A stretch of DNA of 64,000 nt from assembly GCA_009746045.1 (NCBI GenBank), contig RPFO01000225.1, positions 1,634,454-1,698,453 on the forward strand, given 5' to 3'. Under the pieces are notes generated by a model. The model was not told the origin of the DNA and ran no database searches. It saw nothing but the letters and a program-made list of their open reading frames with translations. The position numbers and the translations under genes are program-made. Shown here in pieces: positions 1-64,000 of the stretch. Each line of letters begins with the position of its first letter. Position 1 is the first letter of the stretch. The DNA is from Mesostigma viride. Lineage: Eukaryota; Streptophyta; Mesostigmatophyceae; Mesostigmatales; Mesostigmataceae.

Positions 1-1280
1 AAAAAATAGGTGAAAGGCTCATTAATCAAGGCCTCAAGCGCGCGTCAAAGGGGTGGCAAGGAGCTACATCACTAACCCACCCGATGAATGACAAAACACC
101 TCCACGTTCTTTGCAACAATAAAGTAAACAAAATGAACAAGTTGGTAATGCTTCCATGCAAACAGGTATTGGGTATCTCCATGTTTGTCACATGCAATGG
201 ATGCAAAATCAGAAGGTGGGCGTTGGCCAGCAAAACAAGAAGCCATGCCTAAAACTGGTCAGAAAAGAACTTGTCTCGGGCTGTTTGAGCCAGGAAAAGC
301 ATTGGGTAATCACCTTTACCATATTACTAACCAATACCAACCGTTATCACGCTATTTCCGTTGCAGCCTCAGCTAACAGCGACCAAACATGGTCCAAAAT
401 CTGCTTGACCTGATGGTATTCCACAACTATGACAAGCCGATGCGTAGAGGGAGCAAAACAACAAAATGACAATCACAAGCCCTCGATTATAACCCTGATA
501 TTAGTTATAAACGATAATACAACCATATACGGTTAACGGAACACGCTAGGAGGCTAGAACGTACCAGGTCGGAACAGCAGATTACCTTTCCTGCGGGAGC
601 CAGCACGCCCGATTCATGGACGTAGCCTCGAGCCTTTCCTGGCTGCCAATTCTAGCAAATCTGGTTGGGAACAACGTCAAAGGTTTATCCATGCGCAAAT
701 ACCTCGAAAATTTCCGCCTAGCAACATGCAGCACTCGCACTGTCACCGCCTGGCCGCTGACATGATTTGCTGCGCCAACCAGCACCCCGATGACCCATCT
801 ACGCATCTTCAAACGTTCCATGGCTGGGGATAAAACGTTTTAGGACTTGAAAATCATGCCTACAAAATTTGAGTCCATTATGTCAAGCCATTCTCTCGTA
901 CCAGTCAGTTGTGTGCACCGCCATGAGCCGTGCGCGTCAATATTTTTCATGCACGTCGGTCCCGTTGGACCATGGTACCCCCCTAACTTTGCTCAAGCAT
1001 ATCTCCCTGGCCAGGTGTCCAAAATACGGTCTGAATAGCGCCAGGCATAGCTTACGTCTAGATCTTTCGATCCCCCCAGGTTTGACCGTTAAATTATTAT
1101 TGGCGCGGCGCCTGGTTCTGCCACAAACTCAGTCCGTTAGAGTGGCGCGAGTTCAACTGGCGCCACGAAAACGGACTCAGTACAGTTTAAGGGTTAAGCT
1201 AGCGCGCCCGAATGCAGCTGTGGCATGCCTTAGGCATGAAGGAGACTGGGGGTCTCTGCCCTTTCTCCTGTTGTGCATGC
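1..1280. other. Non-genic, no recognised feature
   Basis: Only short overlapping open frames occur here, with no family resemblance, splice pattern or RNA gene that I can recognise. It appears to be intergenic sequence. Confidence 0.5.
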
Positions 1281-1360
1281 ACGCACAGGGATTAAAAGCA
1301 CTTCGGTGCTCCGTGACTCCCCAACGGGAGCACGTGTTTAATTAATTAATCAATTAATTC
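1281..1360. repeat. Dispersed repeat tail with hairpin and TTAA-rich end
   Basis: A short GTGCTCC/GGGAGCAC hairpin is followed by a run of TTAATTAA. Nearly the same segment recurs at 10068-10140. A hairpin followed by a simple-repeat tail is typical of the 3' end of a non-LTR retrotransposon or its SINE partner, so both are probably 5'-truncated insertions. Confidence 0.5.
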
Positions 1361-1640
1361 CGTGCATTCGGCATGATGGTGGTAATTATTTCCGGCAAGA
1401 TGTCTCAATTACAGAGCCTGCATGATCGTGGATTCTTATGTACCGCAGCCCGCAGGCTGCAAAACTGAATTTGTAAGGTTAAGCATTCGCGCTTTAATTC
1501 ACCAAAGCCATGCAGCAGGCGGGGAAATTTGCGCGCCGGTGGGGCTTGCGTATTTTGCCGCCTAAAATCACGTAGCGGGTCCGGACTTGGCGAAAAATGG
1601 CCTTCAGCGCGGCTAAAAATGGCTTGACACCTACAAATTG

Positions 1641-1764
1641 AGTCATTACCGCGTTAAGTTGCGATGGCCTCCATGCTTAAGTTGCGGTCGCCCCCCAAAC
1701 TTCGGCGCCGCAACTTAACGCGGGAACGCAACCTTAAGAAACGCAACTTAACGCGGGAATGACT
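1641..1764. mobile_element. Small MITE-like inverted-repeat element
   Basis: Terminal inverted repeats of about 23 bp (AGTCATT at the outer end, CGTTAAGTTGCG at the inner end) match with one or two mismatches between 1641-1663 and 1742-1764. Internal partial copies of the GTTAAGTTGCG motif occur in both orientations. No clear target-site duplication is visible, so the exact ends are uncertain. Confidence 0.5.
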
Positions 1765-2129
1765 GTATTGTTGTCATGTTATGTAGGTATTGTTGTCCCA
1801 CGCCCGCAATCAGCAGCAGAGAAATATATACATATCTCTGATAAAGCGGCCGATGGGCCAGACAGTTTCTCAGCAGCTAACTAGTGACCTGCCTGTGTGT
1901 GTTGTACACTCATGCTAGCATATTGTTGGGGCTATAACAGCCAGCGTGTAGGCCTACTATTATTATGGGTCGTATTACTCCCCATGGCGCATGGCGCATT
2001 GATAATGGGCTTGTGATTGAGGACGCTGCATACCTCTGTTGCCCATGCTGTTCTGTCAAGGTAGTTTCCGGATGGTACCTTGTTGTGGTACCCGGCGTTT
2101 AGCTACGAGGGTCATGTTTTGATGGTTCT

Positions 2130-2205
2130 CATTAAAATTAAATTAAATTAAATTATTATAACATGACTCCGTTGGGAGATCATGTAGCACATATTCCCGT
2201 GGTTC
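2130..2205 (-). repeat. 5'-truncated LINE 3' tail
   Basis: This segment repeats the tail found at 2795-2870 just 3' of the reverse-transcriptase pseudogene on the minus strand: a hairpin (CATGACTCC...GGAGATCATG) next to an A/T run of AATTT units. A further copy in the opposite orientation lies at about 9160-9210. The three copies define the 3' end of one LINE family. Confidence 0.6.
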
Positions 2206-2790
2206 TCATGGTTCTTTCAATTACCCCCTCCGGGCTTCATGGTCAAGATTATAACCCAGTGCATGCAATTAGCTGTATAAATTCACAGCCGGCCATGCAC
2301 TGCAGGCATGAAAACTGCTGATCCAGGAGGACAGCTCGGACAGGGTAAAATTTTGAGAGGCCCACGATGAGGGCTCGATATAATTGCTGGCTGTCCATAT
2401 ACCTGGTAAGGATTCCATTGTCATGTTTCTAGACCATGCATCTTTTAGGACTAGAAACTTTGGACCTTCCATTAATAAATAAATAAATAAATAAATAAAT
2501 TAATTAATAATTAATAGACACGTGACTGCGTCACGTGAGCATAAGTCCGCAGTGGGATCGAGGGGAACATGGGATGGAATGGATGGTGTAAGCTATCTAG
2601 GTCCTAGTTACAGGGGCGTGGGCACCGCGGCCCGAATCGCTATGAATGCCATACGCGGTCATGCACGCGGAGCCCCCACAGACTTGGGGTTGGTCTCCTT
2701 CATCACTAGCCATCTATCCTTGCGCACCATCTGCCTCCATATTACAGACAAACCAGGAGGCTGCCCGGGTGTGAGCCCGTCACGTCTAGT
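2206..2790. other. Non-genic, AT-rich microsatellite
   Basis: The stretch contains a (TAAA)n / TTAATTAA microsatellite at about 2470-2520, probably another retrotransposon tail, followed by unremarkable sequence. No gene is supported. Confidence 0.4.
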
Positions 2791-2794
2791 GTAG

Positions 2795-4790
2795 CACATG
2801 TCCATTAAAATTAAATTAAATTATAACATGCCTCCGTGGGGAGGTCATGTAGCACATATTCCATGATGGATGGGGTGGAGGAAGCCGCGTGATCGAACTA
2901 TACTAACTCTAAGCTATCTAGAAAATCCTAACTACACTACTCATCAAAACGCCTCCTCCGCTTGGGGGGAGGTGGCTTGCCCACAGGGTCGGGCGTGTGC
3001 GCCTTGACAATCTTCTTCCACCGCGTCTTGTCCTGCATGACAGTCCAAAGACGGGAGAGAGAGTGGATGCGGTGCTCAAACTGGGCTGGGACCACTAGGT
3101 CGTCCAGCAGCATCTGAACGTAGTTCGTGACAGGTTTCCCTACCCGTTTGGGAATGTCCGCGGGGCAAGGCCAGGTTGAGAATGTGCCGCCCTGGCTGGC
3201 CAAGCCGCTGGGGGCCGGCCAGACCGAGGGTGGTGTCGACCTGGCTGGTGCGGGCAAGGTGTCCTACAAATGCTATCCTACGCTGCCTAATCTCGTCCGA
3301 AACACGAGGCATGCCATGATACAAAGACTCTGATGACGGACGCTCGGAAAAACCTACGTTAAGGACCTGTCGGAGCATCCTGTAAAACGTGCCGTCTAGC
3401 CTAGCTGCCAGTTTGGGTGGGAGGGTCCACGCCTCGGCGCCATACGTGAGCACCGTGAGGACGAGGACCTTGAAGAGCATGCGCTTGCGGTGCCCGCCCA
3501 GGCCCTTGGAGCGCCAGTAGGTGTTGAGCGAACGGAGCTTGGCCCAGGCAAGGCCGATGCGGGTGTCCACATCGTCGGCGGTGTCAGGAAGCCAGCTCCC
3601 CAACAGCTTGAAGCGGTCGCGGAACGGGACCTCCGTCCCATCGAGCAGGCGCGGCAGCGGTGGTTTACTGGAGGCCCCAATCACCATCGGCCTCGGTTTT
3701 GACACTAATCTCCAACCCCACCGCCCGCGCCTCCAGGCCCAGGCAGTCCAGCCAGGTCTGAATGTCGGCTCGGGGCTCTCGATGAGGGTGGTATCATCCG
3801 CATAAATCAGGTCGGCAAGGCGGTAACCAGGTCTAACCCCGCCGTGCTCTTTCACGTTAAGGATGTCCAAGCCTGGCTCGAACCCCTTAAGAGCAGTAAA
3901 GCGCGCACGTGCCCGGCGCATGACGTGATCCACGACAATAATGAACAGGTATGGGGACAGGACACAACCTTGCCACACCCCGTGGTGAAGGGGGAATGGT
4001 GGGGTGGTGCCTTCCGCAGTCCGCACTACTGCCTGTGAGCCCTCATACAGTCGGCGAATGGCAGCAAAAAACGCAGGTGGCACCCGATCCAGAGCTAGGA
4101 TGGCCCAAAGAGCCTCCCAGAGAACCGTGTCAAAGGCTTTGATATAGTCAACAAAAATGAAGACCAGCGGCAAACTGTCAGGGGGAAGGCGACGCACCTC
4201 CTCCATCAATCGGCGCGCGACAAACACAGCCATGACAGTGTTACGACCACGACGGAAACCCATCTGAGACTCACCCAGGTGTGGGTCCAGCGCGGCGCGG
4301 AGCCTGTGCAGCATCATGCGCATGAAGACCTTCAGCGCGGCGCTCTGGAGGCAGACCGACCCCGGTAGTTACCGGGGTCAGCAGCAGAGCCCTTCTTGTA
4401 CAGCATGACGCGGATGGCCGTCTGCCACTCAGCAGGCGGAGGCTCGTCAGAGAGCAGGACACGGTTGCAGAACGCCAGCAGAAGATCCTTAACCGCCAGA
4501 TCAGGGGTCTTCAGCAGCTCAGCAGAAAGGTGGTCGGCACCGACCGCCGCATCGTACCGCAGGCGAGCAAGGGCGCCGTCCAATTCCTTCAAAGTGAAGG
4601 GGTGGACGACGTCGTCCGTGGCAAGGCAGCCCTCCTGCAAGGCGGGGACTTGGTAGTCCGCGGCCGAGGAGGGGGGCGCTGGCGGCGGCGGGGGTCCGGC
4701 GACCCCGAGGCGGGCGGCCGTCTCGGGGTGAAGCGGCGGGGGGGGGGCGCGAGCCCCACCGGTCAAGGAAACATTGTGGGCCAACCAGCG
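2795..4790 (-). mobile_element. Degenerate non-LTR retrotransposon (LINE)
   Basis: The 3' two-thirds of a LINE lie on the minus strand: reverse-transcriptase domain, thumb/connection region, a basic C-terminus, a short 3' UTR and a hairpin plus AATTT-repeat tail at about 2800-2870. No endonuclease domain is visible upstream, so the copy is probably 5' truncated. A TIR element begins 85 bp away at 4875. Confidence 0.75.
2937..4784 (-). pseudogene. LINE reverse transcriptase, frameshifted
   Basis: Reading from 4784, a Pro-rich leader is followed by RT motifs: the fingers region ending DPGNYRG, then FRRGRNT, FVDYIKAFDTVLWE (catalytic Asp of motif A), GVWQGCVLSPYLF (motif B) and YADDTTL (catalytic motif C). 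Next come FKLLGSWLP and LTYGAEAWTLPPKL, typical of LINE connection regions. The frame breaks just after NYRG near 4345 (one base missing before the expected LQSAALKVF), twice around 3700-3760 with compensation, and near 3200. The C-terminus is basic (KRRRRFDE). It is a reverse-transcriptase relic, no longer translatable as one protein. Confidence 0.8.
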
Positions 4791-4874
4791 GTCAAGACAT
4801 GTCCATGGCCGAGTCTATCACGAAAAGTCCACGGGTGGCGGCCCTGCCGCGCGCGGCCTGGGGCACGCCAGGTG

Positions 4875-5238
4875 AGTTAGGTTAAATAATGCCGGAACCT
4901 TTTGCCCACTGAGGCAAATCGGTCCGTCACACTATTTTGCCCGGAATAACCACTTCCGAGCACCCAAGTTAATTCGGCCCCTAACTAAAACCTGGCCTCG
5001 TGGAGGGGGGGTTGAATATGAGACATCCGCCTAGGCCACTAAGCACGCACCACTAAATGCGCCGGAGCTGTCCGGATTCGAACCCCTAACCTCCAAGGTG
5101 CACGGGTTTTAGTTAGGTTAAATAATGCCGGAACCTTTTGCCCACTGAGGCAAATCGGTCCGTCACACTATTTTGCCCGGAATAACCACTTCCGAGCACC
5201 CAAGTTAATTCGGCCTTCCGGCATTATTTAACCTAACT
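4875..5238. mobile_element. Nested TIR element with 5-bp target duplication
   Basis: Perfect inverted termini of 23 bp, starting AGTTAGGTTAAATAATGCCG, lie at 4875-4897 and 5216-5238. They are flanked by the direct repeat AGGTG (4870-4874 and 5239-5243). The first ~105 bp recur internally from 5111, and an inverted CCTAACTAAAACC/GGTTTTAGTTAGG pair (about 4979 and 5105) brackets the middle, so one copy appears inserted in another. Inside, on the minus strand at about 5065-5085, is GGTTCGAATCC, an exact tRNA B-box-like motif. No coding capacity. Confidence 0.7.
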
Positions 5239-5399
5239 AGGTGAGGACATATCGCCCAGGCTGGGCGGGCTTGGTGCCTGCTACGGTCTATCTAATGTAT
5301 CTACCTGATCTGTGCGGGCCAGGTGCCCGGCTATAGGCCCAGGCGCCTGTGCCTAATAATGTGGGAAACATAGGGCAAATCAGCGTACAAATCCTCATT

Positions 5400-5530
5400 A
5401 CTAATGTGCAAACCAAAGGGGATGGGCCTTGCGCAGCATCTTGGTGACGGTGCCGTCGAGTCGTTGCTCCAGCTCCTGCGTCAGTGGCCAGGTCTCGGCG
5501 CCGTACATAGGCAGGACCTTCCATGCATTC
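5400..5530 (-). pseudogene. LINE reverse-transcriptase scrap
   Basis: The minus strand encodes a short stretch reading WKVLPMYGAETWPLTQELEQ, continuing RLDGTVTKMLRKA. This parallels the VLTYGAEAWTLPPKLAARLDG region of the RT pseudogene at 2937-4784. It is an isolated fragment of the same protein type with no other RT motifs retained. Confidence 0.6.
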
Positions 5531-5990
5531 CAAAATATATCACATCTCCAACGATAATACCCCTACCCTTGGGTGGGGTTGCTGCGTGCCATTTTTGAGG
5601 CTTGGTTGGGTGCATTCTTTTGACATTCCTGGCATGAGTGCGCTGTCTGGCCGGCCAGCCTGCATTCATCCCTGCGAGCTGTACCCCGGCTTTAAGCGGT
5701 TGCCCACACAATTTCAGCAACTGCCTCATGCCCGTATTCCACATTAAGGTTCTGTGCCAGCAGTTTGAAGCTGATGGACTCCGGGCATTTTTTATGGGCT
5801 ATGTAGAGCAGCTATGGTACTAGGGGTGGCACTCATATATATATTTCATTGAGAATGATAGATTACGGAGGTGAGATAGGCATGCAACATAAGGAAAAAC
5901 CCGATAACTGGGAGAATAACCCTGAAGAAATTAATAGTAATCTGACACAGACATCCAAGGATCACGCCAGCGGCACAAGGTACAACTAAC
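5531..5990. other. Non-genic, no recognised feature
   Basis: No coding region, RNA gene or repeat boundary could be supported between the two LINE remnants. Confidence 0.4.
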
Positions 5991-5996
5991 TATACA

Positions 5997-7289
5997 TCAC
6001 AAAACTACACGCAGCAACAGCGCTGCCGGCCCACCATGCAGGCCTGGAAGGAATCTAGACCGCATGGGTCGCGACAAAGTCGGCCCGGGTGCGGCGGAAT
6101 AACACATCAGCCACGCTGCGAGTGAGGGCGAGTGACAGACGCTGCCGCCAATACGAGGATCACGTGCGGGCCGACCACGGGGCGGTCTGACCCTCGAGGT
6201 CGAGGCGGTCTTCACGGCGCTGGCAGCACTCGTGGAAAAACTCCGCTGTCTTGGGGCCCATGGCCCCGAACTCCTCAAGGACAAAGGGGATGACCCGGTG
6301 GGGCCCCACATTGCCGTAGGAGGCAAACTTGTCGCGCTCAGCCACAGCGGCAGCAGCGCCGGCATCCACAGCCGCCCGGAGGATGTGGCGACCGGAAAGC
6401 GGCCGAGCCACGGAGACATCGATGAGCAGGTGGCAACCCTGCCCGTCGTAGTCAAGCACGGTAATGTCGGGGCGGTGGTTGGGTGAGTAGAGGGCGGCCC
6501 CATCCGCGTCCTCGCACTTGATGGTGGAGTGGGGAAAGACCGACCGAACCATGGCACACACCACCCGGAGGAGAGCGGTATGGAGATAGAGGAACCAGTT
6601 CTGGCCTCTGCTGGCCACCCATGCACGCGATGTATAGTGCGTCCCAGTAGTATCCAGAGCAAGCCCGCAGCTGCCGCAGGACGCACCCGCCGTGATGAGA
6701 GGTTGCGGGGCAAAGAGCTGGTGGCGGAGAGCGATGGCGTAAAGGGCCGGAACCAGTGTGAACAAAGGGCTCATGGGGAGGGCGCGCAGGAATGCGGACC
6801 CCACGCTCCCCTCAAGGGAAACGGAGTGAAGCCAAGCCTTCCCCTGATCGTTCAAGCTCGCATGCAGACCCATCCAGTCGGCACAGTGTAGTATATACCC
6901 GCGTAGGTCTTTTGTTGTTTTTCATGAACGCAGGCAGGGAAGACACTAGGACTGACGACAGTGGACACGCCGGGCGTGCCCCGGGGCAGGCGACGGTGGA
7001 CGGCCTGAGCGGGGCGGACGAGGTCGCAAGCCTGCTGGATCCCGAGGTAAGAATCCTGCACAGCCTGCACAAAGGGGAAGGGGGATGGGGTGACCAAGTC
7101 GGGAATGGCGCTGACGGCGCTGGGGACCAACCGGCGGATCTCCGCCCAGGCCTGAGCAACAGAGCCAAGGAAGGCGGCGGGGGCAAGGCGGGCGGCGCGG
7201 GTGAGCCCACACCCGCCCATGCGGCAGGGGAGGGTGGCCAAGCGCATGGAGTGAGCTGGCAGGCTAGGGCCGGGGAGGAGCACCTGCAA
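5997..7289 (-). pseudogene. LINE C-terminal region, zinc finger plus PD-(D/E)XK-like domain
   Basis: From 7289 downward the minus strand carries a region reading LPCRMGGCGLTRAARLAPAA, typical of the segment after RT in some LINEs. After a frame change near 6870 comes a Cys/His cluster (CGSCG...GTHY) and then RPDITVLDYDGQGCHLLIDVSV, followed by a conserved tail FVLEEFGAMGPKTAEFFHECC and YWRQRLSLALTR. The RPD...LLIDVSV spacing resembles restriction-like endonuclease (PD-(D/E)XK) domains of R2- and Dualen-type LINEs; that assignment is inference. A second frame change falls at about 6165. Related copies lie at 31852-32500 (minus) and 39795-40130 (plus). Confidence 0.65.
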
Positions 7290-7299
7290 GGCGGCCTGA

Positions 7300-7395
7300 A
7301 TGCATATATATTAAAAATATAATTACTTACAGCAGAGTGAAATCACTCAAACCAAAGCAAACGCCCAGCTATATGGGAAAGTGCATATATATGGG
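7300..7395 (-). mobile_element. Very short LINE 3'-end insertion
   Basis: This segment (ATTAAAAATATAATTAC... through AACGCCCAGCTATA) is nearly identical to the 3' end of the LINE fragment at about 31712-31780. It is bracketed by TGCATATATAT-like repeats (about 7302 and 7382), consistent with a target-site duplication. It interrupts the older LINE relic that spans 5997-8340. Confidence 0.6.
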
Positions 7396-7619
7396 AATAT
7401 ATATATGGGAAAGTGATGTTGTGAAATGCGTCATGGCAATCTATTATCCCCTCTAGCTCCTCTGAGCCCAGGTTGTTCCATCGCTCTCCAACTCAACCCT
7501 TGCGGCCATGCATATCCATCGTCTTGCTCAGGATCCGGGAGGGGTAGGGTTAGGAAGGAGGCGACGTCCATGTTCTGGGGCTGGGGTAGATGTAAGAATG
7601 ATGTGTGTAACTCACCCTG

Positions 7620-8267
7620 ACCAGTTGTACTGTAGTCATCGCTGTGGTGGGCACACGGGCGTCCGCTTGGGGTACTGTGCTCCAGCTCGTGCGCCTGCAG
7701 CTCATGCACCGAAATGTTGTTCGTGCGTGTGAGGTCATGCACGGGGTCATAGCACCCCTTGCACAGATCAGTCTCCACGTCCGTGATGAGGGAGTTGGCG
7801 TGACACTGGGCGCGGGTATGGCCGCGGTTGGCGCACCGGTGGCAGCGTCCCCGGGGGCCGGCTATCTCTCAGGGCCGGGCTTGCCCGGCCCCTGGAGTCA
7901 CCTCCTGCCCCCCATATCCCATGTTGTGCAACTGTGGCTGTCTGGCGGGGGGTAGTATGGGGGGGGGGGTTTGATGCCCAGCTGCCCCCACCCCCAGTGG
8001 CCCGGCCCTGGCCCTCCCCCCGGTATGGGGGGGACCCCATAAACGGACCCCTCTTGGGGCGGGTATCCCCGGCCCCCACTGAGCCTCGGGTTGCCCTGCT
8101 GATGGTGGCCTGCATGCAGCTGACCAAGCATGCTGCTCTGTCGCTGGAGCTGCTTCAAGTACAGCTCTGCCACCGTCGGGTCACGGTCACCCGCGTCCTC
8201 GGATGAGGCCGTGTTGCCCTCCCGGACCCGCTTGACTGTGGGACCTGCGGGGGGGGGTGTTGGCATG
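7620..8267 (-). pseudogene. Degenerate gag/ORF1-like protein with CCHC knuckle
   Basis: From an ATG at 8267 the minus strand encodes a Pro/Gly-rich protein beginning MPTPPPAGPTVKRVREGN with a short helical stretch (TVAELYLKQLQRQ). Homopolymer runs near 7965 break the frame. Further on, at about 7800-7845, a CCHC zinc knuckle (CHRCANRGHTRAQC, spacing C-X2-C-X4-H-X4-C) is followed by another CxxC (CKGC). Such nucleic-acid-binding proteins are ORF1/gag proteins of retrotransposons. It lies just upstream of, and on the same strand as, the LINE C-terminal relic, so it may be that element's first ORF. In-frame stops show it is decayed. Confidence 0.5.
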
Positions 8268-9159
8268 GTGTACCAGGCGGGCAGTGATAGTACCAAATAG
8301 ACAACCAAACCGGGCAGTGATAGTACGTTTTGCCTCAAATTGCCTTGACTGACCTACGTCCTAGACTAACTAATTCGGTAGAAGAAGAAATAAACCTGTT
8401 TTGCTTTTGGAAAGATCGTTGAACTCCCGACTCTAATGCACTTTCCGATAATTCTTTCCATACTGAGCCATCAACAGGTTTACTTAGACATCATCTGACA
8501 ATAACACAATTCCGTGGTTCGACTAGCTGTAACAAGCCATATTAAGGTCGAACTGTCGACACAAGGAAATTGCAACACCTAAATTGGCCGACAGCCTCGT
8601 GCGTGCTCGGGCCAATTAGTCCAAACATGGCCCTCGCCCGTACGATCACAGGTAGGTTAGATCTACGCAGGACAACACTCTACTGCCACGTAGGGCGGCG
8701 CTGGTCCAGACCACACAGATCGAGCACCAACGGTCTCCACCAACGGTCCAGGCCATAAAGTACGCAGCGCGGCGCGACTGCACCGGTCCACAGTACTGAA
8801 CAATTGACACGTCACTGAAATGCTAAGTGACCAAACACACGACCGGGACTTCCGATCGGTAGGTCGTGACTTTACGTAGGATCAACCAAATCAAACGGAC
8901 GTAACGCTGAATTTGCGGCAGAACTATATATAACGACAGTTTGTTACGTGCCGTAACACCCGGCTCACCAACGCACTTCAGAAGAAGCTGGAGTGCTGGA
9001 CGCCGTGGTCACCAACATGTTGAGATTTTTTTTCAGTATAGGATATGGAGTCTACATCCGTAGAGATGATTTGTATTTGGGCATGCTGCTTACTTAGTTT
9101 AGTATACTTAGCAGTTAGGTTTCGCGGCTTCGCTCACCCCCATCCATCAAGCAAGGGAA

Positions 9160-9210
9160 TACGTGCTACATGATCTCCCTGGGCACAGAGTCATGTTATA
9201 ATTTAATAAA
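9160..9210 (+). repeat. LINE 3' tail, plus orientation
   Basis: This is the reverse complement of the tail at 2130-2205 and 2795-2870: GTGCTACATGATCTCCC, a hairpin, then ATGTTATAATTTAATAAAATG. It is a 5'-truncated insertion of the same family. Confidence 0.5.
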
Positions 9211-9679
9211 ATGCCACTTACCTCTAGCACTATCAAACAGCGCAGATCGATTACAGCTAGCCAGGCACTTGGCTCGCATCAACCAGCTAGACACGTAGCG
9301 GAGCCCAAGGTAATTCCACAGGGCTGCGGCCCGCACGTACAGCCAGGTAGGCCGCACTCCCTTACGTGGGACGGGCCCAGCGATCTGACACGCCGGGCGC
9401 TGCCCGCACGTTAAAGGAGAAGCTTGTAGAGGACATTGGGGGCTCAGGCCTCTCCGCGTGATATGGAAAAAGATCGATGAAGAACAAGGCCATCTGGGCC
9501 CAGGTTGTAGCAGACAATGATCAATGATCCCCCCGCAGTGGGGAAGAAGCGCGTCTGCCACCATGGGAAGGACGCCCGGCGTGACCGCTAGGGCCTGGCA
9601 CTATGTTCTGATTTGGCACGCCGCAAAGGTGCCAAACCATTTGCGTTCAGTGCCGGTCCGCGGAAAACGCGATCTGCAA

Positions 9680-9790
9680 ATGAAAACAGGCCGGAATCGA
9701 ACTGGGGACCTCGATCTCGCACCCACTTTTGCTGACTATAGGACGGACGTCTCCTGATCCTAAGGCATCGCCAGCTGACACCTACAGTCC
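9680..9790 (-). repeat. tRNA-like, probable SINE head
   Basis: Read on the minus strand, GATGCCTTAGGATCAGGAGAC is followed about 50 bases later by AGTTCGATTCCGG, a TΨC/B-box-like motif. The 49045-49130 segment (plus) shares GATGCCTTxGGATCAGGAGAC and a GTTCGAATCC box at a similar distance. Stems of a true tRNA do not close, so a tRNA-derived SINE is more likely than a tRNA gene. Confidence 0.4.
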
Positions 9791-10067
9791 AACCGCAAAA
9801 GTTCTCCTTTCCGGGGAGAGATGCAAGCCTGTCGGATTTGGTACTAGATAAATCATTCGAGATCTGTGTGTGTATGAGTACTACACACGTGTCCACTCGA
9901 GAGTTGTTCAGTCTCGAAATGTGAGACGGGCTGAACACATGGCATGTGTGGCACTATGTACTTGCTACACATGGCATGTCGAACGTCCCTTGGCTTGTTA
10001 GCTGTGTAGGCATTATATAGATAGAATAGAACCGGTAGGATTGTTTGTCCATCCATCCATTCAAGGG

Positions 10068-10140
10068 GGTTAATGCTCCATGACTCCCCAACGGGAGCAC
10101 GTGTTTAATTAATTAATTAATTAATTAATTATTAATTAAT
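10068..10140. repeat. Dispersed hairpin plus TTAA tail
   Basis: Second copy of the repeat at 1281-1360, sharing TGACTCCCCAACGGGAGCAC followed by GTGTTTAATTAATTAA runs. Probably another 5'-truncated retroelement insertion. Confidence 0.5.
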
Positions 10141-11403
10141 GGCATAACGCATGTGGTATATACAAACCATTGTAGGGTGCCATCAGGAAAACAGATGGGC
10201 ACATGAGTCCCCACCGTCGCGTCGCTACAGTATACATTATGTTTTCTGGCATACGTGGCCGTTAGGCTCACGCCGCACATTTGAAAGTGATGTTCCACGG
10301 ATTTTCGCTTTAGCACCGTGTGTAGTTTTCGTGGAAGTTTGGAAACATGGCATGGCTAACGTAATGACTAGCTAGACCTTTTTGGTGGTTTTCCATTTGC
10401 GGGTATTTCCTCATAAATGGTGGGAGAGCGATCGCAGCAATGGTGCTCACCATTAGACACTCCCGGCCAGTTAGGCTCGAGCACACACCCTGATCAAGCA
10501 AGATGTTTCCGTCCCCACCGTCTAGGTCATCTAGTCGCTCTTAGCGTTAGCAGGCTGCAATCTCAATGAACAAGGCTGCACATTTCCATCTCCATTCATA
10601 TCCATCATCCTAAACGACTCGAAAACGCGGATAGGATAACAGCTGGCTCAAGCTACCATGCTCCCATTCTCCCGATTTCGTGTGTGCGCTGGTTGTCTCA
10701 TTGATATTCGTGCCATGCACAACCTCCTTGGAGTAGTCCAAGGTGTAGAAGCACATTACAGACAGCTCCGGTACAAGCTATCTGCAAGCCGCCGCATATA
10801 CCTGCACGCAATAATGGAAAATGCAGCATGAAGTCTGCTACGAATGAGTTGTTTGCAGAATTATGGATAAGGAAGACAAGAGCACTCTGACAACAAAAGC
10901 CAAAACATCTAACCTACATAGAACAGCTTGTGGAAGATAGCCAATGTTTGGCTATGCACCTCTTAAATCATGCCCCCCCCCCCCCCCCCTTTCCCCTAGC
11001 ACTCCTATAAACCTTTCCCACCTCTGCTCCCCTTACCGAATAACTTTTACGCGCCCGACCTCATCAGCACAACACGAGTGCAACCACCTACACGCCAAGC
11101 TGCTGTCCATACACCCTAGCTAGCTAGCCACTTGCGATCGCGCATCAACTCCCTTTTCTTTGCTTGTGATACCTTGTTGATGTGTGCCCAAGGCATGTGC
11201 CCCTTCCTCTATGCTCGCAAGCACACACATACGTGCATGCATGCATGCATGCATGCATGGGGGCAGAGCAAGCATCCGTATTGCAGCCGTGAGCAGAAGG
11301 GGCGGGGACAGCCGGGTAAGATGGATAATAACACAACACCAGTCAAGACCGGCACGCATCATCATGGCATCGTGTGCCTGCGGCGCCCATATGCGCGAGC
11401 ACT

Positions 11404-11695
11404 GGCCTTATGTCATCCCTCACTTGTGCGCACTTACGTCATCCCTCACTTGTGCGCACTTACGTCATCCCTCACTTGTGCGCACTTACGTCATCCCTCA
11501 CTTGTGCGCACTTACGTCATCCCTCACTTGTGCGCACTTACGTCATCCCTCACTTGTGCGCACTTACGTCATCCCTCACTTGTGCGCACTTACGTCATCC
11601 CTCACTTGTGCGCACTTACGTCATCCCTCACTTGTGCGCACTTACGTCATCCCTCACTTGTGCGCACTTACGTCATCCCGCAGTTCTGCGCGTAC
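11404..11695 (-). repeat. 26-bp array built on the exon 13 splice donor
   Basis: About ten intronic copies of a 26-bp unit follow the last recognised cyclase exon (minus strand). Each unit repeats the final 8 exon bases plus donor (GGGATGAC|GTAAGTGCG) and ends GCACAAGTGA. The true junction is at 11672/11671; donor copies recur every 26 bp (11667, 11641, 11615 and so on). The outermost copy reads ATAAG instead of GTAAG. Confidence 0.85.
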
Positions 11696-14600
11696 ACGGT
11701 CGCGTCGTAGAAGAGCTTGAGCGCGCGGCGCCGCTGCTGCTTGAGCAGGAAGATCTTGCCCTTGAGGTAGTACTGGTATGTAGCCATGAAATCTGCAGCC
11801 AAGCAGGCAAGCAGGGGCGGCGAGGGGATATCGGCACACAGGGGGGGGGCGGGGAGGGGGAGGGATCAGCAATGTGCGCCACACATGCCGCCGGGCAGCA
11901 CGCAAGGCCTCATGGCAGGCGCAGGAGAGGCAAGCGTACCGGCACACCACGCACGGCCCATGGTGGCAGACCATGGGTGGCAAGGCAAGCCGTGGCCATG
12001 GCCCGGTTGTGGGGCGCGGCCAGTGCAGGCAAAAGGGGCCTCCGTCGGGTGCATTGCGCAGGCAAGGGAGATGTGGCCGCGTGCATGACACAGGCAAGGG
12101 AGACGTGGCAGCACGCATAACACAGGCAAGGGTGAAGTGGCCGCGTGCATGACACAGGCAAGGGAGATGTGGCAGCACGCATCACACAGGCAAGGGTGAA
12201 GTGGCCGCGTGCATGACACAGGCAAGGGAGATGTGGCCGCGTGCATGACACAGGCAAGGGGCACCTGTCCTTGGGCGCATGAGCAAGCGGCCAGAAATAA
12301 ACCAACGATTTGCTTTGCGAGGGTGGCCCTGCTGTTTCGGGTTTGCCAGGAACCAAACGTCAACAGGGGAGTTGGGACAGGGCAACGCAAACAGAGCGCG
12401 CACAGCGGGCCAGGAGCATGCGTGCGTGCACTTACGCATGCGCGCTGTGAGCTTGTCCAGGTGCTTGAGCGTGTGGGCAAGTGCGCGCGACCGCTGCTGG
12501 TAGGGGAACCTTGGGAAGTTGAGGTGGTGGCACTCCACCAGCACCTCGAGCACCGCGAACAGCGAGAGAGGGTAGAGGCAGTTGTACGGTTTCATCGCGA
12601 TCAGCTCCTCGCTCAGCGTCAGCGCCTCCTCCACCGCCGCCTCTGACAGGCCAATGTGCCACTTGGTCTCGCACGCGACTGCGCGCGCAAACACCTGCAG
12701 CAGCTTGGGCGCGGGCGGCTTGTCCTCGGCGATGTACTCCTCGCGCGTGTAGTACTCGCGCAGCGCCGCCATGCTGTGGTTGTGGCTCTTCATTGCGTTC
12801 TGGCTCGCCAGCAGGAGCGTGAGGCCCCAGATGATGAGGTCCGGGTGGCCCAGCCGCGACATGAACAGATTGGTCCCTGCCTTCTGGCACAGGTCCAGGT
12901 CGCCCTTGTAGTAGGCGGCGCACGCAGTCACGCAGTGGCACAGGTCGAGCTGCCGCTGGTCCTGGAAGTTTTCGAATATGTTGATGCTGGCGTCCACGTA
13001 CTCCTCCGCGTCCAGCCACTGCCCCTTGAGCACCGACGAGACGGCGATGTTGTACAGGATGTCAGCCGTGTAGATGCTCTCGTCGCGCGTGTTCTCCATG
13101 AACAACTTGTTGATCTCGTATGAGTGCAGCTGGAACTCGTGCGCGCTCACGCGGTCCTCGCTGAGAATCGACGCTACGCTGTACGCGCGACCCATCTCAA
13201 TGGGGGGCTCCAGGTCGCGGTCCACAAACTCCTCCGCCAGCGTCAGGTACCGCAGGCATGCGTGCTTGGCCAGGTCCACGTCATTCTGGCACACAGCACC
13301 AGATGGCAAGCGAGCAAGAGGGAAAGGGGGGAGTTGGATTTTCAGCAGGTACTAACAGCCAGGCTATCCCCGCCAGGACACCCGATGAAGATGGCGCCAG
13401 AGATGTGCGTGGTGCTGATGGGTGGCACACCTGGTGGGGTGGTGTTTGTGTGCAGGATCAGCGCTGGGACCGGAGCTGGTGGCGTGTGGCCACGTCATTG
13501 CAAACGAGACGTGGGGCTGTGAGCAAGGTAGGGTAGTGTAGGGTGTGTGGCCGCTCGTGTGCGCTTGCCTGGGGGGCAGCAGTCCGGCCGCAGCAACAGC
13601 GGGAGCAACGCATCCGTGCATGTCACTGCCTCTAGCGTAGCCAACGAGCATATACCAGGAGAAAACAACCAGTGGACTATAGGGCATTGCCCCACCCTGC
13701 TGTTAGCGGTACAAGCTAAGAGGAGAAGGCACGATGCCAGCCAGAAGAACAAAGGGCTCTCCATGGCCTTACAATAAATCAGTATGGCGTCCCACTCAAT
13801 TATCATTTAATTAACAAGATACAATCATTTTGCCTATTCAATGTAACAAGCCTGAACAGCATTAAATAAGGGGTTGCCTTGCGAAGCCATAGCACACGGG
13901 GCTGGCAGCTGCCACCCCAGCCTGCGTCCCCCTTTCCCCCCCTCTGCTTCCCTGGCTTGTCCCCCACCTACGGCATCCCCGTGCGCACCGGTCACTATAT
14001 ATATAGCGCACCGGTCACTCCGTGCCCCGCCTTTCCTTCCTCATGCATCATCGCGATGCCTGCCCTCTCTTCCCCACCGCTACACCTCATCTTGCACCTC
14101 ATCTTGCACGATGCACGCTCCCACCTTTCCCCCGCCTCACCTTGCAGAGCGCGATGCTGGTCAGGTCATAGAGCGCCTGCAGCTTGAGCTCCGTCGCGAT
14201 GATCCGGTCGCCTGGCAGCGACTTGTCCGTCGGGTGCACCGCGTTGTTGTGCAGCTTGTGGCGGAGGGGGGAGCGCAGGAAGGAAGTGCACCAGGCGCCG
14301 CCGCTGTGGCCCTTGTAGCCATAGCGGACCAAGTCCAATGCTGCACGCTCGCGGCTGGGGGGGGCCATTTGGCGACACAGAGGTAGGGGGCAACGCAGAG
14401 GGAGGAGGGACGGGAGGAATGGGGAGGGCAAGGGGTGGCAAGGTGCCGGGCAAGGCAGTCACAGGGTCAGCATGAGCAAGTCTAAGTGTGGCAGGATATA
14501 GAAATACATTCAGCTCGTAGCGCATGCTATACACTACCATCGTACAGATGTCAAACTTGACGCTTACGTACTGTCAACAAAGCCAGGGTATCCTACCTGG

Positions 14601-17600
14601 ACAGAGGGGGAGAAAGGGACAGAATGAGGGGTCGGGGAGAGATGAAAATTGTGAAGGGGGCAGGGGTGAGACCGGAACAGGGCACATGCCCAAGCAGCCT
14701 CCGTCCCCAAGTGCCACTACACCCCTCCTGTGTCATTCCTACACTACAACCACTCCCATCGCTGTGCTACTCACGTCTGCTTGTCGGTGGGTGTCTGCTT
14801 GCTGCCCTGCACCGTTCCCTCCCATCCGCTTGATAAACCACGTACGCCACCCCATCGCCAGGCGGCACCACGTCACTATACCATCACTATACCACTCACA
14901 TCTCCTTGTCGGTGGGGATGTACTCGTTGAGCGCCCGCAGTGCGCGCTTGACGTGCTCGATAGAGCTGTCCAGGTTGCCGCCGCTGATGTAAGCGTATGC
15001 AATGCGGCTGGGGGGGGGCGGGGCAAGAAGGGGGCCGACAGGGATGGGGCGCATGCACGCCGCACAGGGGTGCACACAAGTTGGGCACATCCATGGGTGA
15101 GTGGAAGACATGGGCGATGTAAGGGGTGGATCCATCCATGCAGCGCCCTCTTTTCCATGAGTTTAGAGCAGAGTACAAGAGAGGGGGTGCAGAGGTATTA
15201 CAGGCATGGGCAACCGCGTGTAGGGAACATCTTTCATCGTAAAGAAGCAGCTCTGTGGGTGGATCGCCTGCCAGGCCCCTGTGATCCCATGGCCCACCTC
15301 GAGCTGCCACGTCAGCACACGGAGACATGCCGAGTTTTCCTGGGCCTTTTGGGCCTTGTCCGCCATCTCCTCCCCCCTCCCCTGCCCCGGCCCCCCTCAT
15401 CCCCGACATTAGGTCCTCAGTGGCATCATCAGCGTGGCCTGGGTTGTCTAGGCATGCTTTCGTGCGCCAGCATCGTGCCATGTCCTTGCACCCCACCCCG
15501 CCCACTCACCATGCCTCCTGCCCCCTGTGCCCACCCCTTGCCCAACAGCGGACGCACCGTTCCCACATGGCGCGCCTGCTGGGGTTGATGAGGTGCGCGT
15601 CGTTCTCTCCGTCGCCCGTCTTGCTGCTGACCACCGCGTAGCCCAGCGCCACCGCCTCCTTGTAGTACTTGATCTGCCACGGGGGGGGAAGGCGCAGGGG
15701 ACCGAAACAACCACACGAAGTCCACCGCCGGACAAGGGGCAGAAAGGCAGGAATAAGGCAGGGCAGGGGCATGCATTTGGTGTGAGCGGCCATCACAGTG
15801 GGTGGTGATCAGCGCTTTGCTCACCGGCGGATCCGTCGGCCATCCGTGGCAGGGAGATACGGGGCCTGCTGAGATATTTTATACCTTTTTAAGTGCCCAG
15901 CGCGGCTCCGGCCAGCGGGCTGGCCTTTGATCGTGGCCGGTGCGGCGGATGTTGTGGTAATAGCGAACTTGGTAGTACCTACTCATAACAATAATAGCAA
16001 CTGGTCGGGATTCGCCGGCCACCGGCTACGTGGATTGTTGCCGGCGCTGCGCTGGCTGTGGGGGAAAGCCAAAATGAAGCGCTCGTGATGATGGGGACGG
16101 TGAAATGCACGCGTGTGTGCCGGTGTCAGAGAGCCTGGATTGGTATTCCAGATAAGGCTGCCCCCTGCAAACCATTCACGCATGAATCACACAGTGGCAC
16201 ACCAGCGATGCCCCATGCCTTATGGGGCAGCCAGCCTGGACATCCATGACGTCCGTCTGGCGCGCCAGCAACGTGGCTGCTCGAGGGACAGCGCCATGCG
16301 CATGTGCTGCCATCAGGCCCCCTCACTGCGCGCCAATGCTGCCCTTTACTCCCGTGGTAAAATGGTGTACTTTTTATTCACCACGGTAGAGAGTTGGTCG
16401 CATACAAACAGTTGCTTCCTGCCCTCTACGCACTGCGTGCGACGGAGGTACCCTCTACTCACCGTGGTGGAGTGCTGCCCTCGGCTCACCGCTAAAAGTG
16501 TTTCTTCTTCTTCTCCCTCCACTCACCGCGGTGGAGTGCTGGCCGTACGTATAAACAGCGCATGCTGCCCTCGGCTCACCGCGAAACCATGTTTCTACTT
16601 CCCGCGCACTCACCGCGGTGGAGTGCTGGCCGTACTTGTGCAGCGCGTCCTCGGCCGCCTTCTCCCAGTGGTAGATCGCGTTCTCCACCAGGTCGCTCTC
16701 CACATCCTCCACGTCCTTGCACGCCTTGGTGTAGTGGTACGCCACGTTGGCGTAGGGCACGTCGCAGCCCTCGGACATGTGGTACAGCTTGAGCGCGCAC
16801 TCCTTGTGGATGATGCGCTGCTGGCCCGTGGGCATGATGTCGTAGATGACCTCGCGGATCGTGTTGGTGGTGAAGTGGTAGATGCCCTTGCCGTCCTCGC
16901 GGCGCCGCGTGATCAGGTTGAGCTTCTCCAGCTCGGCAAGCGCCTCCGCCACCTCCTTCTCGCGCTCGTGGATGTCGCCCATGCCCGTGCCGCTGCCCCC
17001 GCCCTCCCCGCGCGAAAGCACGGTGAAGAGCACCTCCTTGAGCAGCTGGCCGCTGAAGCTGTTGCCGATCACACTTGCCACCTGGGGGGGGGGGGGAACG
17101 GAGGCAGAGCCATGGGAGGAAGGGGCAGCCAAAGGTAGAACCGCACAAGCTTGAGGACTACACAGACCATGCACAGCCCTGGAGAGGACCACGCTCAACC
17201 ACTCGTGCGGAGAGTGCCTTGCCCAGATATTGATAGCAAGTACGCCTGTGCGTTGCGCGAGAGGTAGAAACTCGCAGGGAGAGGCAAAGCCTGGCCCACC
17301 TTCCCCTTGCCCAGTCACGCGCGCAGCCCAAAGCTCGCCCAACGACAGGCATCCCCATGCATTCCCTGCCCCACCGCCCTCGTCCCCTTGTGTGGTGTGC
17401 GCTCTTCCGTTTCTCACTTTGCGCAGCATGCACTTCTGGTGGCCCTCACAGTAAGCAGCATGTATGTCTCGTCGTCCTCACCTTGAGCAGCAGCACCACG
17501 TTCATGGGCAGCTGGTCGATGCGGCAGGTGATGAGCGCCTTGAGCGACTGAGATACCGGGTTGTCTCTGGCCTCCGTCACGCTGTCGTTGATCACGTACC

Positions 17601-20600
17601 CCTCCGCGCTCTCCGTGACCGCGCTCTTGGACAGCAGCGATACCGCCATCTGCTCCGCAAACAGCGGCTGCCCCCCCGTGGTCTTGTAGATGTTGCGCAG
17701 CGTGGCGTCAGAGATGAAAACCCGGTGCTTGGCCGTGCCCAGAGCGCCGGCCACCCGCTGCAGCACCAGCGCGTGCGTGTCGGCTTCGGACAGCTCCGTC
17801 AGCGTGGTCAGCGTGGCCATGCGCCGCACCGCGATGTACTCAGGCAGGCCATGCTCCATTGGGCGACTCGTCACGATGATCACGCACCTACAGGGAAGGG
17901 GGGGTGGGGGTGCAGCCCCGGCCAGGCAAGGATGGGCGCATCCACATGATTGGGCAATCGGCATAGGTTAGTGCTGGGGAATGGGGGGCCACATCGGTCG
18001 ACAGGGGTGCATGGCAGGTGCCCTGTGGACAGTTGTGCAATGCTGCGCTGAGCGGAAGATGAGGCCACAAGCCCTCGCGTGTATTGATGGAAGGCTTTCT
18101 TTCAACCCACCGGCCCGCTTGTAACGATACCACCAGGCTAGCCACATACAGGCATACAGGGAACGTTGGCGAACAAGAGGATATGCATGGACACACAGTC
18201 GTCCCCATGCCGACATCGGTTGTGGGGGGTGGGCACGCACCTGTAGTTGGGCGTGGAGACCAGCTGGCGCAGCAGCGTCCAGGAGAGTGGGTCGAACGCG
18301 TGCGCGTCCTCCACAATGATGACACAGGGGGAGGAGAGCAGTGTCGTCACCAGCCGCTTGAGCAGCAGGCAGATCTTCTCGGCGCGCACCTCGCTTGAGA
18401 GGGGCAGCTTGGACCCCTCGTGCGCGCTGGTGTTGGATACGCCGCTGCTGCCGCCCGTGTGCGAGCCGCCCGACCCAGGGGGGTGCAGCCCGCCGTAGTG
18501 GCCCGCCACCATGGAGTTGCCCGAGGGCCCGACCTGAAGCCCCCGCAGCAGCGCTTCCGACGCACCGCTCCCAAAGCGCGTGCGCAGCGGCATGTCGCCG
18601 GTGAGCAGCGAGCGGACGCCGAGGTGCATGTTGCCCGAGATGGATGCGCGCTGTGGGTGCGGGTGGGACCCTGAACGGCTCTTGCTGCCCAGCAGGTCGG
18701 CCATCGGGAACATGTGGGGGGACTCGGAGCGCCCGGTCTTGCCCGCGCCGGACGTGTAGCTCTGGCCCTTGGCCGGCAGGTGCAGCAGGCCCCCGTTGGT
18801 GGACCCATAGGAGTCCTCACCCAGAAGCGCGTTGCCGGCCTCCGTGTCCTGGTACACAGGGGGGGGCCAGCTAGTGTCCAGGGAGCCCTGCCGCGCCATG
18901 TGCGCTCGGCTGTTGGGGCTCATGTGCGCGCTGCCACCAAGCACGCCGCTCATGGACACGTCGACGATGCCGCTGCTAGAGGTGTGGAGCGAGGAGCCCG
19001 AGGTCACGCGCGTGTGGTGGTCATCGCTGGGGTCCGCCCCCCCCTCCAGGATGCCGCGCATGTTCTTGTGCGACTCGTTCGAGAACGCATCGCTGTTGAG
19101 GGAACTGAACGCATTGGCGCTGCCAGACCATGACGCGGGCGTGCCGGTTCCCGTGCCTGCCTCCTTAATGTCCAACCCCAGGATGTCGTTGAGCAACACC
19201 GCCCACTTCTGCAGCTTGGTGCCCAGCAGCGCCATCACGCGCTCGGTGCGCTGCCGCGCACTCACCTTCATGTCGCTCTTGAGCAGGTCCAGGATGAGCC
19301 GCCGCCAGGTGGCCAGCACGTCCGGCCGCATCTGCATCGACCCGCCCACCAGCTCGCAGCGAACCTTGTGCGCGAGCAGCGTGGCGTGCAGGCACTCGAC
19401 CAGCTTGGTTTTGCCCATGCCCGGCTGGCCCTCGATGATGACCACGCTGGAGCCGCCCGCCCCCCCTCCCTTCATCATGAGCATCACGTTGTCCATGAGG
19501 GACTTGATCTCGGCCTCGCGCCCCACGATGGGGAACTGCTGCTCGGGCGCGCGTGACCAGGACTCGTACAGTGGGTGGTCGTCGTAGGGTGGCGACGACA
19601 CAAACTTGGCCTTGACCTTGATGCCCACCGGCCGGAACACGGAGATGGGAATGGACTTGCCCTTCACGGTAATCTCCGGCAGCTTCTCGTAGTGGAACAC
19701 CTCCTTGCTCTCCTCGTACGTCATCTTGTCCGTCAGCACGCCCTCGTTGGCCAGCTTCATGAGCCGTGCGCTCAGGTTGATGCTGTCGCCGTACACGGTG
19801 AACTCGCAGCGGCGGCGGCTGCCCACGGTGGCACAAAAGAGCTTGCCGGTGGTCACGCCCACCGCGCCTCGCTCCCCCGCGTCGCGCAGGCGGCAGCAGA
19901 TGGCAGTGGCGGCGCTGATCCCGCGCACGGGATCGTCTTCATGCGTGTTGCGCAGCACGCCAAACGTGCAGATCATCAGGAAGCCTGCGTGCGCGTGCGG
20001 CAAGGGAGGGCACAGCGGGCATGGGACGGACAAGGGGGTCACAAGGGAGCGGTGAAAAGGTGCAGCGACCAGCAGGAGCATGCAGGAGCAGGTGAGCGTG
20101 CGAGGGGCAAAGGCATGGGGGGTGGGGTAGGGGAGCAGGGCTTACACAATGGATACGAACTAGATGAGGGAGCACTTCCCAGCCCTGAGCACCAAGCAGC
20201 TCTATTGTTGGAAACTAGACAGATCTGCATGCGAAGCATTCACTCAAGAACATATGCAGTATGCAGGAAATTACTTCCAACGCCACTTAACGATCTTTTA
20301 GCTGCAACAGACCGAGTTTTTAAATTGGCCTGGTGAAAGCAAGGTGCATCATGCCATGCCACCCGGCAAATCACGAAGACCAATAAGCTCAAATGAGGTT
20401 TCCGACGCAAGCCTGAAAATGCTTTTCCACACAGCCTTGCAGTCAGGTGGCACTTGCCATGCCATTCACAGCGCCCCGCCTGTGGAGACTACCACAAGCG
20501 TACCAGGTTTCAGCGCAGCACCAGCCCCATCTGCTGTGCATGGTGAGCACAAGCAAAGTCCTCGCGTACAGTACGCGCACTGCAGGGTGGACATAGACAC

Positions 20601-23600
20601 GGAGGGGATGCTCAACGAGGCCATGGGGAGCGGAGGTGGCCAGAATGATGGTGGTTGGTTGGATCCGCACCAGGCAGCAACGCACATGGCAAATGGGAGA
20701 GGAGCCGCACCTGCGCGCTTGCATGCCAAGGCCCACAATTCTCATCGACCCGCCAGCTCAACCCTCTCAACCATCCGCATCTCATGGCTTCAGGCCTCAC
20801 CTTTCTCATCCATGCACCATCCGCATCTCATGGCTTCAGGCCTCACCTTTCTCATCCACGCACCATCCGCATCTCATGGCTTCAGGCCTCACCTTTCTCA
20901 TCCACGCACCATCCGCATCTCATGGCTTCAGGCCTCACCTTTCTCATCCACGCACCATCCGCATCTCATGGCTTCAGGCCTCACCTTTCTCATCCACGCA
21001 CCATCCGCATCTCATGGCTTCAGGCCTCACCTTTCTCATCCACGCACCATCCGCATCTCATGGCTTCAGGCCTCACCTTTCTCATCCACGCACCATCCGC
21101 ATCTCATGGCTTCAGGCCTCACCTTTCTCATCCATGCACCATCCGCATCTCATGGCTTCAGGCCTCACCTTTCTCATCCATGCACCATCCGCATCTCATG
21201 GCTTCAGGCCTCACCTTTCTCATCCATGCACCATCCGCATCTCATGGCTTCAGGTCTCACCTTTCTCATCCATGCACCATCCGCATCTCATGGCTTCAGG
21301 CCTCACCTTTCTCATCCATGCACCATCCGCATCTCATGGCTTCAGGCCTCACCTTTCTCATCCACGCACCATCCGCATCTCATGGCTTCAGGCCTCACCT
21401 TTCTCATCCACGCACCATCCGCATCTCATGGCTTCAGGCCTCACCTTTCTCATCCATGCACCATCCGCATCTCATGGCTTCAGGCCTCACCTTTCTCATC
21501 CACGCACCATCCGCATCTCATGGCTTCAGGCCTCACCTTTCTCATCCACGCACCATCCGCATCTCATGGCTTCAGGCCTCACCTTTCTCATCCATGCACC
21601 ATCCGCATCTCATGGCTTCAGGCCTCACCTTTCTCATCCACGCACCATCCGCATCTCATGGCTTCAGGCCTCACCTTTCTCATCCACGCACCATCCACAT
21701 CTCATGGCTTCAGGCCTCACCTTTCTCATCCATGCACCATCCGCATCTCATGGCTTCAGGCCTCACCTTTCTCATCCATGCACCATCCGCATCTCATGGC
21801 TTCAGGCCTCACCTTTCTCATCCACGCACCATCCGCATCTCATGGCTTCAGGCCTCACCTTTCTCATCCATGCACCATCCGCATCTCATGGCTTCAGGCC
21901 TCACCTTTCTCATCCATGCGGAACAGCACACACCTTTCTCATCCATGCGGAACTGCGTGAGGCTGCCCTCGTAGCGCTTGAGCTCCTGCTGCACCACCAG
22001 CATGGCCGCCTGCACGCGCGTCAGCTGGTCCTGGTCCGGCCCGATGCGGCTGAGCGAGGGCAGGCCCAGGAAGAGCACGGTGATGCGGCGGATCTCCGAC
22101 AGAAAGTGCTCCTGCCCGCCACGCAGCCGGCTGCAGATTGCATCCGGCACAAACGTGCGCAGGATGGAGACGGCCTTGGGCAGGAAGTGGGGGGGAATCG
22201 TCGTAAGCATCTCCTTGCGAGAGAGCTGCTCGCCCGTGGCGGTCACTGTCGCTGTCACGCGGTTGAGGCGCACGTTGCCCCCCTTGAGCCGCTCCCCTTC
22301 GCACTGGTCCCCAATCAGCGCCCAGCCCTCCGGGGACAGGATCACGTCACCGCTCTTGGCCTCGCTGTCCGCATGGCTGATCTGGGCGATCGGGTGCCGC
22401 ACTGCGCGCCCGTCGCTGCTGATGGACATGGAACCCGTGCGACCGCGCGCGGGGCGCCCACCCCCCGGCATATCGCGGCCCGAGTCCTCCCCATCCGTTA
22501 TGTCGGGCGTCTCGGCCAGGGTGGGCTGGTCGCCCAGCAGGAACTCCCACCGTGGCTTGCGCGAGGGCATCTCGGTGAGCCCCCCCACACGGAACGCACA
22601 CACCTCGCCCACCCCAATCATGATCTTCAGCGTGAGCGTGAGGGGGCCCGCGCTGTTGGCGTCCGGCAAGCCAGGGCTGACCGCCAGGCCCCCGTTCATG
22701 CCAAACTTTTTGTTGTTCTTGCGGAAGGATCGGCTGCTGCTGCTGGGCTCCCGCCCGCGCGACCCGCCCTTGTCCTTGCCGCTCCCGTAGTGGTTGTCCG
22801 CGTTCATGCTGGCACCCACAGCGTCGCCCCCTTGCCCCGACCGGCTCTTGAGGATGGCCACCAGCTGTGTCATCGTGATGGGCTTCATCAGGAAGCCGTC
22901 CATGCCGGCCTCAAGGCACATCTGCTTCGCCTGGTCCTCGATCTGCGCGGTGACGGCCGATATGTGCGCAGTGCACCCCTGCGCGCGCAGCTGCCGCGTG
23001 GATTCGTACCCGTCCATGATGGGCATGAGCAGGTCCATGAACACGATGTGGTAGTTGGTCTTCTTGCACATCTGAACCGCCTCGTCGCCGTTGACCGCGT
23101 AGCCCACCTCACAGCCGAGCCGCATGAGCATCTTGCCCAGCACCACACGGTTGAGCATGATGTCATCGACGACGAGCACTTTCTGCCCCCCCATGGGTGT
23201 GTGGAACGTGCGCATGTGCGCGCCCGTGTCGGTGTCACAACTTGAGTAGTCGGTGCTTGCGTAGCCGCCGCCCATCCCATAGCCGCCGAGCTTGGGGCAG
23301 TAGGCACCTAGGTTTGAGACAAGGTCAAACCCGCACGCCGCCGCGCGCAGCACGCACGCCGACTCCGGCTGTCGCGTGCACAGGGAAGGCGGCGGGGGGG
23401 TGGGGGGGCACCCACACCGATGACCACACCGATGCGATAGGGGGGAGAGGAGCAAGGCAGGGACACCATTGGGGTGTCAAGAGAGGCCTTGATCATCACG
23501 GCCAAACAGCAACGATACTGTGGAGCATGCAACATACAGCTGGGAAATGCGGGGGCCATGATGCCAACGAGCAGCTTCTAAAACCCATGGTGGCAAAGTG

Positions 23601-26600
23601 TGCACGCTTGCTAGACTGATGCCCCCACGGCAAGAAGGCCACGCCTGCTCTAACCATCACGGTATGTGGCAGAGCCGTGGGACAAGAAGCGTGCCATAAG
23701 GGCGCCGACGACGATAAGGGAGACGAGGGAAACGGGGGGGCGAGGGCAAGAAGAAGTGAGAAACCGGTGGGGAGGAAATGGAGGGGGGCAGGGGAGGAAA
23801 GGAGGGGGGCCGAGGCGAGGGGAGGGGGCAGAAGAATGAGGAAATATAAACTGCATTGTGTTGCACAACCAGCTCTGGACCAACCCACAAAGGAACGAGC
23901 CAGCACAATACTGGTATAAGAATTCAGTTCGTCAGAATCTGATCTCGGGGTGTCATCCGCCGCATGGTGCTGCCTGTTTGCCTCCATCTTTGACATGGCC
24001 CAGAATGGGCGGGCCCATTACCAGCACAGCCATGATGAGAGGGCACCGCCATGATGAGAGGGCACCTGCTGCGCTCACCTCTGCATTCTCTTTATTCAAG
24101 GGGAACGCCACAATCATCGAGTCGCCCGCAAACTGCACCGCACAGAGGACACCCAGGCAAGCAAGGAGGGTGGGTGGGAGAATTTTCTGTGAGCAAGACG
24201 TGAGGAGACAGGGCCCCCCTAGACAAATATGGCCAGGCGGATGTAGGAGGGAGCACAAGGCATCAACGCGGATGGTCACGCCCAGAGCTCAGATGCCAGG
24301 AAAGGCCCTCCAACTTTCGCCCGTGCCCTTTCAAACGGCGGCAGGCAAGTTGCAACGCCCCGGCTGCACCATGGGACCACAGGGCGCTTCACCAGAGGAC
24401 TGTGCACGCGCAGGCATGGGGCAGCGCCACATTTAGCATGGGTAACACCGCCCAAACACCATACAGCCTACCATGGCACTTTGCCCAGGGCAGATGGCAG
24501 GCAACAACAGTGCCACAGGTGTGCAAGCACATGCCCTGGCTGCTTCCAGTTGCCGCTCCACAACATTACGCCAGCACTAGGTGCACGCCGCCAGCGCTCC
24601 GCTGGTCCTTAACTCCCGTACAGAGGTCATCACTCCTTGGGTGGCTGCAGGAGAAGAGCAGGCGATGGGGCCACCACATCAGGATGGGGGGGGCGCACTG
24701 CTCGCGTGCAGCCGACACGGCAGTGCCTGGTGAATGCGGACCAGGCATTCCCGTGCAGCGCTATTGAGTGAACTAGGCCGCCCCATGCCCACATCTCTTT
24801 GCGTGTTGTAAAGCCCATCCCACCCCTACCCGACTGCATGCCTGCGCAGTATTCCTAAAGTTGGAGATGCACACACACAACCCCCTCTCTGTTGCCATGT
24901 GGCCTTTGCCCAGGGCCCCGCTCACCTTGATGACATCTCCCCCGTGCTCACCTTGATGACATCTCCCCCGTGCTCACCTTGATGACATCTCCCCCGTGCT
25001 CACCTTGATGACATCTCCCCCGTGCTCACCTTGATGACATCTCCCCCGTGCTCACCTTGATGACATCTCCCCCGTGCTCACCTTGATGACATCTCCCCCG
25101 TGCTCACCTTGATGACATCTCCCCCGTGCTCACCTTGATGACATCTCCCCCGTGCTCACCTTGATGCCATCTCCCCCGTACTCACCTTGATGACATCTCC
25201 CCCGTGCTCACCTTGATGCCATCTCCCCCGTACTCACCTTGATGACATCTCCCCCGTGCTCACCTTGATGCCATCTCCCCCGTGCTCACCTTGATGCCAT
25301 CTCCCCCGTGCTCACCTTGATGACATCTCCCCCGTGCTCACCTTGATGCCATCTCCCCCGTACTCACCTTGATGACATCTCCCCCGTGCTCACCTTGATG
25401 CCATCTCCCCCGTGCTCACCTTGATGACATCTCCCCCGTGCTCACCTTGATGACATCTCCCCCGTGCTCACCTTGATGCCATCTCCCCCGTACTCACCTT
25501 GATGACATCTCCCCCGTGCTCACATTGATGACATCTCCCCCGCGCTCACCTTGATGACATCTCCCCCGTGCTCACATTGATGACATCTCCCCCGTGCTCA
25601 CCTTGATGACATCTCCCCCGTGCTCACCTTGATGCCATCTCCCCCGTGCTCACCTTGATGCCATCTCCCCCGTGCTCACCTTGATGACATCTCCCCCGCG
25701 CTCACCTTGATGCCATCTCCCCCGTGCTCACCTTGATGACATCTCCCCCGTACTCACCTTGATGACATCTCCCCCGTACTCACCTTGATGCCATCTCCCC
25801 CGTGCTCACCTTGATGACATCTCCCCCGTGCTCACCTTGATGACATCTCCCCCGTGCTCACCTTGATGACATCTCCCCCGTGCTCACCTTGATGACATCT
25901 CCCCCGTGCTCACCTTGATGACATCTCCCCCGTGCTCACCTTGATGACATCTCCCCCGTGCTCACCTTGATGACATCTCCCCCGTACTCACCTTGATGAC
26001 ATCTCCCCCGTGCTCACCTTGATGACATCTCCCCGTGCTCACCTTGATGACATCTCCCCCGTACTCACCTTGATGACATCTCCCCCGTGCTCACCTTGAT
26101 GACATCTCCCCCGTGCTCACCTTGATGACATCTCCCCCGTGCTAACCTTGATGACATCTCCCCCGTGCTCACCTTGATGCCATCTCCCCCGTGCTCACCT
26201 TGATGACATCTCCCCCGTGCTCACCTTGATGACATCTCCCCCGTGCTAACCTTGATGACATCTCCCCCGTGCTCACCTTGATGCCATCTCCCCCGTACTC
26301 ACCTTGATGACATCTCCCCCGTGCTCACCTTGATGCCATCTCCCCCGTACTCACCTTGATGACATCTCCCCCGTGCTCACCTTGATGACATCTCCCCCGT
26401 GCTCACCTTGATGACATCTACCCCGTGCTCACCTTGATGACATCTCCCCCATGCTCACCTTGATGACATCTCCCCCGTGCTCACCTTGATGACATCTGCC
26501 CCGTGCTCACCTTGATGACATCTCCCCCGTGCTCACCTTGATGACATTTCCCCCGTGCTCACCTTGATGCCATCTCCCCCGTACTCACCTTGATGCCATC

Positions 26601-29600
26601 TCCCCCGTGCTCACCTTGATGACATCTCCCCCGTGCTCACCTTGATGACATCTCCCCCGCGCTCACCTTGATGACATCTCCCCCGTACTCACCTTGATGA
26701 CATCTCCCCCGTGCTCACCTTGATGACATCTCCCCCGTACTCACCTTGATGCCATCTCCCCCGCGCTCACCTTGATGACATCTCCCCCGTGCTCACCTTG
26801 ATGCCATCTCCCCCGCGCTCACCTTGATGACATCTCCCCCGTGCTCACCTTGATGACATCTCCCCCGTGCTCACCTTGATGCCATCTCCCCCGTGCTCAC
26901 CTTGATGCCATCTCCCCCGTGCTCACCTTGATGACATCTCCCCCGTGCTCACCTTGATGCCATCTCCCCCGTGCTCACCTTGATGCCATCTCCCCCGTGC
27001 TCACCTTGATGACATCTCCCCCGTGCTCACCTTGATGACATCTCCCCCGTGCTCACCTTGATGCCATCTCCCCCGTGCTCACCTTGATGCCATCTCCCCC
27101 GTGCTCACCTTGATGCCATCTCCCCCGTGCTCACCTTGATGACATCTCCCCCGTGCTCACCTTGATGACATCTCCCCCGTGCTCACCATGATGCCATCTC
27201 CCCCGTGCTCACCATGATGCCATCTCCCCCGTGCTCACCTTGATGCCATCTCCCCCGTGCTCACCTTGATGACATCTCCCCCGTGCTCACCTTGATGACA
27301 TCTCCCCCGTGCTCACCATGATGCCATCTCCCCCGTGCTCACCTTGATGACATCTCCCCCGTGCTCACCTTGATGACATCTCCCCCGTGCTCACCATGAT
27401 GACATCTCCCCCGTACTCACCTTGATGACATCTCCCCCGTGCTCACATTGATGACATCTCCCCCGTGCTCACCTTGATGACATCTCCCCCGTGCTCACCT
27501 TGATGACATCTCCCCCGTGCTCACCTTGATGACATCTCCCCCGTACTCACCTTGATGCCATCTCCCCCGTACTCACCTTGATGACATCTCCCCCGTACTC
27601 ACCTTGATGACATCTCCCCCGTACTCACCTTGATGACATCTCCCCCGTGCTCACATTGATGACATCTCCCCCGTGCTCACCTTGATGACATCTCCCCCGT
27701 GCTCACCTTGATGACATCTCCCCCGTGCTCACCTTGATGACATCTCCCCCGTACTCACCTTGATGCCATCTCCCCCGTACTCACCTTGATGACATCTCCC
27801 CCGTGCTCACCTTGATGACATCTCCCCCGTACTCACCTTGATGACATCTCCCCCGTGCTCACCTTGATGACATCTCCCCCGTACTCACCTTGATGACATC
27901 TCCCCCGTGCTCACCTTGATGACATCTCCCCCGTGCTCACCTTGATGACATCTCCCCCGTGCTCACCTTGATGACATCTCCCCCGTGCTCACCTTGATGA
28001 CATCTCCCCCGTGCTCACATTGATGACATCTCCCCCGTACTCACCTTGATGCCATCTCCCCCGTGCTCACCTTGATGCCATCTCCCCCGTGCTCACCTTG
28101 ATGACATCTCCCCCGTGCTCACCTTGATGACATCTCCCCCGTGCTCACCTTGATGACATCTCCCCCGTGCTCACCTTGATGACATCTCCCCCGTGCTCAC
28201 CTTGATGCCATCTCCCCCGTGCTCACCTTGATGACATCTCCCCCGTGCTCACCTTGATGCCATCTCCCCCGTGCTCACCATGATGACATCTCTCCCGTAC
28301 TCACCTTGATGCCATCTCCCCCGTGCTCACCTTGATGACATCTCCCCCGTGCTCACCTTGATGCCATCTCCCCCGTGCTCACCTTGATGACATCCCCCCC
28401 GTGCTCACCTTGATGACATCTCCCCCGTACTCCAGCACCATCTCGATCGCCTGCGCACAGGGATTACGCGGAAGCAAGCACAGGGACCACAGCCAAGTAG
28501 GCACAGGGACCCCGGGCAACAGGCAACAGGCAACCGGCACGTTAGGTGGGGTGCAGCACGCGTGCATGCTCACATCATGCCACCAACCTACCAGGCAACC
28601 AACCCACCCAGGTGTGTACCCAGCAGGCTTCGTGGCACACCACCCACGTGTATAGACACATAACATTGCAAGCAACCCTAGAAAACTACAGCCCTGCCCC
28701 AGTAGCAAAACCCCATCAGAGAAGTGCCAGCTGTCGTGCACAGTGCACACCGCGCCCATGCCCACAGTTGCGCGCACATCCGGAGCTGGCCACCACGGTG
28801 AGGGGCGCGCCCGCTGTGCGAACGCCTGCCTCGTGGACGGTATGGTCACGCGCTGGGCCCACGCCAAGAGGCGGCTGCCTGTCATGCTGAGTCCCCATGC
28901 CCGTGTGCATTACCCATGCGGCACAGATCCCTCGTGCCAAGCACCTTCGTAGGTGCACACCTACCCCTCCATGCCACTTGTCTGCATCGCAGCCCCACCA
29001 TGGGAAGTGGATTCAACATCAGCCCAGCACCTGTTTCATCTACTCCTCCCCACACTAATCGCTCATGCCACGCACCTCCCCAAGATAGTCGTTCATGCAC
29101 GCGCGCTCACCTCCCCACAAGAGCCATTCATGCACGCGCACTCACCTCCCCGAAATAGTCGTTCATGCACGCTGTCAGCTCCTCCACAAGCTCAGTCCCA
29201 CGCTTGGACATGAGCGCGCGCTCCGTCAGCGGTGTGAAGCCTGTGATGTCAGCGATCAGCACCGCCGCCGTCAGGTTCTCCATCGCCGGGCCATTGATAT
29301 CTGCAAGCGCGCCATGTGGCGGCATGAGTAGAGTGCGTGGCAGCATGAAGCGCGCACATGGCGGCAGAAAGGCGTCAGGCACGCGTGGGGCAAGAAGTTT
29401 GCGTGAGGTGCAAACTTCTGCGTGCGTGCCAATTACTAGTTATTGATGCCAGGGATCCCCTGGTCCACCCCAGCAGGTGCGTGGGATGGCAAAGCACGGT
29501 ATACCTCAACCATGAGTGGTGCGGATGCGCGATCCAAAAGGCAGGGGGGTGCGGCGAGCGCAGGGAACCAGATGCACTGCGCTAGACCGCCAGCACAAAT

Positions 29601-30423
29601 GGCAGGGAACCGTGGGAGGGGCCACAGCACAATACCATGCTATACCGTGCTCTACCGTGCCATACTGTGCTCTACCGTGCCATACCCTGCTCTACCGTGC
29701 TCTACCGTGCTCTACCGTGCTCTACCGTGCTCTACCGTGCTCTACTGTGCTCTACCGTGCTCTATCGTGCTCTATCGTGCTCTACCGTGCTCTACCGCGC
29801 CATACTGTGCTCTACCGTGCTGTACCGTGGCCCGGGGATGGAATGAATGCTCCATCCTGCCCGGCAACACCACCACCTTAGGTGCATCCACGCTGGGTTA
29901 GCATTCCATGGCAAGGGTCCACAACCAATCTGCATCCAGATGTACTGGGCCCTGGTTGGCGGGGATGCAGCTCATGGTCCCTAGCAGTCTGAAGTCTATG
30001 TCTAGCAACAGGAATCATGACTAAATGGAACAGGCCAAGTATATATTCAAGGGCAGGCGTGTAAACAAGGGTCTCACCTGCCCCACTTTCCATGGCTTTA
30101 ACCACCGTTTGGACCAAAAGCTGCGGAAGGAAGGGCTGGAGGCGCTGCATCTCCCGGGAAATATCTGGCTCGGAGCCACCATTGCTAGCAAATATGGCGC
30201 TTCCTTCACCACTGGTGTTTGGATCAAGCCCCTCGAGGCCCTCCGTCCCATGTGATCCTTTCTTCGGATGTGGCGGGCTGTTGGTGGACAGTCCTTCCGC
30301 ATCGGACTCCTCGTCTGTGCCGTATACCCTCCCATTTAATAAAGTTGAGTCATTAAAACTACGACTACCCCCAGTAATATCTTCGCTTCTCCTCTCATCA
30401 GCAGCCGATCCCGCTGACTCCAT
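11672..30423 (-). CDS. sAC-type adenylyl cyclase with embedded receiver domain (3' end not found)
   Basis: Makes cAMP from ATP, by family. Exons (minus): 30423-30078, 29300-29146, 28450-28409, 24132-24079, 23368-21934, 19984-18241, 17887-17482, 17081-16614, 15673-15558, 15007-14900, 14354-14141, 13285-12436, 11792-11672. All junctions are GT-AG and phases agree across all 13, giving about 2,019 codons; no stop codon was reached. C1 keeps both metal Asp (LIADITGF, D133; FAGDS, D185) and the adenine-selecting Lys (K181). A receiver domain (about 260-375) interrupts C1 before β-strand LTLKIMIGVG. C2 (about 600-800) lacks metal Asp but keeps FTVYG (T740) and NLSAR (N747, R751), as in mammalian ADCY10. 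A P-loop NTPase follows (GQPGMGKT, 863-870; VIIVEDAHAFD about 1231), with a Ser/Gly-rich insert between, then helical TPR-like repeats to the end. No membrane segment is seen. The ATG at 30423 is the only upstream in-frame ATG. Similarity to sAC is strong; function is inferred. Confidence 0.85.
12060..12265 (-). repeat. Intronic degenerate ~32-bp repeat
   Basis: Roughly six diverged units of the type CGTGCATGACACAGGCAAGG, with AGATGTGGC or TGAAGTGGC between, lie in the intron between cyclase exons 12 and 13. Unlike the neighbouring arrays, this one does not contain an exon end or splice donor. Confidence 0.7.
16350..16640 (-). repeat. Duplicated exon 8 end plus splice donor (3 copies)
   Basis: The end of cyclase exon 8 (encoding KYGQHSTA) and its donor ACCGCG|GTGAGT occur at the true junction 16614/16613. 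They recur in the intron ending at 16527 and, shorter, at 16463 (ACCACG|GTGAGT); a weaker remnant lies near 16366. Spacing is irregular (87 and 64 bp). The duplicated piece includes at least 20 exon bases (TACGGCCAGCACTCCACCGC). Confidence 0.8.
20770..21933 (-). repeat. 46-bp array built on the exon 5 splice donor
   Basis: About 25 tandem copies of a 46-bp unit lie in the intron after cyclase exon 5 (minus strand). Each contains ATGGATGAGAAAG|GTGAGG, the last 13 exon bases with a donor. The true exon end at 21934 uses GTGTGT; a partial duplicate 29 bp downstream has the canonical GTGAGG, and the regular array follows. Units vary at one or two positions (CATGCACC or CACGCACC). Because 46 is not a multiple of three, use of a downstream copy would usually shift the reading frame. 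Confidence 0.9.
22853..23182 (-). other. CheY-like receiver domain nested in cyclase C1
   Basis: Within exon 5, residues about 262-371 form a full receiver: VLVVDDIMLNR (acidic pair D267/D268), IVFMDLLMPIMDG (phospho-acceptor D311), ISAVTA (switch T339) and FLMKPI (K361). All canonical phosphotransfer residues are present. Upstream in the same exon is the C1 helix (LRAAACGFDLVSNLGAYCPKL with a Gly/Ser linker after it). About 70 residues downstream the C1 fold resumes with LTLKIMIGVGEV and RWEFLLGD. The domain looks like hybrid-kinase receivers of plants and fungi. Confidence 0.9.
24136..24920 (-). other. Cyclase intron 3, non-repetitive part
   Basis: Intron sequence between exon 4 (ending upstream at 24132) and the 26-bp donor array. 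No additional exon, RNA gene or element is recognised. Confidence 0.5.
24921..28430 (-). repeat. ~135-copy 26-bp array of exon 3 end plus splice donor
   Basis: The 42-base exon 3 ends GGGGGAGATGTCATCAAG and its donor is GTGAGCAC. This exon end plus donor is repeated about 135 times with a 26-bp period, filling most of the 4.3-kb intron down to exon 4. Common variants are GATGGCATC for GATGTCATC and GTGAGTAC for GTGAGCAC; rare units have GTTAGC, TGTGAG or a one-base deletion (near 26032). Nearly every unit keeps a consensus donor (AAG|GTGAG). Reading on from exon 3 reaches a stop in the second unit. Confidence 0.95.
29041..29180 (-). repeat. Four-copy 35-bp repeat of exon 2 end plus donor
   Basis: The end of cyclase exon 2 (TGCATGAACGACTATTTCGG, then GGAG|GTGAGTGCGC) is followed by diverging copies with junction-like positions at 29146 (true), 29111, 29076 and about 29041. 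Period is 35 bp; donors degrade from GTGAG through GTGCG to GGAGT. It appears older than the long arrays. Confidence 0.8.
29635..29835 (-). repeat. 10-bp array in cyclase intron 1
   Basis: About 19 copies of a decamer reading CTACCGTGCT on the plus strand (GCACGGTAGA in the sense of the gene), with CATACTGTGC variants. It lies mid-intron between exons 1 and 2 and does not match either splice junction. Confidence 0.85.
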
Positions 30424-31632
30424 TGTGTTGGGAATTCTGCCCGCCAAGAAGGGTTATCAGTGATTGCCTGCGGCAACCGGCACACCACGGCTGTCTTCTG
30501 ACAGCGTGGACGCCATTGTTTACCCGTTCCGGCTTGTGGTCGCAGGAATTAGGACCGTCTGGTTCGCTTCCGCGAAACAGCGGCTTTGCCATCGGCCATA
30601 CCAGGCAGACCGCATGGCCCCCGGATGCACGCCTTTGGCACACCGCCGAGCTTTCCGACTATACGCCCTCATTTCATTTACGGCATCATCTGCCAACATC
30701 CATGAGAAAAGTCAGACATCTTTGCGAAACTGCTTGGCAGTATGAAGTACAGTTCCACGGTTGTGCCCCGTGCCCTAACAGCAGGAAAAATGCTTGCCAC
30801 GCATTTAATGGCGTCCCGTTATTCGCCTGAGCTCCCGCGATCAGGAAGGAGCTTGGTCATACGCCATAATAAGGGTGGGAAAGCTCCGACCGTAAATAGG
30901 TTGCCTCCATACCGGAACAGTGCACCCGTGCACCGTCCAGAATGGATCGAAATCAATCACCCCAGCAGCGCGCTGGCAACTACCCAGTATGCAAAGCTCG
31001 TGCATTTATCACGGCTGTTATGCCGGCTCTGGCAGCGAGAGGTAGTTAGGTGATCGCACGACATGGACGGCAGCCGCATCGATAAGTTGGACGAAACCTA
31101 CTAATACAACTACCGTGATTTTTTAAGGTGCTGTACTCGGAGTTTCGTCGCACAGTGACAACAGGAGGGAGGCCGCTGACAGCCACATGTGGGCTGACAT
31201 GTCGGCCGTTTCCAAATCTCTGCTGCCCTGTGCGGCGTGGGCAATATAATAACAACAACAATGTGGGCTGAAGCGTGCTTGCCTGCTTGGGAACCTGACT
31301 GAGAGACTGACTGACAGACTACTGACTGACTGGTAGCTGCCCAGCTGCACGCTGCAGGGGCCGCTTCATCGGTTTCCCGAATCCCGAGTCCTGCCGCCCT
31401 GTTCACCACCTGGCCAACTGGACGGTCCGCAGACGGCGGCCGCACGGTCCATGACAGCCGGTTGGCTAGCCTGACAAGTGGCATACGGTAGGTGCTCTCA
31501 TCGATCTCGCTGCAGCAGCGGCCGAAAAAAAAATCGCATGAACCATGGCATGAACTTGGCATGAATTCCAATATTCCATTTTCCCGGCCAGACCTGGGCC
31601 AGATATTTTGCGAAACGTGGCCGGTGAGGTAT
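30424..31632. other. Upstream region of the cyclase gene
   Basis: Part of the 3.7-kb spacer between the divergently transcribed cyclase (start 30423) and carrier (start 34103). Only incidental open frames were seen; promoters of one or both genes presumably lie here, but no specific element could be assigned. Confidence 0.4.
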
Positions 31633-33113
31633 TAGGGTTGTACCGAATAGCGTTTTGGCTTGCCGAATCGGATACTCGGACCAGGGGGGTGCCCCGAACC
31701 CGATGCCGAATATATTAAAAATATAATTACTTACAGCAGAGTGATGAAATCACTCAAACCAAAGCAAACGCCCAGCTATAAACCTATATACAGAGCCATG
31801 TCAAAGCTCTATACTACGATAAGACCAATGGAAACGCCTAACGGGAGGAACCTAATAGCCCTGCTGCACCGCAAAATCAGCCCGCGTACGGCGGAGCATG
31901 ATGTCAGCCATGGCCCGAGTCAGCGCCACCGACAGGCGCTGACGCCAATATGACGTCCAGGTCCGCGCCGACCATGGGGCCCGCTGGCCCTCCAGGTCCA
32001 GCCGGTCCTCCCGGAGCCGGCAACACTCCTTGAAGAAGGCGGAGGTCAGGGGCCCCATGGCCCCAAACTCCTCCAGGACAAAGGGCACCACACGATGGTG
32101 CCCGACGTCGCCGTAGGCCAGGAGCTTGGCCCGCTCCGCCCGGTCCGCCGTGTAACCTGCCGTGAGGGAGGCCCCAGCCACGTGGCTAAGAGCCAAGGGC
32201 CGCGCCACCGAAACGTCAATAAGCAGATGCCGGCCACCCCCCTCAAAGTCCAGCACCACGATGTCAGGCCGGTGGTTGGGGGAATAGAAGGCAGCGCCAT
32301 CCGCATCCTCGGACCGGATGTTCGCGTGGGGGAAAACCGACCGAATCATGGCGAGCACCACCGTCAGGAGGACAGTGTGCAAATACAAATACCAATTCTG
32401 ATTCTGTTGGCCCCCCATGCAGGCAAGGTAGTGAGTCCCCGTGGGATCCAGCGGCTGCCCACAGCTACCGGCTGACCACAAGGCCGCCCGGCCGGAACAA
32501 GAGGCTGCGGGGCAAATAGCTGGTGCCGGAGCGAATATGTTTGGAGCCTCCCGATACCGATACCGAATATGTTCGGAGCTGAAGGGCCCTTCCCGAATCG
32601 AACACCGAATAGTTCTCCGAACTATTCGGACGCCGATCGAATAATGACGACAGTAGCTACTATAACGTATTAGGTAGACAACTTGTATCATTTATATTAA
32701 TGAGACTTATATTAATTATTTTGTATCAATTATATATTGAGATACACTTAGTGTTTAATACTTAGACGAGCACAGTTGCCTTCCCTGCATAGTGCATTCA
32801 GCTTTTGGGCGTTGGCCTAACTCTTGAGTCGGCGGAGGCATGACCGCGCCAGCTGGTGAGTGGAGGCTGGAGGCTGCGCCGCCCGCTGGTAGGGGTACTA
32901 CTATTCGATATTCGGAACTACGAATATATTCGTCGAATAGTAGGGTGTTCCGATTTCGATACCGAACATATTCGGAAGTAGAGCTTGCCTCCCGATACCG
33001 ATACCGAATATGTTCAGACGGACAGACCGTTCGCCGTATACTGAACATATTCGGTGTTCGGTTCGGTATTCGGGGGATATTCGGTATTCGGAACACTATT
33101 CGGTACAACCCTA
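31633..33113. mobile_element. hAT-like non-autonomous element with 8-bp target duplication
   Basis: Perfect 18-bp inverted termini, TAGGGTTGTACCGAATAG, lie at 31633-31650 and 33096-33113, flanked by TGAGGTAT (31625-31632 and 33114-33121). An 8-bp duplication and a TAGGG terminus fit the hAT superfamily. Subterminal DNA is rich in repeated ATTCGG/CCGAAT and CCGATACCGAATATG motifs in both orientations. No transposase is encoded; the only coding remnant is a LINE fragment inserted inside. Confidence 0.85.
31707..32535 (-). pseudogene. LINE C-terminal fragment nested in the hAT-like element
   Basis: A minus-strand open frame of about 230 codons (to a stop near 31852) carries the same features as the relic at 5997-7289: GTHY, RPDIVVLDFEGGG, HLLIDVSVARPL, FVLEEFGAMGPLTSAFFKECC and YWRQRLSVALTR, ending ADFAVQQGY. 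It is followed by the family 3' end (about 31712-31780). The direct repeat CGAATAT at both edges (about 31704 and 32529) may be its target duplication, which would place this insertion after the hAT-like element. Confidence 0.7.
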
Positions 33114-33121
33114 TGAGGTAT

Positions 33122-34102
33122 ACTGGCAGTATACAACTGGTCTACTGTCGGCCACTATAGACTGCTGTCTGCTGCCCATGTTGAGTTGAGAACTTGAGAT
33201 ACGTGACCCCTCTCACACTAGGTATACACAGTTGGTAACCAGCTGGTCGATACGTGGTACCTCTTCACCTAACGATATTCCTAAATATATCCGTCGGCCA
33301 CTATAGATTCTCTGCTACTCATGTGCGGCGTGTGACACAACAACAACAACTAACTGGTCTACTGAACGTTGCCAAATCTGAGCGTCGTATCGCCGTACCC
33401 TCCGAAAACCTCGAACCAAACTTGAAGCGTGAATGACTGTACGTCTGTACACTGTACACACATCAGCTGCTATCTACAGTGCTGTAAGCGGAACCACCCA
33501 CACACTGTACGTCTGTACCCAGTGCCCCAGCCGTCACGTCGCGTCAGCGTGACGGGCGTCAGGCCAAAAACGCTCAGCCAGGTGCTATGTGCTGTATGGA
33601 GCACAATTAATTACTGTACTTCCAGTAAAAGCTTATATTATTCGGCGGTGTACATCTTATGGCACAGCAAAATGCCATGCAGGCAGGCAGCCAGGCACGT
33701 CCAATTTGCGTCTAAATTATTTTTCAACAACTTCACAGGCTAATTCCTGCCAACGGTCGATCCCTCTTGTTCTTTTTAGCCAGCTATTGTGCTCCATTAG
33801 TGCATTTCTGAAGTCCTCTTGTCCCAAACTTGGTTACGGCTCTATGTCGGAAAAGCTTGGCTTTGCGCAACCTACCAGGTCGAAAAGCAAGCTATTGCCG
33901 GTCTCGCACCGATCAAACCGAATTTTATAAATGCAGCACCATGAGCGCTGCGCGTGGTCTACTCTACTTTTCGACTCCTTGTTATAAACCCCTTGAGATA
34001 CTGGACTTTGGATACTGGATAGACACTTGTGCTTCCACTAATTAGAATGTTGCCACACGGAAGGACTTATCTATATTGTTAAATCGGTATGGCTTGCATA
34101 GA
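33122..34102. other. Upstream region of the carrier gene
   Basis: No coding sequence or repeat boundary is recognised. The 5' UTR and promoter of the carrier gene are expected here; no TATA-like box could be assigned with confidence. Confidence 0.4.
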
Positions 34103-37100
34103 ATGACCGGTAGCGTTTTCCCCAGCAGCAAGCCGCCGGAAGAACATAAGCATGGTATGTGATGTCAAACCTGCGTTCGGTTCTTGTTCTCCACCACTTC
34201 AAGGAACTTGTGCAGACATGTGCAGGCTGTTAAAATAGCTGCTGCTCGCTCACCTTACTGTATTGTGCTCCGTTTACTGCCGTTGCTGCATCAGAACGCC
34301 TACATGCGTCGTTTTTCGTTGGATCAGTCGCTGGGGTGGCCGGTGATTTTGCCATGCATCCGTTGGACACCGTCAAAACAAGGCTGCAAGTCCAAGCAGC
34401 GATCGTCCAGAATCGACAGACGCAGCCCCAAGCACCGGTGCGCTCGTTGCTGCGACCAAAACTAAGAGGGTTACCTCTTAATCTCGAACTGAACCCTTTT
34501 GGTGCAACTGCCTCATTCAATTGATGATTTGCTCAGTGCGCAACCATCAAATTTTCCAGGGCATAGTTGCTAATACTTTAGGGACGCATTTACGGGGAGG
34601 TCGTGAAGGATTGGGGAGGGCGGCTGTTCCTCATCCAGGGCATTATCGTAGCTCCCAGTTTCTATCTTTGCGACTGCCCCTCTCGTAGTGCTGATGATAA
34701 GTAGGAGCATTACGATCACGAAAGTGATGATTTCATGCGCCCCATATGATGTCATGCACCCCATATGATGTCATGCGCCCCATTGCTCCCCTGTGCATGG
34801 CCACGGCGCTCATGCGTGTGTGCGGGTGTTGGCCCGTGCGCAGCGCTATCGCGGTGTGTTTGACGGCATCCGAAGAATCATGGCGGAGGAGGGCCTCAAA
34901 GGTATGCACTACTGTTTAAAAATGAAGGCATAATACTGCTATATCATGGCGGACGAGGGCCTCATGCAACCTTATCTAATTGAAGGTACATATCAGCATA
35001 GTTTCATATATCACACTCGGGGCACTTGTGTTTTATACACCATCGCTCAGACGCTCACAGGACGGATGATGCGGCCTGACATGCCACAGGGAGTGGTGAT
35101 GCCCAGTTCGTCTCCCTAGGTGTGGTTCCCACATGCATGCTGCTCTCTTCAGGGAATCAGGTGGCATAGGGTACCGGCTGCCTAGTGTACCGACCTGCCA
35201 TCGCCGTCACACCACAATGGGGCGTGCAGGCGGTCCAGGTTGGATGACACGCACACGGTCAAGTACATGCATGGACTAGGGGGTGGTGTGCGCCCTGATG
35301 GGTGTGGTGGGAAGGCCAAGGACCTGAAGGAAGGTTAGTGTTGAGGTGTCAGGTGGTACCCCGTGTGTCAAGGTGTCCAGGTGGCCCCGTGGAGAGAGGG
35401 GGGGAGGGAGGGAGGGAGGGAGGGAGGGAGGGAGGGAGGGAGGGAGGAGGGAGGGAGGGAGGGAGGAGGGAGGGAGGGAGGGAGGGAGGGAGGGAGGGAG
35501 GGAGGGAGGGAGGGAGGGAGGAGGGAGGGAGGGAGGGAGGAGGGAGGGAGGGAGGAGGGAGGGAGGGAGGGAGGGAGGGAGGGAGGGAGGGAGGAGGGAG
35601 GGAGGGAGGGAGGGAGGGAGGAGGAGGAGGGAGGGAGGGAGGGAGGGAGGGAGGGAGGGAGGGAGGGAGGGAGGGAGGGAGGGAGGGAGGGAGGAGGGAG
35701 GGAGGGAGGGAGGGAGGGAGGGAGGGAGGGAGGGAGGGAGGGAGGGAGGAGGGAGGGAGGGAGGGAGGGAGGAGGAGGGAGGGAGGAGGAAGGGAGGGAG
35801 GAGGAGGGAGAGGAGGGAGGGAGGAGGGAGGGAGGGAGGGAGGGAGGGAGGGAGGGAGGGAGGGAGGGAGGGAGGGAGGGAGGGAGGGAGGGAGGGAGGG
35901 AGGGAGGGAGGGAGGAGGGAGGGAGGAGGGAGAGGAGGGGAGGGAGGGAGGGAGGGAGGAGGAGGAGGGAGGGAGGGAGGGGGAGGGAGGGAGCGAGGGA
36001 GGAGGGAGCGAGGGAGCGAGGGAGCGAGGGAGGGAGGGAGGGAGGGAGGGAGGGAGGAGGGGGGAGCGAGGGAGCGAGGGAGGAGGGAGGGAGGGAGGGA
36101 GGGAGGGAGGGAGGGAGGGAGGGAGGGAGGGAGGAGGGAGGGAGGGAGGGAGGGAGGGAGGGAGGAGGGAGGAGGGAGGGAGGAGGGAGGGAGGGAGGGA
36201 GGGAGGGAGGGAGGGAGGGAGGGAGGGAGGGAGGGAGGAGAGGGAGGGAGGGAGGAGGAGGGAGGGAGGGAGGGAGGGAGGGAGGGAGGGAGGGAGGGAG
36301 GGAGGAGGGAGGGAGGGAGGGAGGGAGGAGGGAGGGAGGGAGGGAGGGAGGGAGGGAGGGAGGGAGGGAGGGGGAGGGAGGGAGGGAGGGAGGGAGAGGA
36401 GGGGGAGGGAGGGAGGGAGGGAGGGAGGGAGGGAGGGAGGAGGGAGGGAGGAGGGAGGGAGGGAGGGAGGGAGGGAGGGAGGGAGGAGGGAGGAGGGAGG
36501 GAGGGAGGGAGGAGGGAGGAGGGAGGGAGGGAGGGAGGGAGGGAGGGAGGAGGGAGGGAGGGAGGGAGGGAGGGAGGGAGGGAGGGAGGGAGGGAGGGAG
36601 GGAGGAGGGAGGGAGGGAGGGAGGGAGGAGGGAGGGAGGGAGGGAGGAGGGAGGGAGGGAGGAGGGGGAGGGAGGGAGGGAGGGAGGGAGGAGGGAGGGA
36701 GGGAGGGAGGGAGGGAGGGAGGGAGGGAGGGAGGGAGGGAGAGAGAGAGGGAGGGAGGGAGTACAAATGGATGCGCATGCGGCCACCAGATGGCATGGAC
36801 CCGTCGGCTCATGTGCGACTTATGATCCCATATGTGATGATAAGATGATCCGTTGTTGCCGCTCATGATATTCTACATGTGATGATGAGGTGATCCGTCG
36901 TTGTAGCATCCTGCAATGCTCGCCAGTTGAACCTTCAACCCAACCGTGCAACTGAGGGCAAGTGGGCATTCATCCTGGACTTCCTTTCATGAGGTTTATG
37001 AAATGAAGAGACTACTATAGGCCTATTTGCTCATGGCTCACTGTACGTGGTGCTGCAAGGCACTCTGTGCCGCCCCGAGGCCTTGCCCCACTGTTGCGCG

Positions 37101-39499
37101 CAAGCATTCGCGACGTTGACCGCTGCCTGCAGTTTCTACACCTATGTGCGCTGTGGGGTCCTTGGTATGTCCGCCGCGCGCCACGTGCCGGATGCAGGCT
37201 TCTACAAGGGCGGCAGCGCCACCGTGGCAGGCGCCGCATCCTCGATGGCCATCCACTTTGGCACGTACGAGTGGATGAAGACGCTGGGGGAGGGGTACCG
37301 TGGCGACCATCCGCGCATGGTCCACATGGCGGCAGGGGCCACAGGTGCGGACCAGGGGCCACAGGGGGCAGGCCTTGTGGGCCAGCCCTTTGCCATTCTG
37401 TGGCGTGATCTTGCTTGCTTGCCAGGCTGTGCTGCTGGCCATGGCTATCCTGTGCCGGGGTGCTGGCATGGCAGGCGAAGAGGCATGCCTGTTTCTACCA
37501 CACCTCACCTGGTGTGCCAGTATCTGGTCCTGCAGGAAAAAAGCTCGTTGTCTCGTTACAGCAAGGACAGGGGTGTGCGGGCATGCCGGTGTTTTCAAAG
37601 GGGAGTAGGGACAGTGCCGACCCACCAGCTGCTATCATGCCACTAAATTGTGTAGATAGCTGCCCTGCGATCTGTCAACTCACTGTCAAGGGCCCACACT
37701 TTGGCCTACCTTTTGACACAACCTTGGGCTGGGCGTTGCTCGCCGTGCCATGGCACAGCTGCGGCTCCCTCGGTCAGCCCTCGAGTGGACGGTCGCGCGG
37801 TGGGTGGACGGTCACGCAGTGGCAGGTTTGATGTGACATGGCATCTGCGGCACAGGCCAGTGCTGCATAGCCGGAGCCCTGAGCATTGGTGCCCGCGCCA
37901 GGTGTCACCTGCATGCGTGGCATGCAGAATGGTAATAGTGATGCAAAAATTGCCTCCGCGCTCACAATCCACCCATGTGTGGTCCCGCACAATACGACCC
38001 CCCCCCCCCCCCCGGCAGGCGAGCTGTTTGGCTCGGTGACGTACGTCCCCTTTGAGGTGGTCAAGCAGCGCATGCAGTCACAGCGGTCGGGCCGCGGCCT
38101 TGCGTACGGCAGCAGCACACAGCACTACTACCACGGCAGCTGGCACGCGCTGCGCTCCGTGTACGGCGCGCAGGGCATGCGCGGGCTGTACACAGGCTAC
38201 TGGTCCACGCTGGCGAGGGACATCCCCTTTGCGGGCATCCAGGTGAGTGGCGGGCGGGGTGGGGCGGTGGGCTTGTGCATCCCCTGGGAAAGTGACGTGG
38301 CTTAGTGGGTGGCATGAGCAATAGATGCTGCTGGCCATGTGCTGGATGCATGTTGCTCCTGTTGTGTGATAGCTTGCGCGCACCCTGTCTTGTTCTTGCT
38401 TGTGCTAACTTTTGCTGCACTGTATGTGGCCTCCCTTTATGTTGTCTTTTGGCCCTGCTGCACGCCGCCAGTTCATGCTGTATGAGGAGCTTAAGGCGCT
38501 GAGTGCACGCTCGCTGGGGGTGCCCATCTCAAGTATCGAGGCCACCCCCTACTGCTGCTTCTTTGTGGGCGGATTGGCAGGAGGTAGGCCACCCCCTACT
38601 GCTGCTTCCTTGTCAGTGTGTGGCAAGTACCAGGTGGCCGTCATTTGCTGCTAATTCATGCCAGTACGGCTCAACTTGCAAGGGATCGTGGGGTCTCTTT
38701 GCATGTGCTCGGTTTCTTGTAGCAGCTATCAGCGCAGCAGGGACACAGCACCATACTACAGGGCCGAACCGCCACATAATCTTGGAACAACCCCCACAAC
38801 AACGTGCATCAGGCAACGTGGCCAAGGGGTCTTGACTCCACTTTGCGCATGATGGTGATAGCGGCAGGAAGCGCGACCATCATGCAATGCACGCCTGCAG
38901 TGGTGGGCAGTGCCCAACTACATGACTAATGTGAGGCTCAGCTCCGGTGAGTTTGAGGCAAATTAGACTGCTGCTCTAGTGCCCTGTCCTGTCGTGACAT
39001 TTCACAGATATTTTTTACGAAGCAGGAGGGAAGCAGCAGCTTTCGCATTCGTGTAAACAGTGGTAGGCTGGTCATGCAAAGCCGTCTTTTAGGGCCTAGA
39101 TATCCAGGTGCCAGGTGTGCCGTTGCCTATGTGATTTGGGTATGGGCCTGGGGGATGATTAAATGGCACTCGGTGGCTGAAATATTAGCTTATCCATGAC
39201 CATGGCCATGGCCTCCTTTGCCTCCTCTTCCTTGTCGCATGTGGGCTGCAGCCATCAGCGGGGTGGTCACCACGCCTTTAGACTGTGTGAAGACCCGGCT
39301 GCAAGTACAAGGCCATGGCATCAATGCGGTGCATACAGGGGGTGTGCTATCCACGCTGTGGCAAATGGCAGTGTCTGGCGGCATCAGCAGCTTGATGTGC
39401 GGGGCCACACCGCGGGGCGTGTGGTACCTCTGCCAATCTGCCATCCAGTTCATGGTGTACGAGTCAATTATCAGCCGGTCTGGTCACCTCTTTGCGTAA
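34103..39499 (+). CDS. Mitochondrial carrier family protein (Mme1/YMR166C-like)
   Basis: An SLC25-type inner-membrane carrier. Exons: 34103-34154, 34328-34437, 34844-34901, 37198-37344, 38019-38242, 38472-38583, 39252-39499; all GT-AG with matching phases, giving 316 residues, the normal size for the family. Three ~100-residue repeats each carry the carrier signature: [11 protein letters not shown] (P29), [11 protein letters not shown] (P133) and [11 protein letters not shown] (P243). Repeat ends include [12 protein letters not shown] and [21 protein letters not shown]. The combination [24 protein letters not shown] and STLARDIPF recalls yeast Mme1 (YMR166C, reported as a magnesium exporter) and, less closely, S-adenosylmethionine carriers; substrate is not determined. 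The ATG at 34103 opens a 17-residue exon ([17 protein letters not shown]) whose phase fits exon 2. Intron 3 carries a 1.36-kb GGGA tract. Confidence 0.88.
35398..36761 (+). repeat. 1.36-kb (GGGA)n purine tract
   Basis: Almost pure GGGAGGGA with interspersed GGAGGA steps and a few GAGCGA interruptions near 35990-36080 fills most of carrier intron 3. The transcribed-strand copy is all pyrimidine. It is open in all six frames, but the Gly/Glu/Arg or Pro/Ser/Leu translations are low-complexity artefacts. Confidence 0.95.
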
Positions 39500-39794
39500 C
39501 GAGTGGACTCGACACAAAAATGGAGATGCATGGATTTACAGGGCTAGTTGTACGGTAGCGCACGTGGGCCGCTGACCTACAAGTACGACTTTGAAGAGCA
39601 TTCTAGAGTTTTCTGTTACATCAGTGGACTTCCAGCTCGTGCAGTTTCCATGTTACTTCACTAACGTTAATGGTCTCACAGACATCACACGATCATTATA
39701 TATAAGCCCTATCATATTTGACGACATCATGTCTGATGATATATTGCAACCTGCGTTGGTGAAATCAACTTCCAAAAAATAACTGCTGCATGTC

Positions 39795-40160
39795 CTTGAC
39801 GAGTTCGGGGCCGCATGGGCCCCAAGACGGCGGAGTTTTTCCACGAGTGCCGCCAGGGACGTGAAGACCGCCTCGACCTCGAGCTCGACCCTAAATGACC
39901 CTCGAGGGTCAGACCGCCCCGCATGGCCGCCTGCCCGCACGTGGCGGTCCTCCGTCCGGCTCGTATTGCGGGCGGCTGCGCCTGTCACTCGCCCTCACTC
40001 GCACCGTGGCTGTTGTGTTATTCCGCCGCCGCACAGCCGGCTGACTGCACCCGGGCCGACTTTGTCGTGACCCGCCATTGATGGCATGCGGTCTAGATCC
40101 CTCCCAGGCCTAGTGGGCCTGCAGCGATGTTGCTGCGTGTCGTAGTAGTTTTGTGATGTA
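39795..40160 (+). pseudogene. LINE C-terminal scrap, plus strand
   Basis: Close nucleotide similarity to the reverse complement of about 5997-6250: the segment encoding EFGA...GPKTAEFFHEC, an EDRLDLE region and the CACTCGCCCTCACTCGCA stretch are recognisable, with a small inverted CTCGA duplication and other breaks. It lies about 300 bp 3' of the carrier stop codon and could overlap its 3' UTR. Confidence 0.65.
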
Positions 40161-40591
40161 CATAGTTAGTTGCGGTACCTTCATTGTGCAGCTCGCGCGA
40201 TCCTTGCCTGCCCGTGTCAGATTACCGACTATAATTTTCTTTTTTTAGCAGATTACTATTATTTTCTTTTTCAGGGTTCTTCTTCTTTTGTTTTTTTTTC
40301 CTTATGTTGCATGCCGCAATCTGATGACCCCCGCCCATAATAGTTCATCATTCTCAATGAGTATATATTCCTTGGTTCTTGAGACCCTGGGTTTTTGAAT
40401 TTTAGGTTTAAGACGCAGGGGGCTGGTTTGGGGGAAAACATCTTAAAGTAGGTACAATGGCAGTTGAGTGGTCGGTATGCGTTTTTAGATTACGTACTCA
40501 GGTATACCGCTTCAGGTTTAATTAAGATGCTACCGCTCTCAACTTTAAGATCGTCAGCTCTGGACATCTACAGTACTGTAGTGATTTGATT
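40161..40591. other. Non-genic, T-rich
   Basis: T- and TTC-rich sequence between the LINE scrap and the TTAA-flanked element. No gene or RNA feature seen. Confidence 0.4.
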
Positions 40592-42489
40592 TTAAGGGGA
40601 CATGACGTGCCCCAAAAGGGCACTTTTCTGGAAACCATACCTAGGCATGTGATAAAAATCCAGTTATGATGGGGGACCATAAATATGATTAAAAAAAAAA
40701 TTTCCAACCACTTGGGGGGGTACTACCCCCCACCATGTGACAGTTATGTGCTAAAAATAGAAAAAGACGCTATTTTTGGCCTTTTTTCCCTAGAACAATG
40801 GGCAAACCCAATGTGGCCAAATCATATATTCCCATCTAATTGCAACCCTTGCCATTAATTCCAGCTAGTTTGCAGGTCAGAATAAGCATGTTTAGACACA
40901 TTGAAATAATTTAGCCCAAAACACGTATTTTTTGGTGCCTAAAAAAATATATCAAATCATAGACACATGCAATGGGGTCAAATCTTATATTTAAAATTGG
41001 CCCAGGGTTGCAATCACACAGCCCCAAAGTTTCAGCTCATTCTGACCACGTTTACCCACATTGAAATATGGTCATGTGCAAAAAAAAATTGATCGCTTTT
41101 TGTGGTTTGGAGCTCAAACACCACCACAAAGACACCCTTGCCCACCACAAACTGGGCCAAAACAAGTGCAATTAATTAAATTAATGTATCACGAAGCTTG
41201 CCACCAAATTACAGGTCATTCTGACCTAGTTTGCCCATATTACATCTTGTTATAGCTGCCAGCCTGCATGCTTGGTGCACCATGACATGAGGCAATACCA
41301 TGAGCACATTCCTAAGCTTGCCCCCTGCAAATGGGGCAGAACCACGAAAAACAAATGCTAGATGCTTGAAGAAAACAACCACCAACTCTTTAACCATTAT
41401 GAGCAGGTATGACCGCTTGCGGGAATCACTCATAGCCAACACCATGTCATGACGCTTATGGATAAAAGGTGCATCCTTCATAGCCATAACGACCTGATCC
41501 CTGTCATCTAGGAAGTACAAGCCATGTGTAATGGAGGCTAAACAGGTGGGGATGTGATAAGTAACTCCATATTCTCACCTTCCATACAACAACCTTGTTT
41601 TCCAGCAGGCTGAAGAGCCATGACAGGCGTTTATGAGCTCGCCAGCTCCTTGCAACGGTGATGCCGCTCCCAGGCAGCTAGGGTCCTTGACTACGCAATA
41701 TAGAATGTCTACCGTGTGAAAACCTCCATACAGGAAGCGTAGCAAAGCCAGATAACTGCCCGATCAATTCTGGGTAGCTTTAGGAAGCATGGCATACGCA
41801 GCGTAAGGAAAACCATTGAAAGCTGCGGAAAATCTGATAGCACAACTGCAACAAGTGGAGAACAAAATAGCAAGAAGAACCCAGAAACGGCGCCAAAAGT
41901 TTCATGCCAGGTTCACTAAGAGCGCAAACAGACTGGGCGGTGACATGCGGCAAATCAACGTACCACGGCCGGCATTATTTCCTACCCAGGCGCGCAAGAA
42001 AAGCCAGCCAGCCATGGATGGATTAACCGCGGATCGCGCAGGCCTGAACGAAATCATTTTAGAAATGACAGGAAATGGCCGCAGATCGAAGACGCTTAGG
42101 TTATTTTCATGGTGTCCGTTACTGAACGGCTCTTACTGCATCAATACAACCCACGAATATCGAGTTCTACCGTCGCAGGCACGCATGCTAGATTATTCAT
42201 CGCGGCCAAATTGTTGGATGAGACCCCCGTGCAAATCTGTACCAACAAAGGCAGCGAATTTGCAAATAGTGCAGATCTGGCTATGAAACATCATAATAGA
42301 ACATCACTTTTAACCATCGGCTTAATTTTTTGGCCTGTCGCCCGCCGGATTAGCCATATTTTAACGGAACGCACGTCGCCATGGCCACCTCCGCACGGTG
42401 CGCGCACTGTGCACCACAATTTCACGGTCCGTCGGTACCGTCCCGACTTTTTTGGCGCCAAAAAAGTCCCGGGTGTCATGTCCCCTTAA
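40592..42489. mobile_element. piggyBac-like element with TTAA target sites
   Basis: TTAA at 40592-40595 and 42486-42489 directly flank inverted termini GGGGACATGAC / GTCATGTCCCC, defining an element of about 1.89 kb. TTAA duplication is the hallmark of piggyBac-type (also Kolobok) transposons. Internal open frames at 41209-41520 (minus, 103 codons) and 41816-42286 (plus, 156 codons, Lys/Arg-rich start) match no transposase I recognise and lack a DDD pattern I could trace, so it is probably non-autonomous or decayed. Base composition is more AT-rich than its surroundings. Confidence 0.65.
42445..42468. repeat. Perfect 24-bp palindrome
   Basis: The sequence GACTTTTTTGGC followed by its exact reverse complement lies about 20 bp inside the right end of the TTAA-flanked element. 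It can form a cruciform or hairpin and may be a transposase-binding or structural feature of the terminus. Confidence 0.8.
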
Positions 42490-42923
42490 GTTCGCAGCCC
42501 TGCTGGGTCGGCCGGACCCCAATCTTAAACGTGTGTGGGGGGGGGGGTAGCCTGCAGGCGGTGCTGGTTGTCTAAACGACACGTCAGCTGAGTTAGGCGG
42601 ATCTTGATCTATTGAAGAGCCCATCTTGTCCACTTGGCCTCAGCGGGACTGACCACGACGCTACTTACTTGTAGAAAGGCTTTGCAGCTTGCTAATGCTG
42701 CCGGTTGCCAAACTCACCCAGGCTCTATGCTCAGCTTATGGCTATGGTGGTCGCTGGCCTTGACATTTTCACATTAGCTGGGTATAACTACAGTAAGAAA
42801 ATATCAATTCATGGATTTAGTTTTGAATAAATTGTGTTGCATCGATCCATTTTGTGCCAATCTTGGCGAAAATGGTTTTTCTGTTGACTAGGTCATGACC
42901 ATTCTGGAGGCAACACAGCTGCC
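42490..42923. other. Upstream region of the radical SAM gene
   Basis: 434 bp between the TTAA-flanked element and the proposed start codon at 42924. The promoter and 5' UTR are expected here; no clear element is recognised. A run of G occurs at about 42537-42548. Confidence 0.4.
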
Positions 42924-45900
42924 ATGTCGTGCCCAGTTGCAGCTAGCTCACTATCGCGTACTTACTGGAGATTTTGTGGCTGTAGGTCATGGCTAGGAAA
43001 CGAATTTAATCGGGATTCGTATTCAGGGACTGTTCACTCGCACAATAGTGATCGCTCGAAAGCTAATCGAAACCGCAAAAAAATACTTGTAGTGCGTGGG
43101 GCGAATCGGAAAACTGCCGATGCAGGCCGTGTTTCTTCTCAAAAGCAGAAGCGACAAGTGGATAGTGGCAAAAAACAAAGTAATTCGACCCCGGCAAAAG
43201 ACCCGACATTGGCCATGCGAGATTTTGCCCAGGACGAGCATCTGATGTTTGTGCCCAAGCGAGCGCCGGTGGGCTCCTTGTCCTGTATATATGCCTATCC
43301 CAATGAGTAAGCGACCGTGTAACTGTTTAGTTCACACTTGCGTCTCTGCTTGCCCTATGAATGCACTGTCCGATTGTTGTATCTTTCCTGATGGTTTACA
43401 CGACCTTTTGCCACGACCTGTTGCTTCCCTTCGGCTGGTTACTATCACTCAAATCCAGGTATACTGTCGGCATTTGCAGCCTGGGATATCAGCTGGTAAG
43501 TATTATTGGCATTTGTGTCACAGCGGGCTAGGGAGTACTCTACCTAGTGGGCTGACTACAGACTGTTCGGATAGGGTGGAACGCAGGATGGATACGGCGT
43601 GTGCGTACATCGCAAGGACAGGGCGTAGGAAGAGGAAGAAAGGCTGGGTTTAGCTGGCTTGCTTGAAGTGGACGATATTTCGCTGGACGCGGTCTAAATT
43701 TGGATTGGAACGATGCACATACACGCAGGGGAAACTGACAACGTATACCTTTCCTTGGTTATTTATGATCCATCTCTTAACGCCCTATTCTATGCTATGG
43801 ACGTAGCGCGGTGTAAAGACCGCCGCGCCCAAGCATGCGGCCTCCTGTGGCATAAGCAGCCAGGGGGGTAAGGGGGGGGGGGCATGTCGTGGCGGCCGCT
43901 TACTTGTCACCGTGTGGCACGATGTGCCTCTGAAGCATGGGCCCATATCGACTGATGTTTGGCAGTTTTCCCTGCTTGCCCCTCGTCTGCCGTCCGCTGC
44001 GAAGGGGTGCTTGGGTATCTGGGCATGCTGTACGTATTTCCTATCAACATTTATTTCCTACATACATTCGCTTAGACAGCTACGCTCAGTCTAGTTGCAA
44101 CTCCGTCGATTTGCCCGGTGGCACCTGGCACGGTGGCCAACCGGCGCGTTCTAGTGGCTCTGGTGTGCATGCACCGGTTCCTACGTCTGTGATGAAAATT
44201 CACCTTTGGGGGAAGACAACAATGCTCGATACCACCCTTGCTGCCCTAGCCCTTGCCGCGGTCCCCCCTCTCGCTCTCTCACCCGTCCACAAGCCCGTGG
44301 TCATACCCCTCTGTCCCCTCCCTCCCTGGTAGGTGTGGGCCTACCTGGCCAGCCGGGGGGATGTGCGAGTGGCGCGCATGTTCACGGACGCGCACGAGGA
44401 CCTGCCGGCATCCCCCGACCTGGTTGGCTTCTCCTTCTCCTGGGAGCTGGACTACGGCAACGTGATGACGCTGCTGGATCAGGTGGGTGGGCATGGTGGG
44501 TGGGCATGGTGGGTGGGCATGGTGGGTGGGCATGGTGGGTGGGCATGGTGGGTGGGCATGGTGGGTGGGCATGGTGGGTGGGCATGGTGGGTGGGCATGG
44601 TGGGTGGGCATGGTGGGTGGGCATGGTGGGTGGGCATGGTGGGTGGGCATGGTGGGTGGGCATGGTGGGTGGGCATGGTGGGTGGGCATGGTGGGTGGGC
44701 ATGGTGGGTGGGCATGGTGGGTGGGCATGGTGGGAGGGCATGGTGGGTGGGCATGGTGGGAGGGCATGGTGCGTGGGCATGGTGGGAGGGCATGGTGGGT
44801 GGCATGGGCAAGGCTTTACGGGCGGCTCGTGACGCGCGGCAGGCAGGACCCCATGGGTGATCCCCCCCATGCGCGCATGCAACCGTGCTCGTCGTGTGCT
44901 GCTTCTGGAAAGGGGCGCTGCATTAATGTCATCAGGAAGCAAGCAAGAGAGTTTCTTTCCGGTTCGCTGTATGCCAAGGAAGCGATGTCCAGAGCCGAGG
45001 AGCACTGTGATGATTGCAAAGGCATGTGTGGTAGGTTGATGTGCACGTAACATCTGGCGGTGCCGCAAGGTGAGGGGCGTGTTCTGGCTGGCAGAGCATG
45101 CCAACCATGATGGCTAGAGCATCCACTGCCATGCATCCTGACACCTGGCAGGTGCCAGGAAACTGAGGAGAGCTTTGTTCCTGGATGCCAGAGTATGAAG
45201 TTTGGGATCCGGGATTTGGCGGGGCTGTGGACCAAATGACAATTTTTTCTGCCACTAAGCCATTATCCAGCAAATTCATTAAGTCCATTATCCAGATTCA
45301 GGAGAGGCCAAAGCACCAAATCTTCAAACTGTTCGGATGTTGTTCGCCCCATCTCTCCCACCACTGGGCAGGGCCCGCGATGGGCCGCTCGCAGTGCTGC
45401 CCGGAGGGCCCGCGTGTTGGCGGCGGCCAGCAGGACGACTTCACGACACCAGTTATACAGCTGCACACAGATCACCGCGTGGCATCCGTCACCTGCGCAC
45501 AGATCACCGCGTGGCATCCGTCACCTGCACACAGATCACCGCGTGGCATCCATCACCTGCGCACAGATCACCGCGTGGCATCCGTCACCTGCGCACAGAT
45601 CACCGCGTGGCATCCGTCACCTGCACACAGATCACCGCGTGGCATCCGTCACCTGCGCACAGATCACCGCGTGGCATCCGTCACCTGCACACAGATCACC
45701 GCGTGGCATCCGTCACCTGCGCACAGATCACCGCGTGGCATCCGTCACCTGCACACAGATCATCGCTGACCGTACGTGTGTGTGTGTTTTGTTTGTGCGT
45801 GATGGCATGGCTGTGCTGCCTGCCGCGCATTGCTGCCTGCTGCGTGTTGCTGCCTGCTCCCCCCCGCCCCCTTTGCTGTGTGCGGTGTCCGCCCTCTTTG

Positions 45901-48900
45901 CTGTGTGCTGGCGCCTGCACCACCAGCTGGGCGTCCCCTCCTCCTCCAGCGAGCGTGGTGACGCCCACCCGGTTGTGTTCGGGGGGGGGCCGGTGAGTGC
46001 CGCGCGCGTGCTGGCAACCCTGAGTGATACACCCATGCATGTCCTGGCACCCTGGCTTGTTCTAGCACCCTGCATGCCACACGTGCGCGTTGTTTTTGTG
46101 TGGGGCTGCTGCACGGCCCTACCCCTGCATCAAAGAGGGGCATGGCCTGCCCTTGAGTACAGCCAGGGGGCCATGCCCGCCTCAAAACACACCCAGAGCA
46201 CCTCCATGCCGCACTCCTGGGGCCAGATGCTGACGGCTGCATGCCACACCTCCTGTTCTCGCTGTTTGTGGATGGGGGGGGCAAAGGGGGGCAAAGAGGG
46301 GACAGGAGGGCTAGGGCCGTGCATGCCTCGCTGCATGCCAGGTTTTGCTACACTGCGTGCTGGTGTCTGCCTCCTTGCATCCCCAAGAGTAGGTGTGCTG
46401 GCACGTCGGTCATGGGGCCTGCGATGTGCACGCAACGCTGATGCTGGTTGCGGCCGCTGATGTCACCACATTGCCCGCTCCCTGCAGGTGCTAACCGCCA
46501 ACCCGGAGCCCTTCTCCTCCTTGTTCGACGTCATCCTCATGGGCGATGGGGAGGAGCTGGTGGGCGACTTCCTGCTGGCCGTGGACGCAATGCGGGCCGG
46601 TGCTGGCAGTGGGAATGGCCCAGTGCCGCGGTTGGAGAGGCTAAAGGCCCTGGCTCAGGTGACGGATGACAGTGGAGGGTGCCACGGCAGGCCATTGGGG
46701 GGGGCACATATGCTCTCTGGATGGGGCCTGCTGCATTGTCGGTGCCAGGACTATGGCACAAGGGAGACTGTGCCTGGGTTTGTGATGGTGTACACAATGC
46801 GGGCGTGGCAGTTGCTGGTCGGGGGCTTGAGGTCCTAACGATTCTGGGCTGTGGCACCGAGAAATGTGAAGACTTATCCTACCTATCCTTGATGTTGCTG
46901 TAGTAGCATGCATCCCATTTTGTTTAAATATCCACCGCTCTCCTCGCACGCGCTGAAGTCAGGATGTGCACATCTGTGTGTGCTTTGGCATTTAGGAGGC
47001 ATATACCCTGATGCACTGTGTTTCTCACTGAGTGCTTCCATGCATCGATGCCATAGCACCCGCGGATAATTTTTTTCAATTTTTTTTTCAGTTTAAATAC
47101 TACTATGAAATAATTCTTTTTTTCACCTGAAAGATAAGTCTTCTGAAAATGTTAAATTTGATGAGAACAACCCAAAAATTACCACTTGTAATTGTGCTGG
47201 CCATGCAAAGTGTAGGCTGCACCCTAACTCATTCCCGGTACTTGCGTGTCATGTGCCATGCTGGGTGCACCCCCAAGGGACCAATTTCGCCGGATGTGAG
47301 CTGACCTGACCCTGCTGGATGCCGTTGCCTGTCCCCTGCCAGGTGCCGGGTGTGTATGTGCCGGCCCTCTACCAGGTGGACTACGCGGCACCTGATGGGT
47401 GCATCACAGCCATACGGCCCCTCCATGGTACGCAACACACCCGTCTGTGCTTGCAGAGCTGTTGGGAAGCTCACGAGGGTCGTAGGATGGTTTATGAGGG
47501 TCATAGGATGGTTTATGAGGGTCATAGGATGGTTTATGAGGGTCGTAGGATGGTTTATGAGGGTCATAGGATGGTTTATGAGGGTCGTAGGATGGTTTAT
47601 GAGGGTCATAGGATGGTTTGCGAGGGTCGTAGGATGGTTTATGAGGGTCGTAGCATAGGGAGGTTGCTCTTGTTCTGCAGGTGGAAGGGGTCCCTGCGGA
47701 CCATTTACGGAACACAAATTTAGTCCCCTCCCCTGTAAGCTTGTCGGGTTAAGCCTATGATTTTTATGCTGTTTCGTGGGTCGGGGTGTAGGGGGGTGCC
47801 AAAGTTTGCGCGAGTCTTTGTTCTTAGTGGGGCCGTTGGGCTGTCCCCCGGTGTTGCAGAAGTGACATTTGTCTGTTACTAGGGCGTGGTCACAAGGACT
47901 GCAGCTACCGATGATTGTGCTGATGGCATCCTGATGTGTCGGCCATCTGAGGAGGCCGTTTGCATGGAAGATTGTCCCATCATGAAGCTCGCTGGCGATG
48001 CCTCACAGTGTCGGCACCGCTTGTGCTGGTGCCCGCAACAGTGAACACATCCTTGGTGGCACATGCCAGCATTGCATGGGACCAGGGAACCCCTGGATGC
48101 ATACCCGGTTTCGCGGCCCGTTGTTGACCCCACACCGCGTGTGCGTGCGTGCGTGCCGGCTTCACCTGCTGCTGCCCCACCCTGGCTTGTGTGTGTGGCG
48201 GCTGCAGTCGGTGTCCCTCCCAAGGTGGAGAAGCGGACGTACCGCGGCGACACGCTCGCGTCGTCCTCCGTCATATCCCCGAGGATGGCGTGGGAGAACA
48301 TCTTCATGGTGGAGGTGAGAGGCGGGTGGGTGCACATGGGGTGGTGGTGGAATTTACAAGTCGCTTGCGTGACAAGATGCATGCTCCAGCTGTGTGGCAT
48401 GGCCAGCACTTGGAATCATCGCCTTGTGCCCTACATGGCGTGCCATCACGCCATCGGCGGCTATTTGGGCAGGGGCCTTGCGGTAGCATAAAGGTTCATA
48501 GCGCGGGGCAGGCTTGCCCACGAAGCCATGGGGAGACGAGGCACAGAGCAAGCATCTGTGTGCCCCCATAGCATGCTGGTTGCGGTGGAGAACCCTGGGT
48601 ACACAGCGTTGCATGAGGGTATGTCGTCGGTGCGGCGACGTGGGTCATGTGTGTTGACCCTAGGTGCTGGATGGCTCCCGCTTTTGAACGCAACCAGTGT
48701 TGGATCAGGTTGGCGACAACAACGATATGAGGAGAGGATAGCCGGGGTCTGGCTGGCCACCCGTGGTCTGTACGGAATCCACCGTGATCCGCTCACAGGA
48801 CTACCCTTGGCTAGGCGAGCTCCCCCCCTGCCCCATGCTTGCTTTCCCGCACCGCACAGATATGCAGCAGCGGTTCAGATCCAGCTGTGGTCAACACTCA

Positions 48901-51900
48901 ACACCCTTCTCGCATTTCGATAGCTTTGGTGCCGAGTGGACCGGTGTGTCGCACCCGTACGCACCATGAGCTCACCTAGTCCATCTCGCACAATCCGAAT
49001 TACTGGCACCGCTCTGCGGTAAAGAGCTTTTTCGCACTTGGGTTGTAGCTTGGGATGCCTTCGGATCAGGAGACCCATATGGCCGCGTAATCATGGCAGA
49101 GGTCCTAGTTCGAATCCGTGTTGGAGCTACTTGAACTTCCGTGTTTTTTGTGTCCCGGCGCTCGGCAGCATTAAGTTTACTATTTGTTGCTTGCCTCTAC
49201 AATATGCGGCACCGGTCGCCCCTGAACATCCCTCTGTGCTCTGCGCCATCGTTATCGTGCACCTGCCGTTGTCGTCACAAAACGCATGCCGTGGGGATCT
49301 CTGGCAACGTGTGGCTGAGCCGTGGCAAAGTTCTTGCGTGTGTGCGTGCGTGTGTGCATGCGTGCGTGTGTGCGTGCGTGCGTGCGTGCGTGTGTGCGTG
49401 CGTGTGTGCGTGCATGCGTGCATATCGTTTGCCATGCCCCCCCCCCCCCCCCCCCCGTGGTCGGCAGGTCGTGCGCAGCTGCCCCGAGATGTGCCGCTTT
49501 TGCCTCGCCAGCTACCTGACCCTGCCCTTCCGCACGGCGCCTGTGGACGATTCGCTGGTGCCCCTCATCCTGCGCGGCCTGGAGGTGGGTGGCGCGCGCA
49601 CATGCCATTTGTGCTGCGCGGCCTAGGGCTGGGATGAAAGAGAGTCATAAGGGCGCCGCTGCTCTGCCAGTACATGCCGCAAGGGGCAGTTTGCACGATG
49701 AGGAAAGTGTGGTGGCAAGTTGCCAGTTGATGCAGAAGGTGCGTCGCTGGGGCATGCCACGATCCACGGAGCATCTTTGGCCCCCTTCAAGCTGTGAACA
49801 TGTGGACGGTGAGGGGCCTCCACGGTCGTGCACGCTGGTGATTCGGTGCTGGTGATGCGGTGCTTGTGGTCGTCATCGTTTCGGGTTGTCATCATCTCTG
49901 GTTGCCATTCCGTGCAGTGGCTTGCTGCACGAGTTATACTGATTGCCGGGTAACGTTTTGCTAGCTGGATGCTACAGGTTTGCCAGGGATGTCCACACAA
50001 CGGGTAATGGCAGCTCTGGGGACATGTGGGTGGGCAGAGAAGGGTCACATAGAATGCTGCTTGGCTGGTGTGGGTTCCCGCCCCACCCATGCATTGGTGG
50101 ACCGCATGCCAGCGTGGGCCCGCAACCCACCGCTAACACCCAGCACGATGCGAGACCGTCCCCACGCTCTGTCTGGGTGCCCGCCGGCCCATGCCTGTGC
50201 ATGTGCACGCTTCATAGACCTGTGTGCACTTGCCATCCATGCCCCGGTGCTGCATGCAGCAACAGCCATTGCAGTACACACGCTGGCCACCCAGCCGGCG
50301 GTGTCAGCCGCTGGAAACATTTTAGCGACAATGCACCGACAATGCATTCAAACATGCCCATGCCGTTTCGTTTTGTGTTGCTTCTGTGCTTGCGGCGCGC
50401 GCCCCGTGTGCAGAAGACAGACCGGCTGGGCCTGCTGGGGGCCAGCGTGACGCAACACCCCGAGTTTCCGCGCCTGCTCGACTACCTCTGTCAGCCGCAG
50501 TTTGATCACGTGCGGCTCAGGTAGGGCTGCGCTCAGCTTAGGGTGGCTGCGCTCAAGTAGGGGGGAAGAGCTCAGGTTGGAGTTAGTACACATATTGGCC
50601 GGAATCCTTTTGCCACTCCTCTCTAAGGTTGCGGACCGGTATTTACCTGGAGATCACCACTCGCTGGTAGTGCGCATATTCAGGTTACCAGTTACTGGTT
50701 ACCGCTGGGTAATTCCAGCCCCGGAATCTTATAGCTGAGCGGCTACAGGATTCGGCCAATATTTGTACCAACTGGAAGGGGTGGCGCTCAGGTAGGGGGG
50801 CACTCAGGAAGGGGGGTGGCGCTCTGCTAGGGGGGCGCTCAGGCAGGTAGGAGTTAGCTGAGATACCTCGAGGATGACTTGTGGCCGGAGCCACACGGGG
50901 GGAACATAAAATGTGACCGGAGTTATTCTGGCGGAGACTGAATAACAGTGCCGAGCGCCGGGAGTGGCGCGACGCACACACGTGGACGCAAGTTACGTAG
51001 CCAGCTAGTCTGATGGACGTTTGGCGTAGTAACAGTGCTGAAGGTCTAGAAGCCTCTAGAGCCTGGACACGTGGCGGACAAATGTTACGTAGTACAATTG
51101 TCCTAGGGAACTCGTGTGAGTGATGTGTCACGACATATAATGTGTGCCCATTATTGGAGTGAATAATGACAAGGAACGCCCGATCCCTGGCGTCATTGCA
51201 TTCACTGTCTCTCACTGAGTTCCCAACGTCTCGCTCGCTCATCATTATCGAACTTGGATAACGATCGATGCCTCAAAACTGGACTCGAACAACAATGCTC
51301 GCCCCAACCCTCAGCGGGACGGGGCCGGAAATGGTCGGGGTCGGCCTCCTGCTCGTCAGGAGCCCCCCATCACCGCGAGACAACTGTTTACGGCACCGAG
51401 GAGGCTCCGAGGAGAACATCTCCTAGAATCTCCCCACAGCGACAACGGTGATGGGGGGCTCCTGACGAGCAGGAGGCCGACCCCGACCATTTCCGGCCCC
51501 GTCCCGCTGAGGGTTGGGGCGAGCATTGTTGTTTGAGTCCAATTTTGAGGCATCGATCGTTATCTATAAGTTAGTAAGTTATCTATAAGTTCGATAATGA
51601 TGAGCGAGCGAGACGTTGGGAACTCAGTGGGAGACAGTGAGACGCAATGACGCCAGGGATCAGGCGTTCCTTGTCATTATTCACTCCAATAATGGGCACA
51701 CATTATATGTCGTGACACATCACTCACACGAGTTCCCTAGGACAACTGTACTACGTAACATTTGTCCGCCACGTGTCCAGGCTCTAGAGGCTTCTAGACC
51801 TCCAGCACCGTTACTACGCCAAACGTCCATCAGACTAGCTGGCTACGTAACTTGCGTCCACGTGTGTGCGTCGCGCCACTCCCGGCGCTCGGCACTGTTA

Positions 51901-54900
51901 TTCAGTCTCCGCCAGAATAACTCCGGTCACATTTTATGTTCCCCCCGTGTGGCTCCGGCCACAAGTCAGCCTCGAGGTATCTCAGCTAACTGTAGGGGGG
52001 CAGCGCTCAAGTAGGGGAGCAGTCACGTGTGGGGGCGGCGCACGCCCGGCGCGGTAGCATGGGCGGTGCTGTGTGCTCAACACATCGCTAGTCACAGCTG
52101 GGCTGGGCTTTACTTAGGGCCATGAAATGGAAGGAACCCCTCCGTCGCTAACCTCCCCCGTACATTTCCATATGTATTCCTCACATGGTGGGAAGTTGGA
52201 GGGGTGGACAAGGTGGTGATGCCCCATCACGTGGGGCGTGGCCGTGGAAATACGTTGCTTGTGCCCTCCACGGCAATCAGGCGAGAGCCATGGGAGGAGC
52301 TCTCTGGCATGGTCCGGCCGGTTGGACCCAGGCGCTGCACGTCCACCCTCGCCCATATAGTGCCAGTTAATAGCGAGGTTTTGTTTCGTGCCCGAAAGCA
52401 TCCACAGCTCCTAGGGATGCCCTGGTGGTTAGCTTCTAGGTCTTGCCCATGGGCTCCCGCGCCTGTGGACATGCGGAACACGTCCTTGCCACCGTTCTCA
52501 TGTCCGCGGCGCCTGGTCTGCTCGTGGTGAAATGAGCTCATAGATGTCGTGTAAGCACCGGTGCACTCGGTGTATGGCTGGAACTGCTTGCTGCGTGCGC
52601 ACATCAGGGAACCATGGGTGCCGGCAGCCAGCTCCTGCATTTTCCCGTATCGCCGAGCAGCATGGTGGCATGGTGGCATGGTGGCGTGGTGGCATGGTGG
52701 CATGGTGGCATGGTGGCATGGTGGCATGGTGGCATGGTGGCATGGTGGCGTGGTGGCGTGGTGGCGTGGTGGCGTGGTGGCATGGTGGCATGGTGGCATG
52801 GTGGCATGGTGGCATGGTGGCATGGTGGCATGGTGGCATGGTGGCATGGTGGCATGGTGGCATGGTGGCATGGTGGCATGGTGGCATGGTGGCATGGTGG
52901 CATGGTGGCATGGTGGCATGGTGGCATGGTGGCATGGTGGCATGGTGGCATGGTGGCATGGTGGCATGGTGGCATGGTGGCATGGTGGCATGGTGGCATG
53001 GTGGCATGGTGGCATGGTGGCATGGTGGCATTGATGGCCTTGCATACAGGTGGGCTGCACAGGCAGACCTTTGCTGTGGCTGCTGAAGAAGTGACCTCTA
53101 GGGTTTGCCAGAGCTCTTCATGGTCCTTCAACACATAGCAGCGCTGGCCCTGTTCCCTTGGCCCCCGTGCATGCTGCCGCCCTCCCCCCCCCTCATGCCG
53201 CAGCATCGCGTCGGTGCGCGCTGGAACCGTCACGCCCGAGCTGACGGCGGCGCTCGCGCGGCGTGGCACGCGGTCGCTGACCATCGCGGTGGAGAGCGGA
53301 TCGCAGCGCATGCGCCAGATCATCAACAAGAAGGTGAGGCCCTCAGCCCGCCCGTGGACAGGCAGCTCGTGCTATGGTGGAGGGATGCGCGTTGGGAAGT
53401 GGCGCGGCGCGGGAATGCCGCTCTATTCCTCGTGCCTCTTTGGTTGCCAGCTGCCAAGCGATGGGTAGGTTTTTGCATGGGGCCATGGCACGTGTCGCTT
53501 CAGGCGCGTGCATGGCTGCGAGCATGCCCTCCCCTTGGCCCGCCCGCATCGCTGGGGTGGGCCTCCCCCGCACTGATCTTGCGATGGCCGCAGTCTGCGT
53601 GGCCCCAATCGCGGCAACCCTCCGATGGCTTGGCTGGCAACCTGCCATGGCCTTCCATATCACCCTGGCAGTGGGCAGGGTGTGCCATAATACAGTGTAG
53701 GCTGCCCCTTTAAGCACGCAAAGGGGTACGCCCGTGTTTTCGCAGTTTGTGGCATGCCCTTGTCTTCCCGCGGCGCTTCATGGGGTGAGATCGCAAGGGC
53801 ACCATTCCATGGATGTATGGATGGGCATATTTTTATATCTTTTTCCAGTATATTTTAGATGTCATAGTAGTATATAAATATATATGTTATAAATATTTAT
53901 GATACTACTAAATATAGTTATATTGTATTAATTTTTATACTACAGTAGTAAATGTTGACAACAACGAATCACCCAGTGGATGCCCTTGTGCCCCCGCTTG
54001 TGTGACCATCCCCCCTTCCATTTGCCCCACACCCCGTCGCCCTACTCATTCACCTGCTGCATGGCCTGCGTCGCCCCTGCCCCGTGTGCCCACTTTCCAA
54101 CCCCCGTCTGCACGGGGGTGCGTGCGCCACACGTGCTGGTTGCGGCTGCGGTCGCCAGCTGGATGAAGAGGAAATTCTGGCCGCCGCCACGCATGCGCAG
54201 GCTGGCGGGCTCAAGGGCCTGAAACTGTACGGGATGGTCGGCCTGCCAGGGGAGGTACGCCGCGGATTTTAAGTTAAGGGGCGGATGAAACGTAAAGGGG
54301 CAGATGTAAAGTGAAGGGGCTGCCCCGGTTTGTGGCAGATGCAATCGTAGAGAAATGTCTTGCGAATAATGTTTCCCGACTTAACTTCTTTGCTGATTGT
54401 TAGCCTGGTTGTGTGAGTATTTGATGGTCACGGTACGCTACCCTTGTTGTCACGGTAGTACTTTCTCGCCATCAGTGCCCCCGTCCGCCACCCTCATCTG
54501 TGGCCCCTTGTCACCACCAGCCCGCCTTGGCACACCGCTGGACAGTGGACGTTGTTGCCCGTTGTATTGATTTGGCGTGCAGTAAGTCGCCTTGCCCGTG
54601 CGCATGTGCACACCTGGTTTGCATGCACGTACTAAATGCTTCGCGGCTCCTACTAAATGCTTTGCGGTTCCTACCTGCGGACACCCGCTGCATCCAAGCA
54701 AATGCCTTGCCATGCCATCCAAGCGTTGACCGGCTCCTGCTTGTGGACACCCAGTACCTGACGGCCTGACTGCTGTGCACATGCAGACGTCGACCGATGT
54801 GGACTTGACGGTGGACCTGATGCGTCGCCTGCGCGAGACCGCGCCGCAGCTCCAGTTCACGCTCGGCTGCAGCACGTTTGTGCCCAAGGTGGGCGCGGGC

Positions 54901-57900
54901 GGGGGGGGCTTGCAGATTCACGCCCACACAGCCATGCATGCATGTAGTGCACGGCGCAGGATGCAGCGAGACGCCTGGCTGGCAAGGGTGTCCGCCCGAC
55001 GCCCACATGGGGCGCAGCGCTCTGCCCATGACCTCTCGTGGCAAGGCCTTGCCACGTGGGGCCGTGGACGTGGGATGGTGCTGGCTTGCGCTGGAAACCG
55101 GCTACTTTCGTCTGCACCATGGTCTTGCACCGTTCCCATCTGTTGTAATAGGAATACAAGTCATGTATTGTTGTAATAGGAATACGAGTCATGTATTGTT
55201 GTAATAGGAATACGAGTCATGTATTGTTGTAATAGGAATACGAGTTATGCTGCTGAGTAGCATATGCCACCGAGTGTAGGGTTGGTTTTCAACCACCTGT
55301 GGTCTGGTCATTACCAGCGGGCATTGCAGCCCCCGCAACATCAGCAGCAGGGTGGGCCCTGCATGCGGCCACACAGCCCCCCTATTAGGTGCCCCAAGTC
55401 CTGAAGGTAAGACCTCGGTGCATGCTGGCAGCCAGCCATGGAGTCCGCACCCGTTACTTACTGGGGTATGCCTGGCAACCCACTCCGTACGTGCCGTGCA
55501 TAGGGGCTACCTGTAAATACTTTGTGGTCGCCACCACAGGAATCTCCAAAAGCCAGGTAGCAAAACAGCCCTACATCGAGTTAGCAAAACCAGCACGTGG
55601 CAGATAGCTGGCACATGCCTCCAGTCCCATGTGCCTTGTTGTGCCGAGGGTGTGCCCTTGGTGCGTGATAGCGTGCAGGGGTACCCATCGGCCATGGAGG
55701 GGGTCCATCCGCCCGCCCCGGCATAGATATGTGCGTGGCCTGCCGGCCGGAACAAGCCGCGGATGTCGATCCAAACACATACGCTGCTACCCGTGTTTGC
55801 ACGATCGTGCTATTTGTGGCTGCACGGGCGCACACCCTCCTGCCTGCCCCCACCCACCAGTTACCCACCCACCCACCCACCCACCCACCCACCCACCTAC
55901 CCACCCACCCACCCACCCACCCACCCACCCACCCACCCACCACCCACCCACCCACCCACCCACCCACCCACCCACCCACCCACCCACCCCACCCACCCAC
56001 CCACCCACCCACCCACCCACCCACCCACCCACCCACCCACCCACCCGCCCGCCCACCCGCCCGCCCTCACACCCACCCACCCACCCACCCACCGCTTGCT
56101 GCAGTCGCACACGCCCTTCCAGTGGTACGGCGTGGAGCCTGAGAGCCAGAAGCGGCTGAACCAGCTCGATAAGGAGATGCGCAAGCTGGGCGTGGAGTTC
56201 CGGCCCGAGAGCTACAAGGATAGCGTCATTCAGGTGGGGGGTTGGAGGGGGCGTGTAGCCATACAGGGGGCGGGGAGGTCATGGCATCATGCTGGTATAA
56301 GGACAAGCCTATTTCGAGTTGAAAGTGCTATGGTTGCATTTTGCAATGAGACTAACAATGCAGCAAACGGGCTTTAGGATCACTAAGCTCCCAAGAAGAC
56401 CAGCATTTGATTAATACAAAAAGTGGAGCCCTGCCACAAACGCAGCAGTTACAGTGGCCCGAAGGTTTCTCAATCCGCACGCGGAAGCAAGAAGCCTCCA
56501 GGGTGGTAGGGAGGGAAAAGAAACAATTGCGGATCATTGCCAGCCTAGCTTGCTTAAGGCATGGTCCGCCGGCACACAAGCTATCATCATCCTAAATTAA
56601 TTAACACCGGCATGCATCACGCGCCGGCCTGAACAGTGCTGAAAACACCACTACAAATGATGTGGCCACGCACCCCCGGGCTAGTGCGATAACCGTACAG
56701 GTAGCTGTACAAGGTTCTCAAAATTGACAAACATGAATCTCGCCCATCGACCCTTTGGGCCCGTCCGAGTTCACTATACAATAATTAATCGCGACTCACT
56801 AAAACAATCAGTAAAAGATTCGTGAAGCAACCAGCCGACCCTACATGTCCCTAGCTTGGCACAGCCGGTGCAACCAATTACGAATCTTTGCAAGCAAGTC
56901 GTATAAAAACTACGGTTGATTTTTTCGGACCACTAATTAATAGCCTCCGACCCTTATGAACAACCGGGTCATTCAAGGAAAATTCAGGCGAGCATGAAAC
57001 CCTTTGTACAGAACGAATTAGGCAGCCCATGTCGCAGACAGCCTCCACATGCAGGCCAAGGCATAGCGGCCCTATCTTTCCCGGAAGCGTTAATAAAACA
57101 GTGTTCAGAGAAAATCAATTATTAGATCTATTAAAAATTGGACAACGCCGTGCAGGTACGCAACACCAGCGTTTCGCATCACACCGCACGTGCACAGGAG
57201 AAAGGGTGAGAACGGCGGCCCAAGTGGCACCGGACCCTTGTTTATGTGCGCAGGAAAAAGGGTGAGAACGGCGGCCCACGTGGCACCGGACCCTTGTTTA
57301 TGTGCGCAGGAGAAAGGGTGAGAACGGCGGCCCACGTGGCACCGGACCCTTGTTTATGTGCGCAGGGAAAAGGGTGAGAACGGCGGCCCACGTGGCACCG
57401 GACCCTTGTTTATGTGCGCAGGAGAAAGGGTGAGAACGGCGGCCCACGTGGCACCGGACCCTTGTTTATGTGCGCAGGAGAAAGGGTGAGAACGGCGGCC
57501 CACGTGGCACCGGACCCTTGTTTATGTGCACAGGAAAAAGGGTGAGAACGGCGGCCCACGTGGCACCGGACCCTTGTTTATGTGCACAGGAGAAAGGGTG
57601 AGAACGGCGGCCCACGTGGCACCGGACCCTTGTTTATGTGCGCAGGAGAAAGGGTGAGAACGGCGGCCCACGTGGCACCGGACCCTTGTTTATGTGCGCA
57701 GGAGAAAGGGTGAGAACGGCGGCCCACGTGGCACCGGACCCTTGTTTATGTGCGCAGGAGAAAGGGTGAGAACGGCGGCCCACGTGGCACCGGACCCTTG
57801 TTTATGTGCGCAGGAGAAAGGGTGAGAACGGCGGCCCACGTGGCACCGGACCCTTGTTTATGTGCACAGGAGAAAGGGTGAGAACGGCGGCCCACGTGGC

Positions 57901-60900
57901 ACCGGACCCTTGTTTATGTGCGCAGGAGAAAGGGTGAGAACGGCGGCCCACGTGGCACCGGACCCTTGTTTATGTGCGCAGGAGAAAGGGTGAGAACGGC
58001 GGCCCACGTGGCACCGGACCCTTGTTTATGTGCACAGGAAAAAGGGTGAGAACGGCGGCCCACGTGGCACCGGACCCTTGTTTATGTGCACAGCTCCACA
58101 TGCTACCCTTGTTTATGTGCATTCTCACAGCTCCACATGCTAGCTAAAATAAAGTAGTCCCAGCCTGGCAGACGCATAACAGTACAGATTTGTGCTATAA
58201 GTGTTCAGGACTTAACCATCCGATCCAGTCAGTCCAACCTTGGTCGTACAGACCACATGGTAGACAGTAATTTTTGCATCTGTCGCGACTGCACCTAGGT
58301 AAGGCGTGTGTAACCCACGCCGCAAAGTCGTAAGGCATCAATCCTGTGTATGAGGGTATTCTTCTTCTTTCCCGTCGTAGCCATGGCACAGTACTGCGTC
58401 AGCGCAGACATGACCCGACACATTCTGTAAGCGATCGGCTGGTTTTCGCATGCGACACGCGCTTGCTGCCGGCTCACGCTTGCGCGCCCCCGGTGCATTC
58501 AGAAGCTGGTACCTTTCTCTGCACTTGTCGGAATCGAGTCGCATGACAGTGGCTTTCTCTGCATCATAACAATGAAGGAGTCCATCCGGTCATCCAAGAG
58601 TCCATGCAGGAGGGACGAGGGAAACTAGGGGGGCTGCTTTCTTCTCATTCAATCTGTTGACGCCGTCGGAAGAGTTGATGAGGCTGGAAGCCATTTGTGG
58701 CACAAGTAGGGTGTCCTACCTGCATTGGCTTCGCGCGCAGGGCTGTTGGAACACTTTTTAAAATGAGAACCTCAGCATAGGGGCGTGCCTAGGTACATGC
58801 AAGCCCAGGGATCATGACAAGATGGCAGCAGCGCATGACTTGCTGGCGAGCATGCAAGCGTTTCAACACCCAGCTGCGGGGTGGCGGTGTTTGTTCGCAT
58901 GCTGGACGCCCTCAAGTTGCTCGTGGAGTAGTGCCGGCAGCAAAGTTGCGGCTTGACAGTCGCACCCGCGCCATCAAGGAGTGCAAGCAGACCATCCAGG
59001 CAGGATAAGGCGGCCGCCCAGGCATTTTGTTGCCAGTCTGTAACAGGCATACATCAACCTAAATGGTGACCGGCCACCTTCTCTCACCGACGGTGGCGAG
59101 GTGCTCCACAGATTGCAAAGAGGTGGGGCACCCGGTGATGTGTTAACGATGCACGAGGGTACCAGCAGGGGGGCGAATGGATTCATCCGTGGGCGCTCCA
59201 CCGCTTGGCAGTCGTGGAACACCTCGCCGAGGAAAGAAGCTGTTCGGCCATCATCCAAGTTGCTGAATGCCTGCCACATGCTGCCCTTGAACATCCGTAT
59301 TTACCCCCTTACCAAACTGAGCCCAAATGGTCTCCTCCTGCTCCTCGATAGCCCGGACGAGGGTATCCAGTTGCAGCTCTTGCTGCAGGCACTGCTTCAC
59401 AAGCAACTTGTGGGCGTTTAGCATGCGCTAGCGAGCACCGCCACCCGCAGATGGGTACTGCTGTCCCACACGCTCGCCAGCAAGCCCTGCGCTGCCACCA
59501 TCTTGTCACGGTGTGGATGTTGCCCGGCACATCGCAATAGTGCGGTGCTCGTTGCGAACCAAGTTCAGACAGCCCTGCACGCTTAGCCAGCGTGTTTTGA
59601 ACGCCAAGTTGCGTGTTTATGCGGCCACTTGTGTTAAGCATGCCCTGCCACATTGTCAGTGGTTCCAACGTCATCGCCAAGGGCACGACCCGCTATGCGT
59701 AGCGTTGAGCACTAACATCCAACAGGGCACCCGCGCGAAGAGCGGGTCCTGCTTGCGCTCCTGCGTGGATGCGCCGACGGTGACCGTGACAAGCCCAGCT
59801 GCGGCAGCCCTCGCCGTGATGTCAGCCAACAGCGGGCCGTCCCGCGCCTCCACGATCCCCCAGCCAGAGTTTTCACTCCAGTGGCGGGCGGGGCTATCGC
59901 ATCCTTGACCTCCTCCCACTCGCACAGGAGCTTAGGCAGCGCTGCGTGTTTGGTCACCTTGGTCCCCTGTGCCAGGGTGTGTGCCATGGATGCGAACGGC
60001 TTGAGCTTTAGGCGGCCGGGCGTAAGGAGGGGGGGTGACATACTCAGCGTTGCCTGCCACTGCGCGCTCCGCGTCTCTCGTGCACCCGCCTGCAGGCACG
60101 CCTCCTCCTTTGTGATGGCAGCCACGTGAAAATGGGTCACCGTGTACTTCTTGAACGTGTCATGCTGGAAGACATCGGTTTCCAAACCAAGTCCACGGGT
60201 GCTGTTGGCAAGCTCTGCGGAAAGCATAACCATCCTCCTCACCCAAGTGCAGCCTTGGAAAAGGCAACGCCCCATCGGGGTTCCACTTGCCGTCAACAGT
60301 CTGTCGATCCCCTTTGGCAGGTGGCGCCGCGATAATTGGAAGCAGAAGCAATCCGATGACAAGAGCATCGCATCCATCCAAAGGCTCATCCCCGTCGACA
60401 ACCTTGATGTGACCTTGATGGGATTGGCCCCTGGCACTACAGACTGAACCAGCATTACACCTGGCCCAGCCCTCACGCTCTCTGCGCAAGCAGCAACCCA
60501 CTGCTCGTTTTACCTGAGCCTTTTTGCCTCCTCGGGGGCAAATATCCACCATCGCCTCGGCTTTCCCACCGGTAAATATGGCCCCAATTCAACTTGGGAA
60601 AGTAGACCTGCCTTGCACTGGCGGGGAAAGCCAAAGGCGTCCTACCCCCAGCAGAATGAGAACTCCTTGTTAGCCCTGCAATAAGCTGCGGCGGCCCGGA
60701 TGGCCTAGACTGGCCGGCATCTGCCATGGCATATGGTAGGTGTATTACACCTACCATATCTTATGCCGTAAGATAGTAGAAAGCTATTGTAGTGGCTGAA
60801 AAAGTTCAAGGCTCGAGCAAGCGGCACCTGCAGCTAACGTGCTCAGTACTCAGTGCTCTGCTAAAGCTCACCAGCCGGCCGGCAGCAGCCAGCACGCATC

Positions 60901-62089
60901 AGCGGGGCATCCAGTGCGACACACAGCACATGCAAGGGGCGCTGTGCCCAGCTGCATGGCCACCCCAGTGGCGCAAGCCATGCCACTGGAGCGCCACCTG
61001 CAGCGACTAGGGAGGTTTGGGCGGAAGGTGTCATGGCGTGGGGCAAAAGGCCGCGACGATGGAGCGGGCAAGCTAGGGTAACGATAACACCCTGCTGAAG
61101 GATAACACGATGATCTTGTACTCAAACTTGGGCACACGCCGCATGTGTTTGGCCTCGAGCTAGCAGGTGCTGGGCTCGCTGACGAGAGATGCCGTTTGCC
61201 GTGCATAACAAAGGACGCCACCATCGGTCTAGAACAGTCGGTTCATGTTGCCCTCATGCATCCTCACCCCTGCTACCTGTGCTCTCCTCACCTGCCGCAC
61301 CCCAACTGTGCAACCCATTGGCCACGCAGGCGCTGCTCTCCCGCGGGGATCGCCGGCTGGGGCCGTTGCTGCAGCGCGTGCTGGGCTTCGGCAACTCCAA
61401 GGGCAGTTTCCGTCGAGCGTTCAAGGAATTGGAGGGGAGCCTGCCCCCCCTTGATTACTATGCTCATGCACAGGTGCGCGGCGCATTCACCAATAGTCAT
61501 GCCCAACAGGCAGTGCTGTAGTTGACGTTTGATTATTGAGTTGCGAAGGACTTTTGGCCCATATGCTGGTTTATTGTGAAGAGTTTGCTATAGTTTGCTT
61601 GGTCCCCGCGCATTGCAAATGTTTTAACCACGACGTTTGCTTCATGACCCGCGCATGTTAGGTTCACCTGCACATGGCCTGCTGAGCATCCGGCGTGGTT
61701 GGCATGCTCTGTCTAGATGATTTTTGTAAGCACTGAGCTCCCATTGCCTGTCGCTGCAAAGTTAACGGTAATGCTGACATTGGATGAATTTTGTCATCTA
61801 GTCAGTGAGTGTACTGAATGGCAGATTGCCTCGTGAGCTCGTTGCCAGCATGCATCACAGCCATTCACGCACACCGCACATAATGTGTCTCCAGTCTGGC
61901 CGTGCAGAAGTGTAAGTCCAGCCGTAGTGTCGCTAATGAAATGTTTGTACTTTCTGCATGATGCAACATGGCACACACATATGGCAGATGAAACCAGGCG
62001 AGACCATCCTGCCATGGAGCCACCTCCTGGGCCCCTTGCCTGAGGCAACATTGATAAAGCACCACGACCAGGCAGCAGCATTCTTTTAA
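42924..62089 (+). CDS. Cyanobacterial-type radical SAM protein, complete, 15 exons
   Basis: A radical S-adenosylmethionine enzyme; substrate unknown. Exons: 42924-43306, 43459-43495, 44333-44482, 45927-45992, 46488-46658, 47343-47427, 48208-48314, 49468-49584, 50414-50520, 53204-53333, 54159-54254, 54787-54888, 56105-56233, 61330-61473, 61988-62089; GT-AG with consistent phases, 641 aa and TAA stop. The first ~100 residues are Ser/Lys/Arg-rich without family similarity, possibly a plastid transit peptide. Then come a B12-binding-like N-domain (IYAYPNEYTVGICSLGYQ, VGFSFSWELDYGN, FGGGPVLTANPEPF, LMGDGEEL), the [4Fe-4S] motif RSCPEMCRFC (C338, C342, C345), RLGLLGASVTQHPEF, ESGSQRMRQIINKK, KLYGMVGLPGE, TLGCSTFVPKSHTPFQW, ALLSRGDRRLGPLL and a C-terminal ILPWSHLLGPLP. 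From memory these match a conserved cyanobacterial radical SAM family almost word for word, so plastid ancestry is likely. The start is the first in-frame ATG. Confidence 0.9.
44483..44815 (+). repeat. 13-bp array beginning at the exon 3 donor
   Basis: Immediately at the 5' splice site of radical SAM exon 3 (GATCAG|GTGGGTGGG), the unit GTGGGTGGGCATG is repeated about 24 times with a few GTGGGAGGG variants near the end. Every unit carries a G|GTGGGT donor-like hexamer. Confidence 0.9.
45463..45768 (+). repeat. 32-bp array in intron 3
   Basis: About nine and a half copies of a 32-bp unit containing CAGATCACCGCGTGGCATCC then GTCACCTGC[GA]CA. Units alternate between GCGCA and GCACA at the boundary, suggesting a two-unit higher-order repeat. 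CACCTGCGCACAG resembles a 3' splice site, but no exon is associated. Confidence 0.85.
46000..46487 (+). other. Radical SAM intron 4
   Basis: Intron between the exon encoding LGVPSSSSERGDAHPVVFGGGP and the one beginning VLTANPEPF. It is CATG-rich, with no repeat array or additional gene seen. Confidence 0.5.
47470..47655 (+). repeat. 21-bp array in intron 6
   Basis: About nine copies of a 21-bp unit (AGGATGGTTTATGAGGGTC plus GT or AT) lie about 45 bp after the exon 6 donor. ATGGT in each unit echoes the exon 6 junction CATG|GTACG, but the match is too short to claim derivation. Confidence 0.8.
49045..49130 (+). repeat. tRNA-like, probable SINE head
   Basis: Contains GATGCCTTCGGATCAGGAGAC and, about 50 bases on, TAGTTCGAATCC (B-box). 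Outer GTAGCT/AGCTAC can pair, but the T-stem does not close, so it is not a functional tRNA by inspection. The minus-strand segment at 9680-9790 is related. It lies in radical SAM intron 7. Confidence 0.4.
49336..49457 (+). repeat. (GTGC)n tract and C homopolymer at an acceptor
   Basis: GTGTGC/GTGCGT repeats run to about 49430 and are followed by a run of roughly 19 C that supplies the pyrimidine tract just upstream of the exon 8 acceptor (CGGCAG|GTCGTG). Confidence 0.85.
50508..50853 (+). repeat. Degenerate minisatellite from exon 9 end plus donor
   Basis: Exon 9 ends GCGGCTCAG with donor GTAGGGCTGC. Variants of this junction recur through the first 330 bp of the intron: GCGCTCAAGTAGGGGGG, GAGCTCAGGTTGG, GCGCTCAGGTAGGGGGG, CACTCAGGAAGGGG and GCTCAGGCAGGTAGG. 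The array resumes at 51992-52035 (GTAGGGGGGCAGCGCTCAAG) on the far side of an inserted inverted-repeat element. Confidence 0.75.
50854..51991. mobile_element. Long inverted-repeat (foldback-like) element
   Basis: Left arm 50854-51375 and right arm 51446-51991 are reverse complements over more than 500 bp with scattered mismatches and a short insertion in the right arm (duplicated CTATAAGTTAG-like units near 51560). The spacer is only 70 bp. Termini are AGTTAGCTGAG. GTAGG flanks both ends (50849-50853 and 51992-51996), consistent with a 5-bp target duplication, although the surrounding minisatellite itself contains GTAGG. No coding capacity is convincing. Confidence 0.85.
52660..53035 (+). repeat. 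8-bp (GTGGCATG)n array
   Basis: About 46 copies of an octamer with a few GTGGCGTG variants near the 5' end, in radical SAM intron 9. The 24-base reading period gives spurious MVAWWHGG-type frames. It is not derived from either splice junction. Confidence 0.95.
53815..53955. repeat. AT-rich imperfect inverted repeat
   Basis: A strongly AT-rich stretch (ATATAAATATATATG and similar) contains TAGTAGTAT and ATACTACTA in inverted orientation about 35 bases apart, unlike the GC-rich intron around it. It could be a small MITE or a local structure. Confidence 0.4.
55141..55250 (+). repeat. Four-copy 28-bp tandem repeat
   Basis: TGTTGTAATAGGAATACGAG followed by TCATGTAT is repeated four times with one base variant (ACAAG/ACGAG) in radical SAM intron 12. 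Confidence 0.85.
55858..56096 (+). repeat. (CCCA)n tract abutting the exon 13 acceptor
   Basis: About 55 CCCA units with occasional CCCG and CCTA variants end at CCGCTTGCTGCAG|TCGCACACG. The array lies within 10 bp of the 3' splice site and effectively forms a long C-rich tract there. The complementary strand is G-rich (TGGG)n. Confidence 0.9.
57170..58100 (+). repeat. 56-bp array with splice-like motifs
   Basis: About 16 copies of a 56-bp unit lie in the 5.1-kb radical SAM intron 13. Each has GAGAAAGGGTGAGAACGG (a donor-like GGTGAGA) and ends TTGTTTATGTGCGCAG (acceptor-like). Variants are GCGCAG/GCACAG and GAGAAA/GAAAAA. No unit corresponds to exon 13 or 14. Confidence 0.9.
58770..60730 (-). 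pseudogene. Decayed coding region of unknown family inside intron 13
   Basis: The minus strand carries protein-like stretches in shifting frames: KVVDGDEPLDGCDALVIGLL (near 60400), FKKYTVTHFHVAAITKEEA (near 60120), KPFASMAHTLAQG and LLCEWEEVKDAIAPP (near 59950), SGWGIVEARDGPLLADITAR (near 59830), and a coiled-coil-like stretch KLLVKQCLQQELQLDTLVRA (about 59350-59410). On the plus strand about 58915-59000 holds a diverged inverted copy of that last segment, roughly 70% identical. I recognise no family. It is probably a broken transposon gene or gene fragment lying antisense in the host intron. Confidence 0.45.
60731..60759. repeat. 29-bp near-perfect palindrome
   Basis: ATATGGTAGGTGTA and its exact reverse complement flank a single T. 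It lies just beyond the start of the decayed coding region and may mark the end of an inserted element. Confidence 0.75.
60760..61329 (+). other. End of radical SAM intron 13
   Basis: Ordinary intron sequence up to the exon 14 acceptor (GCCACGCAG|GCGCTGCTC). No further exon or element was recognised. Confidence 0.45.
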
Positions 62090-62320
62090 CCAGAAATTCA
62101 TTGCGGAGTAGTCATGGCATGAAATGACTGGCTATGGTTGGAAACCCTTCAGGAATTTCTTGCTTGCCCTGTGTGGTTATTACACCACGGAAATTGTGGG
62201 GGCATAATAGCAGCCAATGGTGATGGACATTGGCAACCAGCACCACCCTATGTGTCTCAGTGATGGGATTTTTTTCACATGTATTGAGTCTAAGCGACAA
62301 GAATATTAGAATAACATCCT

Positions 62321-62325
62321 TGTAA
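62321..62325 (+). promoter_or_regulatory. Probable polyadenylation signal TGTAA
   Basis: TGTAA lies 232 bp after the radical SAM stop codon. In Chlamydomonas and relatives this pentamer serves as the poly(A) signal. It is a short motif, so the assignment rests on position and on the green-algal setting. Confidence 0.45.
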
Positions 62326-64000
62326 AGTAAAGAAAGCCCACATTAATTTCCACGTTGAAAATGGAAGGTGGCGGTTGTCTCCTTGATAATTGGAACTTCA
62401 GTGTAATTATTCACAACACCGCGAGCCCCGCCAAATTTTTACATAAATTATTGTCCGGAATTCGTCCGAGATCTAGATTTTTCCCGCCACGCGAGAGGCG
62501 AAAACGACGAAAACACCCATGGCGGTCGAGCATGAGCTAGCGTTCTGAAACTTGCGTCATTGCAGCCGCTCGAGGTGTCAAAACGAAGCTTACATCACGG
62601 TTAATCCATGGAATAATTTTGGACTTATATACGCTGTGATTGCGACGCGGGCATTGAACGGGACAAAAAGTTTTTTTCACAGCGGACCAGTTTTTCGCGA
62701 AAACCGGATTTCTCGGTGGTACGTGTCTCAAAGTCTTGGTCACATGAGGATACGAAAATCCCGGCACGATAGCTCAGCTTGTTCGTTATAATATTTCCCG
62801 AAAACGTTAGTGTTTTCGTTTTTTGAGTTTCGCTTTTAATTGTCCGGCATTGACGCGAATAAATATGGGGGTGCGTAATCCGCCTGTTTCTTGCCTCATG
62901 CAATGCATATCTTTGTCGTCAGATAATCAGCTCTTTAGGCTATGCCCGACCTTCCTATACTGCCAGCCTGCGGCAGTAAGCCACCAGGGGATATGGCGTG
63001 CCCAAGGTTCCGCGCTAAGGCCGCTAATGGTCTTCCGGATGTGCAGTAAGTGCGGTAAAAGCTGCGAAAATTGCTTATAATGCCTGTAGGAAGCTGTTTG
63101 CGACAGTGTTTTCCAAGCGAGTTCATTGTTCTTTTGACGCCAGATACAAAAGGCAAAGGGGGGCATCGTTTTTATTAGTCGGCAGTGCGGTTGCGAGATG
63201 TGATGAGTCGGGCAGACGACCTCGCCACGACACGCTCGGCTCAAGCTTCGCATATCCCGGCTGCCATAAAGAAGCGCAGATTAAGCGAGGTGAGCGAGCC
63301 AGAGGGCCCAGAATCGTTGCTAACGCAAGGCAGCTTCTGAAAGGGTAGAAAGCTGGATTGTTAATACTTTCTCAAGAGCATGGTGCAGTGGTTATTGCCA
63401 CCTTGTCCAGATATTTGCCTTTGTCTTTCTGATTTAAAGACTGTTTGAAAGAGGAGTGGGAGCTCTCTCGAGAGCGTTTCCAACGTTGTTGCTTATTCAT
63501 TACTGTGAAGAAAGAGCCTTTTCAGTTGCTGACAATGAGATGGAAGCTGTCTCATGCAAATTACCCAGGCAATGCAAGTGGTGCAAGGTGAGGCCATGCA
63601 TGGCTGATGTTGCCTTCATTCATGCGTGAGTTGAGCAGGAGACTGGCTGGGTGTGTGGCTGGCTAGGTGACCGGGGCGTGTATGGGGTGTTGCAATGGTG
63701 AGGGCATGCGAGGCGGGCATATGCCTGGCTGGTGTGGGTGTTGGGTACTTGGTTGGTTCGGTGATTGTGTTGTTGAGTGGTTAGGTGGTTAGGTGGTTGT
63801 GTAGCTGGGTGATTGGTTGTTTGGTTGTTTGATTGCCCAGAGAGCCTTGGGTGGGAGGCTTGGGCTATAGATGCTTCAAGGGATGCCTTGGCGTGGGTGG
63901 GTTCAATGGCAGGTGGCTGGCTTATAGGTGGATGCCTTGGTAAATGGCTGGCTGCGTAGGTGGGAGCACAGGCAGTTGGAGAGGGTGGGTGGCTGGCTGG
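62326..64000. other. No recognised gene; GT-rich end
   Basis: Downstream of the radical SAM gene only short open frames occur, none recognisable. From about 63600 the sequence becomes a degenerate GGCTGGCT / GGTGGTTGGT low-complexity tract that continues to the window edge and may belong to an intron or intergenic repeat of a neighbouring locus. Confidence 0.45.

Follow-up and report, generated by a model that had tools for sequence, protein, structure and literature searches.

A phospho-receiver domain in the C1 alpha3-beta4 loop of a soluble-type adenylyl cyclase from Mesostigma viride

Introduction

Two-component phosphorelays and cAMP signalling are usually linked by separate domains arranged in a row. 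In cyanobacterial CyaC, receivers and a class III adenylyl cyclase share a polypeptide, with the receivers outside the cyclase fold. The algal histidine-kinase rhodopsins (HKR) carry the receiver as a separate domain ahead of the cyclase. A window of 64,000 nucleotides from the single-celled green alga Mesostigma viride raises the question whether a receiver can also reside within the catalytic fold of a cyclase, and what it would do there. A first-pass annotation had proposed that a receiver is nested within the first catalytic domain (C1) of a soluble-type adenylyl cyclase and that phosphorylation of its residue D311 could move the strands of the active site directly. In the current analysis the gene, its domains and its relatives have been examined with respect to both proposals.

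Organisation of the gene

The minus strand of the window encodes a soluble-type (ADCY10-like) adenylyl cyclase. The spliced model comprises nine exons, all eight introns of which are of the GT...AG type, and it reproduces the numbering of D311.

30078..30423, minus strand: exon 1, N-terminus, model residues 1-115; the exon end LQPFLPQLLVQTVVK is alignable with relatives
29146..29300, minus strand: exon 2, C1 beta1 with LIADITGF and metal Asp133 (gene model, alignment with relatives, residue check)
28409..28450, minus strand: exon 3, C1 GGDVIK with adenine Lys181 (gene model, residue check)
24079..24132, minus strand: exon 4, FAGDSMIVAF with metal Asp185 (gene model, residue check)
21934..23368, minus strand: exon 5, a single open frame with alpha3, the receiver, the remainder of C1 and the beginning of C2
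18241..19984, minus strand: exon 6, remainder of C2 and a P-loop ATPase part (AAA_16-like, slightly under the Pfam cut-off)
17482..17887, minus strand: exon 7 (gene model; identical to the public model P0001)
16614..17081, minus strand: exon 8 (gene model; identical to P0001)
15558..15673, minus strand: exon 9 (gene model; the gene extends past it, as P0001 continues)

The span of 21934-24132 previously assigned to the nested arrangement covers exon 4 through exon 5. The first C1 motifs, LIADITGF in exon 2 and GGDVIK in exon 3 (29300-28409), fall beyond it, and the remainder of C2 is in exon 6. The receiver is internal to exon 5, and the idea that it occupies an exon of its own which could easily be skipped has been set aside.

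An artefact, be it a wrong gene model, an assembly join or a decaying gene, would mean that no such protein exists. Such an explanation would agree with the start of P0001 in exon 4, without the first three exons and without C1 beta1 and beta2, and with the composition of introns 3 and 5, which are mostly tandem arrays. Against it, the exon 5 frame is unbroken, the receiver region has coding-type base use (GC of 0.61, 0.33 and 0.91 by codon position) and the exon joins of the model restore residues that adjoin each other in the aligned relatives. P0001 is also identical to the model over the 1402 residues common to both and joins exons 4-9 alike, an agreement that may rest on the same assembly. 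An artefact is considered highly improbable.

Cyclase domains and ATPase module

Profiles of C1a, C1b and C2 made from nine relatives, with the Mesostigma protein left out, identify C1a at residues 109-204 (E 5.9e-34), C2 at 613-794 (E 7.7e-63) and C1b in two segments, 438-496 (E 3.1e-10) and 522-553 (E 7.5e-7). An earlier set of profiles had included the Mesostigma protein as one of ten rows, and its E-values were favoured by construction. It counts against the nesting that a Pfam search by itself, with E-values up to 0.01, detects nothing but the receiver in exon 5 and misses both cyclase halves there. The order of domains is C1a (through alpha3), receiver, C1b (beta4 onward), C2 and the ATPase module. 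The proposed nesting of the receiver within C1 is confirmed, with the cyclase parts on either side placed by profiles that owe nothing to the Mesostigma protein, and the receiver does not flank the cyclase fold as a domain of its own in the manner of CyaC or HKR.

23294..23368, minus strand: C1 helix alpha3, residues 200-224 (boundary by eye; alignment)
23192..23293, minus strand: linker 1, 34 residues, Gly/Ser-rich (low pLDDT)
22841..23191, minus strand: receiver domain, residues 259-375 (Pfam Response_reg, E 2.2e-24; AF2 pLDDT; fold matches)
22643..22840, minus strand: linker 2, 66 residues, Gly/Ser-rich (low pLDDT)
22286..22642, minus strand: second part of C1 from beta4, LTLKIMIGVGEV ... 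SGDVILSPEGW (alignment, profiles)
21934..22213, minus strand: first part of C2, ITVLFLG ... RMDEKG (PDB match to ADCY10, profiles)
19617..19984, minus strand: remainder of C2 in exon 6, with Thr740, Asn747 and Arg751 (ADCY10 match, residue check, profiles)

The second part of C1 carries a low-complexity insert of its own, 44 residues in length. All seven of the catalytic or substrate positions checked are kept (D133, K181, D185, K677, T740, N747 and R751), in agreement with the earlier claim that the metal Asp pair and the adenine Lys are intact, and their roles (two Asp and Lys; Thr, Asn, Arg and Lys) are presumably those of human soluble adenylyl cyclase (sAC). Like sAC-type enzymes, the protein has a tandem of class III catalytic domains in which C2 follows C1, with the catalytic and adenine-recognition residues, and a P-loop ATPase module after C2. 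This module matches AAA_16 with an E-value of 3.6e-7 (31.3 bits against a curated cut-off of 32.6), has the P-loop motif GQPGMGKT at residue 863 and is represented by PF13191 among the precomputed domains of P0001.

The best solved match of the protein is human ADCY10 (PDB 4clf, 4oya; E 1.3e-26), which shares the C1-C2 order, the adenine Lys and both metal Asp residues of C1, and the Thr, Asn and Arg in C2. It differs in the stretch between alpha3 and beta4 of 4oya, which is short in the human enzyme (ETQEWEEG, alignment of P0104 to 4oya). A Ser, located by hand count and not structurally, occupies in Mesostigma the position before GDVILSP that corresponds to human Arg176, the bicarbonate-binding Arg of ADCY10, and therefore the bicarbonate input may be absent from this enzyme. 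Judged from its sequence, this is an active-looking soluble-type adenylyl cyclase with a phospho-receiver in the alpha3-beta4 loop of C1.

Receiver domain and its linkers

A receiver profile of 80 proteins, which include the Mesostigma protein and P0001, places the domain at residues 256-380 between C1a and C1b. It is complete, as had been claimed: the acidic pair D267 and D268, the phospho-acceptor D311 (codon 23033-23035, minus strand), T339 and K361 are all kept (5/5), and the (beta-alpha)5 fold is predicted with a mean AF2 pLDDT of 91.5 and recovered by fold matches. Hybrid kinases supply the receivers in 12 of the 14 top fold matches, one of which is SLN1 bound to the HPt protein Ypd1, and hybrid-kinase receivers are also the top matches after ADCY10 in the sequence search. 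The AF2 model of P0001 1-612 (mean pLDDT 56.8, pTM 0.41) is good for C2 and unusable for C1. Its residues 146-330, with pLDDT below 50, take in beta4 as well as linker 2 and the last part of the receiver, because of which the low values are weak evidence of disorder.

The resemblance to hybrid-kinase receivers and the long linkers would also suit a passive or intermediary receiver, one that serves as a phosphate sink, as a relay from HPt or as an anchor near a kinase and leaves catalysis unchanged. The hybrid-kinase receiver of CckA lacks allosteric change on binding BeF3, according to PMC9981736, which favours such a role and counts against regulation through the receiver. On the other hand, Thr339 and the beta5 aromatic F358 would permit the usual Thr-aromatic coupling, alpha4 is a predicted helix in the AF2 model, and the FATGUY motif of the CckA-like class, as described there, is not seen in SAVTAQIED. 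We regard a passive receiver as rather unlikely.

Relatives and the alpha3-beta4 loop

Protein searches were limited to candidates whose length was 0.55-1.75 times that of the query, about 8000 of which were scored in each case; the relatives examined are the best 120 of 867, the best 120 of 286 and 91 from a search with Bryopsis P0002. This last search missed P0001 itself, so it is no evidence for a lack of relatives with a receiver. Domain content singles out this protein: among the matches listed, which comprise 316 proteins, 238 have a cyclase domain, 79 a receiver and P0001 alone has both. No row named Chlorokybus or Klebsormidium occurs among the matches listed, which is no proof of absence.

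The Mesostigma protein is sister in the tree to 17 rows, including ten named green algae, in a clade of 18 with support of 100/99, and by sequence it shares ancestry with its green-algal relatives. The C1 loop is clearly enlarged in 17 of the 18 rows, Mesostigma included, with lengths that vary greatly. In the alignment, the receiver occupies the place at which the relatives have their enlarged loops, with gaps there of 129-875 residues. Bryopsis P0002, Trebouxia P0123, Chlamydomonas incerta P0022 and Pycnococcus P0155 belong to these sAC-like proteins with an enlarged loop and, unlike Mesostigma, have no receiver at E up to 10; the same holds for all 17 other rows of the clade (0/17). The receiver in the loop is thus restricted to one species among the 18 rows. 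A Pfam scan of four relatives lists no family inside their loops, and P0138 has no family match anywhere.

The receiver could instead act on partner proteins or on the ATPase part that follows C2, and be found in the loop only because such loops tolerate inserts. The widely differing lengths and the loops without a listed family are in keeping with this, and the place of insertion speaks against it, for it adjoins a regulatory face known from other cyclases. In animal cyclases, the docking site of Gs-alpha on C2 lies between the alpha1-alpha2 loop and the alpha3-beta4 loop (PMC2576301), and PMC5608429 proposes a pseudo-symmetric site for Gi-alpha on C1. Trypanosome receptor-type cyclases have an insert at the alpha3-beta4 loop, the Delta-subdomain, which PMC6027212 regards as probably allosteric; unlike the receiver, it consists of 36 residues in two helices and belongs to a receptor-type membrane enzyme. 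Action on the ATPase part or on partners is considered quite unlikely.

Probable mode of regulation

The nested arrangement, the intact catalytic and receiver residues, the common ancestry and the enlarged loop of the relatives are established at the level of sequence, and from them we infer that phosphorylation may control the cyclase. The best explanation as a whole is a phosphorelay-controlled cyclase acting through the receiver in the C1 loop, to which we assign a probability of roughly 55%. Hybrid histidine kinases and an HPt protein of the alga would phosphorylate Asp311. The receiver, on flexible tethers, would then dock on, or leave, the adjoining alpha1-alpha2/alpha3-beta4 face of C1, which would shift the seating of C1 against C2 and alter the rate of cAMP synthesis, either up or down. 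In the table of PMC10338860, Mesostigma appears with two CHASE kinases and one authentic HPt.

Docking beside the insertion point would fit better than the direct pulling of active-site strands favoured by the first-pass annotation. Long linkers, of about 34 and 66 residues, weaken direct mechanical coupling of the receiver to the cyclase, and together with their Gly/Ser-rich composition and the gaps in the relatives they make the loop look mechanically loose; strand-pulling is less supported on these grounds and has been set aside as the favoured mechanism.

HKR differ in being guanylyl cyclases with the kinase in the same chain. They share a His-Asp input to a class III cyclase, and their response regulator is said to activate the attached guanylyl cyclase (PMC12558739). 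The open-access literature, searched mostly through titles and the openings of abstracts, yielded no description of a cyclase fold with a receiver nested in it.

Implications

According to the analysis, two widespread signalling systems may converge within a single Mesostigma protein. Its receiver belongs to the cyclase core and is placed at the loop that answers to G proteins in animals. We put forward, tentatively and as a doubtful generalisation, that class III cyclases in general might have a control socket in the alpha3-beta4 loop, used by G proteins, by the trypanosome insert and by the Mesostigma receiver, through which a phosphorelay would turn C1 directly against C2 and set cAMP. If phosphorylation alters activity, different lineages would have recruited unrelated regulators to a single control point, and the protein would be a tractable one for studying how the cyclase halves turn. 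The plant-type cyclase CAPE was not detected in Mesostigma, an early streptophyte alga, according to PMC8115329. Under the same condition, the present enzyme would point to a source of cAMP in this alga.

Gene model and catalytic positions

The stretch at 21934..24132 takes in exon 4 and exon 5 of a gene on the minus strand, for which a nine-exon spliced model (30423 down to 15558) gives an open frame of 1588 residues. The same protein of the streptophyte alga Mesostigma viride is represented in the protein collection by P0001 (jgi Mesvir1 Mv16533-RA.2, 1848 residues), with 1402 of 1402 residues identical from model residue 187 onward. P0001 starts at Met187, within exon 4 and directly after the second metal Asp; it lacks exons 1-3 (28409-30423), which encode both the first metal Asp and the adenine Lys. 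The alignment supports the longer model, since in relatives these pieces follow on without a gap. The shorter form of P0001 is perhaps due to intron 3, which spans 4.3 kb and is full of repeats.

All seven catalytic positions (D133, K181, D185, K677, T740, N747 and R751), whose roles we take to be those of human sAC, are retained in the alignment, in agreement with the first-pass annotation that the metal Asp pair (D133, D185) and the adenine Lys (K181) are kept. The same positions are identical in 8 of the 9 other aligned rows, the protein P0214 departing at the Thr.

Nesting of the receiver in C1

Profiles of C1a, C1b and C2 were built from nine relatives with the Mesostigma protein left out.

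Domains along the nine-exon model (minus-strand gene)
Residues 109-204: C1a, match to the profile without the Mesostigma protein
Residues 256-380: receiver, profile match
Residues 438-496 and 522-553: C1b, match to the profile without the Mesostigma protein
Residues 613-794: C2, match to the profile without the Mesostigma protein

These profiles place C1a and C1b on either side of the receiver and so uphold the earlier claim of nesting in C1. Pfam alone detects only the receiver in exon 5 and no cyclase part. The best solved-structure match is ADCY10 (4clf), over residues 120-197 and 585-788, and alignment of the short-loop relative P0104 to ADCY10 puts the insertion point after what we take to be helix alpha3 and before beta4. 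At the sequence level the nesting is very probably real (about 0.93), and we describe the protein as a cyclase of sAC type whose C1 encloses a receiver.

The receiver retains D267, D268, D311, T339 and K361, and a complete receiver fold is predicted with a mean pLDDT of 91.5. The 14 best fold matches comprise 12 receivers of hybrid kinases (Chaetomium HK3 and HK6, yeast and Candida SLN1, GacS, PA1611) and two matches to EutV. Among the best 25 of 90 NCBIfam families compared with exon 5, two sensor kinases and PleD lead, all far below the cut-offs. The receiver leans towards the hybrid-kinase type, a leaning and not a proof because fold-match E-values differ little.

Distribution and history of the enlarged loop

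Among the 316 different proteins in the matches listed, 238 match a cyclase profile, 79 a receiver and one, P0001, both. C1a and C1b are separated by a median gap of 20 in the 203 measurable rows among the matches listed; the gap exceeds 60 in 20 of them, including the model and the chytrid protein P0294 (gap 95). In a tree of 33 rows (one search, some branches long, midpoint root for drawing only) the model is sister to 17 rows, with support of 100/99 for the clade and 95/93 for the 17. For ten of the 17 a green alga is given by name (Bryopsis 4, Chlamydomonas 3, Trebouxia, Pycnococcus, Pedinophyceae); the other seven are counted as green by tree place only. The C1 gap is 129-875 in 17 of the 18 clade rows, the second C1 part of the remaining row, P0233, being doubtful (E 3.7). 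A receiver sought in the 17 other clade rows at E up to 10 was found in none. The simplest history is an early enlargement of the loop in the green lineage followed by gain of the receiver in the Mesostigma line; an earlier gain with loss in chlorophytes is a possible alternative.

The green-algal relatives P0022, P0082, P0123 and P0138 have approximately 570-1100 residues at the matching C1 loop, of low complexity by eye.

Repeated splice donors and other features of the window

The exon end and 5' splice site are tandemly repeated in four of the eight introns. Further copies of the donor 20-mer were counted with up to 4 mismatches.

Donor repeats in the cyclase gene (minus strand)
24920-28432: intron 3, 134 further copies
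20770-21916: intron 5, 25 further copies
29069-29172: intron 2, 2 further copies
16473-16635: intron 8, 2 further copies

Shuffled introns (20 shuffles each) gave a mean of 0 copies, and copies of the acceptor 20-mer number 0 in all eight introns. Titles and abstract openings in the literature searched yielded no report of tandem donor-site repeats. The array at 57190-58093, possibly representing the same phenomenon in another gene, is listed with the remaining features.

57190-58093, plus strand: 56-bp unit x16 containing the donor-like AAAGGGTGAGAAC
34234-34521, plus strand: mitochondrial carrier family match (PF00153, E 1.6e-9), perhaps extending to about 39500, the further pieces carrier-like by eye only; a second piece tried, 38080-38244, gave no match at all
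35391-36761: GGAG array of 1.4 kb
31852-32691, minus strand: open frame of 279 codons in which Pfam, at E up to 0.1, identifies no family; by eye it resembles the end of a retroelement protein

Possible mode of regulation

The receiver is joined by linkers of 34 and 66 residues (boundaries set by us), in which Gly, Ser and polar residues abound; given these lengths, a direct pull on beta4, as a form of the earlier suggestion that phosphorylation could move strands shaping the active site, is not favoured. Both linkers have pLDDT below 50, a weak indication of disorder because the receiver end and beta4 are likewise below 50 in the same prediction. The Mesostigma C1 loop is homologous in place to part of the Gs-alpha groove, which in animal cyclases is on C2; occupation of this groove is reported to rotate C1 and to prime the active site (PMC2576301). 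A pseudo-symmetric Gi-alpha site has been proposed on C1, with the alpha3 end included in the docked site (PMC5608429), and trypanosome cyclases carry at the same loop a 36-residue insert thought to be allosteric (PMC6027212). The tethered receiver may dock on the C1 face at the loop, and phosphorylation of Asp311, with an HPt as the putative phosphate donor, would alter this docking. The Mesostigma tally in PMC10338860 is two CHASE kinases, one authentic HPt, one type-B and one type-A regulator. The chief competing reading is that the receiver is passive, since the allosteric change can reportedly be absent in a hybrid-kinase receiver (PMC9981736). A putative phosphorylation-driven regulatory role of the receiver is our best reading, at slightly better than even odds.
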